Positions 1-64,000 of a stretch of 64,000 bases of DNA are shown piece by piece (position 1 is the first letter of the stretch; every line of letters starts with the position of its first letter). The DNA comes from Climacium dendroides (lineage: Eukaryota; Streptophyta; Bryopsida; Hypnales; Climaciaceae). Location: the NCBI GenBank assembly GCA_950106755.1, contig OX467089.1, positions 1,676,501-1,740,500 of the forward strand. The letters are read 5' to 3'. Made by a program: the position numbers and the translations under genes. The notes under the pieces are model-generated. The model had not been told where the DNA came from. It did not search any database and worked only from the letters and a program-made list of their open reading frames with translations.

Positions 1-110
1 GCAAGTTTTAGGAGAGCTACGACAACTCTTGGCGGCCATCAATCCAAATCAAGTAATGGATTTTTCAAACTTTCCAGAACTTCCTTTTGTCTCGGACACT
101 CCAAGAAGAC
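1..110. other. Left-edge flank outside retrotransposon R1
   Basis: This short piece precedes the TG terminus of the R1 LTR at 111. I see no coding signal. Bases 106-110 (AAGAC) would be one copy of the R1 target duplication. The partner copy is not identifiable because the other end of R1 is disrupted. Confidence 0.4.
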
Positions 111-1550
111 TGTCGTAGCACAGGAAAGCAAAAATCCTTCTCTAAGGCTCAATATTTCTTAAAAAAGGCCTTAAAGTGACTTGAGTATCGTTCCCACGAA
201 GATCAAATTCCTAGGTTCACAATTACCGGAAAATGGTAGAGTGATGGTCACGAAACACAAAACCCCAAGCAAAACAATAGACCGGAACTTCCACTTGGTC
301 TCCTTGTTTCCTTGGACAAACACAACCAGACCCCTCCAGTCCAACAATTACTAATACACGCTAGACCGGATCTTCCCGATCTAACAACACTGACCGGATT
401 TAATCCGGTTTAAATTACACTTGTTTATCACACAGACTATCTAACTGGTTAGTTTCCTACTCCACATTTTTACACTACCCCGTAATTCTCCTAACACTTC
501 TATTCACATACCTCAAGTAGTATCCCGTATTTACGTTTTTCAGACCGTAACCGGGATCCGCGTTTCCATAGATCTAACCTTAACCTTTAGTATTCACATC
601 CGGTCCAAATCTCTACTCGTAACCATATCGAGTTTAACCTCTGAACGAAGAAGGATCTACTAATTGGGATTTAGGAAGGAAGCTTAACTCCTACCCTTCG
701 ATTTTAAAGTGTCAGAAGTTTCACTATGTGATCAAACTTTCAAAAATAAACTTTCAAAAATAAACTTTCAAATCCTACAAATGAGAAACAAACCGTCCTC
801 ACAATTGGAAAGGAAACGCAGTCGTGTCCAGCAGGTCACGCAAGCTAGTCTAATTCCTCCTAACCAATGCTACAACGACAGCCTACTGAGTTAGTCCTAA
901 ATCCGTTCTGAACTAGCGGGGACAATAAGGAGAAACGAGCGTTGTGGAGGCATGCTAATCCTTACTCTTTCTAAGTACCCCTCCTCCGTACTCCTTCCGA
1001 GTCCATTCCCAGTCCACACTAGAGATCTCTTCTGCCTCTGCCCACACACACTAATACAATACTGGACCGGATAAACTCAGCATCCGAATACACCTTGTAT
1101 CCACTTACACTCACTTTCTAGCCTGGACTTCCAAAACACAGACAAGTGTCAAGTACACACAACTATGATTTGTTTCAATCACGCCAAGAGCGAACTCCCA
1201 AGTATTCATAAATATAAGAAAATAAGATAAAGATGTACACCGGGACCAAACAAGTCCCGAATTTAAATACTAAACTACTCCCTCAAAATCCTAACCTAAA
1301 AGTAACCCTCTAGCCAATCAAGGCCAAACACGTTTCATTCCCTTACTATTTTCTAGCCCTGTTGACTTTCACTCAAACTCCCACTACTTCCGCTAAAAGT
1401 GGATCTCAGATCCTATAATTACGGACCCCGTCACTTTCTAATTGCTAGTGGTCGTGTCACTCAAAAAGTAAACTTCCTAATTATGTACAGCTATCCCAAA
1501 AGTTTAGACTTTCACCACCCTATCCTCAGAAATTTACCCTACGTAACTTT

Positions 1551-3644
1551 CTAAGTTCTTAACTTCTTCGCGGCCGGCTTATTTCCGGTTCCGGTCTTCT
1601 GTCCTTCGCGTACCTTACCCTGGGCGGCAAGCTTCTTCTTCTTGGATGCTGCAGCCTTAGTTGCCCGAGTCTCTGCGAGTGCTTGATCCGGGTCAAAATA
1701 TGGCTCCGAGTCTTCCTCAGTCCCAGATTCATTATCCTCGTCTTCTTCTTTTTCTTTTTTTTCCTCATCCTCATCATCCTCTGGAATCGGCCTCGTCTTC
1801 TGTGTTGACATAATTGGAGGCTTCTTCTTCTGCGTGGTTGGTGTGGGCAAAACATTGGCCCTAGCACTCTGAGGAGTGGTTTCCTCAATTGTTCTACCCT
1901 TTCTGGATCTTTGCCCCTGTAATCAGGTCTTCCTTTCCTCCATTGACCCAGTTTCGCTTCCCAAAGCTAAGTTGAGTGGGGTGGAAAGAAATACCTTTTC
2001 TGTCTTTGTAGGAGGAGTTGGAGAAACTGGAGATAACTCACGTAGGTCGATAAACTTGTTGCTCAGCCTTGGTTTGGGCACGTTCTTCTTCTCAGACAGT
2101 TCCGGTCCAAATCTCGTCTTTTCTTCAGCTGCGGCCTTCACCTCCTCCGATGTTTCCTTCACCTCGCTTGTTGTCTCCACTTCTCCGGTCTTCTCTTCCT
2201 CAGTAGCCTTTACTGCTCCCGCTGTATTGAAAGCAACGTCCGTTACTTCCCCCAGTAGGGAAGTCATTTCTCCCTTAGGCTCTGACCGGAGCTTAGTACG
2301 TCCTCCACTTTGTCCTTTGCCTGAATTTCTTCTACGGTGACCAGAAGGGGTGCTGGGGCGAGTTCCAGTTCCGTTTCCAGTTCTTGCTCCCGCTCTCTTC
2401 GTTCTTCTACTTCCTTCATCACCTCGCGTAGTGGCTCTACTATTGCCTCCATCTTGCGGTGGTAGGACACTAGTGCCATCATTAGGTTGTCTGGAATTTG
2501 TTTTCCGGTCTCCATCACCTTCTCGTCAAACAACATTGCTTTGCTGATTACTTTGCCCGGATTGCCGATGAACTCCCGGATTGCCTGAAGATTCTTTGAG
2601 GTTGTTTGGTGAACTTCTTCTACTAGTCCAGTTCTTCTTTCTTCTCTTCCAGCTCCTTCTTTAGCTAGTCCACCTTACGCGTGGCTTCGCTCAGCTCTTT
2701 CTTCACCGCCTCTTTCATCTTCCGGTCTAGTTGGAAAACGAGTTGCTGCGGCTGACTGATCTTCAATAACTAACATAGTTCTTAAATGGTCTCTTGGTTC
2801 TTCCCATTTTGGATCCGGAACTCACTGAGTTCCTTCACAATCCAACCCAGGGGATCCTGGTTCCAGACCGGATCGACACCCTTACTACCCTCTTCTATTT
2901 TGGGGTCTTTGTCCTTCCTCCTCGACTGTGACTTAGATTCCTCGACCGGTATAGTATCCGCCTCTGAATCTTCCTCTTCCTGCCTGGCTTCCTCATCCGG
3001 GTCTTCTATTTCGAATTCTGACATGGCTTTGGCCGTATCGTATGAATCTAATCCTCTATTTGTAAGCCAGCCATGTGCTTGGTATAAATGGTAGAGAAAA
3101 CGGGTTATAGGGGAAGGTTTAGACTTCCCTATACCTCCTACCAACCTTCTACCCCCCAATCTACTTTCCGGTCACCAGACAGTGCACCAAAAATAGTGTT
3201 CGCCAGGGTGACCGTAATCATGTTTGGCCGCTCTAGACTAAGGATGGCTGCTAGATACTTCATTAATCGTTTCTCCCTACCATTTATGCATTCTGCCACA
3301 GGGAAACCATCCTTCTTCGTTGGGGGATTCTGGAACTTACCTACAAAGAAGCAATCCGTCCAGGAAGTTGGTCCCTTGTCCGTCTTCTTGAAATTGTACG
3401 TCTCCTGCCACAGTGTTGGAGTCCAGTCCTTGGGCCTGCTCCTCGACGTCCCCTTCCATTTCCTCAATGGCGTGCCGATTACCTCCCTCACAATCTCCTC
3501 GTCTTTCAAATTCCATGGCCGTGCTAGAAACCCCTCGCACCCCATCTGCCGGAGGTCTTTTTCTAGCTCCACTTTCTCTCTTGGATTAGCTGGTACCACC
3601 GGCTTCACCATATGTAAGGATACAACTACCTCTTCTCTCACCAT
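1551..3644 (-). pseudogene. LTR-resident retrotransposon ORF of unknown function (R1)
   Basis: A long minus-strand coding region runs through 3644-3138, 3159-2782, 2536-2264, 2267-1923 and 1850-1551, with frame changes between pieces. The N-terminal part contains 'LRQMGCEGFLARPW' and 'ANTIFGALSGDRKVDWG', both recognisable in the R3 copy (60090-61784); R2 (9039-9774) shares the first. The middle is acidic and the C-terminus is Lys/Glu-rich low complexity. The C-terminal part recurs in the other R1 LTR (35928-36210), so this gene lies inside the LTR rather than between pol and the LTR. I do not recognise the family. The frame breaks mean this copy is not functional as it stands. Confidence 0.6.
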
Positions 3645-3862
3645 CGTAGACTATTTCCTTTAAACCTCTCAGTGACCGGAATCATTCTTTGGAGTCTCAC
3701 AATCTTTTTATTCCGCTCAAGGATCCTCCTCAAGAGTCGCCTCACCAATACACTTCTAATTCTACACTCATGCGTGAACTTCTAAGCAAACTCTCCTCTT
3801 GAGACCCGTCTGTCTTTAATCCGGTCCGTAAACTGAGCCCGTAACTCTTCTCTTTGGCTGAC

Positions 3863-3868
3863 ATATAA
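3863..3868 (-). promoter_or_regulatory. TATA-like box of the R1 3' LTR
   Basis: TTATAT on the minus strand lies about 220 bp before the LTR-resident ORF start at 3644. The R2 and R3 LTRs have TATA motifs 200-300 bp before their homologous ORFs (8851 and 59793), which supports a conserved position. Assignment is by motif and spacing only. Confidence 0.35.
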
Positions 3869-4567
3869 GTACACCGCGAATGTTCCTCACTAATCTCTTC
3901 TTAAGGTAGTTTCCCAGCAAAAGGAGGTCTCAGCCACCTGCCCCTCCTATTTCTAGGGCTTCATTCACCGGGGACCGTTTTCTTCAAAATAGACCTACTC
4001 TCGAGTGTGGTCTAGAACTAGATAGGCACCCGTTACACCCGGATTGCCTGCCATCCATTACCGGTCTCCGGTCCTTTATTTTCTTCCGGTTTCCGGTTTC
4101 TAATAAAATCACTCTGACCTACTCCTGACCTATCTATGCCGATTCCGGGTTTTCGGTTTTCGGTTTCTAGTTACTTTTGTTAACACTATTATCTATTCTA
4201 AAGTAACCCTATTCCGGTATCCGGTTCCTAACTACTTACGATCTACTTTTCTAACGAAAAACGAAAAAAAATAGGGAGTAAGGAGCTCTATTCCCCTTAT
4301 TTTTCTTCTAAACCTAAAGACTGGATTCCCGTGCTCCCACATTACCCCATTTTCACTTGTGAGCGTCCTCGTGAACACACTGAAATCTAGTTTTAGACCT
4401 CGGTGAAGTCTGGAATTTCCTTAGCCTGAATCTAGGTCAGAAAATGATTCTAGATTATACTTCTTCACCCTAGATCCATTGACTCTGGTATCCATTTCAA
4501 CTCCTCCCAGATCTTCCAGTTGGAGTGATCTATTGGGGTGAATTTTGTTTACCTTATATGGATCCAT

Positions 4568-5497
4568 CTATCTGGTATGCAACTTACCCGGAAAGTCTTC
4601 ATGCCGATTATCGTATAATAAAACAAATCCTCCTTCTTCGACTCCATGACTTTTGGGTAATCTTGCATCGAAATCACTCTTGCGTTTGGACTGAACTACT
4701 ATAGTTCTTTCCAATGCTTCCATCCGGGCCTCTTCCAAATCCTCGATTGCCAGCAACTGGATTTGTAGATTCCGGTCTTGAACTCCTCTTCTGGTTGCCA
4801 TGACCCGATGTGTCTCTACTTCCATCTCAATCTTGTGCAACGCCGACTATCCAAACACCAAGAAGAAAGGACTTCTTCCGGTGGTTGTTTTCTCCGAAGT
4901 ATTATAAGCATACATAGCGGAAGGTAGTTTCCGATCCCAGTTCGTTTTGTGGGCGGAAACCATCTTCAGCAAACTTCTCTCAATGATCCCGTTAGCTCGC
5001 TCCGTTAATCCATTGGCCTTTGGATTGTAAGAAGTCGTCTTCCTATGCTTGATCATGTAAGTTGTTGTAATGGCCCAGATCATGTCATTCAAGAAATGTG
5101 TTCCCTGATCGCTGACCAGCTCCAATGGATGTCCAAACCGCATCATAATTTCTTCAAATAAGAAAGTTGTTGCTGTTGTAGCATCATTCCTCCTTGTGGC
5201 CTTTGCCTCTTCCCACTTGGTAACATAATTTGTCGTTAAGATTATATATTTCTTCTTTCTGGCAGTGACCGGATTAATCGGTCCAATAAAGTCGATTCCC
5301 CACTTTTCGAATGGGGTGAGAGGGATGATCAGGGTCAATGGCCAGTGATTCTTGAATGAGGGTGCGCCCGTCCTCTGACACTGATCACATGTACCGACAA
5401 ATGGTTTTACATCCCTTTTCATCAAGGCCACCAATATCCGGCCATCCGAATTCGGTTTACGGTCGTAACGCCTGCAAAGTGCCCCCCGAGGGACCAA
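4568..5497 (-). pseudogene. Retrotransposon R1 integrase and C-terminal tail
   Basis: The frame from 5497 encodes a Ty3-type integrase. It has a zinc-finger remnant 'CDQCQRTG', then the catalytic core 'GIDFIGP' (first Asp), 'VSDQGTHF' (second Asp) and 'NGLTERANG' (Glu). All three DDE residues are present. The frame is cut by TAG at 4847-4849, where related elements would read on into 'ALHKIEMEVETHRV'. A basic, Leu-rich tail then runs to 4568. Downstream on the same strand is the 3' LTR, so gene order protease-RT-RNase H-integrase is as expected for Ty3 elements. The stop makes this a decayed copy. Confidence 0.88.
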
Positions 5498-5546
5498 AAT
5501 GTAGAGCCGTCATTACCTGCTTCCTTTCCTTCTTCTCCAAACACCT

Positions 5547-6202
5547 TCATAACTGGTCATCTGCCCCCATCTTGAATAGAACGCCTTGTATTAAAGTATA
5601 AGGAGCTACCTTCTGTTGAAACACAATCTTCTCTTCAAGTGAGTATCCTTCTGGAAATTTTTGGTTCAAGAGATACTGTAGTATTTCTTTGAACTCTGAA
5701 GCTTCCACTTCACCGATATGGAACACCGCCACCTCCTTCACCCCTCCAGAATCCGGTTCCGGTCTCCGCACTCTCTCTTCAGAACCTCGTCCGGGAAATT
5801 GTCAGAAATGTCATTGGCCGCTTCTATACCTCGCTGCCTGGAAAGGTAATCAGCATTCTCATTTGCCTTTCCAGGTTTAACTACCACCTCGTAGTTAAAC
5901 TTTTGTAGTAGCAATATCCACCTTGCTATCCGACCGGAAAGATCCGGTTTATTTACTAGATACTTCAAGGAATTGTGATCCGTATAGAAAACAACCTTGT
6001 AGCCTAGCAAATAATGCCGAAACTTTCTACAAGCATATACCATGGCTAGAGCCTCCCTCTCGGTCGTGGTGTAATTCTTCTCAGCCGGGCTCATCTGTCT
6101 ACTCGCATAGTAGACCGGGTGCTCACACTTCTCCTTAGACTACCAAAGGATTCCCTCTAGGCACTATCTTGACGCATCCAAGGTGACATGGAACTCCCGA
6201 GT
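5547..6202 (-). pseudogene. Retrotransposon R1 RNase H region
   Basis: The RT frame continues here past TGA (6203) and through TAG at 6164 and 6140. Visible motifs are 'HPVYYASRQMSPAEKNY', 'ERE' and 'FYTDHNSLKYL', which contains the RNase H Asp. A frameshift near 5750-5770 moves the continuation to another frame that ends at TGA 5547. This segment links RT to integrase within one pol polyprotein. It is clearly homologous to Ty3 RNase H but interrupted. Confidence 0.85.
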
Positions 6203-7051
6203 TCAATCTGGTGGAGAAAGGATTGGTGCCTTCACCAACCGGCTCTTCAAATCTTCAAAGGCTTGCTGTCTTTCTTTCGTCCAGATGAACTCGACTTCCT
6301 TCTTTAGGAGTTCAATTAATGGAATTGCTAGCTTTACATATCCATCAATGAATCTCCTATAATATCCAACACACCCTAGGAATCCCCGAATCTCCCTTAC
6401 ACAGGTAGGTGGAACAAGGGCTAAGATTACCTTGACCTTTTCAATGTCAACCTCTAGTCCCCTTTCACTAACTACATGACCCAATAAGATTCCGGATACC
6501 ACTCCTAGGAAACACTTACCCGAATGTAGCTTTAATCCGGTCTTACGACAGCGGATAAAAGTCTTCTCTAGGAACTCCAAATGCTGCTCCTTTGTATTGA
6601 ACACTACAAAGTCGTCAATGAACACTTCCAAAAAGTGTCTCAGGAAATCTCGAAAGATATCCATCATGAGCCTTTGAAATGTTCCGGGTGCATTGCATAG
6701 ACCGAATGGCATCCGGTTGAAGGCAAACGTCCCCCATTCTGTCGTGAACGTGGTCTTCAACTGGTCCGCCAATCGAATGAACACTTGATTGTATTCTGAG
6801 AATCCGTCCAGGAAGCTGTAACACTCCTGATCGGAAACATGATCCAGGATAATATCAGTGAACGGCAGAGGGAAATAATCCTTCTTTGTCGCAGCATTCA
6901 GTTTCCTGAAGTCTTGACAAACTCGAATCTTCACTTTTCCATTTGCTCCTACCTTTTTGGGTACAACAACAATGGGTGACACCCATTCTGAGTTGTTGAC
7001 CGGGTAGATAAATCCTACCTTCAGTAGACTATCAATCTCCCCCTTTACCAT
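6203..7051 (-). pseudogene. Retrotransposon R1 reverse transcriptase
   Basis: This is a Ty3-type RT of about 282 residues. In order it shows 'WVSPIVVVPKK', 'RVCQDFRKLNAATKKDYFPLP', 'FAFNRMPFGLCNAPGTFQ' and the active-site box 'FIDDF' in place of the usual Y/F-V-D-D. The palm and thumb follow, with 'LLGHVVSERGLEVD' and 'GFLGCVGYYRRFI'. The protein is in frame with the upstream protease across a TAG (7079) and with RNase H across a TGA (6203). The domain is intact in length. The stops on each side suggest ageing by point mutation rather than truncation. Confidence 0.92.
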
Positions 7052-7078
7052 GAGTGAGTACTTGGGGTTTAACCTATA

Positions 7079-8122
7079 CTAACGTTGCCTGACCGGAACA
7101 GCTCCCTCAATGAGGTCTATCTGGTGCTCCCCCAGATCTAAGGGAATACCACTCAAATCTGAAGACGTCCAAGCAAAGACATCTAAGTACTTCCTCAGCA
7201 ATTCTACGTACTTCTTTTGCTCTACTGAATTTAGAGATTTTCCCAGGAAGAAGGCTTTTCCTTCATGAACTTCTACCTTCTCATAATCGGAGGGGTTAAC
7301 AATGTTTTTGACCGGATCCAGTCCTTGCTCCTCTAATGCAGCCCGGATCTCACTCCAAGGAAGGTCAGTTCTCCCGTCTTTCAAATTAACGGTGGATAGT
7401 TTACCTTCTTCGATTTGCTGCTTGATCCAACTTGACGTCAGTGGGACACTTGCTTCTTCCAAAGATCTGTCCTCAACTTGATTCTCTTTCCGCTCTGACA
7501 GAATCTGCTCCTCGACTTCTCCAAATTCCAAGATCGGAACCGGAAAGTCGAAATCAACTTCCGTAATTCCGTCAAATTCTTGGACGAAGTAGGATGAAAT
7601 GTTGGAAGAATCCTCAACCTCCGACCAATCAGTTGTGTAACCCTCTAATTCACTTGTTTCTCCAAGATGCTCTTCAAAACTCCAAGGGATCCGGATACTG
7701 GGTTTCCTGATTATGAATTTCTTGCGTCTCCAATCCACGATTACCCTTGCGGCATACAGCCATGGTCTTCCAAGTAAAATTGGAAATGGTCTTCCTTTGT
7801 CCACCCATATGATGACAAAGTTCAACAAGTAAGTCAATTCTCCAATCCGGGTCGGGACCTGAGAAAGTCGTCCGACCGGAATCACTCTGGATTGATCCGC
7901 CATTCTCAAGACTTGGTTGGTTTGTTCAAACGTGGTGAATCCCAAGTCAAATGCCGTATCCTCCAACATCAAATTTACTCCTGATCCTCCATCTACAAGT
8001 ACCTTAGGGACGGTAGAACCCTCCACTTCTACCATGACCTCTGGTGGACCGTAATCTTCTACATTGGCGAAGTTGACAGCAACTACTGGAAGTTTAAATT
8101 TTCTCTTCCTTCTCTTCAGCAA
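7079..8122 (-). pseudogene. Retrotransposon R1 aspartic protease and linker
   Basis: The segment carries a retropepsin-like domain. 'VLVDGGSGVNLM' occupies the active-site loop (DGG rather than the common DTG/DSG) and 'ILLGRPWLY' the C-terminal hydrophobic motif. A roughly 150-residue acidic linker follows, ending in 'PVRQR' at the TAG (7079-7081) that separates it from RT. The frame is continuous with 8134-8574 upstream, across a TAG at 8222. It belongs to the R1 pol polyprotein. Confidence 0.8.
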
Positions 8123-8133
8123 TGCATCTCTGA

Positions 8134-8574
8134 TTAGCTTTTGGTAGTTGGCGTTGTCATCAAGCAGTTGGCCATTGGTAACATTAGCTTTCTGTTCCCT
8201 AATGTCTTGTAAGATATTGTACTAACTACACACCCTTTCTGGTTGAATGAAAACTGGGGTGTCATCAAATCTAACTCGTTTCGGTGAACTAGGTGGACCG
8301 GAAACCGGAACTTCCCTTTCCTGTGGGATAGGATTGGGTTGCTCCAGGTCCTGTCTAATCTGCTTGTTGATGTCCTCATGAACCTCTATAGGCTCTACCC
8401 CATTTTCTGCGTTTGCTGAGGGTGGTCCTAAGTTGGATTCATCTGAGTGATGAGAATCACTTGAATCCGGTTCCCAACTCCTAATTATTCTATTTCTCCT
8501 ACCAGGTCTTTTCCTATGCTTTTCTATTCTATTTCTCTCGGTGCAGCTACGTGTACCTACTGTGGGAATGTGAT
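8134..8574 (-). pseudogene. R1 gag-pol linker
   Basis: This part of the R1 polyprotein precedes the protease in the same frame. It is Pro/Arg/Glu-rich and of low complexity, with 'SPKRVRFDDTPVFIQPERV' as the most distinctive stretch. A TAG at 8222 interrupts it. At 8575 the R1 sequence is interrupted by the R2 insertion and resumes at 11624. Confidence 0.6.
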
Positions 8575-8579
8575 CCCAC

Positions 8580-11500
8580 ATGCTAGACCCATAATACTAG
8601 CATATGATGGAAAAATTCAAAAAATTGTCTCCTTCAAAAGGAAAGTTTTTGAGTTCTCCTAGGAAGTTAGGTTAATTTAGGAAAACCGGATTTCCGGATC
8701 CAGTAAAATTTCATTAGGGCTAAAGACCTAATTCCGGAACCTTAGAAAGTGCCGAAAATTGGATGACGGCGCCGGCCCTAAAAACCAAAAACCAGATCCG
8801 TACTAGAGATAGGGTTTTGCCGCCAAAATTTGTCCCATACATCGGGCCGATATAAGAGGGGGACTGTAGCCGGCAGTGGGCGCGAGTATCTCTTTGTTTG
8901 TTCTCCCACCGGTGTTTTTCGTCTTCCTAGTTTTGTAAGACTTCCGGTAGATTGAGGAACTGTGTGAGTTGCGATCGTGCAGGGGTTACCAGAGTGAAAG
9001 TTTGTGAGCATGAGAGTTAGGGAGAGATTGTATGAGGGTTGTTTGTGAGCACGATGTCTTCTAGGGCAAGCCGGCGGAAGTTGAAGGATCTGCTCGAGGA
9101 CTCGGAGGACGAGATGCCGCCACCGGTGCCCCGACCGAGGACCATTCCAGTGATGAAGGTGGTTCCGGAGGTTCCGACGGAGGAGGACCGACTAATGCGC
9201 CTGCGGGAGAACCTCAACAATATGGGGTGTGATGGGCTCTTGGAGGTGCCGTGGGGTATGCGAGAAGAGAGCCTGGTGTCTGACATACTTCGTCCGGAAA
9301 GTGGCATCTTGGATACCACCATCCGGGCGAAGCCAGACCTATGGGACGGTGAACACATGGAGGGCCGTCTACAAGTTCCGGGAAGCGCCGGACAAAGTTA
9401 TGGAGAAGAACCAGGAGGTGATGGAGGGCGAATTCCGGGCGCCCGCCAACCCGAAGGAAGGTCACCAGATTTCCGACTTGGTGAATCCGGAGTATCGGGA
9501 TGTGATAGTATTTTTTAATCCTATCCTCCATCCTACCAAGCCGCGGCGAGTAGTAGTGAAGGTGGCCTTCGCCATCTTGGGGAGCCTCCAGGGTAAAATG
9601 ATGATGGATTGGGCAACCGTCATCCATGAGTTGATCGCGGACTTGGTGCGTTCTCTCTGGTCCGGGAAGAAGGGTCAGAGTCCCCTTCCGGCGTATCTGT
9701 CCCATCTATACGCTCATCACTCTCTGCTCAAGGCAAACAAGGAGAGTGCCTATCAGGACCTAGTTCAGCTCTAGCAGTATGGGGGAGAAGAACCCTCGCC
9801 TCGGGACGGACCGGACAATAAGGAGACGGAGGACGATTGTGTCAAAATATAGTTTGGCTCCGGAGCTCTTTGGACGTACCGACGAATTGTATCAACAAAG
9901 CCCGGCTGTTTGAAGCCAACCTCAATGCAACCGCCAGCTCAAGCCGGGTTCACATCGTCAAATCATCAAATGCTTGTTAGAGCAAGCAAAACAAATGTGT
10001 GCATCCCGGGCCGAGATGAGGGAGATGATGGAGTATTTGACTCCCACTGAGTCGGATCTGGTACCTCAGTCTCCCCCCTCCGTGCAAACTTTGGTGGTTC
10101 CGGAAGGCAGCAACCCGGAACCTATGGTTACTGAAGTATCACTAGTAGTACCGGTGAATCCGAAACTTTCACCACCAGCCGGAAGACCAGAAGGAGTGGA
10201 CTAGGGAGCTGTGGTACCTCAAGGAAGCGAAGACCTACTTCCAGTGACTCCGACCATCGACCTGACGAGTACTTCTCCGGAAGCTCATGCCAGTTGGACG
10301 GTACAATCTTCTCCTCGTCATAAGAAGATCCAGAAGGATTTCCGGGGGAGTCCGGAAGTTCCGGTAGTCGGGACCCGGAGTGTAGACAGGGACCCCAATA
10401 TCGTGGAGGTCCAAAGATGGAGACAAAGGGATCCAAATCTGTTTTCTCCGGAGAGTAGTCGGAAGGAGGTAAAGTTGGAACTTCTGAAGGACTATGTTCT
10501 TCCCAAGGATCTGGATTCCAAGGAATAGTGTACAGTAGTGTAGTATAGTGGCAATATCGGAATCCGGCCATCAAAGCCGGAAAAATAGGATCTGGGATTT
10601 ATCAGAAATCTAGCGGACCAGTAAGAATGTTTTGTAGGATTTTTAGGATGATGTTAGTCTTAGTACAAGTAGGAGTTTTGATGGCCTTTCTGGTCATTCA
10701 CAGCCATCTCATAGTTTCAGCATTGTACCTTTTCTCAGCTTAATTTTAAGTGTTTGGAGTATCCATTTTCTTATCTTTTTTGGTATATGGTATATGTTTG
10801 TGGGAGGTTTGGGTCCATTCTTGCGTTTCCGGAAACTGAGAATTTACCTTATGTAGCAAGAGTCGATTTCGTGAGAGTATCCGGATGTACTAACTTGGTG
10901 GAGAGATCAACCGGATGGTTCTGGCAGTAGTGTTAGTGTAGTACTACTTGGATGCCGGTGTAGCCTGCATGTAGGATACAGCCTCAGGTGAAAGGGGTAT
11001 CTGAAAGGTTGCTAGCAACTTTCGTGTACGGAAGTATTGCAAGACGTGCCCGAATTCCGGATTGACGGAATTCCCCGTAGAACAGAGTCAAAGCCCCGGC
11101 GCAAGCCCAAGAGAGTACAGGAAAACCCACTCGGTCGATAGGAGTCTCAGTGCTCAATTAAGGTTAGAATGTCGTTGTAGTCCTTGACCGTCCCTACGTG
11201 ACCTAATCTGGAAGGCCTTCCAGATTCGTGAGGCGATGGAACAGGAGGACACTTCCGGTCCCTGAAGAGTTAGGTTAGCACTAATAAGAGAGAGAGAGAG
11301 AGAAAGAGAGCGTGTTTTCGGACACGGTAAGCATCCGGACAGTGGATTTGGCCACTCGTCACCCAAACCCAGGGATCTCGAAAGGGACACTGAACAATTT
11401 CCGGATTCTTCTGGAACCCCTCCGGCACTAGTGGCCGGACCGGACCTATAGTCCGGAGTAGTCTGACGGAGAGAATGTAAGTGTTTAGATTGGGTTATCC

Positions 11501-11618
11501 TATAGATCTGTAATCCGCAAGTCCTTGTGGGAACGATTCCGGAGCGGTTTACTCTAAGTGGGCCTTTAGTGTGAATTAAAGGCTAACTGGAGGAATACTG
11601 GTCCGACTAATCGCTACA
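8580..11618 (+). mobile_element. R2: solo LTR inserted in R1
   Basis: The 5-bp repeat CCCAC occurs at 8575-8579 and again at 11619-11623, and the R1 coding sequence is interrupted between the two copies. The insert begins (A)TGCTAGACCC and ends CGCTACA, resembling the R1 LTR end (TGCTACGACA on its coding strand). It has a TATA-like motif at 8851-8856 and its own ORF from 9051 but no pol. This suggests a 3.0-kb solo LTR from a related family. One extra base at the left end leaves the exact edge uncertain. CCGG and CCGGA are dense. Confidence 0.65.
9051..10528 (+). pseudogene. LTR-resident ORF of R2
   Basis: The first frame (ATG at 9051) encodes 'MSSRASRRKLKDLLEDSEDE', a Pro-rich stretch and 'LNNMGCDGLLEVPWGMREES', the same conserved box as in R1 and R3. 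Near 9345-9360 the homology moves to the next frame ('NTWRAVYKFREAP'), which runs to TAG at 9772. Pieces continue at 9974-10204 and 10211-10528, rich in Pro, Ser and Glu. A shared frameshift and stops mark it as decayed. Its function is unknown. It is a relative of the R1 and R3 LTR proteins. Confidence 0.55.
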
Positions 11619-11623
11619 CCCAC

Positions 11624-12300
11624 TCTATGGACTAATGACTCTACTGTTACTGGTAACTCCACCCTACTATATCATTTACCCAGATTCTCAATTCCGGTCT
11701 AAGATCCATAGTTTAGTGCTGTTTGCTCCCGTGGTGGAACCTCTACTTGTTTGTAGACTATACAATTCTGGGCAGGTTTTGGACATTGAGAAGAATTGTG
11801 ACCGTATTCTTGACAATTCTAGCAAGGAATAACTAAGGGTGCACCATGACCGGGTTTGTACGGACAGACATTGGCATAGTGATCCCCTCCTCCACAAATA
11901 AAACAAAACCCATAAGGTCTGGGTGGGGTGATAGCAACTTAGTTACCTACCATTGGAGTTGTCCTTGGTACAAAGTTGTTTCTCATAATTTGTTGTGGTG
12001 GTCGTCCCCTTACATAGGTCGGCTGAATCTGGAAGACCGGATTCATCTCCATATCATCTTCCTCTTCTGGATTGGCGTAGTAGATCTCGTCCTCTTGATT
12101 CACGTAATTGACTCGCCTGACGAAAGGTCAGTTACACTCACTCGGGTAGTGTCCCATTTCTTCACACCTCGGACACCAAATGTTTGTCCGTTTTGTTGGT
12201 ACAGTGCGTTTGAGATTCTGGTTCTCCGTCAAGTTCACCTTGATTGCCTCCAAAGTTGCTACAACCTTCTTCATGAACTCCTTTGACTCGTTGTGAGCAC
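11624..12300 (-). pseudogene. R1 gag C-terminal part with CCHC zinc knuckle
   Basis: The minus strand encodes 'FCFICGGGDHYANVCPYK' (about 11850-11905), a CCHC knuckle. Further upstream is 'IWCPRCEEMGHYPSEC' (about 12155-12200), a second C-x2-C-x4-H-x4-C knuckle. Several stops break the frame. The region lies between the two insertions R2 and X and joins the capsid part of gag (33087-34025) to the gag-pol linker (8574). It is nucleocapsid-type by motif. Confidence 0.75.
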
Positions 12301-13905
12301 TTTTTTACCCACCCATGGTAAATTAGCGTTGCACAACCAAATTCTTAGTATTGTTTTGTAAGTTTTGTCCTAAGGGTGCCTAGCGTCAATCCATTGTGCC
12401 TTCCAAGCAATGGATCTTTTCTAACTCTTACATGTGAAAAATAAACAAAACAACAAGAAATTCTAAATAACTATAAGTTTTACCCTTTTATCTCAACTAA
12501 CTAAGCCAATGTGGTTTTTTATTCAAAATGAATTCAGTCTAGATTTATCATTTTTAAGTGATAGAACATGTTATGCCATTTCTAAAAATATAAAACTCGT
12601 CCTCATCCGAGCTTTCTAACAATAGTTATGGAAGGATGAAGTTTGACCGCTAATTGGTTCATCAAACTTCATCCATTGATTTCTACTAATCTACCTTATA
12701 ATTTTACTTGAGATTTGACTTTTGGTCTCTGAACTCTATTTACTATTTGACTTTCTAATATGGTTGACTTTGGATGATTTATCTAACTTTCATTCATTTT
12801 GACCCCTAAACTTCATCCGTCTCTATCTTTCTCATTTTTCGTTGGATTTCTAAGTGTGAGACATTTTTGGAAACCTCTAAACTAAAGTATCACAATCTGA
12901 ATCTAAAACTTGGATAAAATCTAGTTTTAATATTCTGACTTGAAAGGTTTGTTCGGCTAAGGTATTTAAAACCATCTACTTTGCAATTTGATAGTAATTT
13001 GAGTATTTAGAATCTTACCTCACTTTGTGAGTCATCTTGGACGTTGTAGATGAGTCTTTCAGGATCTCCATTTTCCTCCATGGTTTCGTTGCTCGGTAAT
13101 TTATGCTCACCGCTTGAAAGTAGACTTTTAATACAAATTTGCAACTATTCTAGCTACTATTCCTCCTTTCTTATATTTCGGATTTTATACTATACTTTTC
13201 TAATGGTTGGCTTAGAAAACTCTTGACCTCTTAACCACTACTTTTCCATTTTTTGCTTGCCTAATGACACCTTGCGATATTTCACATGGTCCACCCTTCG
13301 TGTCTCAATCCTATTGGTTGTTCTAGATACTTGAGATTTCTCTTTCTTCAACTTCAACTATAACAATCTAACAATTTGGTTTTCAATTCACAACTATCAT
13401 TCCTATTGAGTTTTTGAACTCAAATTTAGTCTAAGCTAGAAGAGTTGAAAGAGTGGTGAGATAGAACTTTGTTTTGCATTCTTCCTTGCTAATCACACCT
13501 CCCTAATCTATCCTTCTTCCCTTCTAATCTATTTTCTAATTTCCTTATCAAATGCCTTAGCTCTCGGTCTGACTTTTGACAACTTACTGTTTTTAGACTT
13601 CTAATATGTTTTCCTTGTAGAGGCTAAAACTAGCTTTCTAAGTTGATGTGGAACTTGCAAATCGGACTTTTCTAGTAGAGGTTATGCATGGATGAAGTTT
13701 TGAGTCCTAATTAGTGTTTGAAACTTCATCCGCTTATATCTTACTCATTTTAGCTTGAATTTCTTTGTATTTTATGTTTCTGGAAAGCTCTTGACCTCTA
13801 CTATGAGATTTTGAACTTCAATTTGTACTGACCCTTCTTCTTAGCGGCCTGACTACACCCTTGATCTCGGCCCTAAAGAAAGACTAATATTAAAAATGAC
13901 AACTT
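12301..13905. mobile_element. Insertion X, left part (unclassified)
   Basis: The repeat TGAGCAC at 12294-12300 recurs at 33087-33093, where the R1 gag frame resumes. The DNA between is therefore one insertion, later split by Element I. This part is AT-rich with no convincing ORF. It contains GATGAAGTTT-type motifs in inverted pairs (about 12630-12675 and 13690-13730). The left end starts with six T residues, as a minus-strand poly-A tail would. The class is unknown. Confidence 0.45.
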
Positions 13906-13932
13906 AAGGCCATATTCATTAAATTGAGACAA
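13906..13932 (+). repeat. Left terminal inverted repeat of Element I
   Basis: AAGGCCATATTCATTAAA followed by TTGAGACAA. A second, internal copy of its inner part is at 13981-13998. The target duplication ACTT precedes it at 13902-13905. Confidence 0.9.
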
Positions 13933-14687
13933 TGTGGATTCTCATTTTAATCATCTTCCTAAATTTAGTGAATAGAAGAGTTCATTAAATTGAGACAATT
14001 CAATAAATCGAGACTATAAAATGCTGGAAGTATAAAGAATTTCTACAAGTTTATGAAATTGGGGGAAAAAAATAGTAGTGAAGGACGTTGAAAAGAGGGA
14101 TTTTGGACTTGAACTTGAACCATTTATAATAAGTACTAAACTAAAATATCTAAGTAAATAGTTTGACATATGGTGAGGTAGAGAATTTTGAAATAATCCA
14201 TGATAGAATACATCTGTACACCTAGCCTTACCAAAAACTACATCGTCAAAGTAAAGAATTAAACATATGCTTAGATAGAGAACTTTGTATAGAAAACATT
14301 AGTACTCCTAGTGTTCCAAAACAAATGTCATAGACAATGAAATTACAATGAAGAATTTACAAAATACACAATACAATACAAGAAATAAAAATAAAAATAT
14401 ATTATATTATAGAACATCTATAACATCAAATTCTAAAATAATATAAAAAAGATCAAAACAATGAACTAAAAGAATAAAAAAAATAAATCTATTTCATCTT
14501 CTCCATCTATTTTTTTCTAACAATTATTTATTATTTTTTTTTGAGACATATCTAAAATAACTATCAACTTCTACAACTCTTTATAATCTTTTTTTCCATT
14601 TTTTTTTCATCCTTCCTAAAGTTAAGAAAATAACCTACAAACTCACAGAACTCCTAATGACTTTCTATGCCTACAAACTATTCATCT

Positions 14688-17600
14688 TCACTCCGAAGAT
14701 ACATTATTGCTTTCGCCAGATACGTATGCATCCACTGATGACTGGATGATAGCAATTTGTGTTTTGGGAATTCTAACTCTTGGATCAGAAGTGCCTTCTT
14801 TGAAACGAGGCTTCCAAGCAGTCATAATGTAGTCTGTATGTGTCCAACTCGGAGAGATAGCCTTATCCTCGCACCAAGAATTCCCTTGTTTTGTGTCCCA
14901 CCCAACATATGTTTCTTCATTGGTGTGATGAAAAGACGTAGGTGTCCAATATTGAAGTTGAATAGAATTGACATGCCCTGGATCTGGATTAGGATTTGAT
15001 AGAGCCCGAGCAAGCCAAAATGGACGGAGGTCACCGTCAGCGGGTCGCACAGCAACTAAGTAACCTGCATATACATCGCGGCCAACACGAAATGAAGGAG
15101 GTGGACGATCACGCCTGCGACCAACAAAAGGTTCATCTTCTGCAAACTCCTCACACATTGTGCCATCATCTAGGTATTGGTCTTCCACCTCATCGGTAAT
15201 TCGAGAATTTGGCCAAAATCCATCCCGCAATGTCTCATGCACCACAAGTGGAGCATTGAGAGCACTTCTCACACCCTCCCAATATTTCCGCACCGGCTCA
15301 TTCTTCCTCCTAAACTCACCAGATAAGTCTTGATTTCCCATTGCCCCCCACAATGCAATGTATCCATCTAAACCCTTGCAAATCTCATCAAAGCAACGCA
15401 TTTGTTGGGGTGCCAAAGGTAAAGGACTACCCCTTGGGACTTTAGGGTGCCCCTCTATTGTCTCCTTCCACAAGCGAATTCCCCCACCCTCTCTCAGCAA
15501 CCAATCAACATCAGTACATAGTATTTTGTACTGCATCAATGGCCACCCATTGGAATCTTTATAGAATTTGAACTGTTGCGCTTGAGAATGACCCTGTAGA
15601 GAATCATCGCCTGTATGTAAATACCTGTCTACAAATCGCTTAAAATCAGGAACCTTCTCGATGAGATGAGGAATCACGGGTTGTCACTATAAGAAAACCT
15701 TGTTTTAGGTGACATTCAAAAAAACAGCCGACGTCAAAGGAAACGAATTTTAGGTGACGTTGAAAAAAAAAACCCTGTATTTTTCATGTCAATAATGATG
15801 TCCAATGGAACATTAATGGAGATAATTGTTGACAGAAAAACATAGGTTGTTTTCTTCAACGTCACCTAAAATCCGTTCCCTTAGACATCGAAAATTTTGG
15901 TTTCTTCTAGTGTGTGTTTCGCAATCCATGAAAAACTTCATCAACCTTGGAAGTGTAGGGTAGTCATTCGTCTTCAATTTGGTGCTCCAACGACCAAATA
16001 GAGCATCAATGTCTTCATGAGTGTGTCCAACAATGAGGAAATTGATGTATATTTCTCGAAAAATAGCTCTATAGACAAGGAGAGAACAGAATGCAAAAAC
16101 CCACCGATTCTTGTTGTCGCCAGAAGCATTGTCAAGCTGAAGAGTCAATGTTGGAGGAAGAGGTTGAGCTTCCACCAACACTTCAGGGGGGGACCCGAGG
16201 GAGTCCATACAAATCTCTGAGCCTATTAACAAAGCCTCTGTCAATTTAGAACACTCTCTTCCTACAAACAATTGACGAGATGAATGCTTCGGTTGTGACT
16301 CTAGATCTCGCAATAATTTTACAATGGACCCAATAGTATGGTTGGAGTTTGTTGGGAAGATGTCCAATCCATAGTGCGCATATCGCACATCTCCATGACC
16401 ATGAGCAATCATGCCTGTAACAGCGACAGGCATCTTCATGAAAGAATCATTCCCCTTACTCTTGTGAGAGTAATGAGGGGAAGCAGTCTTGAAATGATCC
16501 ATCTTGTCATGGATTATAGTGAGAACCTTGTCAGGATACATCTCAGACATTGAGCGGTTTCCATAATACAAGTCCCTATGCGCCTTCTGTCCTGATAGAT
16601 GCACTCTCAATTTGTTTGACTACACGTCTTGTGCTCGTGAACGTGGAGTGCAAGCACTCTTGAGTTGCCTATATCTATCGCAAGTTCCACAACGAGCAAA
16701 ACTATCTCCTCTAGCCTTGGGAGCATACTCTGAAAAAGATTGACGATGTATGTTACTCAATCCACTAGCCGAAATACGATGCAATTGAAGTGAAGAATTG
16801 ACATTGTTGATCTGTGGCAACTTGTCCTTCCATCGAAATGCAGACGGTAGAACCATGGAGGGGACTTTCTCCCCGGACTCAAGGGTCCTCGATTTGTGGG
16901 GCATTGAATCCGCTTCATTCTCCACTAATAATCGAAGAGTTGCTGTGGCTTGCAAAGTGTGTGTCCGAGGCTTTTTCATTCCAAGGTTGCCATGATGCTC
17001 CGGTTTTTGGTCATCTTTTGCCATCTTCTTGTATCTATAAAAGGTAGCCTTTGATACTCCATGGATGGCGCACCAAGCCATCGAACAAATTTCATGGTTT
17101 GCCAAGGTGATCATGTCCCTTCCATTGGAATCACTGTGGGTTTGCTTGTGCACGTCAAGGAGACGTGACTTGCGCCAGAACACTCCACCGTCAATATGAA
17201 GTAGAGACCGAATGGCTTGAATCTGCCCACGTGGAAATGGTTGCAAGCAATTCTTCTGGCAACACTTCATACTAGAAACATCAGCAATTGCTTGCTCAGT
17301 GAGGAGAGCTTCTTTCTTCGGGAGATTGGTAGGCTCAATCCTCTCACGTGAGCTTTCATATGAACGAACTCCAGTCCGAACACGACGCCTTGAACCGCTT
17401 GAAGAAACTGCAGTATTGAAGAGATGCGTTTGCTCGTGATCATATAAGCTGGCACCATTAAGGAAGACTCGTGAAATGTGCCAGGAGTGCATGGACCACA
17501 TCCACTCCGATGGAACATCTTCCTCGCACAGAGACTCTGCAATTTGTATTGCAACGCGGTCATCACCGAGTGGCTCTCCGTCCATATCAATGACGAGATC

Positions 17601-17768
17601 AGCATCAACATTATGACAAATTCCTTTTACCACCTCTATCCCTTCTTCATTTCTGAGTGTGACGCATTTGGTATACCAAGAAGCTCGAGGAAATCCCTCG
17701 CAAGCTGCGACACCCGGTGGCAAAGTTGGCACTGGAACTGTAAACTCGTTGGCATCTGAAGTATCCAT
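14688..17768 (-). pseudogene. DUF7869/DDE-like transposase candidate, Element I copy
   Basis: The gene starts at ATG 17768 ('MDTSDANEF'). The N-terminal domain 'CVTLRNEEGIEVVKGICH...LGDDRVAI' resembles domains attached to plant CACTA-type transposases. Next come a Cys pair 'CCQKNCLQPFPR', an HTH-like 'VSKATFYRYKKM' and a second Cys pair 'FARCGTCDRYRQL'. The core has candidate catalytic acids in 'IIHDKMDHFK', 'QLDNASGDNKN' and 'VGHTHEDIDALFGRWS'. The C-terminal region 'GYLVAVRPADGD...WLARAL' may be an SH3/BAH-like barrel. TAG at 16620 and a CACTA insertion (15685-15912) break this copy. The family assignment is from remembered resemblance and needs a profile search. It is divergent from the cassette at 23617. 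Confidence 0.65.
15685..15912. mobile_element. Non-autonomous CACTA-type element in the transposase gene
   Basis: The ends CACTATAAGAAAACC and GGTTTCTTCTAGTG form the CACTA signature and are flanked by TGT on both sides (15682-15684, 15913-15915). Long internal arms (TTTTAGGTGAC / GTCACCTAAAA) make it hairpin-like. Removing it together with one TGT restores the reading frame between 'FMDCET' and 'IPHLIEKVPDF', as in the other copies, so it inserted into an existing gene. Confidence 0.88.
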
Positions 17769-17810
17769 TCTGCGCGTGAGAGAATACCAATTAAGTAATA
17801 CTATTGTGAA

Positions 17811-17829
17811 TATCCTCGAGTCGAGGATA
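17811..17829. promoter_or_regulatory. Element I palindrome upstream of the transposase gene
   Basis: TATCCTCG-AGT-CGAGGATA is a perfect palindrome about 45 bp upstream of the ATG at 17768. Confidence 0.75.
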
Positions 17830-18150
17830 ATAAAAAAGTAGGACTCATTGACAAATCCAGGAACAAAGCGAACTCCACTGGAGGGTAAAATTGTAAACAA
17901 TTTTGTGATCATGTATAACAATCCATCCACGAAGACGAAAGTAGTGAAAATGTAAAGAATTTAAAAAACAGATCCAGAAAACAGATTTTAATTACTTCAT
18001 CTTACAAATACTCTTGAGAGATATTATGCATTCCCACACACGACATTACAGTGTTACACTGATTATGTATATGAACTCTGTATATCATCACAAATGTCAA
18101 TGAATGTCTATGGTTATAATTGACATTCCATGTATGTATGTGGTGGACAT

Positions 18151-18422
18151 TATCTTCGGCTTGAGGATAACCTCCATGCATGATGGAGATTATCCTCAAG
18201 CCGAGGATAACCTCCATGTACGTTGGAGATTATCCTCGGCTCAAGGATAATCTCCATGCATGTTGGAGATTATCCTCGAGCCGAGGATAATCTACATGCA
18301 TGGAGGTTATCCTCGGCTCGAGGATAACCTACATGCATGGAGGCCATCGATCCAACAATCATGTTCTATGCATGATTGTGATTATATTTGCATGGTCGTG
18401 ATTATCCTCGAGCCGAGGATAA
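18151..18422. repeat. Tandem 40-bp array of Element I palindromes
   Basis: Palindromes begin at about 18151, 18191, 18231, 18271 and 18307 (40-bp steps, the last slightly shorter), and another stands at 18402. Each has TTATCCTCG / CGAGGATAA arms around three variable bases. The linkers repeat CCTCCATGCATG-type sequence, itself partly palindromic. The array lies 380-650 bp upstream of the transposase-like gene on its 5' side. Element II has a 57-bp array in the same relative place. Confidence 0.9.
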
Positions 18423-18429
18423 CCTCCAT

Positions 18430-21400
18430 GCATGTATGTGATAGACAAGTTTATGGTTCCATTATTTACGGCGCGAAAGTCGGTTGTTCAGTCTCGAACA
18501 TAACATACAGAGGACAACATTTGCGATGGGACACCGGAATTTTGAATACTCCAAGACTCGGAGGACTACGTAAGACTCCATATACCTTCGCTTAATACTG
18601 AGGAGCAAGAGCAGGAATCTAGCATTTAGTGAGAACGGAAGAAGGGAAATAGAGGAACTTACGACAACCAGTGCGAAACTAAGCCACCTAGTCACATAAA
18701 CTTGCAAATGAAATGCAAAAACATAAGTTCAAAGGCAGTGCGGTAGCAATGTCTGCAAGAGGACGCGGAGGAGGGGAAACTGGAAAACACGAGAGAGGAA
18801 ATGAGGTGCTGGAGGAAGAGAGACGATGCACACACTAGCGGGAGAATATGAGCGGGAAATACAACGGCATTTGAATTCTTCATGGTTTTCAGGACATAGG
18901 GGAGAAGTACCTCCTCGGATTAGGGGGCGTTGACATTCTCATCCCGCAAATAATGACAATCATGTGGAATGTGAAGGAGATTTTCAAGAATAGAAATGGA
19001 ATCTCACATAGCCGATGTTATGAAGATTTTAATAGGGGGATTTGGAGTTTGGGGAATTTTTGGCAGTCCCCTTTTCTCGTAAAATGTGGAAATATTCTTT
19101 GAAATTACAGAAGAATTTCGGATTTGGCAAATTTGGCAATTCTACAGCATCCACCAACCAACCTTTTTGTTTAAATAGTTTATTCTAATGTCTGCTTTAG
19201 ATGAATGTTTACGGGAGGTAACGACACCAATTTGGCACATGCTGGATCCAATGTGCATTGGCTATAAATAGAATTGTACCTAATGTAAGCTTTGAATAGG
19301 ACATGAAGTTGGGACTTTAGGATTTTGGGATCATGGTTTTTAGGGTTTAGGGTTTAGGGTTTAGGGTTTAAGGTTCAGCAACAACAACAAAGTCTTTAAC
19401 AAATGTAAATTATGTGTTCACGAATTCAATGTTTATTGAATTTGTTCACGAATATGTTCACGAATTAATTTTGATTTTACAAATCATATTGACAATTCAT
19501 ATTTTTACTTGGAATTATGATATCTAGAAATTGAAGGATGTTTTTGATTTAAAATTAATTTTTTTCTTAAAATTTTTGAAATTAAAGCGTGACGATAAAA
19601 CATAATGATTTACATTTTTTGTACTTCTAAATGATTGTACATGTTCAAAATTACCCAGAATCTTACATGGTACTTTTGAATCTCCAATTTAATTTCATAA
19701 AAAGTATACAAAACTTTCAGCTTCAGTTTTGGAAACAAAAAACAATGTACGATTTTGAATTTTTAACATTCAATTGTATAAAATGCGGTAATTGTTATAT
19801 TTTATTTTCCATGAATGTTTTAACACAATCTAAGGAATTTTCATTTACGTAATAGCACATTAAGTTCTTGCTATTCGACTTGTACAGCACATTAGCAACC
19901 AAAGAAAATGAAGGTAATTATGTTGTTTTTATAGTATTAGAATCACATAAGCTTTGAAATTTTAAAGAAGATAATTCTAGGAGATCAACAAAATATTGTT
20001 CTAGTTAAATTGTTGAATAAATTTGAAAGAATTATAATTGTTTAGTATAGTATATAATTTTGTTAAATTTTTTTTAAAAATTAGAATGATTTGGATGAAA
20101 AAACATAAAGTTTGCACAACCCTATGAATGACTACAATGAAACAAAATTAAAAAAACTTTATGAAGATACAAAGAAATAAAAAGCACATGCATAAAAATA
20201 TTTAAAAAAGAACCAGAACTATACAAAGTACCAACCATATTTTTAAAAGCTTAGTAATTATGTGAAGCGTACAAAATTTAGAGACCCATGTTGTACAAAG
20301 TCATCATGTCCACCTTCATGGCATCCCAAACCATTATTTGAAGCATAATTAACTTCAAATGGGACTACTTTGTTAGTACATTGAAATGAATGATGGACTT
20401 TGCATTCACTTGCTACCTATCATTATTATAAATTCCATCATGGTTTAGAGACTTGATCAACTTCAATGTCTCATAAATAATCATCATGAGAAAATACTAT
20501 ACTCTACAAGTTTTAAGAATTCTTTTATTACATCTTGTGTACTTAAAACACATAATTATTCAAAAAGTGCAAGTTCTGTATGAATGAACTTAAGGCATAT
20601 CTTCTAACTAGTATAAAAAATTTAGAGTCAGTGCTATACTTTATAATTTTGTCATGATAATCTTTATATTGAACTAATTCTTAATCATTTTAACATGGAA
20701 TGAAGAAGTAAAACAAGCCAAGGGTACGTTGTACTTTAAAAACTAAAATCAATGCACAACAATCATGGACTTTTTATGAAGAGAGTCAAGTGCAAAAAAT
20801 GGAGAAGTTTATTTTTTTTCTCATTCCACTCTAAACCCTAGTACCCTACTCCATGAATTCAGAAATACTAGTTCTTTAAACTACAAAAAATGAATACTTA
20901 ATTTTAATGTTTTGTTGTGAAGTCCCAAACAAATGGCACCAAATTTATTCACACTAGAATCATGAATTCAACTTTAGAATATTTTCGAATCCTCATTTTA
21001 TTTCTTATCTCATTTAATGGTTGTTCCATACCTTTTTAAATGTTAAATCTTTAGAAAATGGTGTTTAGACCTTTATGGACTAGAATCATCTAAATTGTAA
21101 CAGTTACTTCTTTATTATTGCCAAAAAAATTCAAATTGTAAAAACCAAATAGTTTATTATCTAATTATTCTTTTATTCATGACAATACTTTAGAAGTTTA
21201 GCAAAATTTACTAAACTTTTTATTTCATATAAAATTTTAGTATATGCAATGTCGCAAATGTATCGTAAGCTTGTAATAGGGTATGGAATTTCGGAATTGT
21301 GTTCCAATGTATAAGTTTTAAAGATGCATGATTCATTTGAAACTTAGTACAATGAATTCCAAAAAGCTCAAAAAACACGTTGGTCATTTAGAGGCTTAGA

Positions 21401-22335
21401 TATATAACAAATTAGAAATAGTATTGATTAAATTCTAGTCAAATTTGTTTAAATTACAAAATACGGAAAGCCTTAATGGATATGTAATTCTTTTGTAGAT
21501 TCTTGTGGTAAGAAAAAGTCTACATTAAATTTAAAAGTCTAGAAGGAATGAATTATCCCATCATGTGGTTTTTTTACCATTCTCAATCCCTAAACAACTC
21601 CAAAGCCATCTCCTAGTCAATGAATGACAATAAACCTTGTCGTATAGTTTCCATGATAATCGGTCTTACATTCAAGGGTTGATTTTTTTTTAAAGAAACA
21701 TTTATAGAGCCCAGATGTCAATTCTTCAAAATCAAATGTTGCTTTTTTGAAAAATAGGACCCAACAAAAACTTAATTGGATGAAGTTTCCTTACATTCCC
21801 TAGACTATACATAACGCCAAGTCCATTTTCAGGTCGATGAATGACAAAAATGTCTTCGTGTAGGACAAAAATGCAACTATTCATCCTCCAAACTTTGAAT
21901 GGAAAGGAAATATCACCTACAATAGTTCGTCTTCCAATAAAAACATTATCATTTTTTTAAGCCAACAATTCATACGGTGACAAAATGGATGATTTCGACG
22001 TTGACCCGCCCATTGTTCAAGGATTCAAAACAAATAATTATGTGTATAGGCCTTGAAGCTTAGAAGAAGGAAGTTTGGGTGAGGTAGGTCTGAACTCATA
22101 TTTGCAATGAGAGGCCCCGAATTATCTCAGGGCAGTGTAGAAATTCCCAAAAATTGGTTCAATACAGGGGGGGCTCCTTTTATTTCTTGGGCGGGCAGGG
22201 CATGGCCTGCCCGGCGAAACCTTGAATCCCCGAAACCCCGAAACTCCGAAACCCTGAAACTCCGAAACCCCGAGGCTGCAACATAGGGCTGAGGCACGAC
22301 GCGTGTTCCCACCCGGCGCGTTTTTTTTTTAGAAT
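18430..22335. other. Central non-coding region of Element I
   Basis: The region is AT-rich with only short, low-complexity ORFs. It holds a telomere-like tract (19338-19373). A region of GGCGTTGACA-type unique sequence lies near 18900-19000. Otherwise I see no gene, RNA or repeat that I can support. It separates the two divergent gene blocks. Confidence 0.6.
19338..19373 (+). repeat. Telomere-like TTTAGGG tract
   Basis: Four to five consecutive TTTAGGG units, the plant-type telomere repeat, lie inside Element I. Related CCCTAAA tracts occur in Element II at 45890-46025 and 51187-51292. Confidence 0.85.
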
Positions 22336-22339
22336 ACTC

Positions 22340-22665
22340 TGTGCGAGTTGCGCCTCCTTCTGGCGCAAGGTGCGGGTGCAGTTGTGTAAGCGAGTTGCTT
22401 GTGCGGGTGAGGAGTTGCTTGTGCGGGTGCGGGTGTGCGACCTGTGCGGGCTTGGGTGAGCGAGTTGCTTGTGTGGGTGCGGGTGTGCGACCTGTGCGGG
22501 TGCTGGTGCGAGGGCGAGTTGTTGGTGCGGTTGCTGGTGCAGGTGCAGTTGTGCAAGCGAGTTGCTTGTACGAGGGCGCAAGGTGCGGGTATAGTTGTGC
22601 AAGCGAGTTGCTTGTGCGGGTGCGGGTGTGCGACTTGTGCGGGTGCTGGTGTGCGGTTGCTGGTG
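22340..22665 (+). repeat. G-rich minisatellite in Element I
   Basis: Irregular repeats of GCGAGTTGCTTGTGCGGG and GTGTGCGACCTGTGCGGG make the plus strand strongly G-rich. Long ORFs on both strands here are repeat artefacts. It lies about 1 kb upstream of the ParB-like gene, G-rich on that gene's coding strand. Confidence 0.8.
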
Positions 22666-22669
22666 TCTT

Positions 22670-23616
22670 TTTTTTTATTTCCTGTAAGTAACATTCAATC
22701 TGTGAAATGCAAGTTGTGAGCTTTGTGTATGCAGTTTATGTTCTTGTTCTTGTTCTTTGTGTTCATGAATTCATAGCTTGTTTCAATTTCCATGCAAGTG
22801 TTAGCGCCATACGTTCTCGAATCTGGGTTTGAAATTTCTGTTCATTTGTTTTGGATTAGGGTTTCTGTAGAGAATCCAGTACATCTAAAATTTTTAGTGG
22901 CATTCAATAATCAGTGCTCTTGGTTTGAATGCATGATATCATTTTTGTTTGTATGCATGTTCTAATTGAATCTACACTGTATTCTATATTTGTATTCTAC
23001 ATGTGCATAGGTGATTAGTATTACAAATAGGGTTTATGTCTTAATGTTCTCCAGTTCTTATGCTGTGAACAACAAAAATCATCTTTGTGCGAAGACAATC
23101 ATCTTCAGGTCGAAGATAACCTAGAGGCTATTAATGCAAAGAAACCCCAGAACTAATGAAATACATAAATTGACAAATAACTATTATCCTCGTTCCGAGG
23201 ATAAATAGCAACGAACTCAACACACATTCAATATAACTAAATGAAATAAGAACAAGTTTATCCTCGGGCCGAGGATAAATAGCAACTAAAAATCACGCAT
23301 TCAATATAACTAAATGAAATAAAGACCAGCAAATTAGAACAATGAACTATATCCTCGACTCGAGGATAAAATCAACCGAACAAAATAGAAATCCAATATA
23401 GTTTAATTAAAAGAAGAGATCGTTTTGTACTATCCTCGGGACGAAGATACTGAATTGTAGATATCATTTACGAATAAAATGTGTATATTTTGCACTACTC
23501 TGGATATGACGTGTTGCCTACATTGATAATGGTTCACTCGAATTGCAATAGGCAACAATTCTCTATTCCATTATCTTCGACTCGAAGATAAATATGAAAT
23601 TCCAATTCTCATCATA
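22670..23616 (+). promoter_or_regulatory. Upstream region of the Element I cassette with palindrome cluster
   Basis: Six or more palindromes stand at 23101 (degenerate), 23184-23204, 23258-23278, 23350-23368, 23431-23449 and 23571-23591. The last is perfect (TTATCTTCG-ACT-CGAAGATAA) and ends 25 bp before the ATG at 23617. Two segments with 'ATTCAATATAACTAAATGAA' between palindromes are duplicated. This is the likely 5' regulatory region of the cassette, inferred from position. Confidence 0.6.
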
Positions 23617-25082
23617 ATGGTTTACTATGCAGAGATCCATATCAACATGGTTGATGAGTCTGAATATGACTACTCAGCTACTCTCCCGTTCCTTGAGCCG
23701 TTCACCAAATGGGTGGAAGAGGAGCCCTTCATATCTGAGATGCCAGAGCTCTACGGCAAGCTCTGGCAATTCAAAGCCGTCGTTGAGTCATGGACTTTCG
23801 GTGTCAACGAGTCCAAGAACTACGTCTACCTGCGTCATCGAGTGCAGGACACTGGCATGTACGTGAACTGGAACTTCAATGAGAAGATCGCACTCATAGA
23901 GAATCATCAAGACAAGTACATTGTCATCACTTTGCAAGGCCTCGACAATGCAGGGAACGAAACTAAACATACCCATTCAATCGTCTGCCATGAAGACGAC
24001 CCTATGGGAGTTTTTGACTTCGACAACCTCATCGTTGACTTGCACTCCGCAAACCTCGATGGCTTGGCATCAGACTTTCATACAAGATACCATCCATGGA
24101 TTAGAAGGAACGCCAGGGTGACGGCGAGGAAAGTTGGATACATGTTTCATAAGCTGACAGAGCAAGCTCAGAAACATGTTCAAAAAGGTCCTGCTCGGGC
24201 GAGTCAAGGTCGTGGTCAGCAAAGGCCGGATACTGCCGCTGAGACCAGGTCAGCGTCTAGTATGCGCGGCCGCACAGGGAGCAGAGGAAGTGGGAGAGGA
24301 ACGGCCCGCGCACAAGCCCGAAAGAGAAATAACCCGGACACGAGTACCGGTGAGACAAGCGACAAACGCAGGAAATCCATCCTGGATAGTCGCCCTACCA
24401 CTGCGGGTAGTTCAGGGTTAATACTAACAAACGTGAATACTCGGAAGCCAGCCGGTAAGCAACCAATCGAAAAACACGAGGTTGCTGTTGCATACCAATC
24501 GGATTTCTGGAAGAAAAATGGCAAGTGCTTCATTTTTCATCCACAGGTATTCACTATTAATATCAAGCAATGCTTCCTGGCCAAAGAAAGATACATTATC
24601 CGGAAGCTTGAAATGAAATTGGTGGATGAGCAAAAAGAGACCCTCATTCATCTTGGTTCAAAGTAGCAAAGACAGAAAATTTGCTTGACCCCCATGGGCG
24701 CCGATAAGAAGCTTTTGAAGGAGTGTCCTAAAGATTGGGATTCCATCAAGGACGGAGGCTTCTACATTATTGATGGCCAACATAGTGTCACTACAGCCAA
24801 GCTCCTTCAACAAGGAGGTTGTTGCGAGACTCGTAAGGACGAGCTGCAGACGTGGTAGGCTGTGATTGTCTGGTCTAGAGACCCAGCACAGCTGACAGAT
24901 ATTTCGAAGTGGTACAATGCCTCTAATCACCTCGTTCACAATCAGCCAACATGGGGAAATCAAATATCCGCATGTAGGCAGGTCTGGAAAGCACTCAAGC
25001 GGCCTACCAATATAGACAGTGAGGGGCTAGTGAGAGGGAATAAAGCCATCTACAACGTCTCAGCGTATAAGGTACCCCTCAT

Positions 25083-25211
25083 TTATCTTCGAGGCGAAGA
25101 TAAAATTCATGTCCATATTGTAGTTGCCTTCATGCATCCTTATGGATGCACTGCCGTTTCTAACAATTTATTATGTGGTCTCTGTAAGGGTTATCCTCGG
25201 GCCGAGGATAA
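25083..25211. promoter_or_regulatory. Two palindromes inside intron 1 of the Element I cassette gene
   Basis: TTATCTTCG-AGG-CGAAGATAA (25083-25103) and TTATCCTCG-GGC-CGAGGATAA (25191-25211) are both perfect. Both lie inside the putative intron 25072-25283. The Element II gene has palindromes in the matching intron (43128 and 42970). Confidence 0.85.
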
Positions 25212-26627
25212 TTGTATGATAATCTGTAAATCTTCTGAGTGCACTGAGATGCATGCTGATATCATGTATATCCGTTTGAGTAGGAATTTGTGGACGCTGT
25301 TATGATTCGGTATAGCAACATCAACCCGGACAAGGAGGGCGCTCAAGTCAAATTGGCGTCCGATGTGAAAAACGAAATTCGCATAATAACCTTGGCCGAT
25401 GAGACCTATCTGATGTGGGAGGAGTTCCTCACGAAGCACATTGATGGATCGCTGATTGATCCCGTGACAAGGAAATCCTACAATAGCGCGAAGACCTTCA
25501 ACGCAAAGAACTTCTCGCTCAAAAGAGAGTTCTTCAAGCACATGGGACACTTCACGGACAAGGATCTGAAAGATTATGTCCTCCATCTGCTGGGGAGAAC
25601 AGATAGGCGCACACGAGACTACCCAAAGGTCTCAGTGGGGGCGTCAAAGATCCTGTGCGAGGACAACTATAAAGCCGAGCACTGGGTAGAGCGCAGGAAG
25701 CGTAAGAAGGTCATCGTCGAGGAGTTCATGGCCCTAGATAAGTCCTTGAAATTCAAGGACAGAAATGGGGATGTCATCGATGTGGTGTGGAGGCAATGGA
25801 AGCTTGACAACTTCTTCTCCTTGGCATCGTGGGATTTCCTCTTCACCGCAACACCCAACCAATTCTTCGTAAAATGCCTTACCAATGAGGCAAAGAAGAA
25901 GACAGCCATAGACTACAAGGACAATCCGAGATTGTCGATGGTCTATCCCATGTTCAAGATTTTCTTGAAGATGAAAAAGCGAGTGGAGCCATCGGGAGAT
26001 GTGTTTATCCGAGGCCACCAATGCTATCCCCAGGCTCTTGTGACGACCCACATATGGCCCTACGTCAATAGAGAACTTGGCCTCGCTGTGATTGATTTCC
26101 GAATCCTCCCAAGGCCGAATCCGGGATCCGGTGACAATCCACCGTGCTTGCCGTTATTGAATTTCCTGGATGATCACCTAAGGCCAGTGTTGTCTACCCC
26201 AGACGTCTGGTTATGGATTGTGGGGAATTCATATGACATGGACGCGGCAAAGAAATTTGCGGCGTCGAAGATGTCAGGGTACGAAGTGAGGGTGTCCACC
26301 TACCTGCCAAGTAAGGCTGAGAGGTTGGACAACTTGACCAACCGAGCGGTGCCACCCCCCGTGAAGCTCCTGTTTGTCATGAAGAAACGCAGTGACGGGG
26401 AGACAAAATACAAGGAAGCAGTGAAGAAAGTATACTCCACCGATGACATACCTTACTACACTGATTTCCATAAGAACACGGAGGCAAAATATAGGGTCCA
26501 TCCGAGTGAGCTAAGGATGGAGTTCTATATTGACATTCTCCAGAGTTTTGTCGTGACGGGAGAGAATGTCATCGGCGTTTACACAAGATCGAAGTTCCTG
26601 ATTGCTACTAAGGTGCGGCTCTTTCAT

Positions 26628-26741
26628 TTATCTTCGGGTCGAAGATAAATTCCTATGATCGCTTTCTGGTGTATTATCATGTTTGATTGTTTTGTTGCAT
26701 GCATCTTTATCTGTTGTTGTGTTATCCTCGGGTCGAAGATA
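26628..26741. promoter_or_regulatory. Two palindromes inside intron 2 of the Element I cassette gene
   Basis: TTATCTTCG-GGT-CGAAGATAA (26628-26648) and TTATCCTCG-GGT-CGAAGATAG (26722-26742) lie in the putative intron 26613-26804. The matching intron of the Element II gene also holds several palindromes (41341-41525). Confidence 0.82.
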
Positions 26742-26860
26742 GTTCTCTAGGATGGATCAATATATTTCAAAATAAAGTATTAACAATTGCTTGTTGTATT
26801 GTAGATGTATGGCCTCTATTATTATGGCCTAACTGAGAGGCATGCATCGCAAAAACTTCG

Positions 26861-26931
26861 AGATATGGCGAGTTATGGTAGTAAATTAGACATTTATTTA
26901 ACGATTTCTGCCATGAGAACTCGCCATATCT
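26861..26931. repeat. Inverted repeat around a 59-bp putative intron
   Basis: AGATATGGCGAGTT (26861-26874) is perfectly reversed at 26918-26931, flanking a putative intron (26878-26936). The intron would fold into a hairpin with its 3' exon edge. Confidence 0.6.
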
Positions 26932-27659
26932 TCCAGGTTACGTGCATCCGCGTAACCTTGAAACTCCTGACCTGGACTCGGATTCCACACCCTCGATCGT
27001 GACGTGGAAGCCCCACGAGAATTTTCTACTGACGAGGGGGCTGCCGACCTTGGGATCGATGAATTCGGGACAAACACGAATGTTGTCCAAGGAGGAAATG
27101 TGGAAACCACCGCGGAGGACTTCCACGTAAGGAACCGCGGGCCCGAATCTGCATCGAAGGAGAACGAAGAGGCAGATGCAGTCACTCGCAAGAAGAAGAA
27201 GAAGGCAAGGAAGCCCGTGGAGGGCTTCATACCGGACATCATCATCAGCGACGTGGAGGACACATATTCGGATTTGGAGGACTTCAACTATGATGGTCCA
27301 CATGCGGATGGCTCGGGAACCTCTAGGGGAACCCAAGAGGTTGTAGAGCCACAACCTCCTCGTGATTCCACGTCCGGAGATGCTGCAGATCCCGGTCAGG
27401 TTCCGCTTCGTCCTGTGAAGGAGGAACTGAAGGATTTTTGGAGGCAGAGAGATGAGAGGAAGGCCTTCAAGAAGGCAGAGGAGCTGGCGGAGAAGGAGGC
27501 ATTGAAGAAGGAACTTGAGAAATTGTGTGAGGAGAATGTTTCTCTCAGAACGCGATCACAGGACCCTTCTGCCTCTCAACCTAGTCAACTTGATGTACCT
27601 GACGTTGGTGGTGCTTCAGAAGCAACGGATCATGTGCCAACTGATCCCATTGGTAAGGA

Positions 27660-27860
27660 TTATCCTCGAGGCGAAGATGATTCTCTACCTCCGGCCCAAG
27701 AGGATACCGCTCCCTCTTCTCCTCCTCCAATGGAACAAGACCAGGGGTCCTCTCTTCCAATTGATAGACCAGATCAACTGATCCAAGAAGAGATTGCTCC
27801 CCCTGGAACTGGGACAGAGGAAGCTGATAGTGCTGTGGATTATCCTCGAGGCGAGGATAA
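27660..27860. repeat. Palindromes within the coding tail of the cassette protein
   Basis: TTATCCTCG-AGG-CGAAGATGA (27660-27680) and TTATCCTCG-AGG-CGAGGATAA (27840-27860) lie in the open frame. Each encodes 'DYPRGED', so the DNA motif appears as a protein repeat. Confidence 0.88.
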
Positions 27861-28059
27861 TTTGAGCCAACCCCCTGCATTGGAGGCACAAGCGGAGTCC
27901 GTCCCGGAGACGCAAGAACAGGCTGACATTACTCCAGATCTCATCTCCCGTCCTGTTGAGCCGCCAGTACCGGAGATGGAGATAGAGCTGGAGAATCCAC
28001 CAGACGACGATGAAGAGACTGTCGACTACGGGGATTATTTGGAAGATGAGTTTGGCTAG

Positions 28060-28667
28060 GTACACTCTCGTCCATCCTCAGACCCCTACGATATTTCATG
28101 AGTCTATCGAGTGTGATGTGATGGATGTTTGTTTTGGCTTCCGTCATGTTCATATTCATAATGAGAGACTCTCATGTCGATTCCTTCTCTCTGACAGGAG
28201 GGAGTGTACAGTCTCTGATTGTAAAGCGTGGCTGGACTGCCACTGTGTGACTGCGTTTGTAGCATAGTGTAGATACCGAAACGGACTGTAGTTGGTACTT
28301 GTATACAATCGGCTAGAGATCAACCAAACCATTAGACCAGGTGTATCATAAATTATTTTGAAATAAATATATGTCAAACCTTTCTTCAATGCTTGTAGTG
28401 TCTAATGAATTGATATTGTCCATGTTTGTGCCCAACGCGGAAAACTTAGAAGTGTGCACCGTCCGTTGGCACTCAAACAATCACTTAACGGAGGGGTTCT
28501 GCAGTCGCTTAGTGGGGTTCAATGCTTTTCTCCGTTTTATGGGTCACTTGATTTTGCCTTTCAACAGGTAACTACATCTCTTTCGTGTTTTGTTTGATCA
28601 AGTAGTAACGACTGGTCACAAAAAGAGAGTGCCGCGGAGTGTGTCCTCGTTAGTGGTCCAACCGTGA
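28060..28667 (+). other. Intergenic region between cassette genes A and B, Element I
   Basis: No convincing gene is visible. It may include the 3' end of the first gene and the promoter or a first exon of the FCP1-like gene. The Element II counterpart appears to have an extra 5' exon for that gene at about 40003-39777. I see no palindrome here. Confidence 0.45.
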
Positions 28668-29422
28668 CAGAAGTGGTTGAATATCGTGTTCGATTTGAAC
28701 GGAGTACTGTGTGAGAGCCAGGGTCAAGGGCCCTATAAGAAGAAAAACCATTACACAGTCCGAGATAATATATTCTCCGATCGAACCCCCACACTCATTG
28801 GGACGAAGGCCGTCTTCGTTCGTCCCAATGTGCGTAAGTTCTTAGACGAGGTTTCAAAAATTTCGAATCGCGTCGTAGTTTGGAGCTCGATGTTCAAGAA
28901 GACGGTGGAGCCCGTTGCAAGTTTCCTCTTCCAAAATTGCAAGGCTCCTTTCCACATCCTAGGTCAGGACAACTGCAGGAGGGTAGAAACCTCCGACAGA
29001 AACTTCTTCATCAAGCTGGGAGTCCGTGGAAGACTCTTCTCTTGAAAGTGCTTGATGAGGAATTGTTCCTGGACCCTCATGATGTCGACTCCTTCAACAA
29101 GGACAATACTATTCTCATTGATGATTCTCCGCAAAACGGCGTCCTCAATGAGACCGGGAATTGCATATACTTTGAGAGTTGGAACCCGTACATGCGTGGA
29201 GACAAAGTGCTCTTGGGCACTCTCATTCCGTGGCTGAAGAAACTACACGAGGATTGTCCACTCGAACGCCTCCGTGAGTTCGTAGATCAGAACCGGATAG
29301 GTGTGGCACCCTTGTCTACATTCGACGATAGTGCCGAATATATATTGGAAGGGATGAGGAAGTCCGCCAAGGCATTTCAGTCTCGATTCGTGTTGCGGGG
29401 GATGAATTTAGTGATTGAATAA
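28668..29422 (+). pseudogene. FCP1/SCP-like HAD phosphatase homologue, Element I copy
   Basis: The protein begins around 'KWLNIVFDLNGVLC', the HAD motif I of FCP1/SCP CTD phosphatases, where DxDx(T/V) here reads D-L-N-G-V. It continues with 'AVFVRPNVRKFLDE', 'VVVWSSMFKKTVEP' (motif II Ser) and 'ILIDDSPQNGVLNE' (acidic motif DD). It then has 'IYFESWNP' and a helical C-terminus ending at 29422. A single-base shift near 29020-29040 separates the two halves, so this copy is broken. Plants have FCP1-like proteins with the DLNG variant. Loss of the second Asp suggests weak or no phosphatase activity. It is the second gene of the cassette, and its homologue is at 38825-40003. Confidence 0.75.
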
Positions 29423-29616
29423 GAGAGAGGAAGGAAGAAATAGACTTCTCCATGTCTCAGTCAATCATAGAATTCATTGTACATTATTCTTGTGAATACG
29501 GATTTTTATGTACATTTCATTTTTATGAATTAGTAAAATTTTGAAATTTCATCAAGATTTTTGGCCTGTTTTGAGGATATTGTTTTCTTCAACATGTGTC
29601 TGTCTTCTATGTTGAG

Positions 29617-29674
29617 TTATCTTTGGGTCGAGGATAATTGTGGAGGATGTGTGTTATCTTTGAGTCGAGGATAA
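29617..29674. promoter_or_regulatory. Two palindromes between cassette genes B and C, Element I
   Basis: TTATCTTTG-GGT-CGAGGATAA (29617-29637) and TTATCTTTG-AGT-CGAGGATAA (29654-29674) lie in a 37-bp duplicated unit ending GGAGGATGTGTGTT. They are imperfect by one or two arm positions. Confidence 0.8.
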
Positions 29675-29763
29675 TTGTGGAGGATGTGTGTTCACATCCA
29701 TTACTATAGGTCGGAGGATCCTTTTTACACCTTCTCCAACGGACAGAACCACTGACGAGGAGC

Positions 29764-30672
29764 TTGTTGTCTGGATCGGACGTGCCACTTTCAATGAGGT
29801 CCGGCTCGATTGGAGGGAGCTTCGTGCTGTCCTCCTATTCAAAGCCTTACCTCTTGGGCTCGGCCACTGATGCAGCTTCGGCAGCCATCGACTTCTCGAA
29901 GGGGAATGTGGAGGAAGGCGTGGTAGATAGCCCACCTAGTCGGGGTCCTGTGAGGACACCGATTTGCTCACCGTCGCCGATGAAGAGGGCCAGCTCCACC
30001 CCAAGTCGATTGCGTTCACAGTCGCCGACTTTGCGAACGCCAAACACCCCGCACAAGAAATTGTATGAGGATGACGAAAAGACGGGTATGGATCCTCGTC
30101 TCGAGGATGGACTGCTGTTGCCGGTGACAATCGCACATCAGGCTGTCCAGAGCAAGGAGCTCAATATAGATCCCAGGGATGGGGATCGGATCAATGAAAT
30201 ACCGTTGGGTGCATGCAGTGCACAGCAGGTTCGACGCCTCGTAGATATTCCCATCTCGTTCCCCTCAAAATTTGTAGGCAGAGTATCTTTGCCTTCCGCA
30301 GTACCTATTTCCCGCCGAACGACTCTTCGAGACCTACGGCGGTCAAATTACACATGATTGACAACAACTGCCGATCCGTACATAAGCACTGTAAATAGAT
30401 CGATACCACGGCCGCCTCCTCGAGGTTCTAGGTCTCTTTCCAATACCGAGATTCCGCGACATGAACGAAAGCGGAAGAGAGAGGCCAAGGATTTAATGAT
30501 GATGGGGATGTTCAATACATTGAGTAAAGACAGTGGATCACCCAAGCCTTCTCGACGCGAGGATATCTTCAGAGGATTGGCTAAGTTGAAAGCCTTGGAT
30601 GCAGCCAAGGAGGCAACAAATAGCTGTTCTTCATCCAAGAACGATGGTTTGCCCAGTGATCCTCGTTGTTAG
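29764..30672 (+). pseudogene. SP/TP-rich disordered protein (cassette gene C), Element I copy
   Basis: One frame runs 29764-30672 with an internal TGA at 30355. The true start is unclear and an upstream exon is possible. The protein is rich in Ser/Thr-Pro: 'GVVDSPPSRGPVRTP', 'CSPSPMKRASSTPSR', 'SPTLRTPNTPHKK'. Its C-terminus is basic with 'RHERKRKREAKDL'. The palindrome at 30091-30110 is read as 'DPRLEDG'. The box 'GVVDSPP...CSPSPMK' is shared with 38020-38421 of Element II, which fixes the homology. I recognise no domain. SP/TP-rich tails are typical phosphorylated substrates. Its place next to an FCP1-like gene suggests, as inference only, a partnership. Confidence 0.6.
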
Positions 30673-31097
30673 TCATCTTTCCTTTATGGAAGGATCATTA
30701 CTATTAATAGAATAGTCATTCATATACAAAAAACGATTTTTAGCGAAGCCAAGTGCTCTCTCTGGTCATATCTTCTACATTTTTACACAAGACATTCAAT
30801 CATTAGACTTAGCAAGATTAGATATACCGGGATTTCATTTCCTAGGAAGTGAAGTATATAGAGAAGTGAGAGAAGTTGATTCAAGTAAATTCATGTTCTT
30901 CAATATAAAGGGACCCGCTTCTATAAATATTACATCTTATTACACAACTCATGTGGAATTGCATTTTGCACAAACACGTTTCTGAATTACTTTGGTGTTA
31001 AATTGCTTTAAGCCTTCAAATGATTTGCCTATTTCTTTCTTAGCCTTCAACAATTTATCTTTGAATGGAGGAGCCTTAAGTTCTCAAAATGACCATT

Positions 31098-31124
31098 TTG
31101 TCTCAATTTAATGAATATGGCCTT
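31098..31124 (-). repeat. Right terminal inverted repeat of Element I
   Basis: TTGTCTCAATTTAATGAA followed by TATGGCCTT is the reverse complement of 13906-13932. The target duplication ACTT follows at 31125-31128. Confidence 0.9.
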
Positions 31125-31128
31125 ACTT

Positions 31129-33086
31129 GACCAAACTAAGGCCAAAAGGCCTAACTACATAGGAATGATCAAAAGAAAGGAGAGGTTCAAAGCTTCGCCG
31201 TCAAAATGAAAATAACTAAGAGTTCAAATCCCACGAAGTCAAAGCTTCGCCGTCTTTTAGAAAATCACTATAAATTCTATAACTTTCTTCTAATCAAAGT
31301 CAAGGCTCCGCCGTGTTTTAACAAAATCCCTAAACAAAACTCCCGACTTTAAAACACATGAAGTCAAAGCTTCGCAGTGATACAAGAAACAAGGAGAATA
31401 CGGACAACCACAAGGGAAATGATTTGTTAGTAAACAATAAGCTACCAAATGTTAGTGCTAAAATAACTTAAACGATGCTAGAGAGTTTCCCCAAGCGGCA
31501 TTGCCAATCATAGGGGAAGGAGACTCTAGGATTAGTACAAAGTTAGTTCAAAACACCTACAAAACATCAACAAAATACAAAAACTCTACAAAACATCACC
31601 CAAGCTTCAAATAACCCACAAGAAATGCCATAGGAAGATAGCTAAGCTTGAAGGGACCCCAAGTCCTTCAAGAGAGCTCCACAAACAACAACAAAAGAGC
31701 TTGAAATGCTCCAAAAACAAGGAAATTTGGCAACGTGGCCTAAATGGCCAAAATCCAACTAAATGGACCCAAATGAAAACAAGGCGGTTCAAAATGAACC
31801 TAAGGGGTGTTTTGAGAGGAGAATGGGTGCCCTTATATACTCTTCCAAGGGCACCCCCTCCTCTCTTTTCCTACAAGGTAATCTTATCAATTAAGATTTT
31901 CATCTAATTTGCCCAATTTTCACTTCTACGTTGGTCCAAATTCCTAACTTTTGAAGAAATGTTCCAAATCACAAACGGATTGCGCCATTGGCTTCAGAAG
32001 GTCATTTTTAGTCTGAAGGAATCCCCTCCCCTTTTTCCTACGTCAAAATCACAAAGATTTCTAGCGCTAACTAGAAGACCAAAATTGGATTAAAAAACAA
32101 CTTTTGGAGATCAACTTTTCTAAGAAAAGTAACTAGCCTAGGCTCTTTAGTAGGTGTAAGGGAGTAAGAAAAGACCCCGCTTTGACCTTAATCCAATTCC
32201 GTATGCTCCCCGTACGCCGGTCAACTCCACGATTAATCTTTAAATTTGCCAATTTTGGAGGATCTTGATGGTTTTGCATCTTCTGACTATCGGAATGCCA
32301 TGAAACTTATAGGAGCTTGTTATTAACATAAAAGAAGCTAACCTAATTTTTAGTGAGATTTTACCACTGCCTGGGTAATTTCTAGGAATTTCCCATCATT
32401 ACTTTCAACGGTTGACTACCTGGAAAAAGATTTTTTGAAGATCAGAAAAAACCGAGAATTTTCATGGAACCTCTCATGGAGTTCTACAAGGTATGTGCAA
32501 ACTCATATTCCCGTCTTGCACATCTAAGGAGGGAGAATCAAATCTTGCTATCTCCTTTAACTTCCGATAAAAAAGGAATCTTTCAAATAAAAGGGAATTT
32601 TGGTGAGCCGATTGTTCCGTTGGACTCCTGGCATGATTTCTACTTCGAACTACCGTACTTAAGTTGTAGATGCCTTCCTATGATTTGTCTTGAGTTTTCT
32701 TCACCTATAGGCTAACAATTGGAGTTTCTACTATTTTGCCAATGGAATGGGAAAACTGAAACCTCTCTTTGGGAATCTATACTAAGGTTTTTACATAGTT
32801 CCCTTGGACCAATTTGGTTAGGATCTGTCACTGAAAGGCAGGTTTAGACAAGTTGGGCAATTTCTACTAAACATGGTTATTTTGTACAATTTCTGGGTTT
32901 CTATCCTATCTATATGCAGAATTTGGTTACAAATAACAAAAATGCTTCAATTAGGACCAATGGTCATATTGGTATGTGACATCTCCGTTTTGGTTATTCA
33001 CTCTTTTTTGGGCTTTTTGTATATAAAACTACACTCAAAACTTTATAAAATCCAAAAAAAACAATTCTGAATCATGAGTGACCAAA
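31129..33086. mobile_element. Insertion X, right part (unclassified)
   Basis: This continues the insertion begun at 12301 and ends before the TGAGCAC repeat at 33087. It contains four direct repeats of CAAAGCTTCGCCGT-type sequence at about 31187, 31236, 31299 and 31360, spaced roughly 50-60 bp. It also has a TATATAC-like motif at about 31835. No ORF of note is present apart from a possible short one at 32464-32715. Confidence 0.45.
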
Positions 33087-34025
33087 TGAGCACTCACACT
33101 CGTCCTTCTCGATCTTGACTTGACCAAGAGCCTTAGCCTTTTCTACCTTCTCTTGCATATACTTAAGATGATGATATCGATGTCTGGATTTGGATCCAGA
33201 TGCTTCTTCCGATTCCGGTCCAAAATCTTCAGATGAAGACTCTGAACTTTCGCTCGATTCTGATTCAGAACTGCTGGAGTACTTCTTTCTTTTGCTTTCC
33301 TTCCGAGAGTGCCACTTTCCCTTTCGGTCGCTTCTCTTCAAGGCATTCCGGATGAAATGAGATGCATTCTTGTAGTTGTGGGCTGCTTCCATGGCCTCCC
33401 ATAATGTAGCTGGGTGTTGTTGCCGGATGTGAAATCCCATCTCGTTTGGAAATCTTGCAACATACCACTCAACTTGGACGTTTGAGTTTACCTCCATATC
33501 TAGCTTTTGAATAAGAGCCTTCACCCGCTGTCGATACCTTCTTATTGATTCTGGAGGTTTCATAGTCATGACACTAAGCCGTCCTAACGCTCTGGCTTCT
33601 CCACCGGATTCTCTAAACGTTCTGACGAACAGGTCTGTGAGCTGGTCCCAGTTATTCCGGATTGCGTCCGGAACATCTTGGTACCATTTCAGCGCCTCGC
33701 CCTTCAGCAGTCCTTGGAATATCTGTTGTTTGGCTTCAAATTCTTCTTGGTTGGCTAAAACAATGGACTTAAATTCACACAGCCAATCATCTACATCTTG
33801 ATTGCTGTCTCCTTTGAAACTACTATACTTTAGGCGAGTAGATTCTACCATAGTGTCACTTTCCAGTTCCGAGTGGACTGACTCTTCCTCCTCCTCGGAC
33901 TCGACCGGAATCTCCTGAATCTGAATTGTAACTGGCTCAGGTTCAGGAACTTCAACAATTACTTCTAACGCTTCAACTTCTGCTAGTACGGTGTCTCCAA
34001 ACACAAGGTGTAATCTTGGATTCAC
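33087..34025 (-). pseudogene. R1 gag capsid-like protein
   Basis: An open frame from 34025 encodes a retrotransposon gag. It has an acidic N-terminus and then a capsid-type region: 'YSSFKGDSNQDVDDWLCEF', 'LKGEALKWYQDVPD', 'WDQLTDLFVRTFRES', 'ESIRRYRQRVKALIQKLD'. A basic and Ser-rich stretch follows. The last residues before the nominal stop at 33072 come from insertion X, so gag originally continued into 12300-11624. The gene is next to the primer-binding site, as expected. Confidence 0.85.
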
Positions 34026-34260
34026 GTTTACGCTAGGTAGCGCATGAACAAGAACGTCTCCACGAATATTCCGAGCAGATCTTCTAGACGAAGTTCCTTC
34101 TCCTCCCTTTCTATTTATGGATAAGTTCTATGTCCTCTGTTCAGTACTTCTCAGATATCCTTTGAACAGATTAACAAACTCAGATACTACACTTCTATAG
34201 AAGTTTAACTTTTCGTGACCGTCTCTCCCAGAGACCGGATCGCTAATTCTAAGTATGTTC

Positions 34261-34280
34261 GATCCCCGACAGCGGCGCCA
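34261..34280 (-). other. Primer-binding site of R1, tRNA-Asp-like
   Basis: On the minus strand this reads TGGCGCCGCTGTCGGGGA, close to the complement of the 3' end of plant tRNA-Asp used by many plant Ty3-type elements. It lies 8 bp inside the LTR edge at 34289, which identifies 34289-36210 as the 5' LTR. Confidence 0.75.
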
Positions 34281-34288
34281 CTTTTCCA

Positions 34289-36210
34289 TGTCGTAGCATA
34301 GGAAAGCAAAAATCCTTCTCTAAGGCTCAATATTTCTTAAAAGAGGCCTTAAAGTGACTCGAGTATCGTTCCCACGAAGATCAAATTCCTAGGTTCACAA
34401 TTACCGGAAAATGGTAGAGTGATGGTCACGAAACACAAAACCCCAAGCAAAACAATAGACCGGAACTTCCACTTGGTCTCCTTGTTTCCTTGGACAAACA
34501 CGACCGGACCCCTTCGGTCCAACAATTACTAATACACGCTAGACTTCCCGATCTAACGACACTGACCGGATTTAATCCGGTTTAAATTACACTTGTTTAT
34601 CACACAGACTATCTAACTGGTTAGTTTCCTACTCCACATTTTTACACTACCCCGTAATTCTCCCAACATTTCTATTCACATACCTCAAGTAGTATCCCAT
34701 ATTTACGTTTTTCAGACCGTAACCGGGATCCACGTTTCCACAGATCTAACCTTAACCTTTAGTATTCACATCCGGTCCAGATCTCTACTCGTAACCATAT
34801 CGAGTTTAACCTCTGAATGAAGAGGGATCTGCTAATTGGGATTTAGGAAGGAAGCTTAACTCCTACCCTTCGATTTTAAAGTGTCAGAAGTTTCACTATG
34901 TGATCAAACTTTCAAAAATAAACTTTCAAATCCTACAAATGAGAAACAAACCGTCCTCACAACTGGAAAGGAAACGCAGTCGTGTCCAGCAGGTCACGCA
35001 AGCTGGTCTAATTCCTCCTAACCAATGCTACAACGACAGCCTACTGAGTTAGTCCTAAATCCGGTCTGAACTAGCGGGGACAATAAGGAGAAATGAGCGT
35101 TGTGGAGGCATGCTAATCCTTACTCTTTCCGGAGAGTACCCCTCCTCCGTACTCCTTCCGAGTCCATTCCCAGTCCACACTAGAGATCCCTTCTGCCTCT
35201 GCCCACACACACTAATACAATACTGGATCGGATAAACTCAGCATCCGGATACACCTTGTATCCACTTACTACTATAAGAAACTTAGAAACCAATGTCTGA
35301 GTTGACGTGGTTTTTTTGGACACCCAATGTTGCAAGTGATATTTTTATGTTAACAATGATGTCCAATATAATATGAAGATTTTACAGTGGACATCATTGT
35401 TGACATAAAAACATCAATTGCGACATGGGTGTCCAAAAAAACTACGTCAACTTAGACGTAGTTTTCTTATAGTGTACACTCACTTTCCAGCCTAGACTTC
35501 CAAAACACAAACAAGTGTCAAGTACACACAACTATGATTTGTTTCAATCACGCCAAGAGCGAACTCCCAAGTACTCATGAATATAAGAAAATAAGATAAA
35601 GATGCACACCGGGACCAAACAAATTCTAGATTTAAATACTAAACTACTCCCTCAAAATCCTAACCTAAAAGTAACCCTCCAGCCAATCAAGGCCAAACAC
35701 GTTTCATTCCCTTATTATTTTCTAGCCCTGTTGACTTTCACTCAAACTCCCACTACTTCCACTAAAAGTGGATCTCAGATCCTATAATTACGGACCCCGT
35801 CACTTTCCAATTGCTAGTGGCCGTGTCACTCAAAAAGTAAACTTCCTAATTATGTACAGCTATCCCAAAAGTTTAGACTTTCACCACCCTATCCTCAGAA
35901 ATTTACCCTACGTAACTTCCTAAGTTCTTAACTTCTTCGCGGCCGGCTTATTTCCGGTTCCGATCTTCTGTCCCTCGCGTACCTTACCCCGGGCGGCAAG
36001 CTTCTTCTTCTTGGATGCTGCAGCCTTAGTTGCCCGAGTCTCTGCGAGTGCTTGATCCGGGTCAGAATACGGCTCCGAGTCTTCCTCAGTCCCGGATTCT
36101 TCATCCTCATCCTCTTCTTCTTCTTCTTCCTCCTCATCATCATCCTCTTCTTCTGTGCTGACATAATTGGAGGCTTCTTCTTCTGCGTGGTTGGTGTGGG
36201 CGGAACATTG
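34289..36210 (-). repeat. 5' LTR of R1, truncated by Element III
   Basis: This matches 111 to about 1856 closely, starting TGTCGTAGCATAGG. It stops abruptly at 36210, where Element III begins. The C-terminal end of the LTR-resident ORF (35928-36210) is included. A CACTA-type insertion (35270-35474) is absent from the other LTR. Confidence 0.88.
35270..35474. mobile_element. Non-autonomous CACTA-type element in the R1 5' LTR
   Basis: The ends are (T)ACTATAAGAAAC and GTTTTCTTATAGTG, with TAC on both sides (35267-35269, 35475-35477). The 3' LTR keeps the empty site near 1100-1115, which proves the insertion and its 3-bp duplication. The first base is T instead of C. Internal arms make it hairpin-like. 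Confidence 0.9.
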
Positions 36211-36447
36211 TATGCTATATTGAATATTTTGAGAGGTTTGGAGTCTCTCAAAATAATATAGTCCATTTAGACCCTAAATAATGAATTATAATGTTCCACA
36301 GTTTAGGCTAAATTTTCTAGTTGTAATTTGCAATTTCCATTAAAATGAGAGTCTTTTGAGTGATTGTCTGTTCAAACACATGTAATTTGGTTTAGAGTAA
36401 ATGTTCTGATTAATATAAATAAAGATTGTGTTATTTTTTGAACATCA

Positions 36448-36530
36448 AGTCATGAGCTCCGCAGTCTGTTGTAAGGGGTTGTTCATCTCATTGAAGCGGT
36501 CCGACTTCGATTCCCGTCAAGGATATATGA
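36448..36530 (+). repeat. tRNA-like segment near the end of Element III
   Basis: The segment is homologous, in reverse, to 56745-56822. It contains a degenerate B-box (ACTTCGATTCC). The Element II copy is closer to canonical. It may be tRNA-derived, and I do not claim a functional tRNA. Confidence 0.35.
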
Positions 36531-36988
36531 GTGCATGAGAAAAAAAACATGACTTGGTGCTACTAAGTGAGCTTTGCAAGCAGGAAAATTGTAACAACCA
36601 ACCGGCCCCCTACCCAGAATGTGACAAGTGCTTTACATGTTGACCAAATAAATAGTGGATATTTCCACTACATTTTGCTTCCCAATAGCAATGTAATTTC
36701 AAATAAAATGTACTCAATGATAAACACAACATAAAATGAAGTAAAAAATAGATAAAACAAAGTTGAAGAATACAAAATAAAGAATATTGAACAAAAAAAC
36801 ATTGTTTTGTAAACACAAAACATACACTTCAACACATTTATGCAATACCAAGCAATGAAATACAAACAATCAAATCAAACCTATACCATCTACTCTAATA
36901 TATGAATTCCTTTCGTTTTATAAAACATGACGATGGAAACAACATATTTATAAAACTTGCAATATACATCAATACATAGCTACAAATA

Positions 36989-37565
36989 TCAAGTATATGA
37001 TGCAAGGCTTCGGTTGATGATGTCAATTTGAGCAGTTGGAATCTTGATCATGCATTGGCGAGTATCTTTCCGAATGCTGAACTTCCACGCTGTCATAAGA
37101 GCATTTGTATGCTTCCAAAGTGGCGGTTCGGTTTCATCCACTTTCCAACGTAGACCTCTTTCTTTGACCCATCCAGTGTAGAAGTCTTGAACATCTTCAT
37201 CTCTCGATGTTGGACGGAAGTACTGAATGAATATACAATTAGGTTTCTCCGGATTACTATTTGGATCAAACAATGCCCTTGCAATCCAAACAAGATGACT
37301 TTCACCTTCTGTGGGTTGAACTACAACAAAATATCCTTCAAAGAGATCTCGACCCACCCTAAAGGATGGTTGTGGACGACCTCTCAAAGGGCCTACATAT
37401 GCATCATCTTCTCCAAACTCTTCACGGTCCTCGCCGTCTTCATCTAATTCATCCACCCGAGTAGCTTAAACACGGTTAGTTGGCCAGAAACCATCCTTTA
37501 AAACAGAAGATGAAGGTAGTGGTTCTAGCAATGCTATCTTGACGCCACGCTAGTAGTGCACTACG
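36989..37565 (-). pseudogene. Transposase-like gene of Element III, C-terminal part
   Basis: The frame starts at the Element II boundary with 'VVHY*RGVKIALLEPLPSSSVLKDGFWP', continuing the protein left at 57073. TAG (37550) stands where copies have Trp, and there is a TAA at 37466. It then covers the C-terminal barrel-like region 'GYFVVVQPTEGESHLVWIA' and ends 'IINRSLASYT', as in the Element II copy. It is severed from its N-terminal part by Element II. Confidence 0.82.
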
Positions 37566-37590
37566 AACGTAATATTCATTAAAATGAGAG
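37566..37590 (+). repeat. Left terminal inverted repeat of Element II
   Basis: AACGTAATATTCATTAAA plus ATGAGAG. It differs at several positions from the right end but shares ATATTCATTAAA with Element I. Target duplication TACG precedes it. Confidence 0.82.
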
Positions 37591-38019
37591 TATTCTACCG
37601 AAATGAGAGTTACAGAAGTCTAATTTCATTTGAAAACGGAGAAGAGAATTCCTCAAACAATATTCAAATCATACAAGAATTAAAATCAGATGAACACAAG
37701 TAGGAATCAAATATCATAACCACAAGGTAAACGTTCATATTGACCTTTCACTTGTACACCATGAGTTGTTCCATACATCTTCAACTATGCTTGGCTAGGT
37801 CCAGTGACACTATATTACAAGCAACGAACTATAAAGGCCAGTAATGTAGTTCATTACATTGTTCTGCGTACACTGTAAAAGCTACGAGTGTGATTCACTC
37901 GAGCTCTGAATTCTTTTGTAATATGCACATTGAGCTTTCATGAAGCATGAATGTATGACTCTACACTATGAACAAGTACTATACGTGTCATTTACTCTTG
38001 AGCTCCACGATTGCCTTCA

Positions 38020-38421
38020 TCATCTTCGGACTATGGTTGTGCTTGCTTGTAATTCATGAGCTTGGAAAGCCCTCCTACTTCCTTGAACATCTGAAGAAGG
38101 ACCCACGTCCTCACCATATAGTTTCTGTTGTGTTGCTCTATCGCAAGGTGAGGACGACATCGGTGTAGCAAAAACATCACTAGACTTCATGGGCGATGGA
38201 GAACATGATTTTGGACGATGTGGAGCTGAACCCGGGGGACTATCCACCACCCCATCATCAACGGGCTTTAGGGAGAAGTCCATTGTCGAATTTGCAGTGG
38301 CAACCGAACACATGAAGTTTCTTGTACTCAGAATTAGATTCTGCCCGTAGTCAGAGAAAGAGTCAGCTGATGCAGTGCACGGAAGACTGGTGTGCTGAAC
38401 TAGAGAGGATGACGTTCCCAA
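38020..38421 (-). pseudogene. SP-rich disordered protein (cassette gene C), Element II copy
   Basis: No ATG opens this frame. A possible acceptor (TTCTTAG) lies just upstream, so it is probably a 3' exon. The box 'DDGVVDSPPGSAPHRPKSCSPSPMK' matches the Element I gene C and a Ser-rich N-terminal stretch precedes it. It ends at 38020, much shorter than the Element I frame, so it may be truncated. It is the last gene of the minus-strand cassette. Confidence 0.55.
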
Positions 38422-38824
38422 ATTCTAAGAAAACAAAGAGATTAGAATAATTTAATCAAAAACTGTAACTGTCATTACATTTACAAGTAAACTCCAATAA
38501 CAAATTTGCAGTCTAGGAAGTCCTGGCCATCGAATGAGGTCGACCCGACCTAAACTAGAGGAAGAAGAAAATACAGAAAGGTATTCATAAAAAAATTATA
38601 TTACAGAAATTACGTATATCTCTAACCATACATGCGAATGCATGAGCCATTAAGGTCGAGGCGAGCTGAAGTTCACTAGGAACTCAGAGAACAATCCACA
38701 TGCCATTCAGCACGACTCGACCTAAATTAAAGCAATAAATAAACTATCCTCTCGTAACGCCGATTAGACGATGACACAGTCACTGCATCCACATGGCTCA
38801 TGAACAGCAATGAAATGAAGTGCG
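38422..38824. other. Intergenic region between cassette genes B and C, Element II
   Basis: No gene is seen. It holds three Element II palindromes, at about 38535-38553 (AGGTCG-ACC-CGACCT), 38651-38670 (degenerate) and 38706-38726. The same interval of Element I holds two. Confidence 0.65.
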
Positions 38825-40003
38825 CTATCGGTACGCTGAAGACACTCTGACTGCATCCATAAGACTATTGTACATGCCACGATTTCTCTCGTCATACAGC
38901 ATCTTCCGCCCAATTTTCCCCGCACTACTCTTGCGAAATGATTTCAATCCTTCATCTCGAGCTTTGTGAAGTCGCCTGAGCCAGGGCAAAAGGACCATGT
39001 CCAAATATGAGTCCCTAGGGCCGTTACCCTTGGGAGACCAACTGATGGGGAGAACGACGTTCTCCGACTTGTTCATGAAGTGCTTCATAGGACTATCGTC
39101 AACTATGACAGTATTCTCTCGAAGAAATTACCCATTGAAATTATTAAACAAGGTGTTCGCGTCCTTCACGAACAGGTCCTTGGTGGTGCCTGGCTCCTTG
39201 AATGTGACTATCCGGCCTTGTTCCTCACACTTGAGCGTTGTGCAAGACTCCTGCCCAAGTATAATGCGAGGCTTATCCAGACCGACAAAAAGATAATCGA
39301 TGATTTTTTGAACGGTAAACTTCTTCATCGAGCTCCAAATAGAAACGTGTGCTATCAATCCTAGCTCACGAAGGAAATGAGCGCAATTTGGGCGGACAAA
39401 GACCGCCTTCGGTCCCACAATCGCAGGAATTGTGGCGGAGTGCGGTTGGTCTGCATTCTCGACGTGCACAGCCCACCCCTTGTACTTGGCGTCTTCATGG
39501 ACACACAAGACTCCATTCAAATTCAGGACAACATTCAGCCACTTCTCGGCGACGGTCACCCTGGACGTCAATGGAATCTCAACATCCTTCGACGTATCTC
39601 CACGTTCAGATGGGGGAACCGATCCCTGCTATCAAACGGACAAATGTGCAGCCAGTTACTAAGCAACACTGACACATTTCGAAACTCAAGGAAAAAGGCA
39701 AAATCCAATTGTCACAGACTATATATGAACACAGAGGTACCTATTAGCGCAGAGATCAAGGACGCAAGGGCACGAGGTTACCTTTTCCGGCAAAGACAAC
39801 GTCGGTCCAACAGGGTCTGGCATTTCAATCTCCAGAAGCTGAGCGTCGGGAATAGAGACGTCATCATCTAAGTGCATGGACTCAGATTCCGGTGCACCTC
39901 CACTTGTAGCTTCTATAATGCCACAACCAAATGTTGGACATTGTACATGCTGTATAGGAGCAATAGATTTCGGAAGATCATTCAGTCCAGTTGAGATAGC
40001 CAT
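38825..40003 (-). pseudogene. FCP1/SCP-like HAD phosphatase homologue, Element II copy
   Basis: A likely first exon is 40003-39777, followed by an intron (GTAACC ... CAG) and a main exon from about 39627. Motif I is 'VVLNLNGVLC', so both catalytic Asp positions read Asn. 'AVFVRPNCAHFLRE', 'VSIWSSMKKFTVQ' and, after an in-frame TAA at 39128, 'TVIVDDSPMKHFM' follow. The C-terminus 'YLDMVLLPWLRRLHKA' matches 'LLGTLIPWLKKLHED' of Element I. The fold is that of FCP1-like HAD proteins. With motif I lost it should be catalytically dead. Between the two elements the active-site loop differs while the scaffold is kept. Confidence 0.72.
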
Positions 40004-40260
40004 CAGAGGAGGTTCTGCAATTCAGGAAGGGCCAGACAAACAAGATTTAAAATTTTTACAGAAAAATCCGTATAATTGATTAATAAAATTCAGTACAAAA
40101 AAGTCATCATCTTACATGAAGATATGGATTTGTCAAAAAATTGTTTTCTATCAAAAAGTATTGTCTCCCACACTAAGGGCCTCTATCTAAGTACAACCTA
40201 TGACACAAATCAGCTCGAGTCGAGCTAATTCTATACAAATGACATCGAGTGATTGTGTGG

Positions 40261-43200
40261 TCAACCTGATGGTGCATCCTGGCCATCCAATGCATGACTC
40301 TGATCATCATCAATGGCGATGGCAGGATCCGTGGGCATCTTCGGGCTAGACTCCAAGGTCTCTCAGGACCTGCCACCATCAAGTGGAACTCGAGCCATGT
40401 CCTCGTCATCAGGTGGAGGTGCAGGGGTGGAGGGGCACTCCTCAGTAGGAGGAGGAGCTGGAGGATCTGCGGAACTTGCAAGAGAAGTGAAAGAGACAAA
40501 AGGCACCCCAGTCAATCGTGGAGTGGAGGGTAAGCTTGAGGATCCACTCATCGTTGGTCTTGTTGGCGCTCCCTACAGCAAAAGCACTTGGTCAACCTGA
40601 GACGGCTGTACGGATGCTAGAGGCATGGCACCACCAAGACTGTTGATAATGGCCTCCAGTTTGGAGTCGTTCTTTTGTGACATTGCCACCATAAACTATC
40701 GCAACTCCGCCATCTCCCTGGCCTGCCTATCAAACATCATTTGATCCAGTTCCCGCCTCCTCTTCAGCTCTGCAATTTCTGCATCATAGTCGGCGGCGGC
40801 TTGTGATCTTCCCCTCTTCCGCTTCTCCTTGGAGGCTGGAGACGGCATGGCAGAGGTGTCAGGTGGTTGACCCGACGACGCTGATGATCCCCGGATGCTT
40901 TGAGAGCGGATCACTGGAGGGGTGCTCCGATCCATGGGAACGTCATCGTCGTAGTCGTCATCACCGACTGCCCCATCGCTGTCGGAGGACTCACACAATA
41001 TGATTGCAGATGACCTCTGACCGGACGGCGTGCTTGCCTCTCCAGTTGACTTCCCCTTGCGCTTTGATGACGAAGGCGTGCTTGACCCCGATGGTCGGCG
41101 TGGGAATTTGCCCTCATCAACAAAGTATCCCTCTGGAAGAAAGTCGTTCTTATCTAGTTTCTTCGCAGTGGTTGCAATTTCAGTCCACTAGTCAGACTCC
41201 TCCGAGTCCCCCACAACAAACACATTAATCCCACTCATCTACAAAGTCACACACAACGTCACATACTATCAGATTACGATAGTATGAAAATTCCCTAACA
41301 AGGATACAATGGTATTTCATGTAACGTCAGCAGTAGGTTGGGTCAAGTCGACCCGACCTGAAGTTCACTCTCGGGCACTCAATGGCACCGATCAAGTCGA
41401 GCCAAACTATGGAGGAACACACTCCAGTCAATGCTACGAGTCAGGTCGACCTGACCTGGTTTCTATCACCTTATAATTTCAAGAAGAAATACATGTCCAT
41501 TTTATTCAGGTCGAATCGACCTTAACCATAGCCAAAACATTACATTGTGGAATTCATTGTGTTCAGGCTTACCATCGCAGCACACGTGAACTTCGACCCA
41601 ACGAAGAATGACATTACGCTTGCTCCAGGAGCGCAGAATTTCCTCACAAGATTGAGGAAGAACTCCATCCGTAGCTCAGTATTATTAATCTTGAACTCTA
41701 GCTCTTTGTAAGCCCCGGGCCTCGTAAATGTTTCAGTATTGGGAGCATCATAGGAAGACCTCATTTTCACCGTCCTAGCATTGCTTGGGCTTTGCAGGAT
41801 GGTCAGGTAAATTGGTTCCACCGCCTTCTTGCTTCGTGCAGACAAGTCACCGATACGCTCATTGGGTGAGGGAATGTAGTTAGAGAAACTCATGGAGTAC
41901 TCCTTCAACGCGGGATTGTTGTCTATGAAGTGAAGTGCTTGCGTTTGCTTGGTGAGGTCGGAACAAATGAGCACCCACACCGGAATGTCCTCGAGAAGGG
42001 GCTGGCCCTTTTCTTGGAAGGACTCGACAACTGCAGTGAAGTATGGATCGGCTGGCGTACACTTAGACTTTGACACCACATTCGGGGTCTAACGCAGGTC
42101 CCACACTCCAAGCTTGATGTCCTTTACGTTCTCTGCAGTGAGCACGCCTCTAGGCCAATCCTGGTGCGTCTTATACATAACGTCATATGGACGATAGTAT
42201 GCAGTGGATTTTGGGGGCACAAAATTGTTTCTCTGCTGCAGGAAGACCCGGAAGAACTCAGCCGCGTACATTGACATCTCCTCAGCGCTCTTCCCCTTTG
42301 CTCTTGACTGCTTCGCCTCCATCCAGTATTCGTTCCCTGGTTGCTCTAGCAGCACGTTCATTGTGGCACTTGTGAAGTTCCGACTTCGTTTGAACTCCCT
42401 CCACTTCTCGTGGTTCAGCTTGTTCAAAGAGGACATGAGCCTGAGACTTGCGTCTAGGGCGTGAAGCTCCATCTTCACCTTGTGCTTGCGCTTCCTTCTC
42501 TCCACCCACTCCCTAGCAGTGTAGCAGCTCTCCTGTACAACAGAGAGAAGCTTGATTGTGACTTTCGGGTAGTCCTTGTTCTTGCTCCCTGGATTCTGAT
42601 GCAGAATATGTTCGGCCAACTTCGACAAGTCATTGAAGGAAAGGTTTCCGAGCACTTTGAAGAACTCATGCGTCAGATTCCCTTGCTCGGGCTTCCAAGT
42701 GGCCTTCTCGTTGTACTTCAATCTAGTATTGGGGTCTATCAACTCTCCATGCACAGCACTAGAAATGACCTCGCTCCACAGGTTGTACACGTCGTCCGGA
42801 GCTGTGATTATCTTCAGCTCGTTTCGGATCTCGAGCTTCTCCTTGGCGTCCTTGCCTTTTGCAGCCTTCTGGGCCTTTAGTACATCTAGCAGACCAAACC
42901 GCTTGTACATTGCCGATGAGAATTCTTGCAACGCAATTTTGTATGTCACAGTCAATTTGGAGCTCTCTATTCAGCTCAGACCGACCTAAACTACACATTT
43001 CATTTTGAACGTCAAATGCACCTTTGTCGTTCTGCTTACTTCAAACTCTTCATTCATTATCACGTGAAGTAAATCAATACATCACCTATGCTGGCTGGAA
43101 CACTAGGTGGCAGACGACATTCTCAGATCAGGTCGACTCGACCTGAATCTCTTACCATGAATTTCTTCTTATTTGCTGTACTCTCAACGTTTCGCTTGAC

Positions 43201-44610
43201 GTTGGACATTGTCGCTATTAGGGCCGCTTCCCTCGGATTGCGTGGCCTCCCCATGAGTTCCTACACTTTTCTGGCTCCCAGAATGTTTGTTGACCATGAG
43301 GGCTTCTGCGCCACGAAGTGGTTGACCCTATTGTAGTACGCCGATTTATCCCGTAGTTTCTGGGCATCTGTGGACCAGACCACGTAGCAATCCCATTGAC
43401 GAAAGTTCTTGACAATCTCTTCGTCAAGGTTTTGGTCCACCATCATTTTGCTGGCAGTCACATTGTGTTGCCCATTGATGATGTAGAAGTTTTTCCTTTC
43501 AAGTGCTGGCCAGTCCTTCGGCTTTGGCTTCTCGAAGCAATCCACTGGCATGACACACAATGTTTGTTTTGTGGACTTATCTGGCATTTCCCAGAGGTAT
43601 GTCATCATATCCTCCGCGAGCTTCATTTCATGGCTACGAATGTTTAAGTCCTCTAGGGCTTTGATGAGTTGCTCAATGGAAATTGTCTTCTTATCCTCCA
43701 GGCCAAAGATGTAGGCGTCTGTGCAGTGCTTCCAGTAGGCCTTGTATGCCTCCACGGACGCAATGTAATCATGCGATTTCTTGGCATCATAAGGGACCGG
43801 GACCTCAGTTACCGCGGATACAAAACTCAACTCCCCTGGTAAAACTGCACTAGGGTTTTGCGCTGCTGTTGCCGCTGTTGAGGTTGATGCAAATTTACTT
43901 TTCCTGGGAGCTCGTGCTGGAGTAGCGGCCTGCATGGACTTTCTTGTCCCCCGACTCTGTTGGGTTCCAAGTGTACCCATTGAGCTCTGTCCCTCCACGT
44001 TACTTGGAAACTCCTGGGAGACAGTTCTGACAATCATGTCTTTCTTCTTCAACTCAAGTTTCGTCTTCAGAATTGTGAAGTCGTTCAGGAGTGTCTTCAG
44101 GCAAGAGTATAGGGCCTTCCCCGTTGCCAACTTCCCATCCTTTGTCTTGAAGTAGTTGTGGTCAACTTTCTTCTCAAGGTCGGGAATCTCCGTTCTGTAC
44201 TCAGTCGGTTCCAGCGTTGACAAGAAGTGCGATATGTTGAAGGCACATCTTGAGGAGTCCAAGCGAATAGTGAAGTGGTACTGCTCGCTTTTGGGTGTAC
44301 TAGTCACAGCTGTAACACACCGAATTTTCAAGAATGGACCACTGTCGTGGGCAACGTCCTTTATCTTCTCATCAAAGGATATGCTGAAGAAATGGTCCGT
44401 GTCTTTAAATTTTGCAGCGAAGCAAATGAGGTTCTTGAATGGAATCATGTGGAGACTCCAACTCTCAACCTTTTCGGGATTTTTGAATTCCCAGTAGTCT
44501 CCGTCATTGTCAAAGTCGTCCCCTTCCTCCCTAGAGGATTCGTGTACACAGCGTACGTAGAAGGCCTCCAGCTTCTCAGTTTGGTCATCCATTCTGCATT
44601 CATTTTCCAA
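40261..44610 (-). pseudogene. ParB/DGQHR-like plus methyltransferase-like protein, Element II copy
   Basis: The start is ATG 44592 or an earlier codon near 44610. Exon 1 runs to about 43156 with a ParB-type box 'FYIINGQHNVTASKMM' and 'CYVVWSTDAQKLRD...YNRVNHFVAQ'. Exon 2 (about 42966-41583) has 'WVERRKRKHKVKM', then 'VWVLICSDLTKQ' and 'ELRMEFFLNLVRKF...SVMSFFVGSKFTCAAM'. Exon 3 starts near 41240 with 'INVFVVGDSEESD', fitting the strand after methyltransferase motif I, and ends in a coiled-coil and Pro-rich tail. TAGs at 43261, 42089, 41188, 40696 and 40573 and a TGA at 40363 interrupt. The TAG at 43261 aligns with Trp of the Element I copy. The introns hold palindromes. Confidence 0.62.
41341..41525. 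promoter_or_regulatory. Palindrome group in an intron of the Element II cassette gene
   Basis: Partial or full palindromes stand at 41341 (AAGTCG-ACC-CGACCT), 41441 and 41505-41525 (TTCAGGTCG-AAT-CGACCTTAA). All are within the putative intron between the methyltransferase-like exons. The other intron of this gene has 43128-43146 (perfect) and 42970-42990. Confidence 0.75.
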
Positions 44611-44648
44611 ACAGGATGTTGTTAGAACAAGAGTTGTTGCTATGTTGA

Positions 44649-45731
44649 TTCAGATCGACCCGACCTAAATGCCAGTACATGGAGCTTCTACATTTCATCT
44701 TCTATGTGTTTGATCTACTTGGACTCGGTTCGTTTTGCTTCATACGCTTCAGGTCGACTCGACCTGAAGTTCTAGTCGGAATATGCAAATATTTCTGCTA
44801 TTGTGATAGCCTCAATGTTATTGATTAATGTTATCGGATCGTCCTAGTACGTATTGTTCTCACTTTGAAACTGGCAATTCAGGTCGGTCCGACCTGAATT
44901 GCATGCGGTAGTGTTGTCATGTTTGTTGTTGGTAAATGGATGTTTATTAGAAATGTGTCTTTTGGTCAATTTGTTAATTATACTAGGTGTCTAATATAGT
45001 CATATAAATATGTATGTTGGTGAAGGGAATACGTATTTGCTGTGCCAAATTGCAGAGGGTCTTCCTTGCAGTTCAAATCGGACCGACCTGATCTGCATTT
45101 AATTTTGACGATCATGTTATTTCTCCTCTGGGATGTTAGTGACAATGTCTGCTACTCAGTTGCTTCCCTTGTACAGACAATGCTAGTAGGTGTACATTTC
45201 AGGTCGGACAGACCTGAAATGCATGTTCATCTCATGTCAACATTGTCCATGAAATAGCACGGACAAATGGAGAGATTTGGGAGAGGATATGATTTATGGG
45301 GCTCTGCAATTCAGATCGCATCGACCTGAATTGTAGTGTGGGTCATGTGACGTACATTACCGGTATGTTAATGAATTCATTTATTAGTCAACTTGTTTAC
45401 AAATAGGTGTCTAATATCGTGATAGTAATTTATTTGTTGGTCTTACAAATTATTTGACACGTCAGATTGCAGAGGGTCTTCCTTGCAGTTCAGGTCGGAC
45501 CGACCTGATCTGCATTCAATTTGGACAACTTTGTTATTTCTCTTCTGATATGTTAGTGCAATTCCCTTCCATTTAGTTGCCTTCTTTGTACAGAAAATGC
45601 TAGTAGGTGTACATTTCAGGCCGGACCGACCTGAAATGCAGGTTAATCTCATTTGAAAATTTTCAAGGAACTTGCCCGGACCTAGGATATGTGTTTGAAG
45701 GGATATGCAATTCAGGTCGATGCGACCTGAA
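44649..45731 (-). promoter_or_regulatory. Upstream palindrome cluster of the Element II cassette
   Basis: Nine palindromes begin at 44649, 44748 (perfect), 44878 (perfect), 45072, 45198, 45310, 45489, 45615 and 45711. All are TTCAGGTCG-N3-CGACCTGAA or close to it. A block of about 430 bp is duplicated (45040-45330 against 45460-45735), multiplying the sites. The cluster occupies the 5' flank of the cassette gene (start near 44600), like 23101-23591 in Element I. Confidence 0.88.
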
Positions 45732-45889
45732 TTGCAGTTTCGTTCAGGCGCCTTACATTCGTGGTACGTTTAAGAATTTAGTGTGACAAGATGATACCTG
45801 GGTAGTATTGGGCTGATTCTGGGGAATTTGTGTGATTGTGGCTGGTCATTTCTTTCCTTGACATTCTGAATTCTAATTCATAGACCTTA

Positions 45890-46025
45890 AGGAAACCCTA
45901 AACCCTAAGCAATGGACCCTAAAGAAACCCTGGACCCTAAGCACTGAACCCTAAACAAACCCTGGAACTGAAGTACTGGACCCTAAACAATGAATGCCAT
46001 TTTCTGAACCCTAAACCCTAAACAA
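45890..46025 (-). repeat. Degenerate telomere-like CCCTAAA tract
   Basis: Interspersed CCCTAAA, CCCTAAG and CCCTGGA units form a degenerate telomere-like tract in the middle of Element II. Confidence 0.7.
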
Positions 46026-46029
46026 AGTC

Positions 46030-48000
46030 CTGTGCATTATAACTCACCTCGGGAATTGAAAAATGAGGACCTTGAAATGCAATGCAGATGGATTAATTTC
46101 CAAAACCTGCAATATTATCCACATTTTCAACAAATTCAAGAGTTGAAAAAAGCCAAAGAAATCAAAAACATCTCAAACCAGCAGACCACCTAAACCTAAA
46201 ACCAAAAAGTCATTGTACAAACCTACAACATCCCAAACAAGCATGTTTCCATCTAGAAACTCCCAAACCATGAATTCTAACAAAATACAACAAACCTCAC
46301 GAGAACTAAAAAAGGAACGTACGCACACGATACATCCCGCAAGTTAAACCCCATTGGACATTGCAGCTAGCTTTACAACAATCACAGAAATCACTATTCA
46401 AAGCTGAGATGGTGCAAGAGAATTGAAATTAATACATACCTGAGTTTCTACAAGCAAGCGCTATGCAACTTCAGCCTCAACTTAGCTCCTACTTTCAATG
46501 TAGCTGCTTATTATGGACTCCACAATCTTGTAACTCCAGTGCTACAATTGTCAATCTGAAATGCAAAAAACAAACCAATTTTAAAAAACTTACATTGCAA
46601 ACCAAATGCCAAGAAACAAACTGCAAACATATTCCAAGCAACCACATTCCTTCCAACAATTACAAAGAAAGATCCAATCTGTTGGGAGCAAATACCTCCT
46701 AATACAATACACAACTCTTATCAGAAAGCAAATACCTCCAAACACAATACACAACTCTTATCCACAATAATTGAATTTCAACAAGATTCTTTGGGCACCC
46801 AACACAATGCGATTTCATCTTCAATTTTGTTTGAATTCAAGACCATTTTTCCACAAAAAACTACATCACTGCAAGTACGGCAAGCTTCAAAACAAGGCGC
46901 CCTTGCAATTCAACAGAACTTCAGTAGGTGAACAATTCCAATCACCGTTGATCAATCTTCGATGATCAAAATGAATGCTTCCCTCTGAACCTATGCTGAG
47001 TTACAATCCACTTCCAAACGCACTTTAACCAAGCACCGAATCCAGAGCTAGCAAATATGATCAGCCTCACAATGCAAGTTTGATGTAGGGCAATGCCGAG
47101 TTATCTCGTAAGAATGCACATCACATAAGCCTAAGCATTTCGTTGGAACTCAATGGGGAGATTGCGCTATTGATTCAGTTCCATTACTACAGTTTGTTGA
47201 AGCAAGGGAATCTATCTTGTTCTAAGCCCCAATTCCAATTTGCGATGTCCGTTGTCGGGGTTTTAGGGTTCAGGGTTTGGCGTATGAAATCCTTCAGAGT
47301 ACGCAATTCGAATTTTTTCTCTCAAGCGAGGTCGAAAACACATATCGAACAGAGCAAGGAAAGAAAGGATACCTGATACCCTAAACCGCTGTTGCTGCGC
47401 CCTGTGCTCCGGCGCCCTTTGCTGCGAGCGCCCGAGTGCTCCTCTGCTGCAAGACGAAGTTAGTTCTCTCTCTCACTCTCTGGAGTACCAATTCATTCAA
47501 GCAAGCAATTCAAGCACAATTCACAAGCTGCTTGAATTGGATGTGGCGAGAGCATCATAGGGAGTTGTGCAGGTTTGTCTCTTTCTTTATAGGACATGTT
47601 GTGCAGTACCATATGGACGAGAGAGATCCAAAAGCTATTACAGAATACTACGAAGCTCACAGAGAGAAGGGCGATACCAGGGGGGGAATTTTCCGGGTAT
47701 GTAACTATCCCGTGCTCTCTACTACAAGACCAGCACCCTCTGCTGCAAGACCGTGCTCCCTCACTCTCCTCCAACCCACAATGTCTTCTGCAATCGTGCA
47801 GCTCTCTCAATGAGCAATCCAGGTTCCACCTTCCGTTGTGAGCATGGAAAATCCTGCTCCCTCACTCTCCTCCAATCCCACAATCCGACACCTCTGCTCT
47901 ACTATGAAAACTGAAAAACAAAAAACACGAAAACAAAACAAAAACACACACTCACACTACACAACACGACAGAGCAAAACACAGACAACAAAACACAATG
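46030..48000. other. Central non-coding region of Element II, first part
   Basis: Only short unsupported ORFs are present. A duplicated phrase TGCTCCCTCACTCTCCTCC occurs at about 47753 and 47853, and CTCTGCTGCAAGAC-type units occur near 47440-47745. No gene is identified. Confidence 0.55.
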
Positions 48001-48002
48001 AA

Positions 48003-48300
48003 CCTGCCCGAACCCTAACCAACCCGAACCCTCCATCCCGCGACGAACCCGCCCAATCCTGTTCCCGCCTACCCAAACATGTTCCCGCCCGCCCGAACCT
48101 GTTCCTGCCCGCCCGAACGTATACCTGCCCACCCGAACCTGTTTCTGCCCGCCCAAACCTGTTCCCGCCCGTCCGAACCTGTACCCGCCCGCCCAAACTT
48201 GTTCCCGCCCGCCCGAACCTGTACCTGCCCGGACCCGGACCCGCCTCAGGAAACCGTACCCGGATTCGCCCAAACCGGTACCCGGACACGCCTATGGAAC
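48003..48300 (+). repeat. C-rich minisatellite in Element II
   Basis: Repeats of about 24 bp built on CCCGCCCGAACCTGTTC fill this region. The G-rich strand is the coding strand of the ParB-like gene (minus), the same relative strand as the G-rich minisatellite of Element I. ORFs across it are artefacts. Confidence 0.82.
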
Positions 48301-48417
48301 CCGTACTAAAACCGGCTTTATACTTCTTTTGCATTACTACTAGAGTACCCTGTAGCATTGCCACGATGAAAACAAAAATAAAAGTAATTTTTAAATTTTC
48401 TTAAAAAACAAAAACAT

Positions 48418-48710
48418 CTAAAAAATGCATAACTTTCTAACTGTAAGTTCGAATGCCATGAAACCAAGCCTGTGCACCCCTCCTCGCCAAGAACTCTCCA
48501 ACAATACCAAAATTGTGACCAAAATAACTAAAAAATGCACAACTTTCTCACCGTGAGGCGGAATGCCACAAAACCAAGCCCGTGCACGCCTCCTTGTCAA
48601 GAGCTTTCCGACGGTACTAAGATTGCAACCGAAATATAAGAAAAAATAATTTTCTAATTTTCTAGAACCAAAAATAACTCGAAAATGCACAACTTTGACA
48701 CCGTTCACGA
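48418..48710. repeat. Tandem repeat of about 125 bp
   Basis: Two full copies and one partial copy of a unit containing AAAATGCACAACTTTCT and AAACCAAGCC-GTGCAC are present. No coding content is seen. Confidence 0.75.
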
Positions 48711-49016
48711 AGCTTTTGAGATTTGTTCACGAAGCTTTTGAGATTTACAAGTTCTTCCTTGAAATTTTTTTTTCCAGGTGCCAATGTTAGTAACAATTGA
48801 ATCAAATTTCTAATGCATTTTAATGTATGTGTATTTTTTACCATATTCACTATTTGATTCATGTATTTCATTCATCATTCATTAAATTACTATTGATTAT
48901 ATCAATATATGCTTATTTTTTAAATAAATTATATGAATATTTTAGTAATTTTCATTTAAATATTTATTAAAATTCTTGCTCTGCATTCTATCATACTACT
49001 AAAATCACTAGGCTTT

Positions 49017-49110
49017 CTGTAATATCACCTTTTTACACTGTGTGATATTATCAAGCTTCAACGGCTATTTGACCTATAATAGCACAGAGTGTAAAAAGGT
49101 GATATTACAG
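49017..49110. mobile_element. Small hairpin MITE-like element
   Basis: CTGTAATATCACCTTTTTAC at the left is reversed at the right over about 26 bp, with one base inserted, around a 40-bp loop. No clear target duplication is visible, so the edges are approximate. Confidence 0.55.
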
Positions 49111-49599
49111 AGGTAAAGTGATATTATGGAGGCTTCATATTTCTTGGCTTCATACTTCATTTTACTTCCACAATTCTTTGATTTTGTTTTCTTACTACCA
49201 AATGATTTGAAGTTTTGTTAGATAAAAGCAATTTTGAATTCTACAATAAAGTATTTACAAAGTCTTTACAATCTGACAAATTTGCATTTTCATTCTTCAA
49301 TTTTGGTCACCACTGCTTGTAAGTGAAAAAATTCATCAAGTGGTGGTGTCCTTGCAAATGTTTTCATATTTACAAAGATTTCAAAAAAAAAATTATGATA
49401 TAAAGATTTTCTTTAATTACTTTCTATTGCACAATATATGTATTTCCAAAAAGTATTGTATGAGAATGTCAATATTTTCATTTAAAGATTATAAATACTT
49501 TATTAATCTACATTCTATCACATAAGGATTTGATGAAAGTAATATAGTTAACGTGTAGCAAAGCAAGCGCCAACCGCTAGTCTAATACATAAAAATTCT

Positions 49600-51030
49600 A
49601 ATGAATGATTGAAATTTTGAGGATGAATGCGTCTGGTAGGATTCATTGAAAAAAATATTTGAAAAGAACCCTATTGCTTTCCTACACTTTGTCAATTGAA
49701 AATTTGAAATGGGTTTTTAAAAAAATCCTCTAAAAATCATGCTGTATTTAATAGAAACCAAACCAATAAATTATATCGTTTTGACGTGGAAGCATGTCCG
49801 AAAACATAACACACAAGTTGCAAATCTTCAAAATAATGAGGATTCATGGAAAAATGAAGTTTAAGAGAACCCTATTGCTTCCCCACACTTTTCCAAGTGA
49901 AATGGATTTAAAAAAAAGAGACTCTAAAAATCATGCTGTATTTAATAGAACCCAAACCAATAAATTATATCGTTTTGACGTGGAAGCATGTCCGAAAACA
50001 TAACACACAAGTTGCAAATCTTCGAAATAATAAGGATTCATGGGAAATGAAGTTTAAGAGAACCCTATTGCTTCCCTACACTTTTCCAAGTGAAATGGGT
50101 TTTAGAAAAAAGACTCTAAAAATCATGCTGTATTTAATAAAACCCAAACCAATAAATTATATCTGTTTGACGTGGAAGCATGTCCAAAAACGTAACACAC
50201 AAGTTGCAAATGTTCAAAATAATTAGGATTCATGGAAAAACTTAATTTTAAGACAACCCTATTGCTTTCCTACACTGTCTTCTTCATTTGAAATGGATTT
50301 CAAAACAAATACTCTAAAAATCATGTTGTATTTAATAGAATCCAAACCAATAAATTATATCAGTTTGACGTGGAAGCATGTCCAAAAACGTAACACATAA
50401 GTTGCAATTGTTCAAAATAATTAGGATTCATGGAAAAACTTAATTTTAAGACAACCCAGCCTATTGCATTCCTACACTATCTTCTTCATTTGAAATGGAT
50501 TTCAAAACAAATACTCTAGAAATCATGCTGTATTTAATAGAATCCAAACCAATAAATTATATCGGTTTGACGTGCAAGCATGTCCAAAAATGTAACACAC
50601 AAGTTGCAAATGTTCAAAATAATTAGGATTCATGGAAAAACTTAATTTTAAGACAACCCAGCCTATTGCATTCCTACACTATCTTCTTCATTTGAAATGG
50701 ATTTCAATACAAATACTCTAGAAATCATGTTGTATTTAATAGAATCCAAACCAATAAATTATATCGGTTTGACGTACAAGCATGTCCAAAAACGTAACAC
50801 AGAAGTTGCAAATGTTCAAAATAATTAGGATTCATGGAAAAACTTAATTTTAAGACAACCCTATTGCTTTCCCACACTTTTTCAAATGAGTTTCCAAAAA
50901 AATACTTTAAGATTGATGTTGTATTTAATACAAACCAAACCATTAATTTGTATCGGTTTGACGTGGAAGCATGTCCGAAAAAATAACACACAAGTTGCAA
51001 ATCTCTGCGAAATAATTCGGATTCATGGAA
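49600..51030. repeat. Array of seven units of about 190-202 bp
   Basis: The phrase AATCATGCTGTATTTAATAG recurs at about 49735, 49929, 50121, 50319, 50521, 50722 and 50911. Each is followed by CCAATAAATTATAT and TTTGACGTGGAAGCATGTCC. Units drift in length by small indels. Open frames here are repeat artefacts. It is a satellite-like array inside Element II. Confidence 0.88.
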
Positions 51031-51186
51031 AAATTAATATTGTGAATATTATAAAAAGAATTGAAAGTGCATGCAGTATAATTCCTGAGTGTGTACAAAA
51101 ACCTTGAATTCACTTCTAAATTAAATATTTGTTCAATATTTCAAAAACATGATATGAAATGATTTATTAATCTACAAAAATACCTG

Positions 51187-51292
51187 AACCCGAGACCCTA
51201 AACCCTAGAGACCCTAAACCCTAAAGACCCTAAACCTTGAAAACCCTAAACCCTAAACCCTAAAGACCCTAAACCCTAAACCGTAAAACCCT
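51187..51292 (-). repeat. Telomere-like CCCTAAA tract with GACC spacers
   Basis: CCCTAAACCCTAGAGACC and CCCTAAAGACC units alternate. This is another telomere-like tract in Element II. Confidence 0.8.
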
Positions 51293-51299
51293 TATTGAT

Positions 51300-52270
51300 A
51301 AAATCACATGCAAACACTTGGGTGGTGCAAAAGGTTGTGTTTGTCTAAATTTACAAAGAGACCCTAACTTCAGCAAAATCAAATTGACTTCCAAAAATTG
51401 CAAAAGAAAAAAAGACAATGAAGACTTCTTGCCTAGATTCTGTTACAAATAGAATCTAGAAATTAGTGCTTAACGGTGTAAGAAAGCAACCTCATAAGTA
51501 CTTAATAGCTGTCAGTGGCTATTTCTGTCATGAACAGTGTAGGCGGGAATCAAAAATCAAAGGAATTTGCGGAAGGAGTTCAGGATTTTCAAATTCCATC
51601 CTACAGCTCCCGCCTTCGCATTCGCGCCTACACATTGCCGCCAAAATTGTTTTGAATGTCATTGCGTCCGCGCGCATTAGGGTACTCTCCTTCTCCGTCG
51701 CGAATGCATGGACGTTCATGCGAGATTTCACTTCTCTCATGTCATTACTGAACTCTATCAACTTCTGTACTTGTACTATCTAGAGTGTCGGAGTATTGCA
51801 CTTCGAGGATCTCGGTGAACGCGCTTGTTGCCTTCCGTATGTCCTCAGGTTAGAAGCCTTTAGCATTTTCAAACATTTTCATTCAATGGATTGGACATAG
51901 TTACTTTGTAAGCACATAGTAGTTTTCTGAGTGTGTATAATGTTTCTTTCAACGCTGCCATCTATTGTCGAGTTCCTAGTTGCTAAAGTTGGCAGAGTGC
52001 GTGTGTTTCCAACGTTTATTACTGAAAATCGAGTTGCACGATTATGAGTTCTGGGCTTCCTCAATTTTTAGTGACAAGGTCTTTATTCAATGTTCAGTTC
52101 TCGACATTTGAGTTGTAGAATTCTGCGAATGCAGTGCCCGATTATCTCGCCGAGAAACCCGGAACACGAGATCACGGTTACTACGAGACTGCCAACACAA
52201 TGTCCGAGAAATCCGGAACTGTTTAGGTCGAGTCGCCCTGAATACGAACAACGGTACATGAGTAATTTTA
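51300..52270. other. Non-coding stretch before the 57-bp array
   Basis: No supported gene is present. It precedes the palindrome array and probably forms part of the 5' flank of the transposase-like gene at 53329. Confidence 0.5.
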
Positions 52271-52276
52271 GTGCAC

Positions 52277-52582
52277 TTCAGGTCGAGTCGACCTGAATGT
52301 GAGATTGTCTACATTAGTCATTCGTTCATGCAATTCAGGTTGAGTCGACCTGAATGTGAGATTGTCTACATTAGTCATTCGTTCATGCAATTCAGGTCGA
52401 GTCGACCTGAATGTGAGATTGTCTACATTAGTCATTCGTTCATGCAATTCAGGTCGAGTCGACCTGAATGTGAGGTTCTCTACATTAGTCATTCGTTCAT
52501 GCAACTCAGGTTGAGTCGACCTGAATGTGAGATTGTCTACATTAGTCATTCGTTCATGCAATTCGGGTTGAGTCGACTTGAA
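52277..52582. repeat. Tandem 57-bp array of Element II palindromes
   Basis: Six palindromes begin at 52277, 52334, 52391, 52448, 52505 and 52562, exactly 57 bp apart. The linkers are near-identical (TGTGAGATTGTCTACATTAG, then TCATTCGTTCATGCAA). The first, third and fourth are perfect TTCAGGTCG-AGT-CGACCTGAA. Because 57 is divisible by three, open frames run through both strands without being genes. The array lies about 750-1050 bp upstream of the transposase-like gene. Confidence 0.93.
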
Positions 52583-52681
52583 CTGACCCATATGATAGTA
52601 ATTGAAGTAATGTAAAACGTATCCTAGGTAGATTGAATAGTTCTGTCATCGAATATCATTTATGAAATGGTATACATGGCA

Positions 52682-53258
52682 ATTCAGATCGAGTCGACCT
52701 AAACCGTATCTATAATTGTAATTTCGTTCAAGTGAAAATCTCGTTGATGTCCTGCTGAAATTCCCGATATTCACAGATTTAGTCACCAAGAATTCTGTAC
52801 GTAATGATAATAGTGTGCAGATGGGATTCGGCTCACTGCAAGTCCTCATTTTAGGTCGGTTCGACCTGAAGTGTGGGTACTCCCATCACAGACTTCAGTT
52901 CGAGAAGTTCGAGATTCTTAAAGGAATAAAATAGGGAATTTCCTGTCGAATTGAACAGATGAAGATGGGTTCATTCTCTCAGAGTACAAGGGACACTTCA
53001 GGTCGATCCGAGCTCAAGTTCAGGATTGTACTCAGTCTTCTTACATTTATATTTTCGGTTGACAAAAATTATACAAGACAGGGGTCAGATACTTCAGGTC
53101 GATTCGACTTGAAAACAGAGTTTACATAAATCTGAATTTATAAGGAATTTTAATGAATGATGTCAATTGCACTTGAAACCTAGGCTTCAGAAAATAAGAT
53201 CGTTCCTGTCATAGATGTACCTATAACATTTGGTCATTCAGGTCGGGTCGACCTGAAT
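52682..53258 (+). promoter_or_regulatory. Dispersed palindromes upstream of the Element II transposase gene
   Basis: Palindromes stand at 52682, 52850, 52997, 53093 and 53238. The last, TTCAGGTCG-GGT-CGACCTGAA, is perfect and ends 70 bp before the ATG at 53329. Confidence 0.8.
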
Positions 53259-53328
53259 ATGAATGAAATTGCATGATCTATGCTGCAATTCACTTACCCT
53301 ATTTCACATTGCATTTTTATAGATATCC

Positions 53329-56210
53329 ATGGATACTATAGATGACCCTGATGACATGGACATGTCATCAGGTTCTGAATCCAGTGAATTCAGACATGAT
53401 GAAGAGGATTTTATGGCATCTTCAGAAGGCGAATTTCAGAATATCGAAGCAATGAATGTTGGGGTCCCGGAATGCGAAGGTCTACCGCGTCGGCTTTGGA
53501 ATACTCGAGTTGTCACCTTGTACAATGAGGCTGGAGTGCTTGTGGGTGAAGGTGTCTGTCATAGTGTGAACTCTGACCTCGTTTTGGGTGCCAATGGCCC
53601 TCTTGGTGACACCCACGTGGCGATCCACATCTCCAAAACACATAGCGAAGAGGACCTACTAGAGGAACAAGTGTGCTCATTGTTGGCTTGGCCTATTCAT
53701 CTTGTCCACTATTGTGGAGCTAGCCTTAGAGACCATGAGGCTAGGGACAAATTCAATTGTCTCCAACAAGCTCTCTTAAATCCGCCCTCTTCGACGTCTT
53801 CGAGACCATACACAAGTATGGTTCGAAATGCGCCCCGTGAAACAAATTTGAAATCGAAGGAGTTGCTTACTCAAGATTCCATCCATGCAGTGTCTACTAA
53901 AATATGTTGTAGTCGCAACTGTGTTCAGCCATTTCCTAGGGATAAGATTCGAGCCTTTCGTGAATGCATGTATCGCAATTCCACGTTCAAACACAGGACC
54001 TACATGAAAATGGATGTGCACAGGCAGATGCATGTTGACGAGCGTGGTAGACGAATGGTGTCAATTGACAATACACCGGTATGTATGCGAGCGTGGATGC
54101 ATATAGTTGGGGTCCCTGAGGCCACATTCTATCGCTACCAATCTTACATGAGGCGTGGTCGAGAGGCAAAGGACCATGGCAATAAGGGAACGGTGAAACT
54201 GAGGAAACATACTCAACAAGCTATAGCAACATTGAAGTGCATTCTGGAAAAAGAAGCAGATCACATGCCTCATCGTACGAAGACCCTGAAGTCAGGAGAG
54301 AAAGTTGTGGCCAAGATCCTACCTTCCACCTTCTAGTGGAAGGGTAAGATGAAAGAATTCAATGATGTCAATGTTGTTTTTGGACTGAGTGAGGTGTCAG
54401 CTTCGAACTTGAGTAAGATTAGGTGCTGTAAGTTCCCTGAGTATGAGGTGAAGAAGCCTAGAGACAATTTTGCACGATGTGGCACGTGTGATAAATTGCA
54501 AGACCTCAAGAAGGGTGCTATAAGTGGGTCTCACAATGAATTGAAGTATTCTCGGAAGTTGGATAGGCACGTTGAGATTGCTCGAGCTCATCGGGAGTTG
54601 TATTATACAAACCGTCACCGTTTAGTAGCTTTTCCACATGAATGCCTCACAGTTATGCACAACAAGATGGATCATGCAAAGATTGCTTCTCCAGTCTTTT
54701 CCCACAGGAATAAGGAGCTTGATGGCCTTGTGAAATTGCCTGTGTCTGTCACTGGCATGATTGCTCATGGTCATGGAGATGTGCATTACGCACATTATGG
54801 TTTGGATCTCTTTAAACACGATTTAAACTATACAATTGGTTCTATGGAAAAGTTGTTGTGGGATCTGGAATTGCCATCGAAGTCTTCTTCTCGGCAATTA
54901 TTTTTTGGGTCAGGTTCTTCAAATTTGTTCAGGGCAGTGCTGCAGGGTAAAGAAATGTGCGACGCGTCACTGCCACCACCTCCAATGAATGCAGTTCCAG
55001 CAGTGCCTTTGCCTCCTATTTTGAATGTGCAAATGGACAATGCCACAAGAATAGATATGTTTTCTGTTTCTGGTCTCTACTTGTTGCTAACAAGATCTTC
55101 AGAGAAGTGTATGTCAACTTCATGATTGTTGGTCACACACATGACGACATTGACGCATTGTTTGGAAGATGGAGCATGCTGCTGAAGAAGGAGAACTTCC
55201 CAACAATCCCGGCGCTCATGAAGTCATTCATGGATGTTGAGTCTATTCCTACTATCCCTCACCTCATAGAGGAGGTGCCTGATTTCAAGCGTTTCATTGC
55301 AGGAAAATGGATGGATGGTGATGAAATCCTTGTGGGACACACAAGACCGCAACAAGTGAAGTTCTACCTAGACTCTGTTGGATGCCCAGTCATGAAGTAC
55401 AAGTTGAAGTGCACGGATGAAAACTAGTTAGGCAGGCACGATCAAGCCATTAAGTTGTAGAAAGAAGACGATGAAGGACGGAGTTTGTGGCCACGTGGTG
55501 TGCCTTTCCCAGTACCACTCAACCCAATGAAAGGTGTTAATGACATAGTCAAAGGTTTATCAAGATTCATAAACTATTGGGACGACTTGTGCAGAGCAGA
55601 CGTGAGTGGAGAACATCGTAGGCGCTATGAGAATGTGGTGCGCTATTGGCGTGGTGTAAAGGCAGCTCTTCAAGAGCCACTTCCTACTTCTAGTGCTCTA
55701 AAAGACGGTTTTTGGCCAACTACTCGTATTCAAGTGACAGAAGCTGATCATTTAGACGAAGATGGTGAAGATCTCGAAGAGCATGGAGAGGATGAGCCTT
55801 ATGTTGGGCCCTTGAGGGATCGTCCACAACCATCCTTTAGGATGGCTCGAGATGTATACGAAGGGTATTTTGTTGCAGTTCGCCCTGCAGATGGTGACAG
55901 CAGACCAGTTTGGATTGCCAGAGCATTGTTTGATCCAAACTCTAACCCCGAGAAACCAAACTGTATGTACATTCTATACTTTCGGCCAACATCACACAAT
56001 CAAGAAGTTCAAGACTTCTATGAAGGATGGGATAGTGATAGAGGTTTGCTTTGGAGGGTTGATGAAACCGAAGAACCTGCATGGGAGACAACAAACGCTT
56101 TAATTACAGCATGGAAGTCTCAAAACAGAAGAGGTACTCGCCAATGCAGAATCAAGATCCCTACAGTTCAAATCGAAATCATCAACCAGAGTTTGGCTTC
56201 ATATACATGA
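53329..56210 (+). pseudogene. DUF7869/DDE-like transposase candidate, Element II copy
   Basis: ATG 53329 opens an acidic N-terminus. The 'VVTLYNEAGVLVGEGVCH' domain follows, then 'CCSRNCVQPFPRDKIRAF', an HTH-like 'VPEATFYRYQSY' and 'FARCGTCDKLQDL'. The core has 'MHNKMDHAKI', 'QMDNAT' and 'VGHTHDDIDALFGRWS'. The C-terminal 'GYFVAVRPADGDSRPVWIA' region ends 'IINQSLASYT'. A small deletion after 'QMDNAT' shifts the frame. TAGs stand at 54334 (Gln in the Element III copy) and at 55425 and 55458 (both Trp in that copy). It is the most complete copy but not intact. Its 3' flank (56211-57068) ends in the terminal repeat. Confidence 0.7.
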
Positions 56211-56744
56211 TATGGAGAAATCATGTACATACATTGGATGCATTTTAACTATGACATTCATATGGAGGGTATTGTTTTATTTCTACATCTTATATGAAGT
56301 TGTTTTTCATTGCATAAGTGTTGGACCCTTAATATTATAATAGATGATAGTCGTTTCAGTTTTTTTTAGAGGATATAGGTTTCCGTTGATTGATTCTATT
56401 TTAGTGTTTGATATTGCATGATTGTTTTCAAGTGTATGTTTTGTGTTTACAAAACAATGGAATTTAAATATAGTCTTTAATATATATATATTTTTTTATT
56501 CTTGAGCTATATTTTCTCTATTTTTTAATTCATTTTCTTATTTGTGTATCACTAAATATATTTTATTTGAAATTACATTGCTATTGGAGAAAAAAATGTA
56601 GTGGATATATCCACTATTTATTTGGTTAACATGTAAAGCACTTGTCACATTCTGGGTAGGGGGTCGGTTGGTTGTTACAACTTTCCTATTGGCAAAGCTC
56701 ACTTAGTAGCACCAAGTCATGTTTTTTCTCTCATGCGCTCATAC

Positions 56745-56822
56745 AAACCCAATGGGAATTGAACCCGGACAGCTTCAATGAGATGAACAACCCCTTACAA
56801 CCAACCGCGGAGCTTATGACTT
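56745..56822 (-). repeat. tRNA-like segment near the end of Element II
   Basis: On the minus strand a GGTTCAATTCC B-box (plus 56755-56765) follows an A-box-like GGTTGGTTGTAAGGGG (plus 56791-56806). Similar sequence is at 36448-36530. It could be tRNA-derived, SINE-like material inherited by the family. A true cloverleaf is not evident. Confidence 0.4.
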
Positions 56823-57043
56823 GGTGTTCAAAAGATGTCATTCTCTTCACTTATATAAATCAAAATATATACCCTAAAGCAAACTTCATGTATTTCAAAA
56901 GTCCATTACTAAAAAGACTCTCATTTTAATGGAAATTGTGTATTACAACTAGCAAAGTTAGTGTTTGCCCACCTAAACTAGTTAACATTACAATTCACTT
57001 TTTAGGGCCTAAATGGAAAATATTATTATGAGAGGCCCTAAAC

Positions 57044-57068
57044 CTCTCAAAATATTGAATATTGTATT
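57044..57068 (-). repeat. Right terminal inverted repeat of Element II
   Basis: In reverse it reads AATACAATATTCAATATT plus TTGAGAG. It is followed by target duplication TACG at 57069-57072. Element III has the same end type at 36211. Confidence 0.82.
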
Positions 57069-57072
57069 TACG

Positions 57073-59329
57073 TGCTCATAACGTCTTCGGTACTCCCCAG
57101 TGCGATCTTGATTGCACAAATGCTCCCAGTACTTTACAAATCCGGATATACCCTTCAAGATGTCCTCCGTGCCTTTCATTGGACTTGGCAAAACTGCTTC
57201 TGGCACTCCACGTGGCCACAAACTTTGCCCTTCCGAGTCCTCCTTCCACAATTTCATTCCATTACTAGCCCCCTTTGGTAACCAGTCAACATCAGTGCAC
57301 AACATCTTGTACTTCATAACTAGACATTTAGTAGAGTCCAAGTAAAACTTCACTTGTTGTGGCTTGGTATGACCAACCATGATGTCATTGCCGTCCAAAA
57401 CACTGCTTGCTATGAAATCTTTGAAATCTGGCACCTCTTCTATGAGGTGAGGGATTGTTGGAATGGATTCCACATCCATAAACGACTTCATAAGTGCAGG
57501 AATTGTAAGGAAGTTTTCCTTCTTCAAAAGCATACTCCATCTTCCAAAGAGCTCATCGATGTCGTCATGAGTATGACCCACGATCATGAAGTTCATGTAC
57601 ACTTCACGAAAGATCTTGTTTGTAACAAGTAGAGACCAGTAACAAAAAACAAATCTGTTTTTGTTGTCTCCGGTGGCATTATCCATCTGCACATTCAGAA
57701 TTGGAGGCAGTGGCATCCCTGAACATAAGGTTTCCGGTGGTAGAGGTAGCAACGCTTCACACACTTTGGCACCCTTGAGAATTGCCTTGGACAAATTTGT
57801 GGATCTCGACCCCATAAACAATTGCCGAGAAGATGATTTCGGTGGTAATTCCAAATCTCGCAACAACTTCGCTATGGAGCCAATAGTGTAGTTGGAGTCA
57901 TGGAGAAACATATCCAAGCCATAATGCGCGTATCGAACATCACCATGACCATGGGCAATCATGCCAGTCACTGAAACGGGCAACTTCGTGAGTCCATCAA
58001 GTTCTTTAGTCTTATGGGAAAAGACCAGAGAAGCAGTTTTGGCATGGTCCATCTTGTCATGCATGATTGTCAAACATTCGTGTAGAAACTCGTGCGAGCG
58101 GTAACGATTGACGTAATACATCTCCCTATGCGCCCGAGCAATAGCCAAATGCTTGTCAAGCCTCCTTGACCATATCAAAGCACTTTGAGATCCAGCAATA
58201 CAACTTCTTCGTAGCTCTTGTAATTTGTCACACATTGAATACTGAGCGAAATTATCACCAAGTTTCTTCACCTCAAACTCCGAGAACTTGGAAGACCTGA
58301 TCTTGCTTAAGTTCGAAGTTGAAACCTCGAGTAATCTGAACGCTGCATTAACGTCGTTGATTTCCTTCATCTTACCCTTCCACTGAAAAGTAGAGGGAAG
58401 ACACATGGAAACAACCTTGTCCCGTGACTTCAAAGTTCGAGTATGATGTGGCATGTGGTCCGCCTCCTTCTTGAGGATGCACTTCAGCGTTGCAGTTGCT
58501 TGTTGGGTGTGCTTTCTCGGCTTCTCCAATCTTGTATTCCCATAGTCTCTTGCCTCTCATTCGTCCTTCCAATATTTGAGGTATCGGTAAAACGTGGCCT
58601 CCGGGACTCCATAAATATGCATCCATGCTCGCATGCACACATTAATACCTTCAATTGTCACCGTCTTCCTTCCACGCGCATCCAGTGTACTTCAGTTTTC
58701 ATGTGCGACCTGAACTTGAATGATGTACAGGAGTACATTCGCTCGCGGAAGGCTCGAATCTTCTCCCTTGGAAACGGTTGAACGCAATTTTGAGAGCAAC
58801 AGACTCTATTGGACACCAAGTTAATGGACTCTGGGGTGAGGAGTTCCTCAGATCTGCGGGATGTCACACGAAGTGGATTTCTGAGGATACTTGAATATGG
58901 CCGAGCAGATGTTGGAGGCTGTGGATTTTGGAGGCGAGCTTGCAATTGATTAAATCTATCCCAAGCCTCATGGTTGTAAAGGCTTGCTCCCGCGTAGTGG
59001 ACTCGCTTAATCGGCCAAGCTACGAAATAGTAAATCTATTCTTGAGGGATATCCACTTCAGAGAATATCTTGGTGATGTCTACTGCTACATGGGTATCTC
59101 CAAGGGGACCACTAGCTCCAAGCACGAGGTCTGAGTTGACACTATGGCAAGTCCCTTCGCCAACAAGGAAACCCGCCTCATTGTGGAGAGTGACACATCT
59201 TGTATTCCATAGACGACGTGGGATGCCCTCGCATTCAGGAATGCCAACATTCATCCCTTCCAGAACATGAAATTCTTCATCCGAGAACTCCATGTTGTTG
59301 ATGGGGTCCCCGTCAATATTCATCTCCAT
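57073..59329 (-). pseudogene. Transposase-like gene of Element III, N-terminal and core part
   Basis: ATG 59329 opens 'MEMNIDGDPINN'. The N-terminal domain ends at TAG 59036. The frame then continues through 'CCSQNCVQPFPREKIRAF', a shifted segment near 58660 and a TGA at 58557 where the Element II copy has Arg. An open core of about 490 residues holds 'IMHDKMDHAKTAS', 'QMDNATGDNKNR' and 'VGHTHDDIDELFGRWS', so all candidate DDE residues are intact. It stops at 'RRRYEHV' at the Element II insertion; the rest is at 37565-36989. The residues after 57069 in the nominal frame come from the Element II terminal repeat. Confidence 0.82.
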
Positions 59330-59792
59330 ATCTTTTAGACAAAATGGCAGTCACTCTGTTCAGAAGAAGAACACGTCTTTCAGTATCCGAATGAAACCAT
59401 AACAATCAATTTGAATTGAGCTTAACAGAGTGGATGTTGAGACCCAGTATACTCACTAAAATGATAGTACGTTCTGCGTATACAAGCATCTAGAAAGGCT
59501 GAAAGTTCTGTATATTTGGAAAAGGGTGTGACAACTCATATTTTTGATTTTTTTCGTTTACCTTTTTGAGTGGAACGGAAATTAGAAATAGGTATCTGGA
59601 TCCATCTAAAGGGAGAGAGATAAATCAAAAATAGTTACAAGAGGACCTTACGGAACTAATCCGGTTTTAGGTAGAAGCGGATCGGATTAGATTTCCAACC
59701 GGATTCTCCTTGACCGGATTGGAGAGAACCGGATGTCAAGAACCGGACCGGATATCCGACCGGTCATAATGACCAATCCAGGGCGTCAGGTC

Positions 59793-59800
59793 TATATAAA
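59793..59800 (+). promoter_or_regulatory. TATA box of the R3 LTR
   Basis: TATATAAA lies 266 bp from the LTR start and about 300 bp before the ORF at 60090. The R2 motif is 270 bp from its LTR start. Confidence 0.6.
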
Positions 59801-60089
59801 GCCTAACCCTGCCCCTTTTTAGGTCTCTGGTTTTCACGTGTTGTCGTTTTCTGTCTTAGCGCCTGAAGCTTTTCCGTTTTCGGCGGCGAGGAGGGAGAGT
59901 ACAAAAGGGCCCGGTAGTGAGTGAGAGGTGTGAGACGGAGAAATCGCCTCCGAGTGCGGGCAGATGAGACTTGAGCGCGAGTGGATACAAAACAGCGAGA
60001 GGCTGAGAGAGTGAGCGCATAAGGATGTTGTTTTGTAGGTGGATCGGAAGACCAGAGTGTGAGCGCTCCCTCGATTAGGTCAGAAGAGA

Positions 60090-61784
60090 GTGAATCCGGG
60101 TAGGGCCGCCCTCATGCCACAGTTGAACCGGAAGAGACCAAGCTCTAGCACCCCACCCCCGAGTGAAGTGAAGTTAAGGAAAGTGGTTCCAGTCATGTCG
60201 ACCAAGGAACCGGAACAAGGAGAACTCAGGGATGACTTAGCGTCCATGGATTGTCAAGGATTAGCCTTGAAACCTTGGGGTTTCAAAGATGAGAGAATGA
60301 TTAGGGAGATCCTGGGTGGCGTATCGAACGAATTCGATAACACCATGAGAGGGAATCCGGTCCAGTGGACCAAGGATTTGTGGCGAGTCGTCTACGGATT
60401 CCGGACGGGAGGACTCGAGCTTGCCAATCGGAAGGATGATTTCATTTAGGGCAAGTTCGGAAGTGTCGTGAATCCGAAGGATGGCTACGCGGTAGAAGAC
60501 TGTATCGATGATCGGGAGCATCGCCTACTCCAGTTCCTTGTTCCGGTCTTGCATCTGGAAAAGCCCACCAAGGCGACCATCACCTTGGGTAACACAATCT
60601 TTGGAGCGCTGAGCAGAAACCGGAGAATAGACTGGGGCCAGATCTTTTTCGATCTGGTGTCCTAGCTCACTACAAGAGTGGGGAAAAGTAGGGCTACCCC
60701 ACTGTGCCTTTATGTATACCACCTCTACCAGCAACAGGAACTGCTGACGGAAGTGAAGCTGAAGGTGTAGAAGGCCCAAGAGCGGACCATGAAGTATGGT
60801 GAATCTGAGTCCGACCAAGAAGCGGATTTCGGAAACAAAATCGAGGAGGAGAAGGAAGAAGAAGAAGAGGAAGAGGAAGAGTCGCTGTTCACCTCCAAAA
60901 GGCAGAGGACCACGCCGATCCGGAATCGAAGGACGCCTCCGGTTCACCCCCAGCCGCGCAAAGAGGAGGCTCCAGCCAGACCGGATGTGCCATCCGGATC
61001 GGGAACTGGAGATCCGTTCGACGAGTTGGTTGGGATCCTCTGCGGATTCCGGCCGGATTGGGAAATCAAGAAGCGGACGCTCAGAGAGATCGCGCAATTG
61101 ATTGGAGCGGAACCGGACAGTCAGTTGCCGCAGCGGGTAGCTGAGAGTGTCATCAATCCGGATGAGCTCCGGAAGATGAAGGTGGAAAGCAAGCGGCAGC
61201 ACGATGAGGTTGACACCCTCAAAGCTGAGCTTTTCGCCTTGCTCGAGAACGCCACCGCGACAAGAGAGATGGCGGAGGAAATGAAGAGGCTGGCCGCAGA
61301 GGTGAAGGACGTGCTCGGAGGACCCGGAGCCGTGATCACCAAGGCGCGCCTGTTCGAAGAGGAGGTGCACAAGGACAAGAAGATATCCGGAACAAGGGTG
61401 GTGCACATCCTCACCGATTTTGAGGAGCAGATGGAGAAGCTCCTGTCCAAGGCACGGGAGTCAGCGGACCGGATCGTGGAGAGCAGCCAGAAGTTGATAA
61501 AGATTTCGGTCCGGCTCTATGAACTTTCACTTCCGAACTTGTTTCCGGAAGAGGCAGCTCAGGAACCGGGAAAGGACAAGACGCCCCAGTCAAACAGGGC
61601 ACAGAAGAAGACGCCCTCGACCGGGCCACAACCGATTGACTTAGACTCCCCGGAAACTGATGAAGATCACCCGGCTCCACCTCCGGATGGGGAACGGAAC
61701 CGGAACCTAACTGAGGTGTTCGAGCAGTTGGAGAGACCTGACAAGAGTCCTACCATCGGATCTCGAGTATACGAAGCAGAATAG
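60090..61784 (+). pseudogene. LTR-resident ORF of R3 (unknown function)
   Basis: A single frame of about 565 codons is interrupted only by three TAG codons (60447, 60663, 60768); there is no frameshift. 'LASMDCQGLALKPWGFKDE' and 'LGNTIFGALSRNRRIDWG' match R1. A highly acidic stretch (60840-60890) and a basic Pro-rich stretch follow. The long C-terminal coiled coil contains 'ATREMAEEMKRLAAEVKDV' and 'VHILTDFEEQMEKLL'. The end 'LERPDKSPTIG' matches R4. I recognise no enzyme. The start codon is uncertain: 60090 is a TTG-type or GTG-type candidate and 60115 (ATG) is in another register. Confidence 0.55.
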
Positions 61785-62898
61785 GAAGTTTGGTAGAAGT
61801 AGGAGTTATAAGCAGGAACCGGATTGATAGAGTATGAACCGGAATAGAATCCGGTTAGGATAAAGTAGAACCAGATTGTCAACGCCGTCAGAGGCGGAAA
61901 TCATGTATTCACTTTTTGCTTTTTGCTTTTTGTATATAAAACAGTCTCTGAGCTGGAGACTAGGAGAGTTTTTTTGGCATTTCTTTGCGTACTTTCCCTT
62001 GACCTAGCTTTGTGTATTTTTCCCGAGTGTTGGCAGGAGTGCACGGAGCTAGAGTAAGAGGGTATGTACGGAGGTGTTGGCAGAGTTCTCCCTTTGATGT
62101 GTCTTTCCGGTTCTAAGTACATGTGAGTAGGTTATGAAAAGTTAGGAGTGGATTCCAGATCCTCAGCATCTGCAGAAGTTTTGCATTCCGGGTAAGAAAG
62201 CCGTTGATTAGGCTAGGCGGATAGGGAGGGATTCCTTAGCTGCGCTAGAACTCCTGGGTGTAAAATCTGGTTGAGTGTCCTGACTCCTGTGAGGTCTTGC
62301 CACCGTTGTTGGTAAATGGAAGAGTTTGGTAGAGGTTGGAACGGACGGATGCACTTGTAGCCACCTAACTTTGTATAGAACGGATTCAACATCAAGGTCG
62401 TTGTAGTATGAGAGGATCGTACGGGGGGTCTTTGTGTGACCTGTGATCCGGATTGCCATCCGGATTTCTGTGAAGGACCAAACCAGATCCGGATTAGTTA
62501 GGGGATTAGTGGATAGGAGAGTGGGTCTTCAGCCACTATAAGTCACGGAAGGAGTGGTGGGCCTACCACTTTCAAAAGCAAGCGGCGAACCCTCTGATGG
62601 TAAAACAGAGGCAAAACTAAACCGGGTATGGAAGGGCGGACCGGAAGGAATCTGCCTAGGAGGACACTTAGGACCGGAAATTGTAGAATCCTGAGTTGGG
62701 AAATTAGTCAATGAATCGGAAAACTAGCGAAATCGGATTTAGGATAAAATCTGGTCGTAGTCTTCCGGTTGGTTTTGGAGGTTCCGATTTTTAGAGGTAG
62801 AACCGGAAATTAGAATTTAAGTGTTAATTGGGTTTAGCTCCTGGTTAGGGTTAGCTACTTCACAGGATCTCGTGGGTTCAATCTTTAAGGTCATTTTG
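61785..62898 (+). other. 3' part of the R3 LTR, non-coding
   Basis: No supported ORF is seen. The sequence is rich in CCGG and CGGAT. It is comparable in position to 10529-11618 of R2. Confidence 0.55.
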
Positions 62899-62959
62899 TT
62901 ATGCTCTAGAGTGATTTTTGTGAGTATAATAGGGAAATTGCTTACTCTGTGCTGCGACA

Positions 62960-63940
62960 GTAGGACTCTTCGGCTCGGCTTCCATCCCCTCGAAGATTTC
63001 AGTCAGGTTCCGGTTCCGTTCTTCATCCGCAAGTTTCGAAACTGGATCGGCCTGACCGGAATCGGGTGTGGATTCCAGGTCGATGGCGGACTCTAGGGTG
63101 TTTGCTGGATTAGATGCCGGTGTAGTCATCTTGGGCTTGGGAGTCTTATTCTTCTCCTCTTCAGCAACTGCCACATCCGGAAACTCTTCCGATAGGGAGA
63201 GTTCTGACAGAGGGACCTCCTTGGCTCCTATCAGCTTCTTACTGCTCTCTTCAATCCGATCCGCTAAACTCCGCACCTCCTTCAACGCCGTCTCAACTCG
63301 CTCCGCGTAGTCCGTGAGAATCCTTACTATCCTAGCACCGGATAGTTTCTTCTCCTTATGGACTTCGTCGTCGAATAGCTTGGCCTTGGTGGCGGCTGCC
63401 CCGGGTACCCCTAGAACGTCCTTCACTCGATCCGCTACCCGCCGTATTTCCTCTGCTATCTCCAACGTGGCGGCTGCATCCTCTCTCAAGACGAGGTTTT
63501 CCGCCTTCAAGGTATCCGCCTCTGTCTACAGTCAGATTATTTCTTCCGTCCGCCTTCAATACTCAACCGGATCGGTGATACAGTCAGCTACCTTCGATGG
63601 TAGTTGACTATCTGGCGGTACATCCACCAGTCTTCCGATCGCCTACAAGGTCAGATGCTTCACCTCCCAATCCGCTCGGACATTGGAAAGAATGCCAATC
63701 AAATTATTGAATGGATCCTGTGGATCCACTTCTTCCTCCATGATCCCCTTCCGTTTCTTTTCCGGAGTTGACGGGCCATGTCCTGGAGGTGTCCCTCGCC
63801 CATGGGGAGGAGTCATCTTCTGTCGCTTGATCGGCGGCATTACCTCCTCCTCCTCCTCTTCCGTTTCTGGATCCGAGTCCGGAACTAATTCCACTTCATC
63901 GTCTTCTTCCGATTCGCCATACTTCAGGAGAGCTCCCTGA
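62960..63940 (-). pseudogene. LTR-resident ORF of R4, interrupted by the R3 LTR
   Basis: A minus-strand homologue of the R3 ORF. It has 'DPFNNLIGILSNVRADWEVK', 'AEEIRRVADRVKDVLGVPG', 'RIVRILTDYAERVE' and 'ERNRNLTEIFEGMEAEPKSPT', where R3 begins at 62959. Stops are TAG 63643, TGA 63556 and 63532, and TAG 63526. It continues toward the right edge of the window. The residues nominally downstream of 'SPT' belong to the R3 LTR. Confidence 0.6.
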
Positions 63941-64000
63941 GCCTTCCACTCCTTCTCCTCATCAACCGCTAGGAGCTGATGGTTGTGATACAGGTGGTAC

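Follow-up and report, generated by a model that had tools for sequence, protein, structure and literature searches.

Two giant DNA transposons and their genes

The 64-kb window, by which we mean the whole stretch of DNA that was analyzed, lies in contig C38 of a 412.6-Mb genome made up of 123 contigs. It contains two giant DNA transposons, Elements I and II, each combining a gene for a DUF7869 protein, the presumed transposase (T), with a divergently oriented cassette of genes A to E. The transposase of Element I is on the minus strand and its cassette, A-B-C-D-E, is on the plus strand, and Element II has the mirror order. The following features were annotated.

Element I
13905..13937, plus strand: left terminal inverted repeat, from a repeat search (33 nt, 94%), with a possible 4-bp target duplication, ACTT
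14688..17930, minus strand: DUF7869 presumed transposase in three open stretches (PF25273, E 1.5e-40, middle stretch)
23617..25030, plus strand: gene A in two open pieces, end approximate; blastp matches to Element II A at 20% and 42%; ParB-like by homology
25284..26648, plus strand: gene B, methyltransferase-like fold
26971..28059, plus strand: gene C, a charged protein, with palindrome sites 27660 and 27840 inside the frame
28668..29422, plus strand: gene D, NIF/HAD phosphatase-like, in two frames (PF03031, E 1.7e-9)
29710..30672, plus strand: gene E, with degenerate palindrome sites 30090 and 30546 inside
31093..31125, minus strand: right terminal inverted repeat, from the repeat search, the 33-bp partner of 13905..13937

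Element II
38020..38424, minus strand: gene E, by blastp to Element I E
38825..39628, minus strand: gene D, NIF-like (PF03031, E 1e-6)
40696..41187, minus strand: probable gene C, by position, without a blastp match to Element I C
41540..42970, minus strand: gene B in two open pieces, blastp 28-30% to Element I B
43261..44592, minus strand: gene A, with a predicted ParB-like fold in the C-terminal part
53329..56210, plus strand: DUF7869 presumed transposase in several open stretches (PF25273, E 3.3e-8 and 2e-25 for two of them)

A CACTA-like insertion splits the Element I transposase (14688..17930). The outer ends of Element II are less clear, with broken inverted repeats that pair 36212-37564 with 55635-57067. 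Compared by blastp, the proteins of the two elements are 20 and 42% (A), 28-30% (B), 38-40% (D), and 37% (E) identical, and the C genes correspond by position only. Since the DUF7869 proteins are 45-68% identical and the cassette proteins less so, the cassette evolves faster than the transposase.

Several other features were observed in and around the two elements. Related short insertions with CACTATAAGAAA-type ends, resembling non-autonomous CACTA elements, are found at 15690-15920, interrupting the Element I transposase, and at 35270-35475, upstream of a Ty3-type gag-like frame (33072-34025) that lies between the elements. Telomere-like TTTAGGG/CCCTAAA repeats occur in the T/A intergenic region of both elements (19339-19375, 45883-46060, and 51183-51292), and a third DUF7869 gene remnant, at 57009-59035, is 58-83% identical to the gene product of Element II and 35-60% to that of Element I. 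A second Element II-type copy, C38:1818307-1831648, about 100 kb from the window, is 99% identical in gene A and 100% in a transposase piece and is a very recent or local duplication. In cassette protein D (28668-29422 and 38825-39628), the first phosphatase motif reads DLNGVL or NLNGVL, which departs from the form of the motif in active NIF/HAD phosphatases.

Palindromes specific to each element

Element I carries motif I, TTATCCTCG-N3-CGAGGATAA, and Element II carries motif II, TTCAGGTCG-N3-CGACCTGAA. Searched across the whole window with up to 3 mismatches, motif I gave 20 matches, at 17810-29674, and motif II gave 28, at 38534-53257. At the same threshold, motif I was matched in 0 of 100 shuffled windows (mean, 0.00) and motif II had a mean of 0.02 matches and a maximum of 1. 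Up to 5 mismatches yielded 25 sites in Element I and 31 in Element II; a first-pass annotation of this DNA had estimated about 22 and 30 copies. Seven sites in each element are perfect. That annotation had also described each motif as missing from the other element; indeed, there were no such matches at up to 4 mismatches in either direction, and neither motif was found at up to 3 mismatches in the rest of the 64-kb window outside its own element. The interval that it had singled out, 18151..18422, does hold a cluster of motif I sites (18150, 18190, 18230, 18270, 18307, and 18402), mostly in 40-bp tandem repeats, and its start is off by one base. Tandem repeats with units of 40, 57, or 37 bp hold part of the sites overall. 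The principal sites, listed without strand, are as follows.

17810..17830: one motif I site, inside the transposase open frame at its 5' end
18150..18422: six motif I sites upstream of the transposase, most of this cluster lying in the 40-bp tandem repeat
23099..23591: clustered motif I sites upstream of gene A (23184, 23258, 23349, 23430, and 23571, and a decayed one at 23099)
25083..25211: A/B gap, motif I at 25083 and 25191
26628..26742: B/C gap, motif I at 26628 and 26722
29617..29674: D/E gap, motif I at 29617 and 29654
38534..38726: E/D gap, motif II at 38534, 38650, and 38706
41342..41525: C/B gap, motif II at 41342 and 41505, with a weak overlapping pair at 41435 and 41440
42970..43147: B/A gap, motif II at 42970 and 43127
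44649..45731: nine clustered motif II sites upstream of gene A
52222..53257: twelve clustered motif II sites upstream of the transposase, the cluster being in part a 57-bp tandem repeat

Placement was scored at up to 5 mismatches. The T/A intergenic region, counting both flanks, holds 12 sites in Element I and 21 in Element II, the A/B gap holds 2 in each, the B/C gap holds 2 and 4 (two of the 4 being overlapping and weak), and the D/E gap holds 2 and 3. The same noncoding places are used in both elements. At this threshold no sites were found in the coding parts of A, B, and D or in the C/D gap of either element. Genes C and E of Element I together hold four sites, and Element II has one in its gene C. 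Three more are in the Element I transposase frame, and two of these (14682 and 14863) are weak and may be chance matches. At sites 27660 and 27840, inside the gene C frame, the palindrome region itself encodes a repeated peptide, YPRGED.

Palindrome families across the genome

Genome-wide counting, with controls, gave 680 exact motif I sites and 1330 exact motif II sites, against 0 and 0 exact matches in 412.6 Mb for the reversed patterns of the two motifs. Searches of the genome for DUF7869 returned at least 150, at least 150, and at least 144 matches, with 1722 to 1866 first-look candidates. Motif II palindromes stand upstream of the transposase in 17 of the 20 Family II copies examined; the other three (L048, L050, and L054) have none there, and two palindromes are present in L034, a locus that spans the transposase end of the copy to which L054 belongs. 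In all eight Family III loci the palindromes are TTATCGTCG-N3-CGATGATAA or variants near it, some of them spaced at about 207 bp, and motif I is present in both of the Family I loci L085 and L086. The arms seen in six further loci, L087-L092, are TTATCGTCG, TTATCCTCG, mixed TTATCNTCG forms, or GTATCGTCG. The common TCG core with differing outer arms, first described for the window, extends to these loci, in which TCG-RNY-CGA is kept and the arms vary.

Specificity over many copies is supported by the 17 Family II copies and by the genomic sites of both motifs, with two partial exceptions. One is L089, which carries TTATCCTCG, the Family I arm. The other concerns Family III, in which transposase-side regions carry TTATCGTCG/TTATCATCG and L074 carries TTATCGTCG. 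By distance, L093 and L074 are taken for the two sides of a single Family III copy, L093 being the cargo side. L093 carries the Family I arm, TTATCCTCG, and would in that case be an exception to strict family specificity.

Cassette-class loci totaling 120,495 bases gave 253 matches to the core, TCGRNYCGA, where a first-order model predicts 5.95 (maximum of 20 runs, 11). This set includes both window elements and L093, which was picked because it has motif I sites; loci of Families II and III entered it on the basis of their transposase only. In a distant DUF7869 clade (about 25% identity), the core was absent from all 12 loci in the roughly 4 kb covered at each, that is, 0 in 49,176 bases against 0.55 expected. 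An equal density of the palindromes in unrelated DNA, the observation named at the outset as the one to look for against them, was not seen as far as tested, either with the reversed patterns or in these 12 loci.

Cassette and transposase are also linked. Among 92 copies of Family II gene A, 58 have a divergent transposase, drawn from the 150 best scored, at a distance of 7-20 kb (median, 11.6 kb), while shifting the gene A positions in 200 random trials gave a mean of 1.5 pairings and a maximum of 6. This indicates that the Family II cassette and transposase travel as one unit. The remaining 34 copies may pair with transposases beyond the best 150 or may be incomplete.

The central three bases had been considered free to vary. 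They are instead constrained, mostly to purine-N-pyrimidine, in 174 of 175 sites at 19 Family II loci, 35 of 35 at three Family I loci, 86 of 101 at eight Family III loci, and 29 of 30 at L087, L088, and L091. The same form is present in all 10 sites of L093 and in 1 of 3 at L092, and within the window it is seen in 28 of 31 motif II sites and 16 of 25 motif I sites. The constrained spacer carries the symmetric part to 10 bases per arm, and the palindrome is better described as 10 bp + 1 + 10 bp.

Divergence of the families and decay of the motifs

Elements I and II had been regarded as sister families, but they are not the closest pair, as Family III is nearer to Element I in both protein and motif. 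The Family III A protein (from L093) is 38-57% identical to Element I A and 25% identical to Element II A, and motif likeness follows the same order, with TTATC[CG]TCG in I and III versus TTCAGGTCG in II. The transposases diverge in that order as well (59-76% identity for I versus III and 43-51% for II versus III), so the binder cannot yet be told from co-variation.

Across 18 upstream regions of Family II, CpG changes of the C-to-T type amounted to 5.1% in the motifs and 5.4% outside, and changes at A and T positions affected 0.6% of cells in the motifs and 1.3% outside. With a CpG decay of 0.051 versus 0.054 outside, no lasting protection from methylation is visible at the motif CpGs of Family II, a pattern in keeping with copies that are methylated and mostly silenced. 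Constraint seems to act on the A and T positions of the motif.

Cassette proteins A and B

Protein A is predicted to contain a ParB N-terminal nucleotide-binding fold, and protein B is predicted to contain a Rossmann-like DNA methyltransferase fold of the N6/N4 type, with altered catalytic motifs. Protein A has 64 homologues; the named ones that indicate a plant, P0013 and P0017 (39% identity), belong to the moss Physcomitrium patens, and the genome is accordingly taken for that of a moss. A and B are adjacent open frames in the window and a single chain in P0013, and both putative domains, ParB and methyltransferase, are encoded by one DNA transposon, divergently from its transposase. A Pfam search of the window proteins A and B gave 0 families at E values up to 0.01, and their homologues gave scattered weak matches only. 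The VANC domains DUF1985 and DUF287 were not among the Pfam families listed at E values up to 1 for A (51 members) or B (62 members).

The ParB nucleotide motif of A reads GQH[SN] in 48 of 51 aligned sequences and D---, GEHS, and DQHS in the other three; the conserved arginine of the GERR-type motif is not kept in these 51 sequences. The canonical catalytic motif of N6/N4 DNA methyltransferases is [DNS]PP[YFW]. In the matching region of B, 56 of 62 aligned sequences have D-x-R-x-x-P, and 0 of 62 have PP[YFW]. The SAM loop of B is GxK in 57 of 62, RSK in the window protein, and gapped in 4. The N-terminal half of B, predicted to be helical, was barely covered by the fold search, and neither A nor B showed a recognizable DNA-binding helix-turn-helix.

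Proposed role of the palindromes

We favor the reading that the palindromes are docking sites of a dimeric protein encoded by the element, most likely A-B, and that self-marking against silencing is the most likely benefit. This reading we place at a probability of about 0.5. The symmetry of the sites points to a dimeric or symmetric binder, and their presence at both main promoters and in most gaps suggests that the element is coated or marked as a whole, not just at one promoter. An element-encoded binder would account for the different arms of the families, and A-B is favored among the element proteins because its fold in bacteria loads at palindromic parS and spreads.

In the proposed mechanism, each transposon family would encode its own dimeric DNA-binding protein, most likely the cassette pair A-B with its ParB-like and methyltransferase-like folds. 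A-B would load at the sites of both main promoters and most gene gaps and, like ParB spreading from parS, would coat the entire element; the coat would mark it as self. The most likely benefit would be that host silencing is escaped or reversed, as with VANC of Arabidopsis VANDAL elements, the nearest alternative being control of the element's own genes. Families would diverge by joint change of protein and palindrome while the symmetric TCG-RNY-CGA frame stays. We infer A-B as the binder, its spreading, and the anti-silencing outcome, the last by analogy with VANC; the family specificity itself is seen in the window and in the copies examined. In its most complete form, the proposal is of parS-like self-labelling in land-plant transposons, in which a ParB-like clamp with a catalytically altered methyltransferase loads at family-specific palindromes and coats the element, protein and site having co-diverged so that each family recognizes only itself; this form is more tentative, possible rather than probable. 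The decay of the motifs without local protection, the altered ParB arginine, the failure of A and B to match a Pfam family at E values up to 0.01 or to show a helix-turn-helix, the divergence of the transposases in step with the motifs, and the apparent exception at L093 all limit the A-B reading.

Other readings were weighed against the same observations. A role as DUF7869 transposase binding sites, needed in transposition or self-repression, is in our view unlikely. Large clusters do stand upstream of the transposase, and the transposases diverge between families in step with the motifs, but the sites lie inside the element, in gene gaps along the cassette, 0 overlap the terminal repeats of Element I, and the distant DUF7869 clade has none at 12 of 12 loci in the roughly 4 kb covered at each. 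Less likely again are host or element transcription-factor sites, that is, ordinary promoter or enhancer elements of the transposon genes; the clusters upstream of T and A would suit them, but a host factor poorly explains a separate arm for each family or sites between and within downstream genes (27660 and 27840). Recognition by an active cassette DNA methyltransferase, leaving a self/non-self modification mark, would be in keeping with the fold predicted for B and with what has been proposed for the ParB-methyltransferase of an Ectocarpus transposon, namely, that it binds and modifies its own element (PMC12477816). The catalytic region of B, with D-x-R-x-x-P in place of PP[YFW], and its variant SAM loop nevertheless make this improbable. 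A neutral by-product of tandem-repeat growth is very improbable, since even with part of the sites in 40-, 57-, or 37-bp repeats or at the ~207-bp spacing of Family III, dispersed single sites stand at homologous gaps, the arms are symmetric, the spacer is constrained, and A/T positions change less within the motifs.

Relation to known systems

The preferred reading, docking of an element-encoded dimeric protein, can be set beside several known systems. To our knowledge, VANDAL/VANC is the one case known in some detail of transposons that keep sister families from cross-activating or cross-silencing each other. VANC is described as binding family-specific noncoding motifs and removing methylation from its own family (PMC5735166). 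As described there, the motifs are often in tandem and vary between related families, and the accessory proteins are encoded by the element. Family-specific noncoding motifs with a partial tandem spread (40-bp and 57-bp arrays and ~207-bp spacing) are likewise present here. However, the VANC21 motif is given as 9 bases arrayed in one orientation (PMC5735166), in contrast to 21-bp palindromes, and the present elements have a DUF7869 transposase and no VANC domains that we found, anti-silencing being a proposal.

Bacterial ParB/parS and Noc/NBS, in the account of PMC7383237, share with our elements multi-copy palindromic sites and related proteins of different site specificity, and the ParB fold is predicted in A. 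The differences are a eukaryotic transposon as host of the genes, an altered nucleotide-binding motif, no recognized helix-turn-helix, and a longer site with a central N. Another close system is the Ectocarpus giant transposon Sola1-1_Ec32, reported to encode a ParB-methyltransferase accessory protein with green and red algal relatives, proteins that were suggested to bind and modify their own element (PMC12477816). It, too, is a giant DNA transposon with the accessory gene on the strand opposite the transposase and with ParB-like and N4/N6 methyltransferase domains (PMC12477816). Unlike what that account describes, our elements have a DUF7869 transposase, separate A and B frames in the window, an altered catalytic motif, and explicit family-specific palindromes. 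The same two folds are joined in phage ParB-N6_N4 methyltransferase fusions, which are phage proteins, and the words transpos-, plant, and moss are absent from the main text of the survey that covers them (PMC12704722). We found no literature on DUF7869 and, among the matches listed, none that ties ParB-methyltransferase proteins to palindromic sites. ParB-methyltransferase proteins in algal transposons are thus already published, in PMC12477816, and what is new relative to that account is the set of palindromes specific to each family.

Several families of this genome share the same frame with different arms, and the two motifs amount to about two thousand exact sites. With so many families, sites, and near-identical copies in a single genome, specificity switching is directly testable. 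If the proposal is true, the palindromes would provide a candidate target sequence for the ParB-methyltransferase accessory proteins of transposons, whose role so far is a proposed one (PMC12477816).
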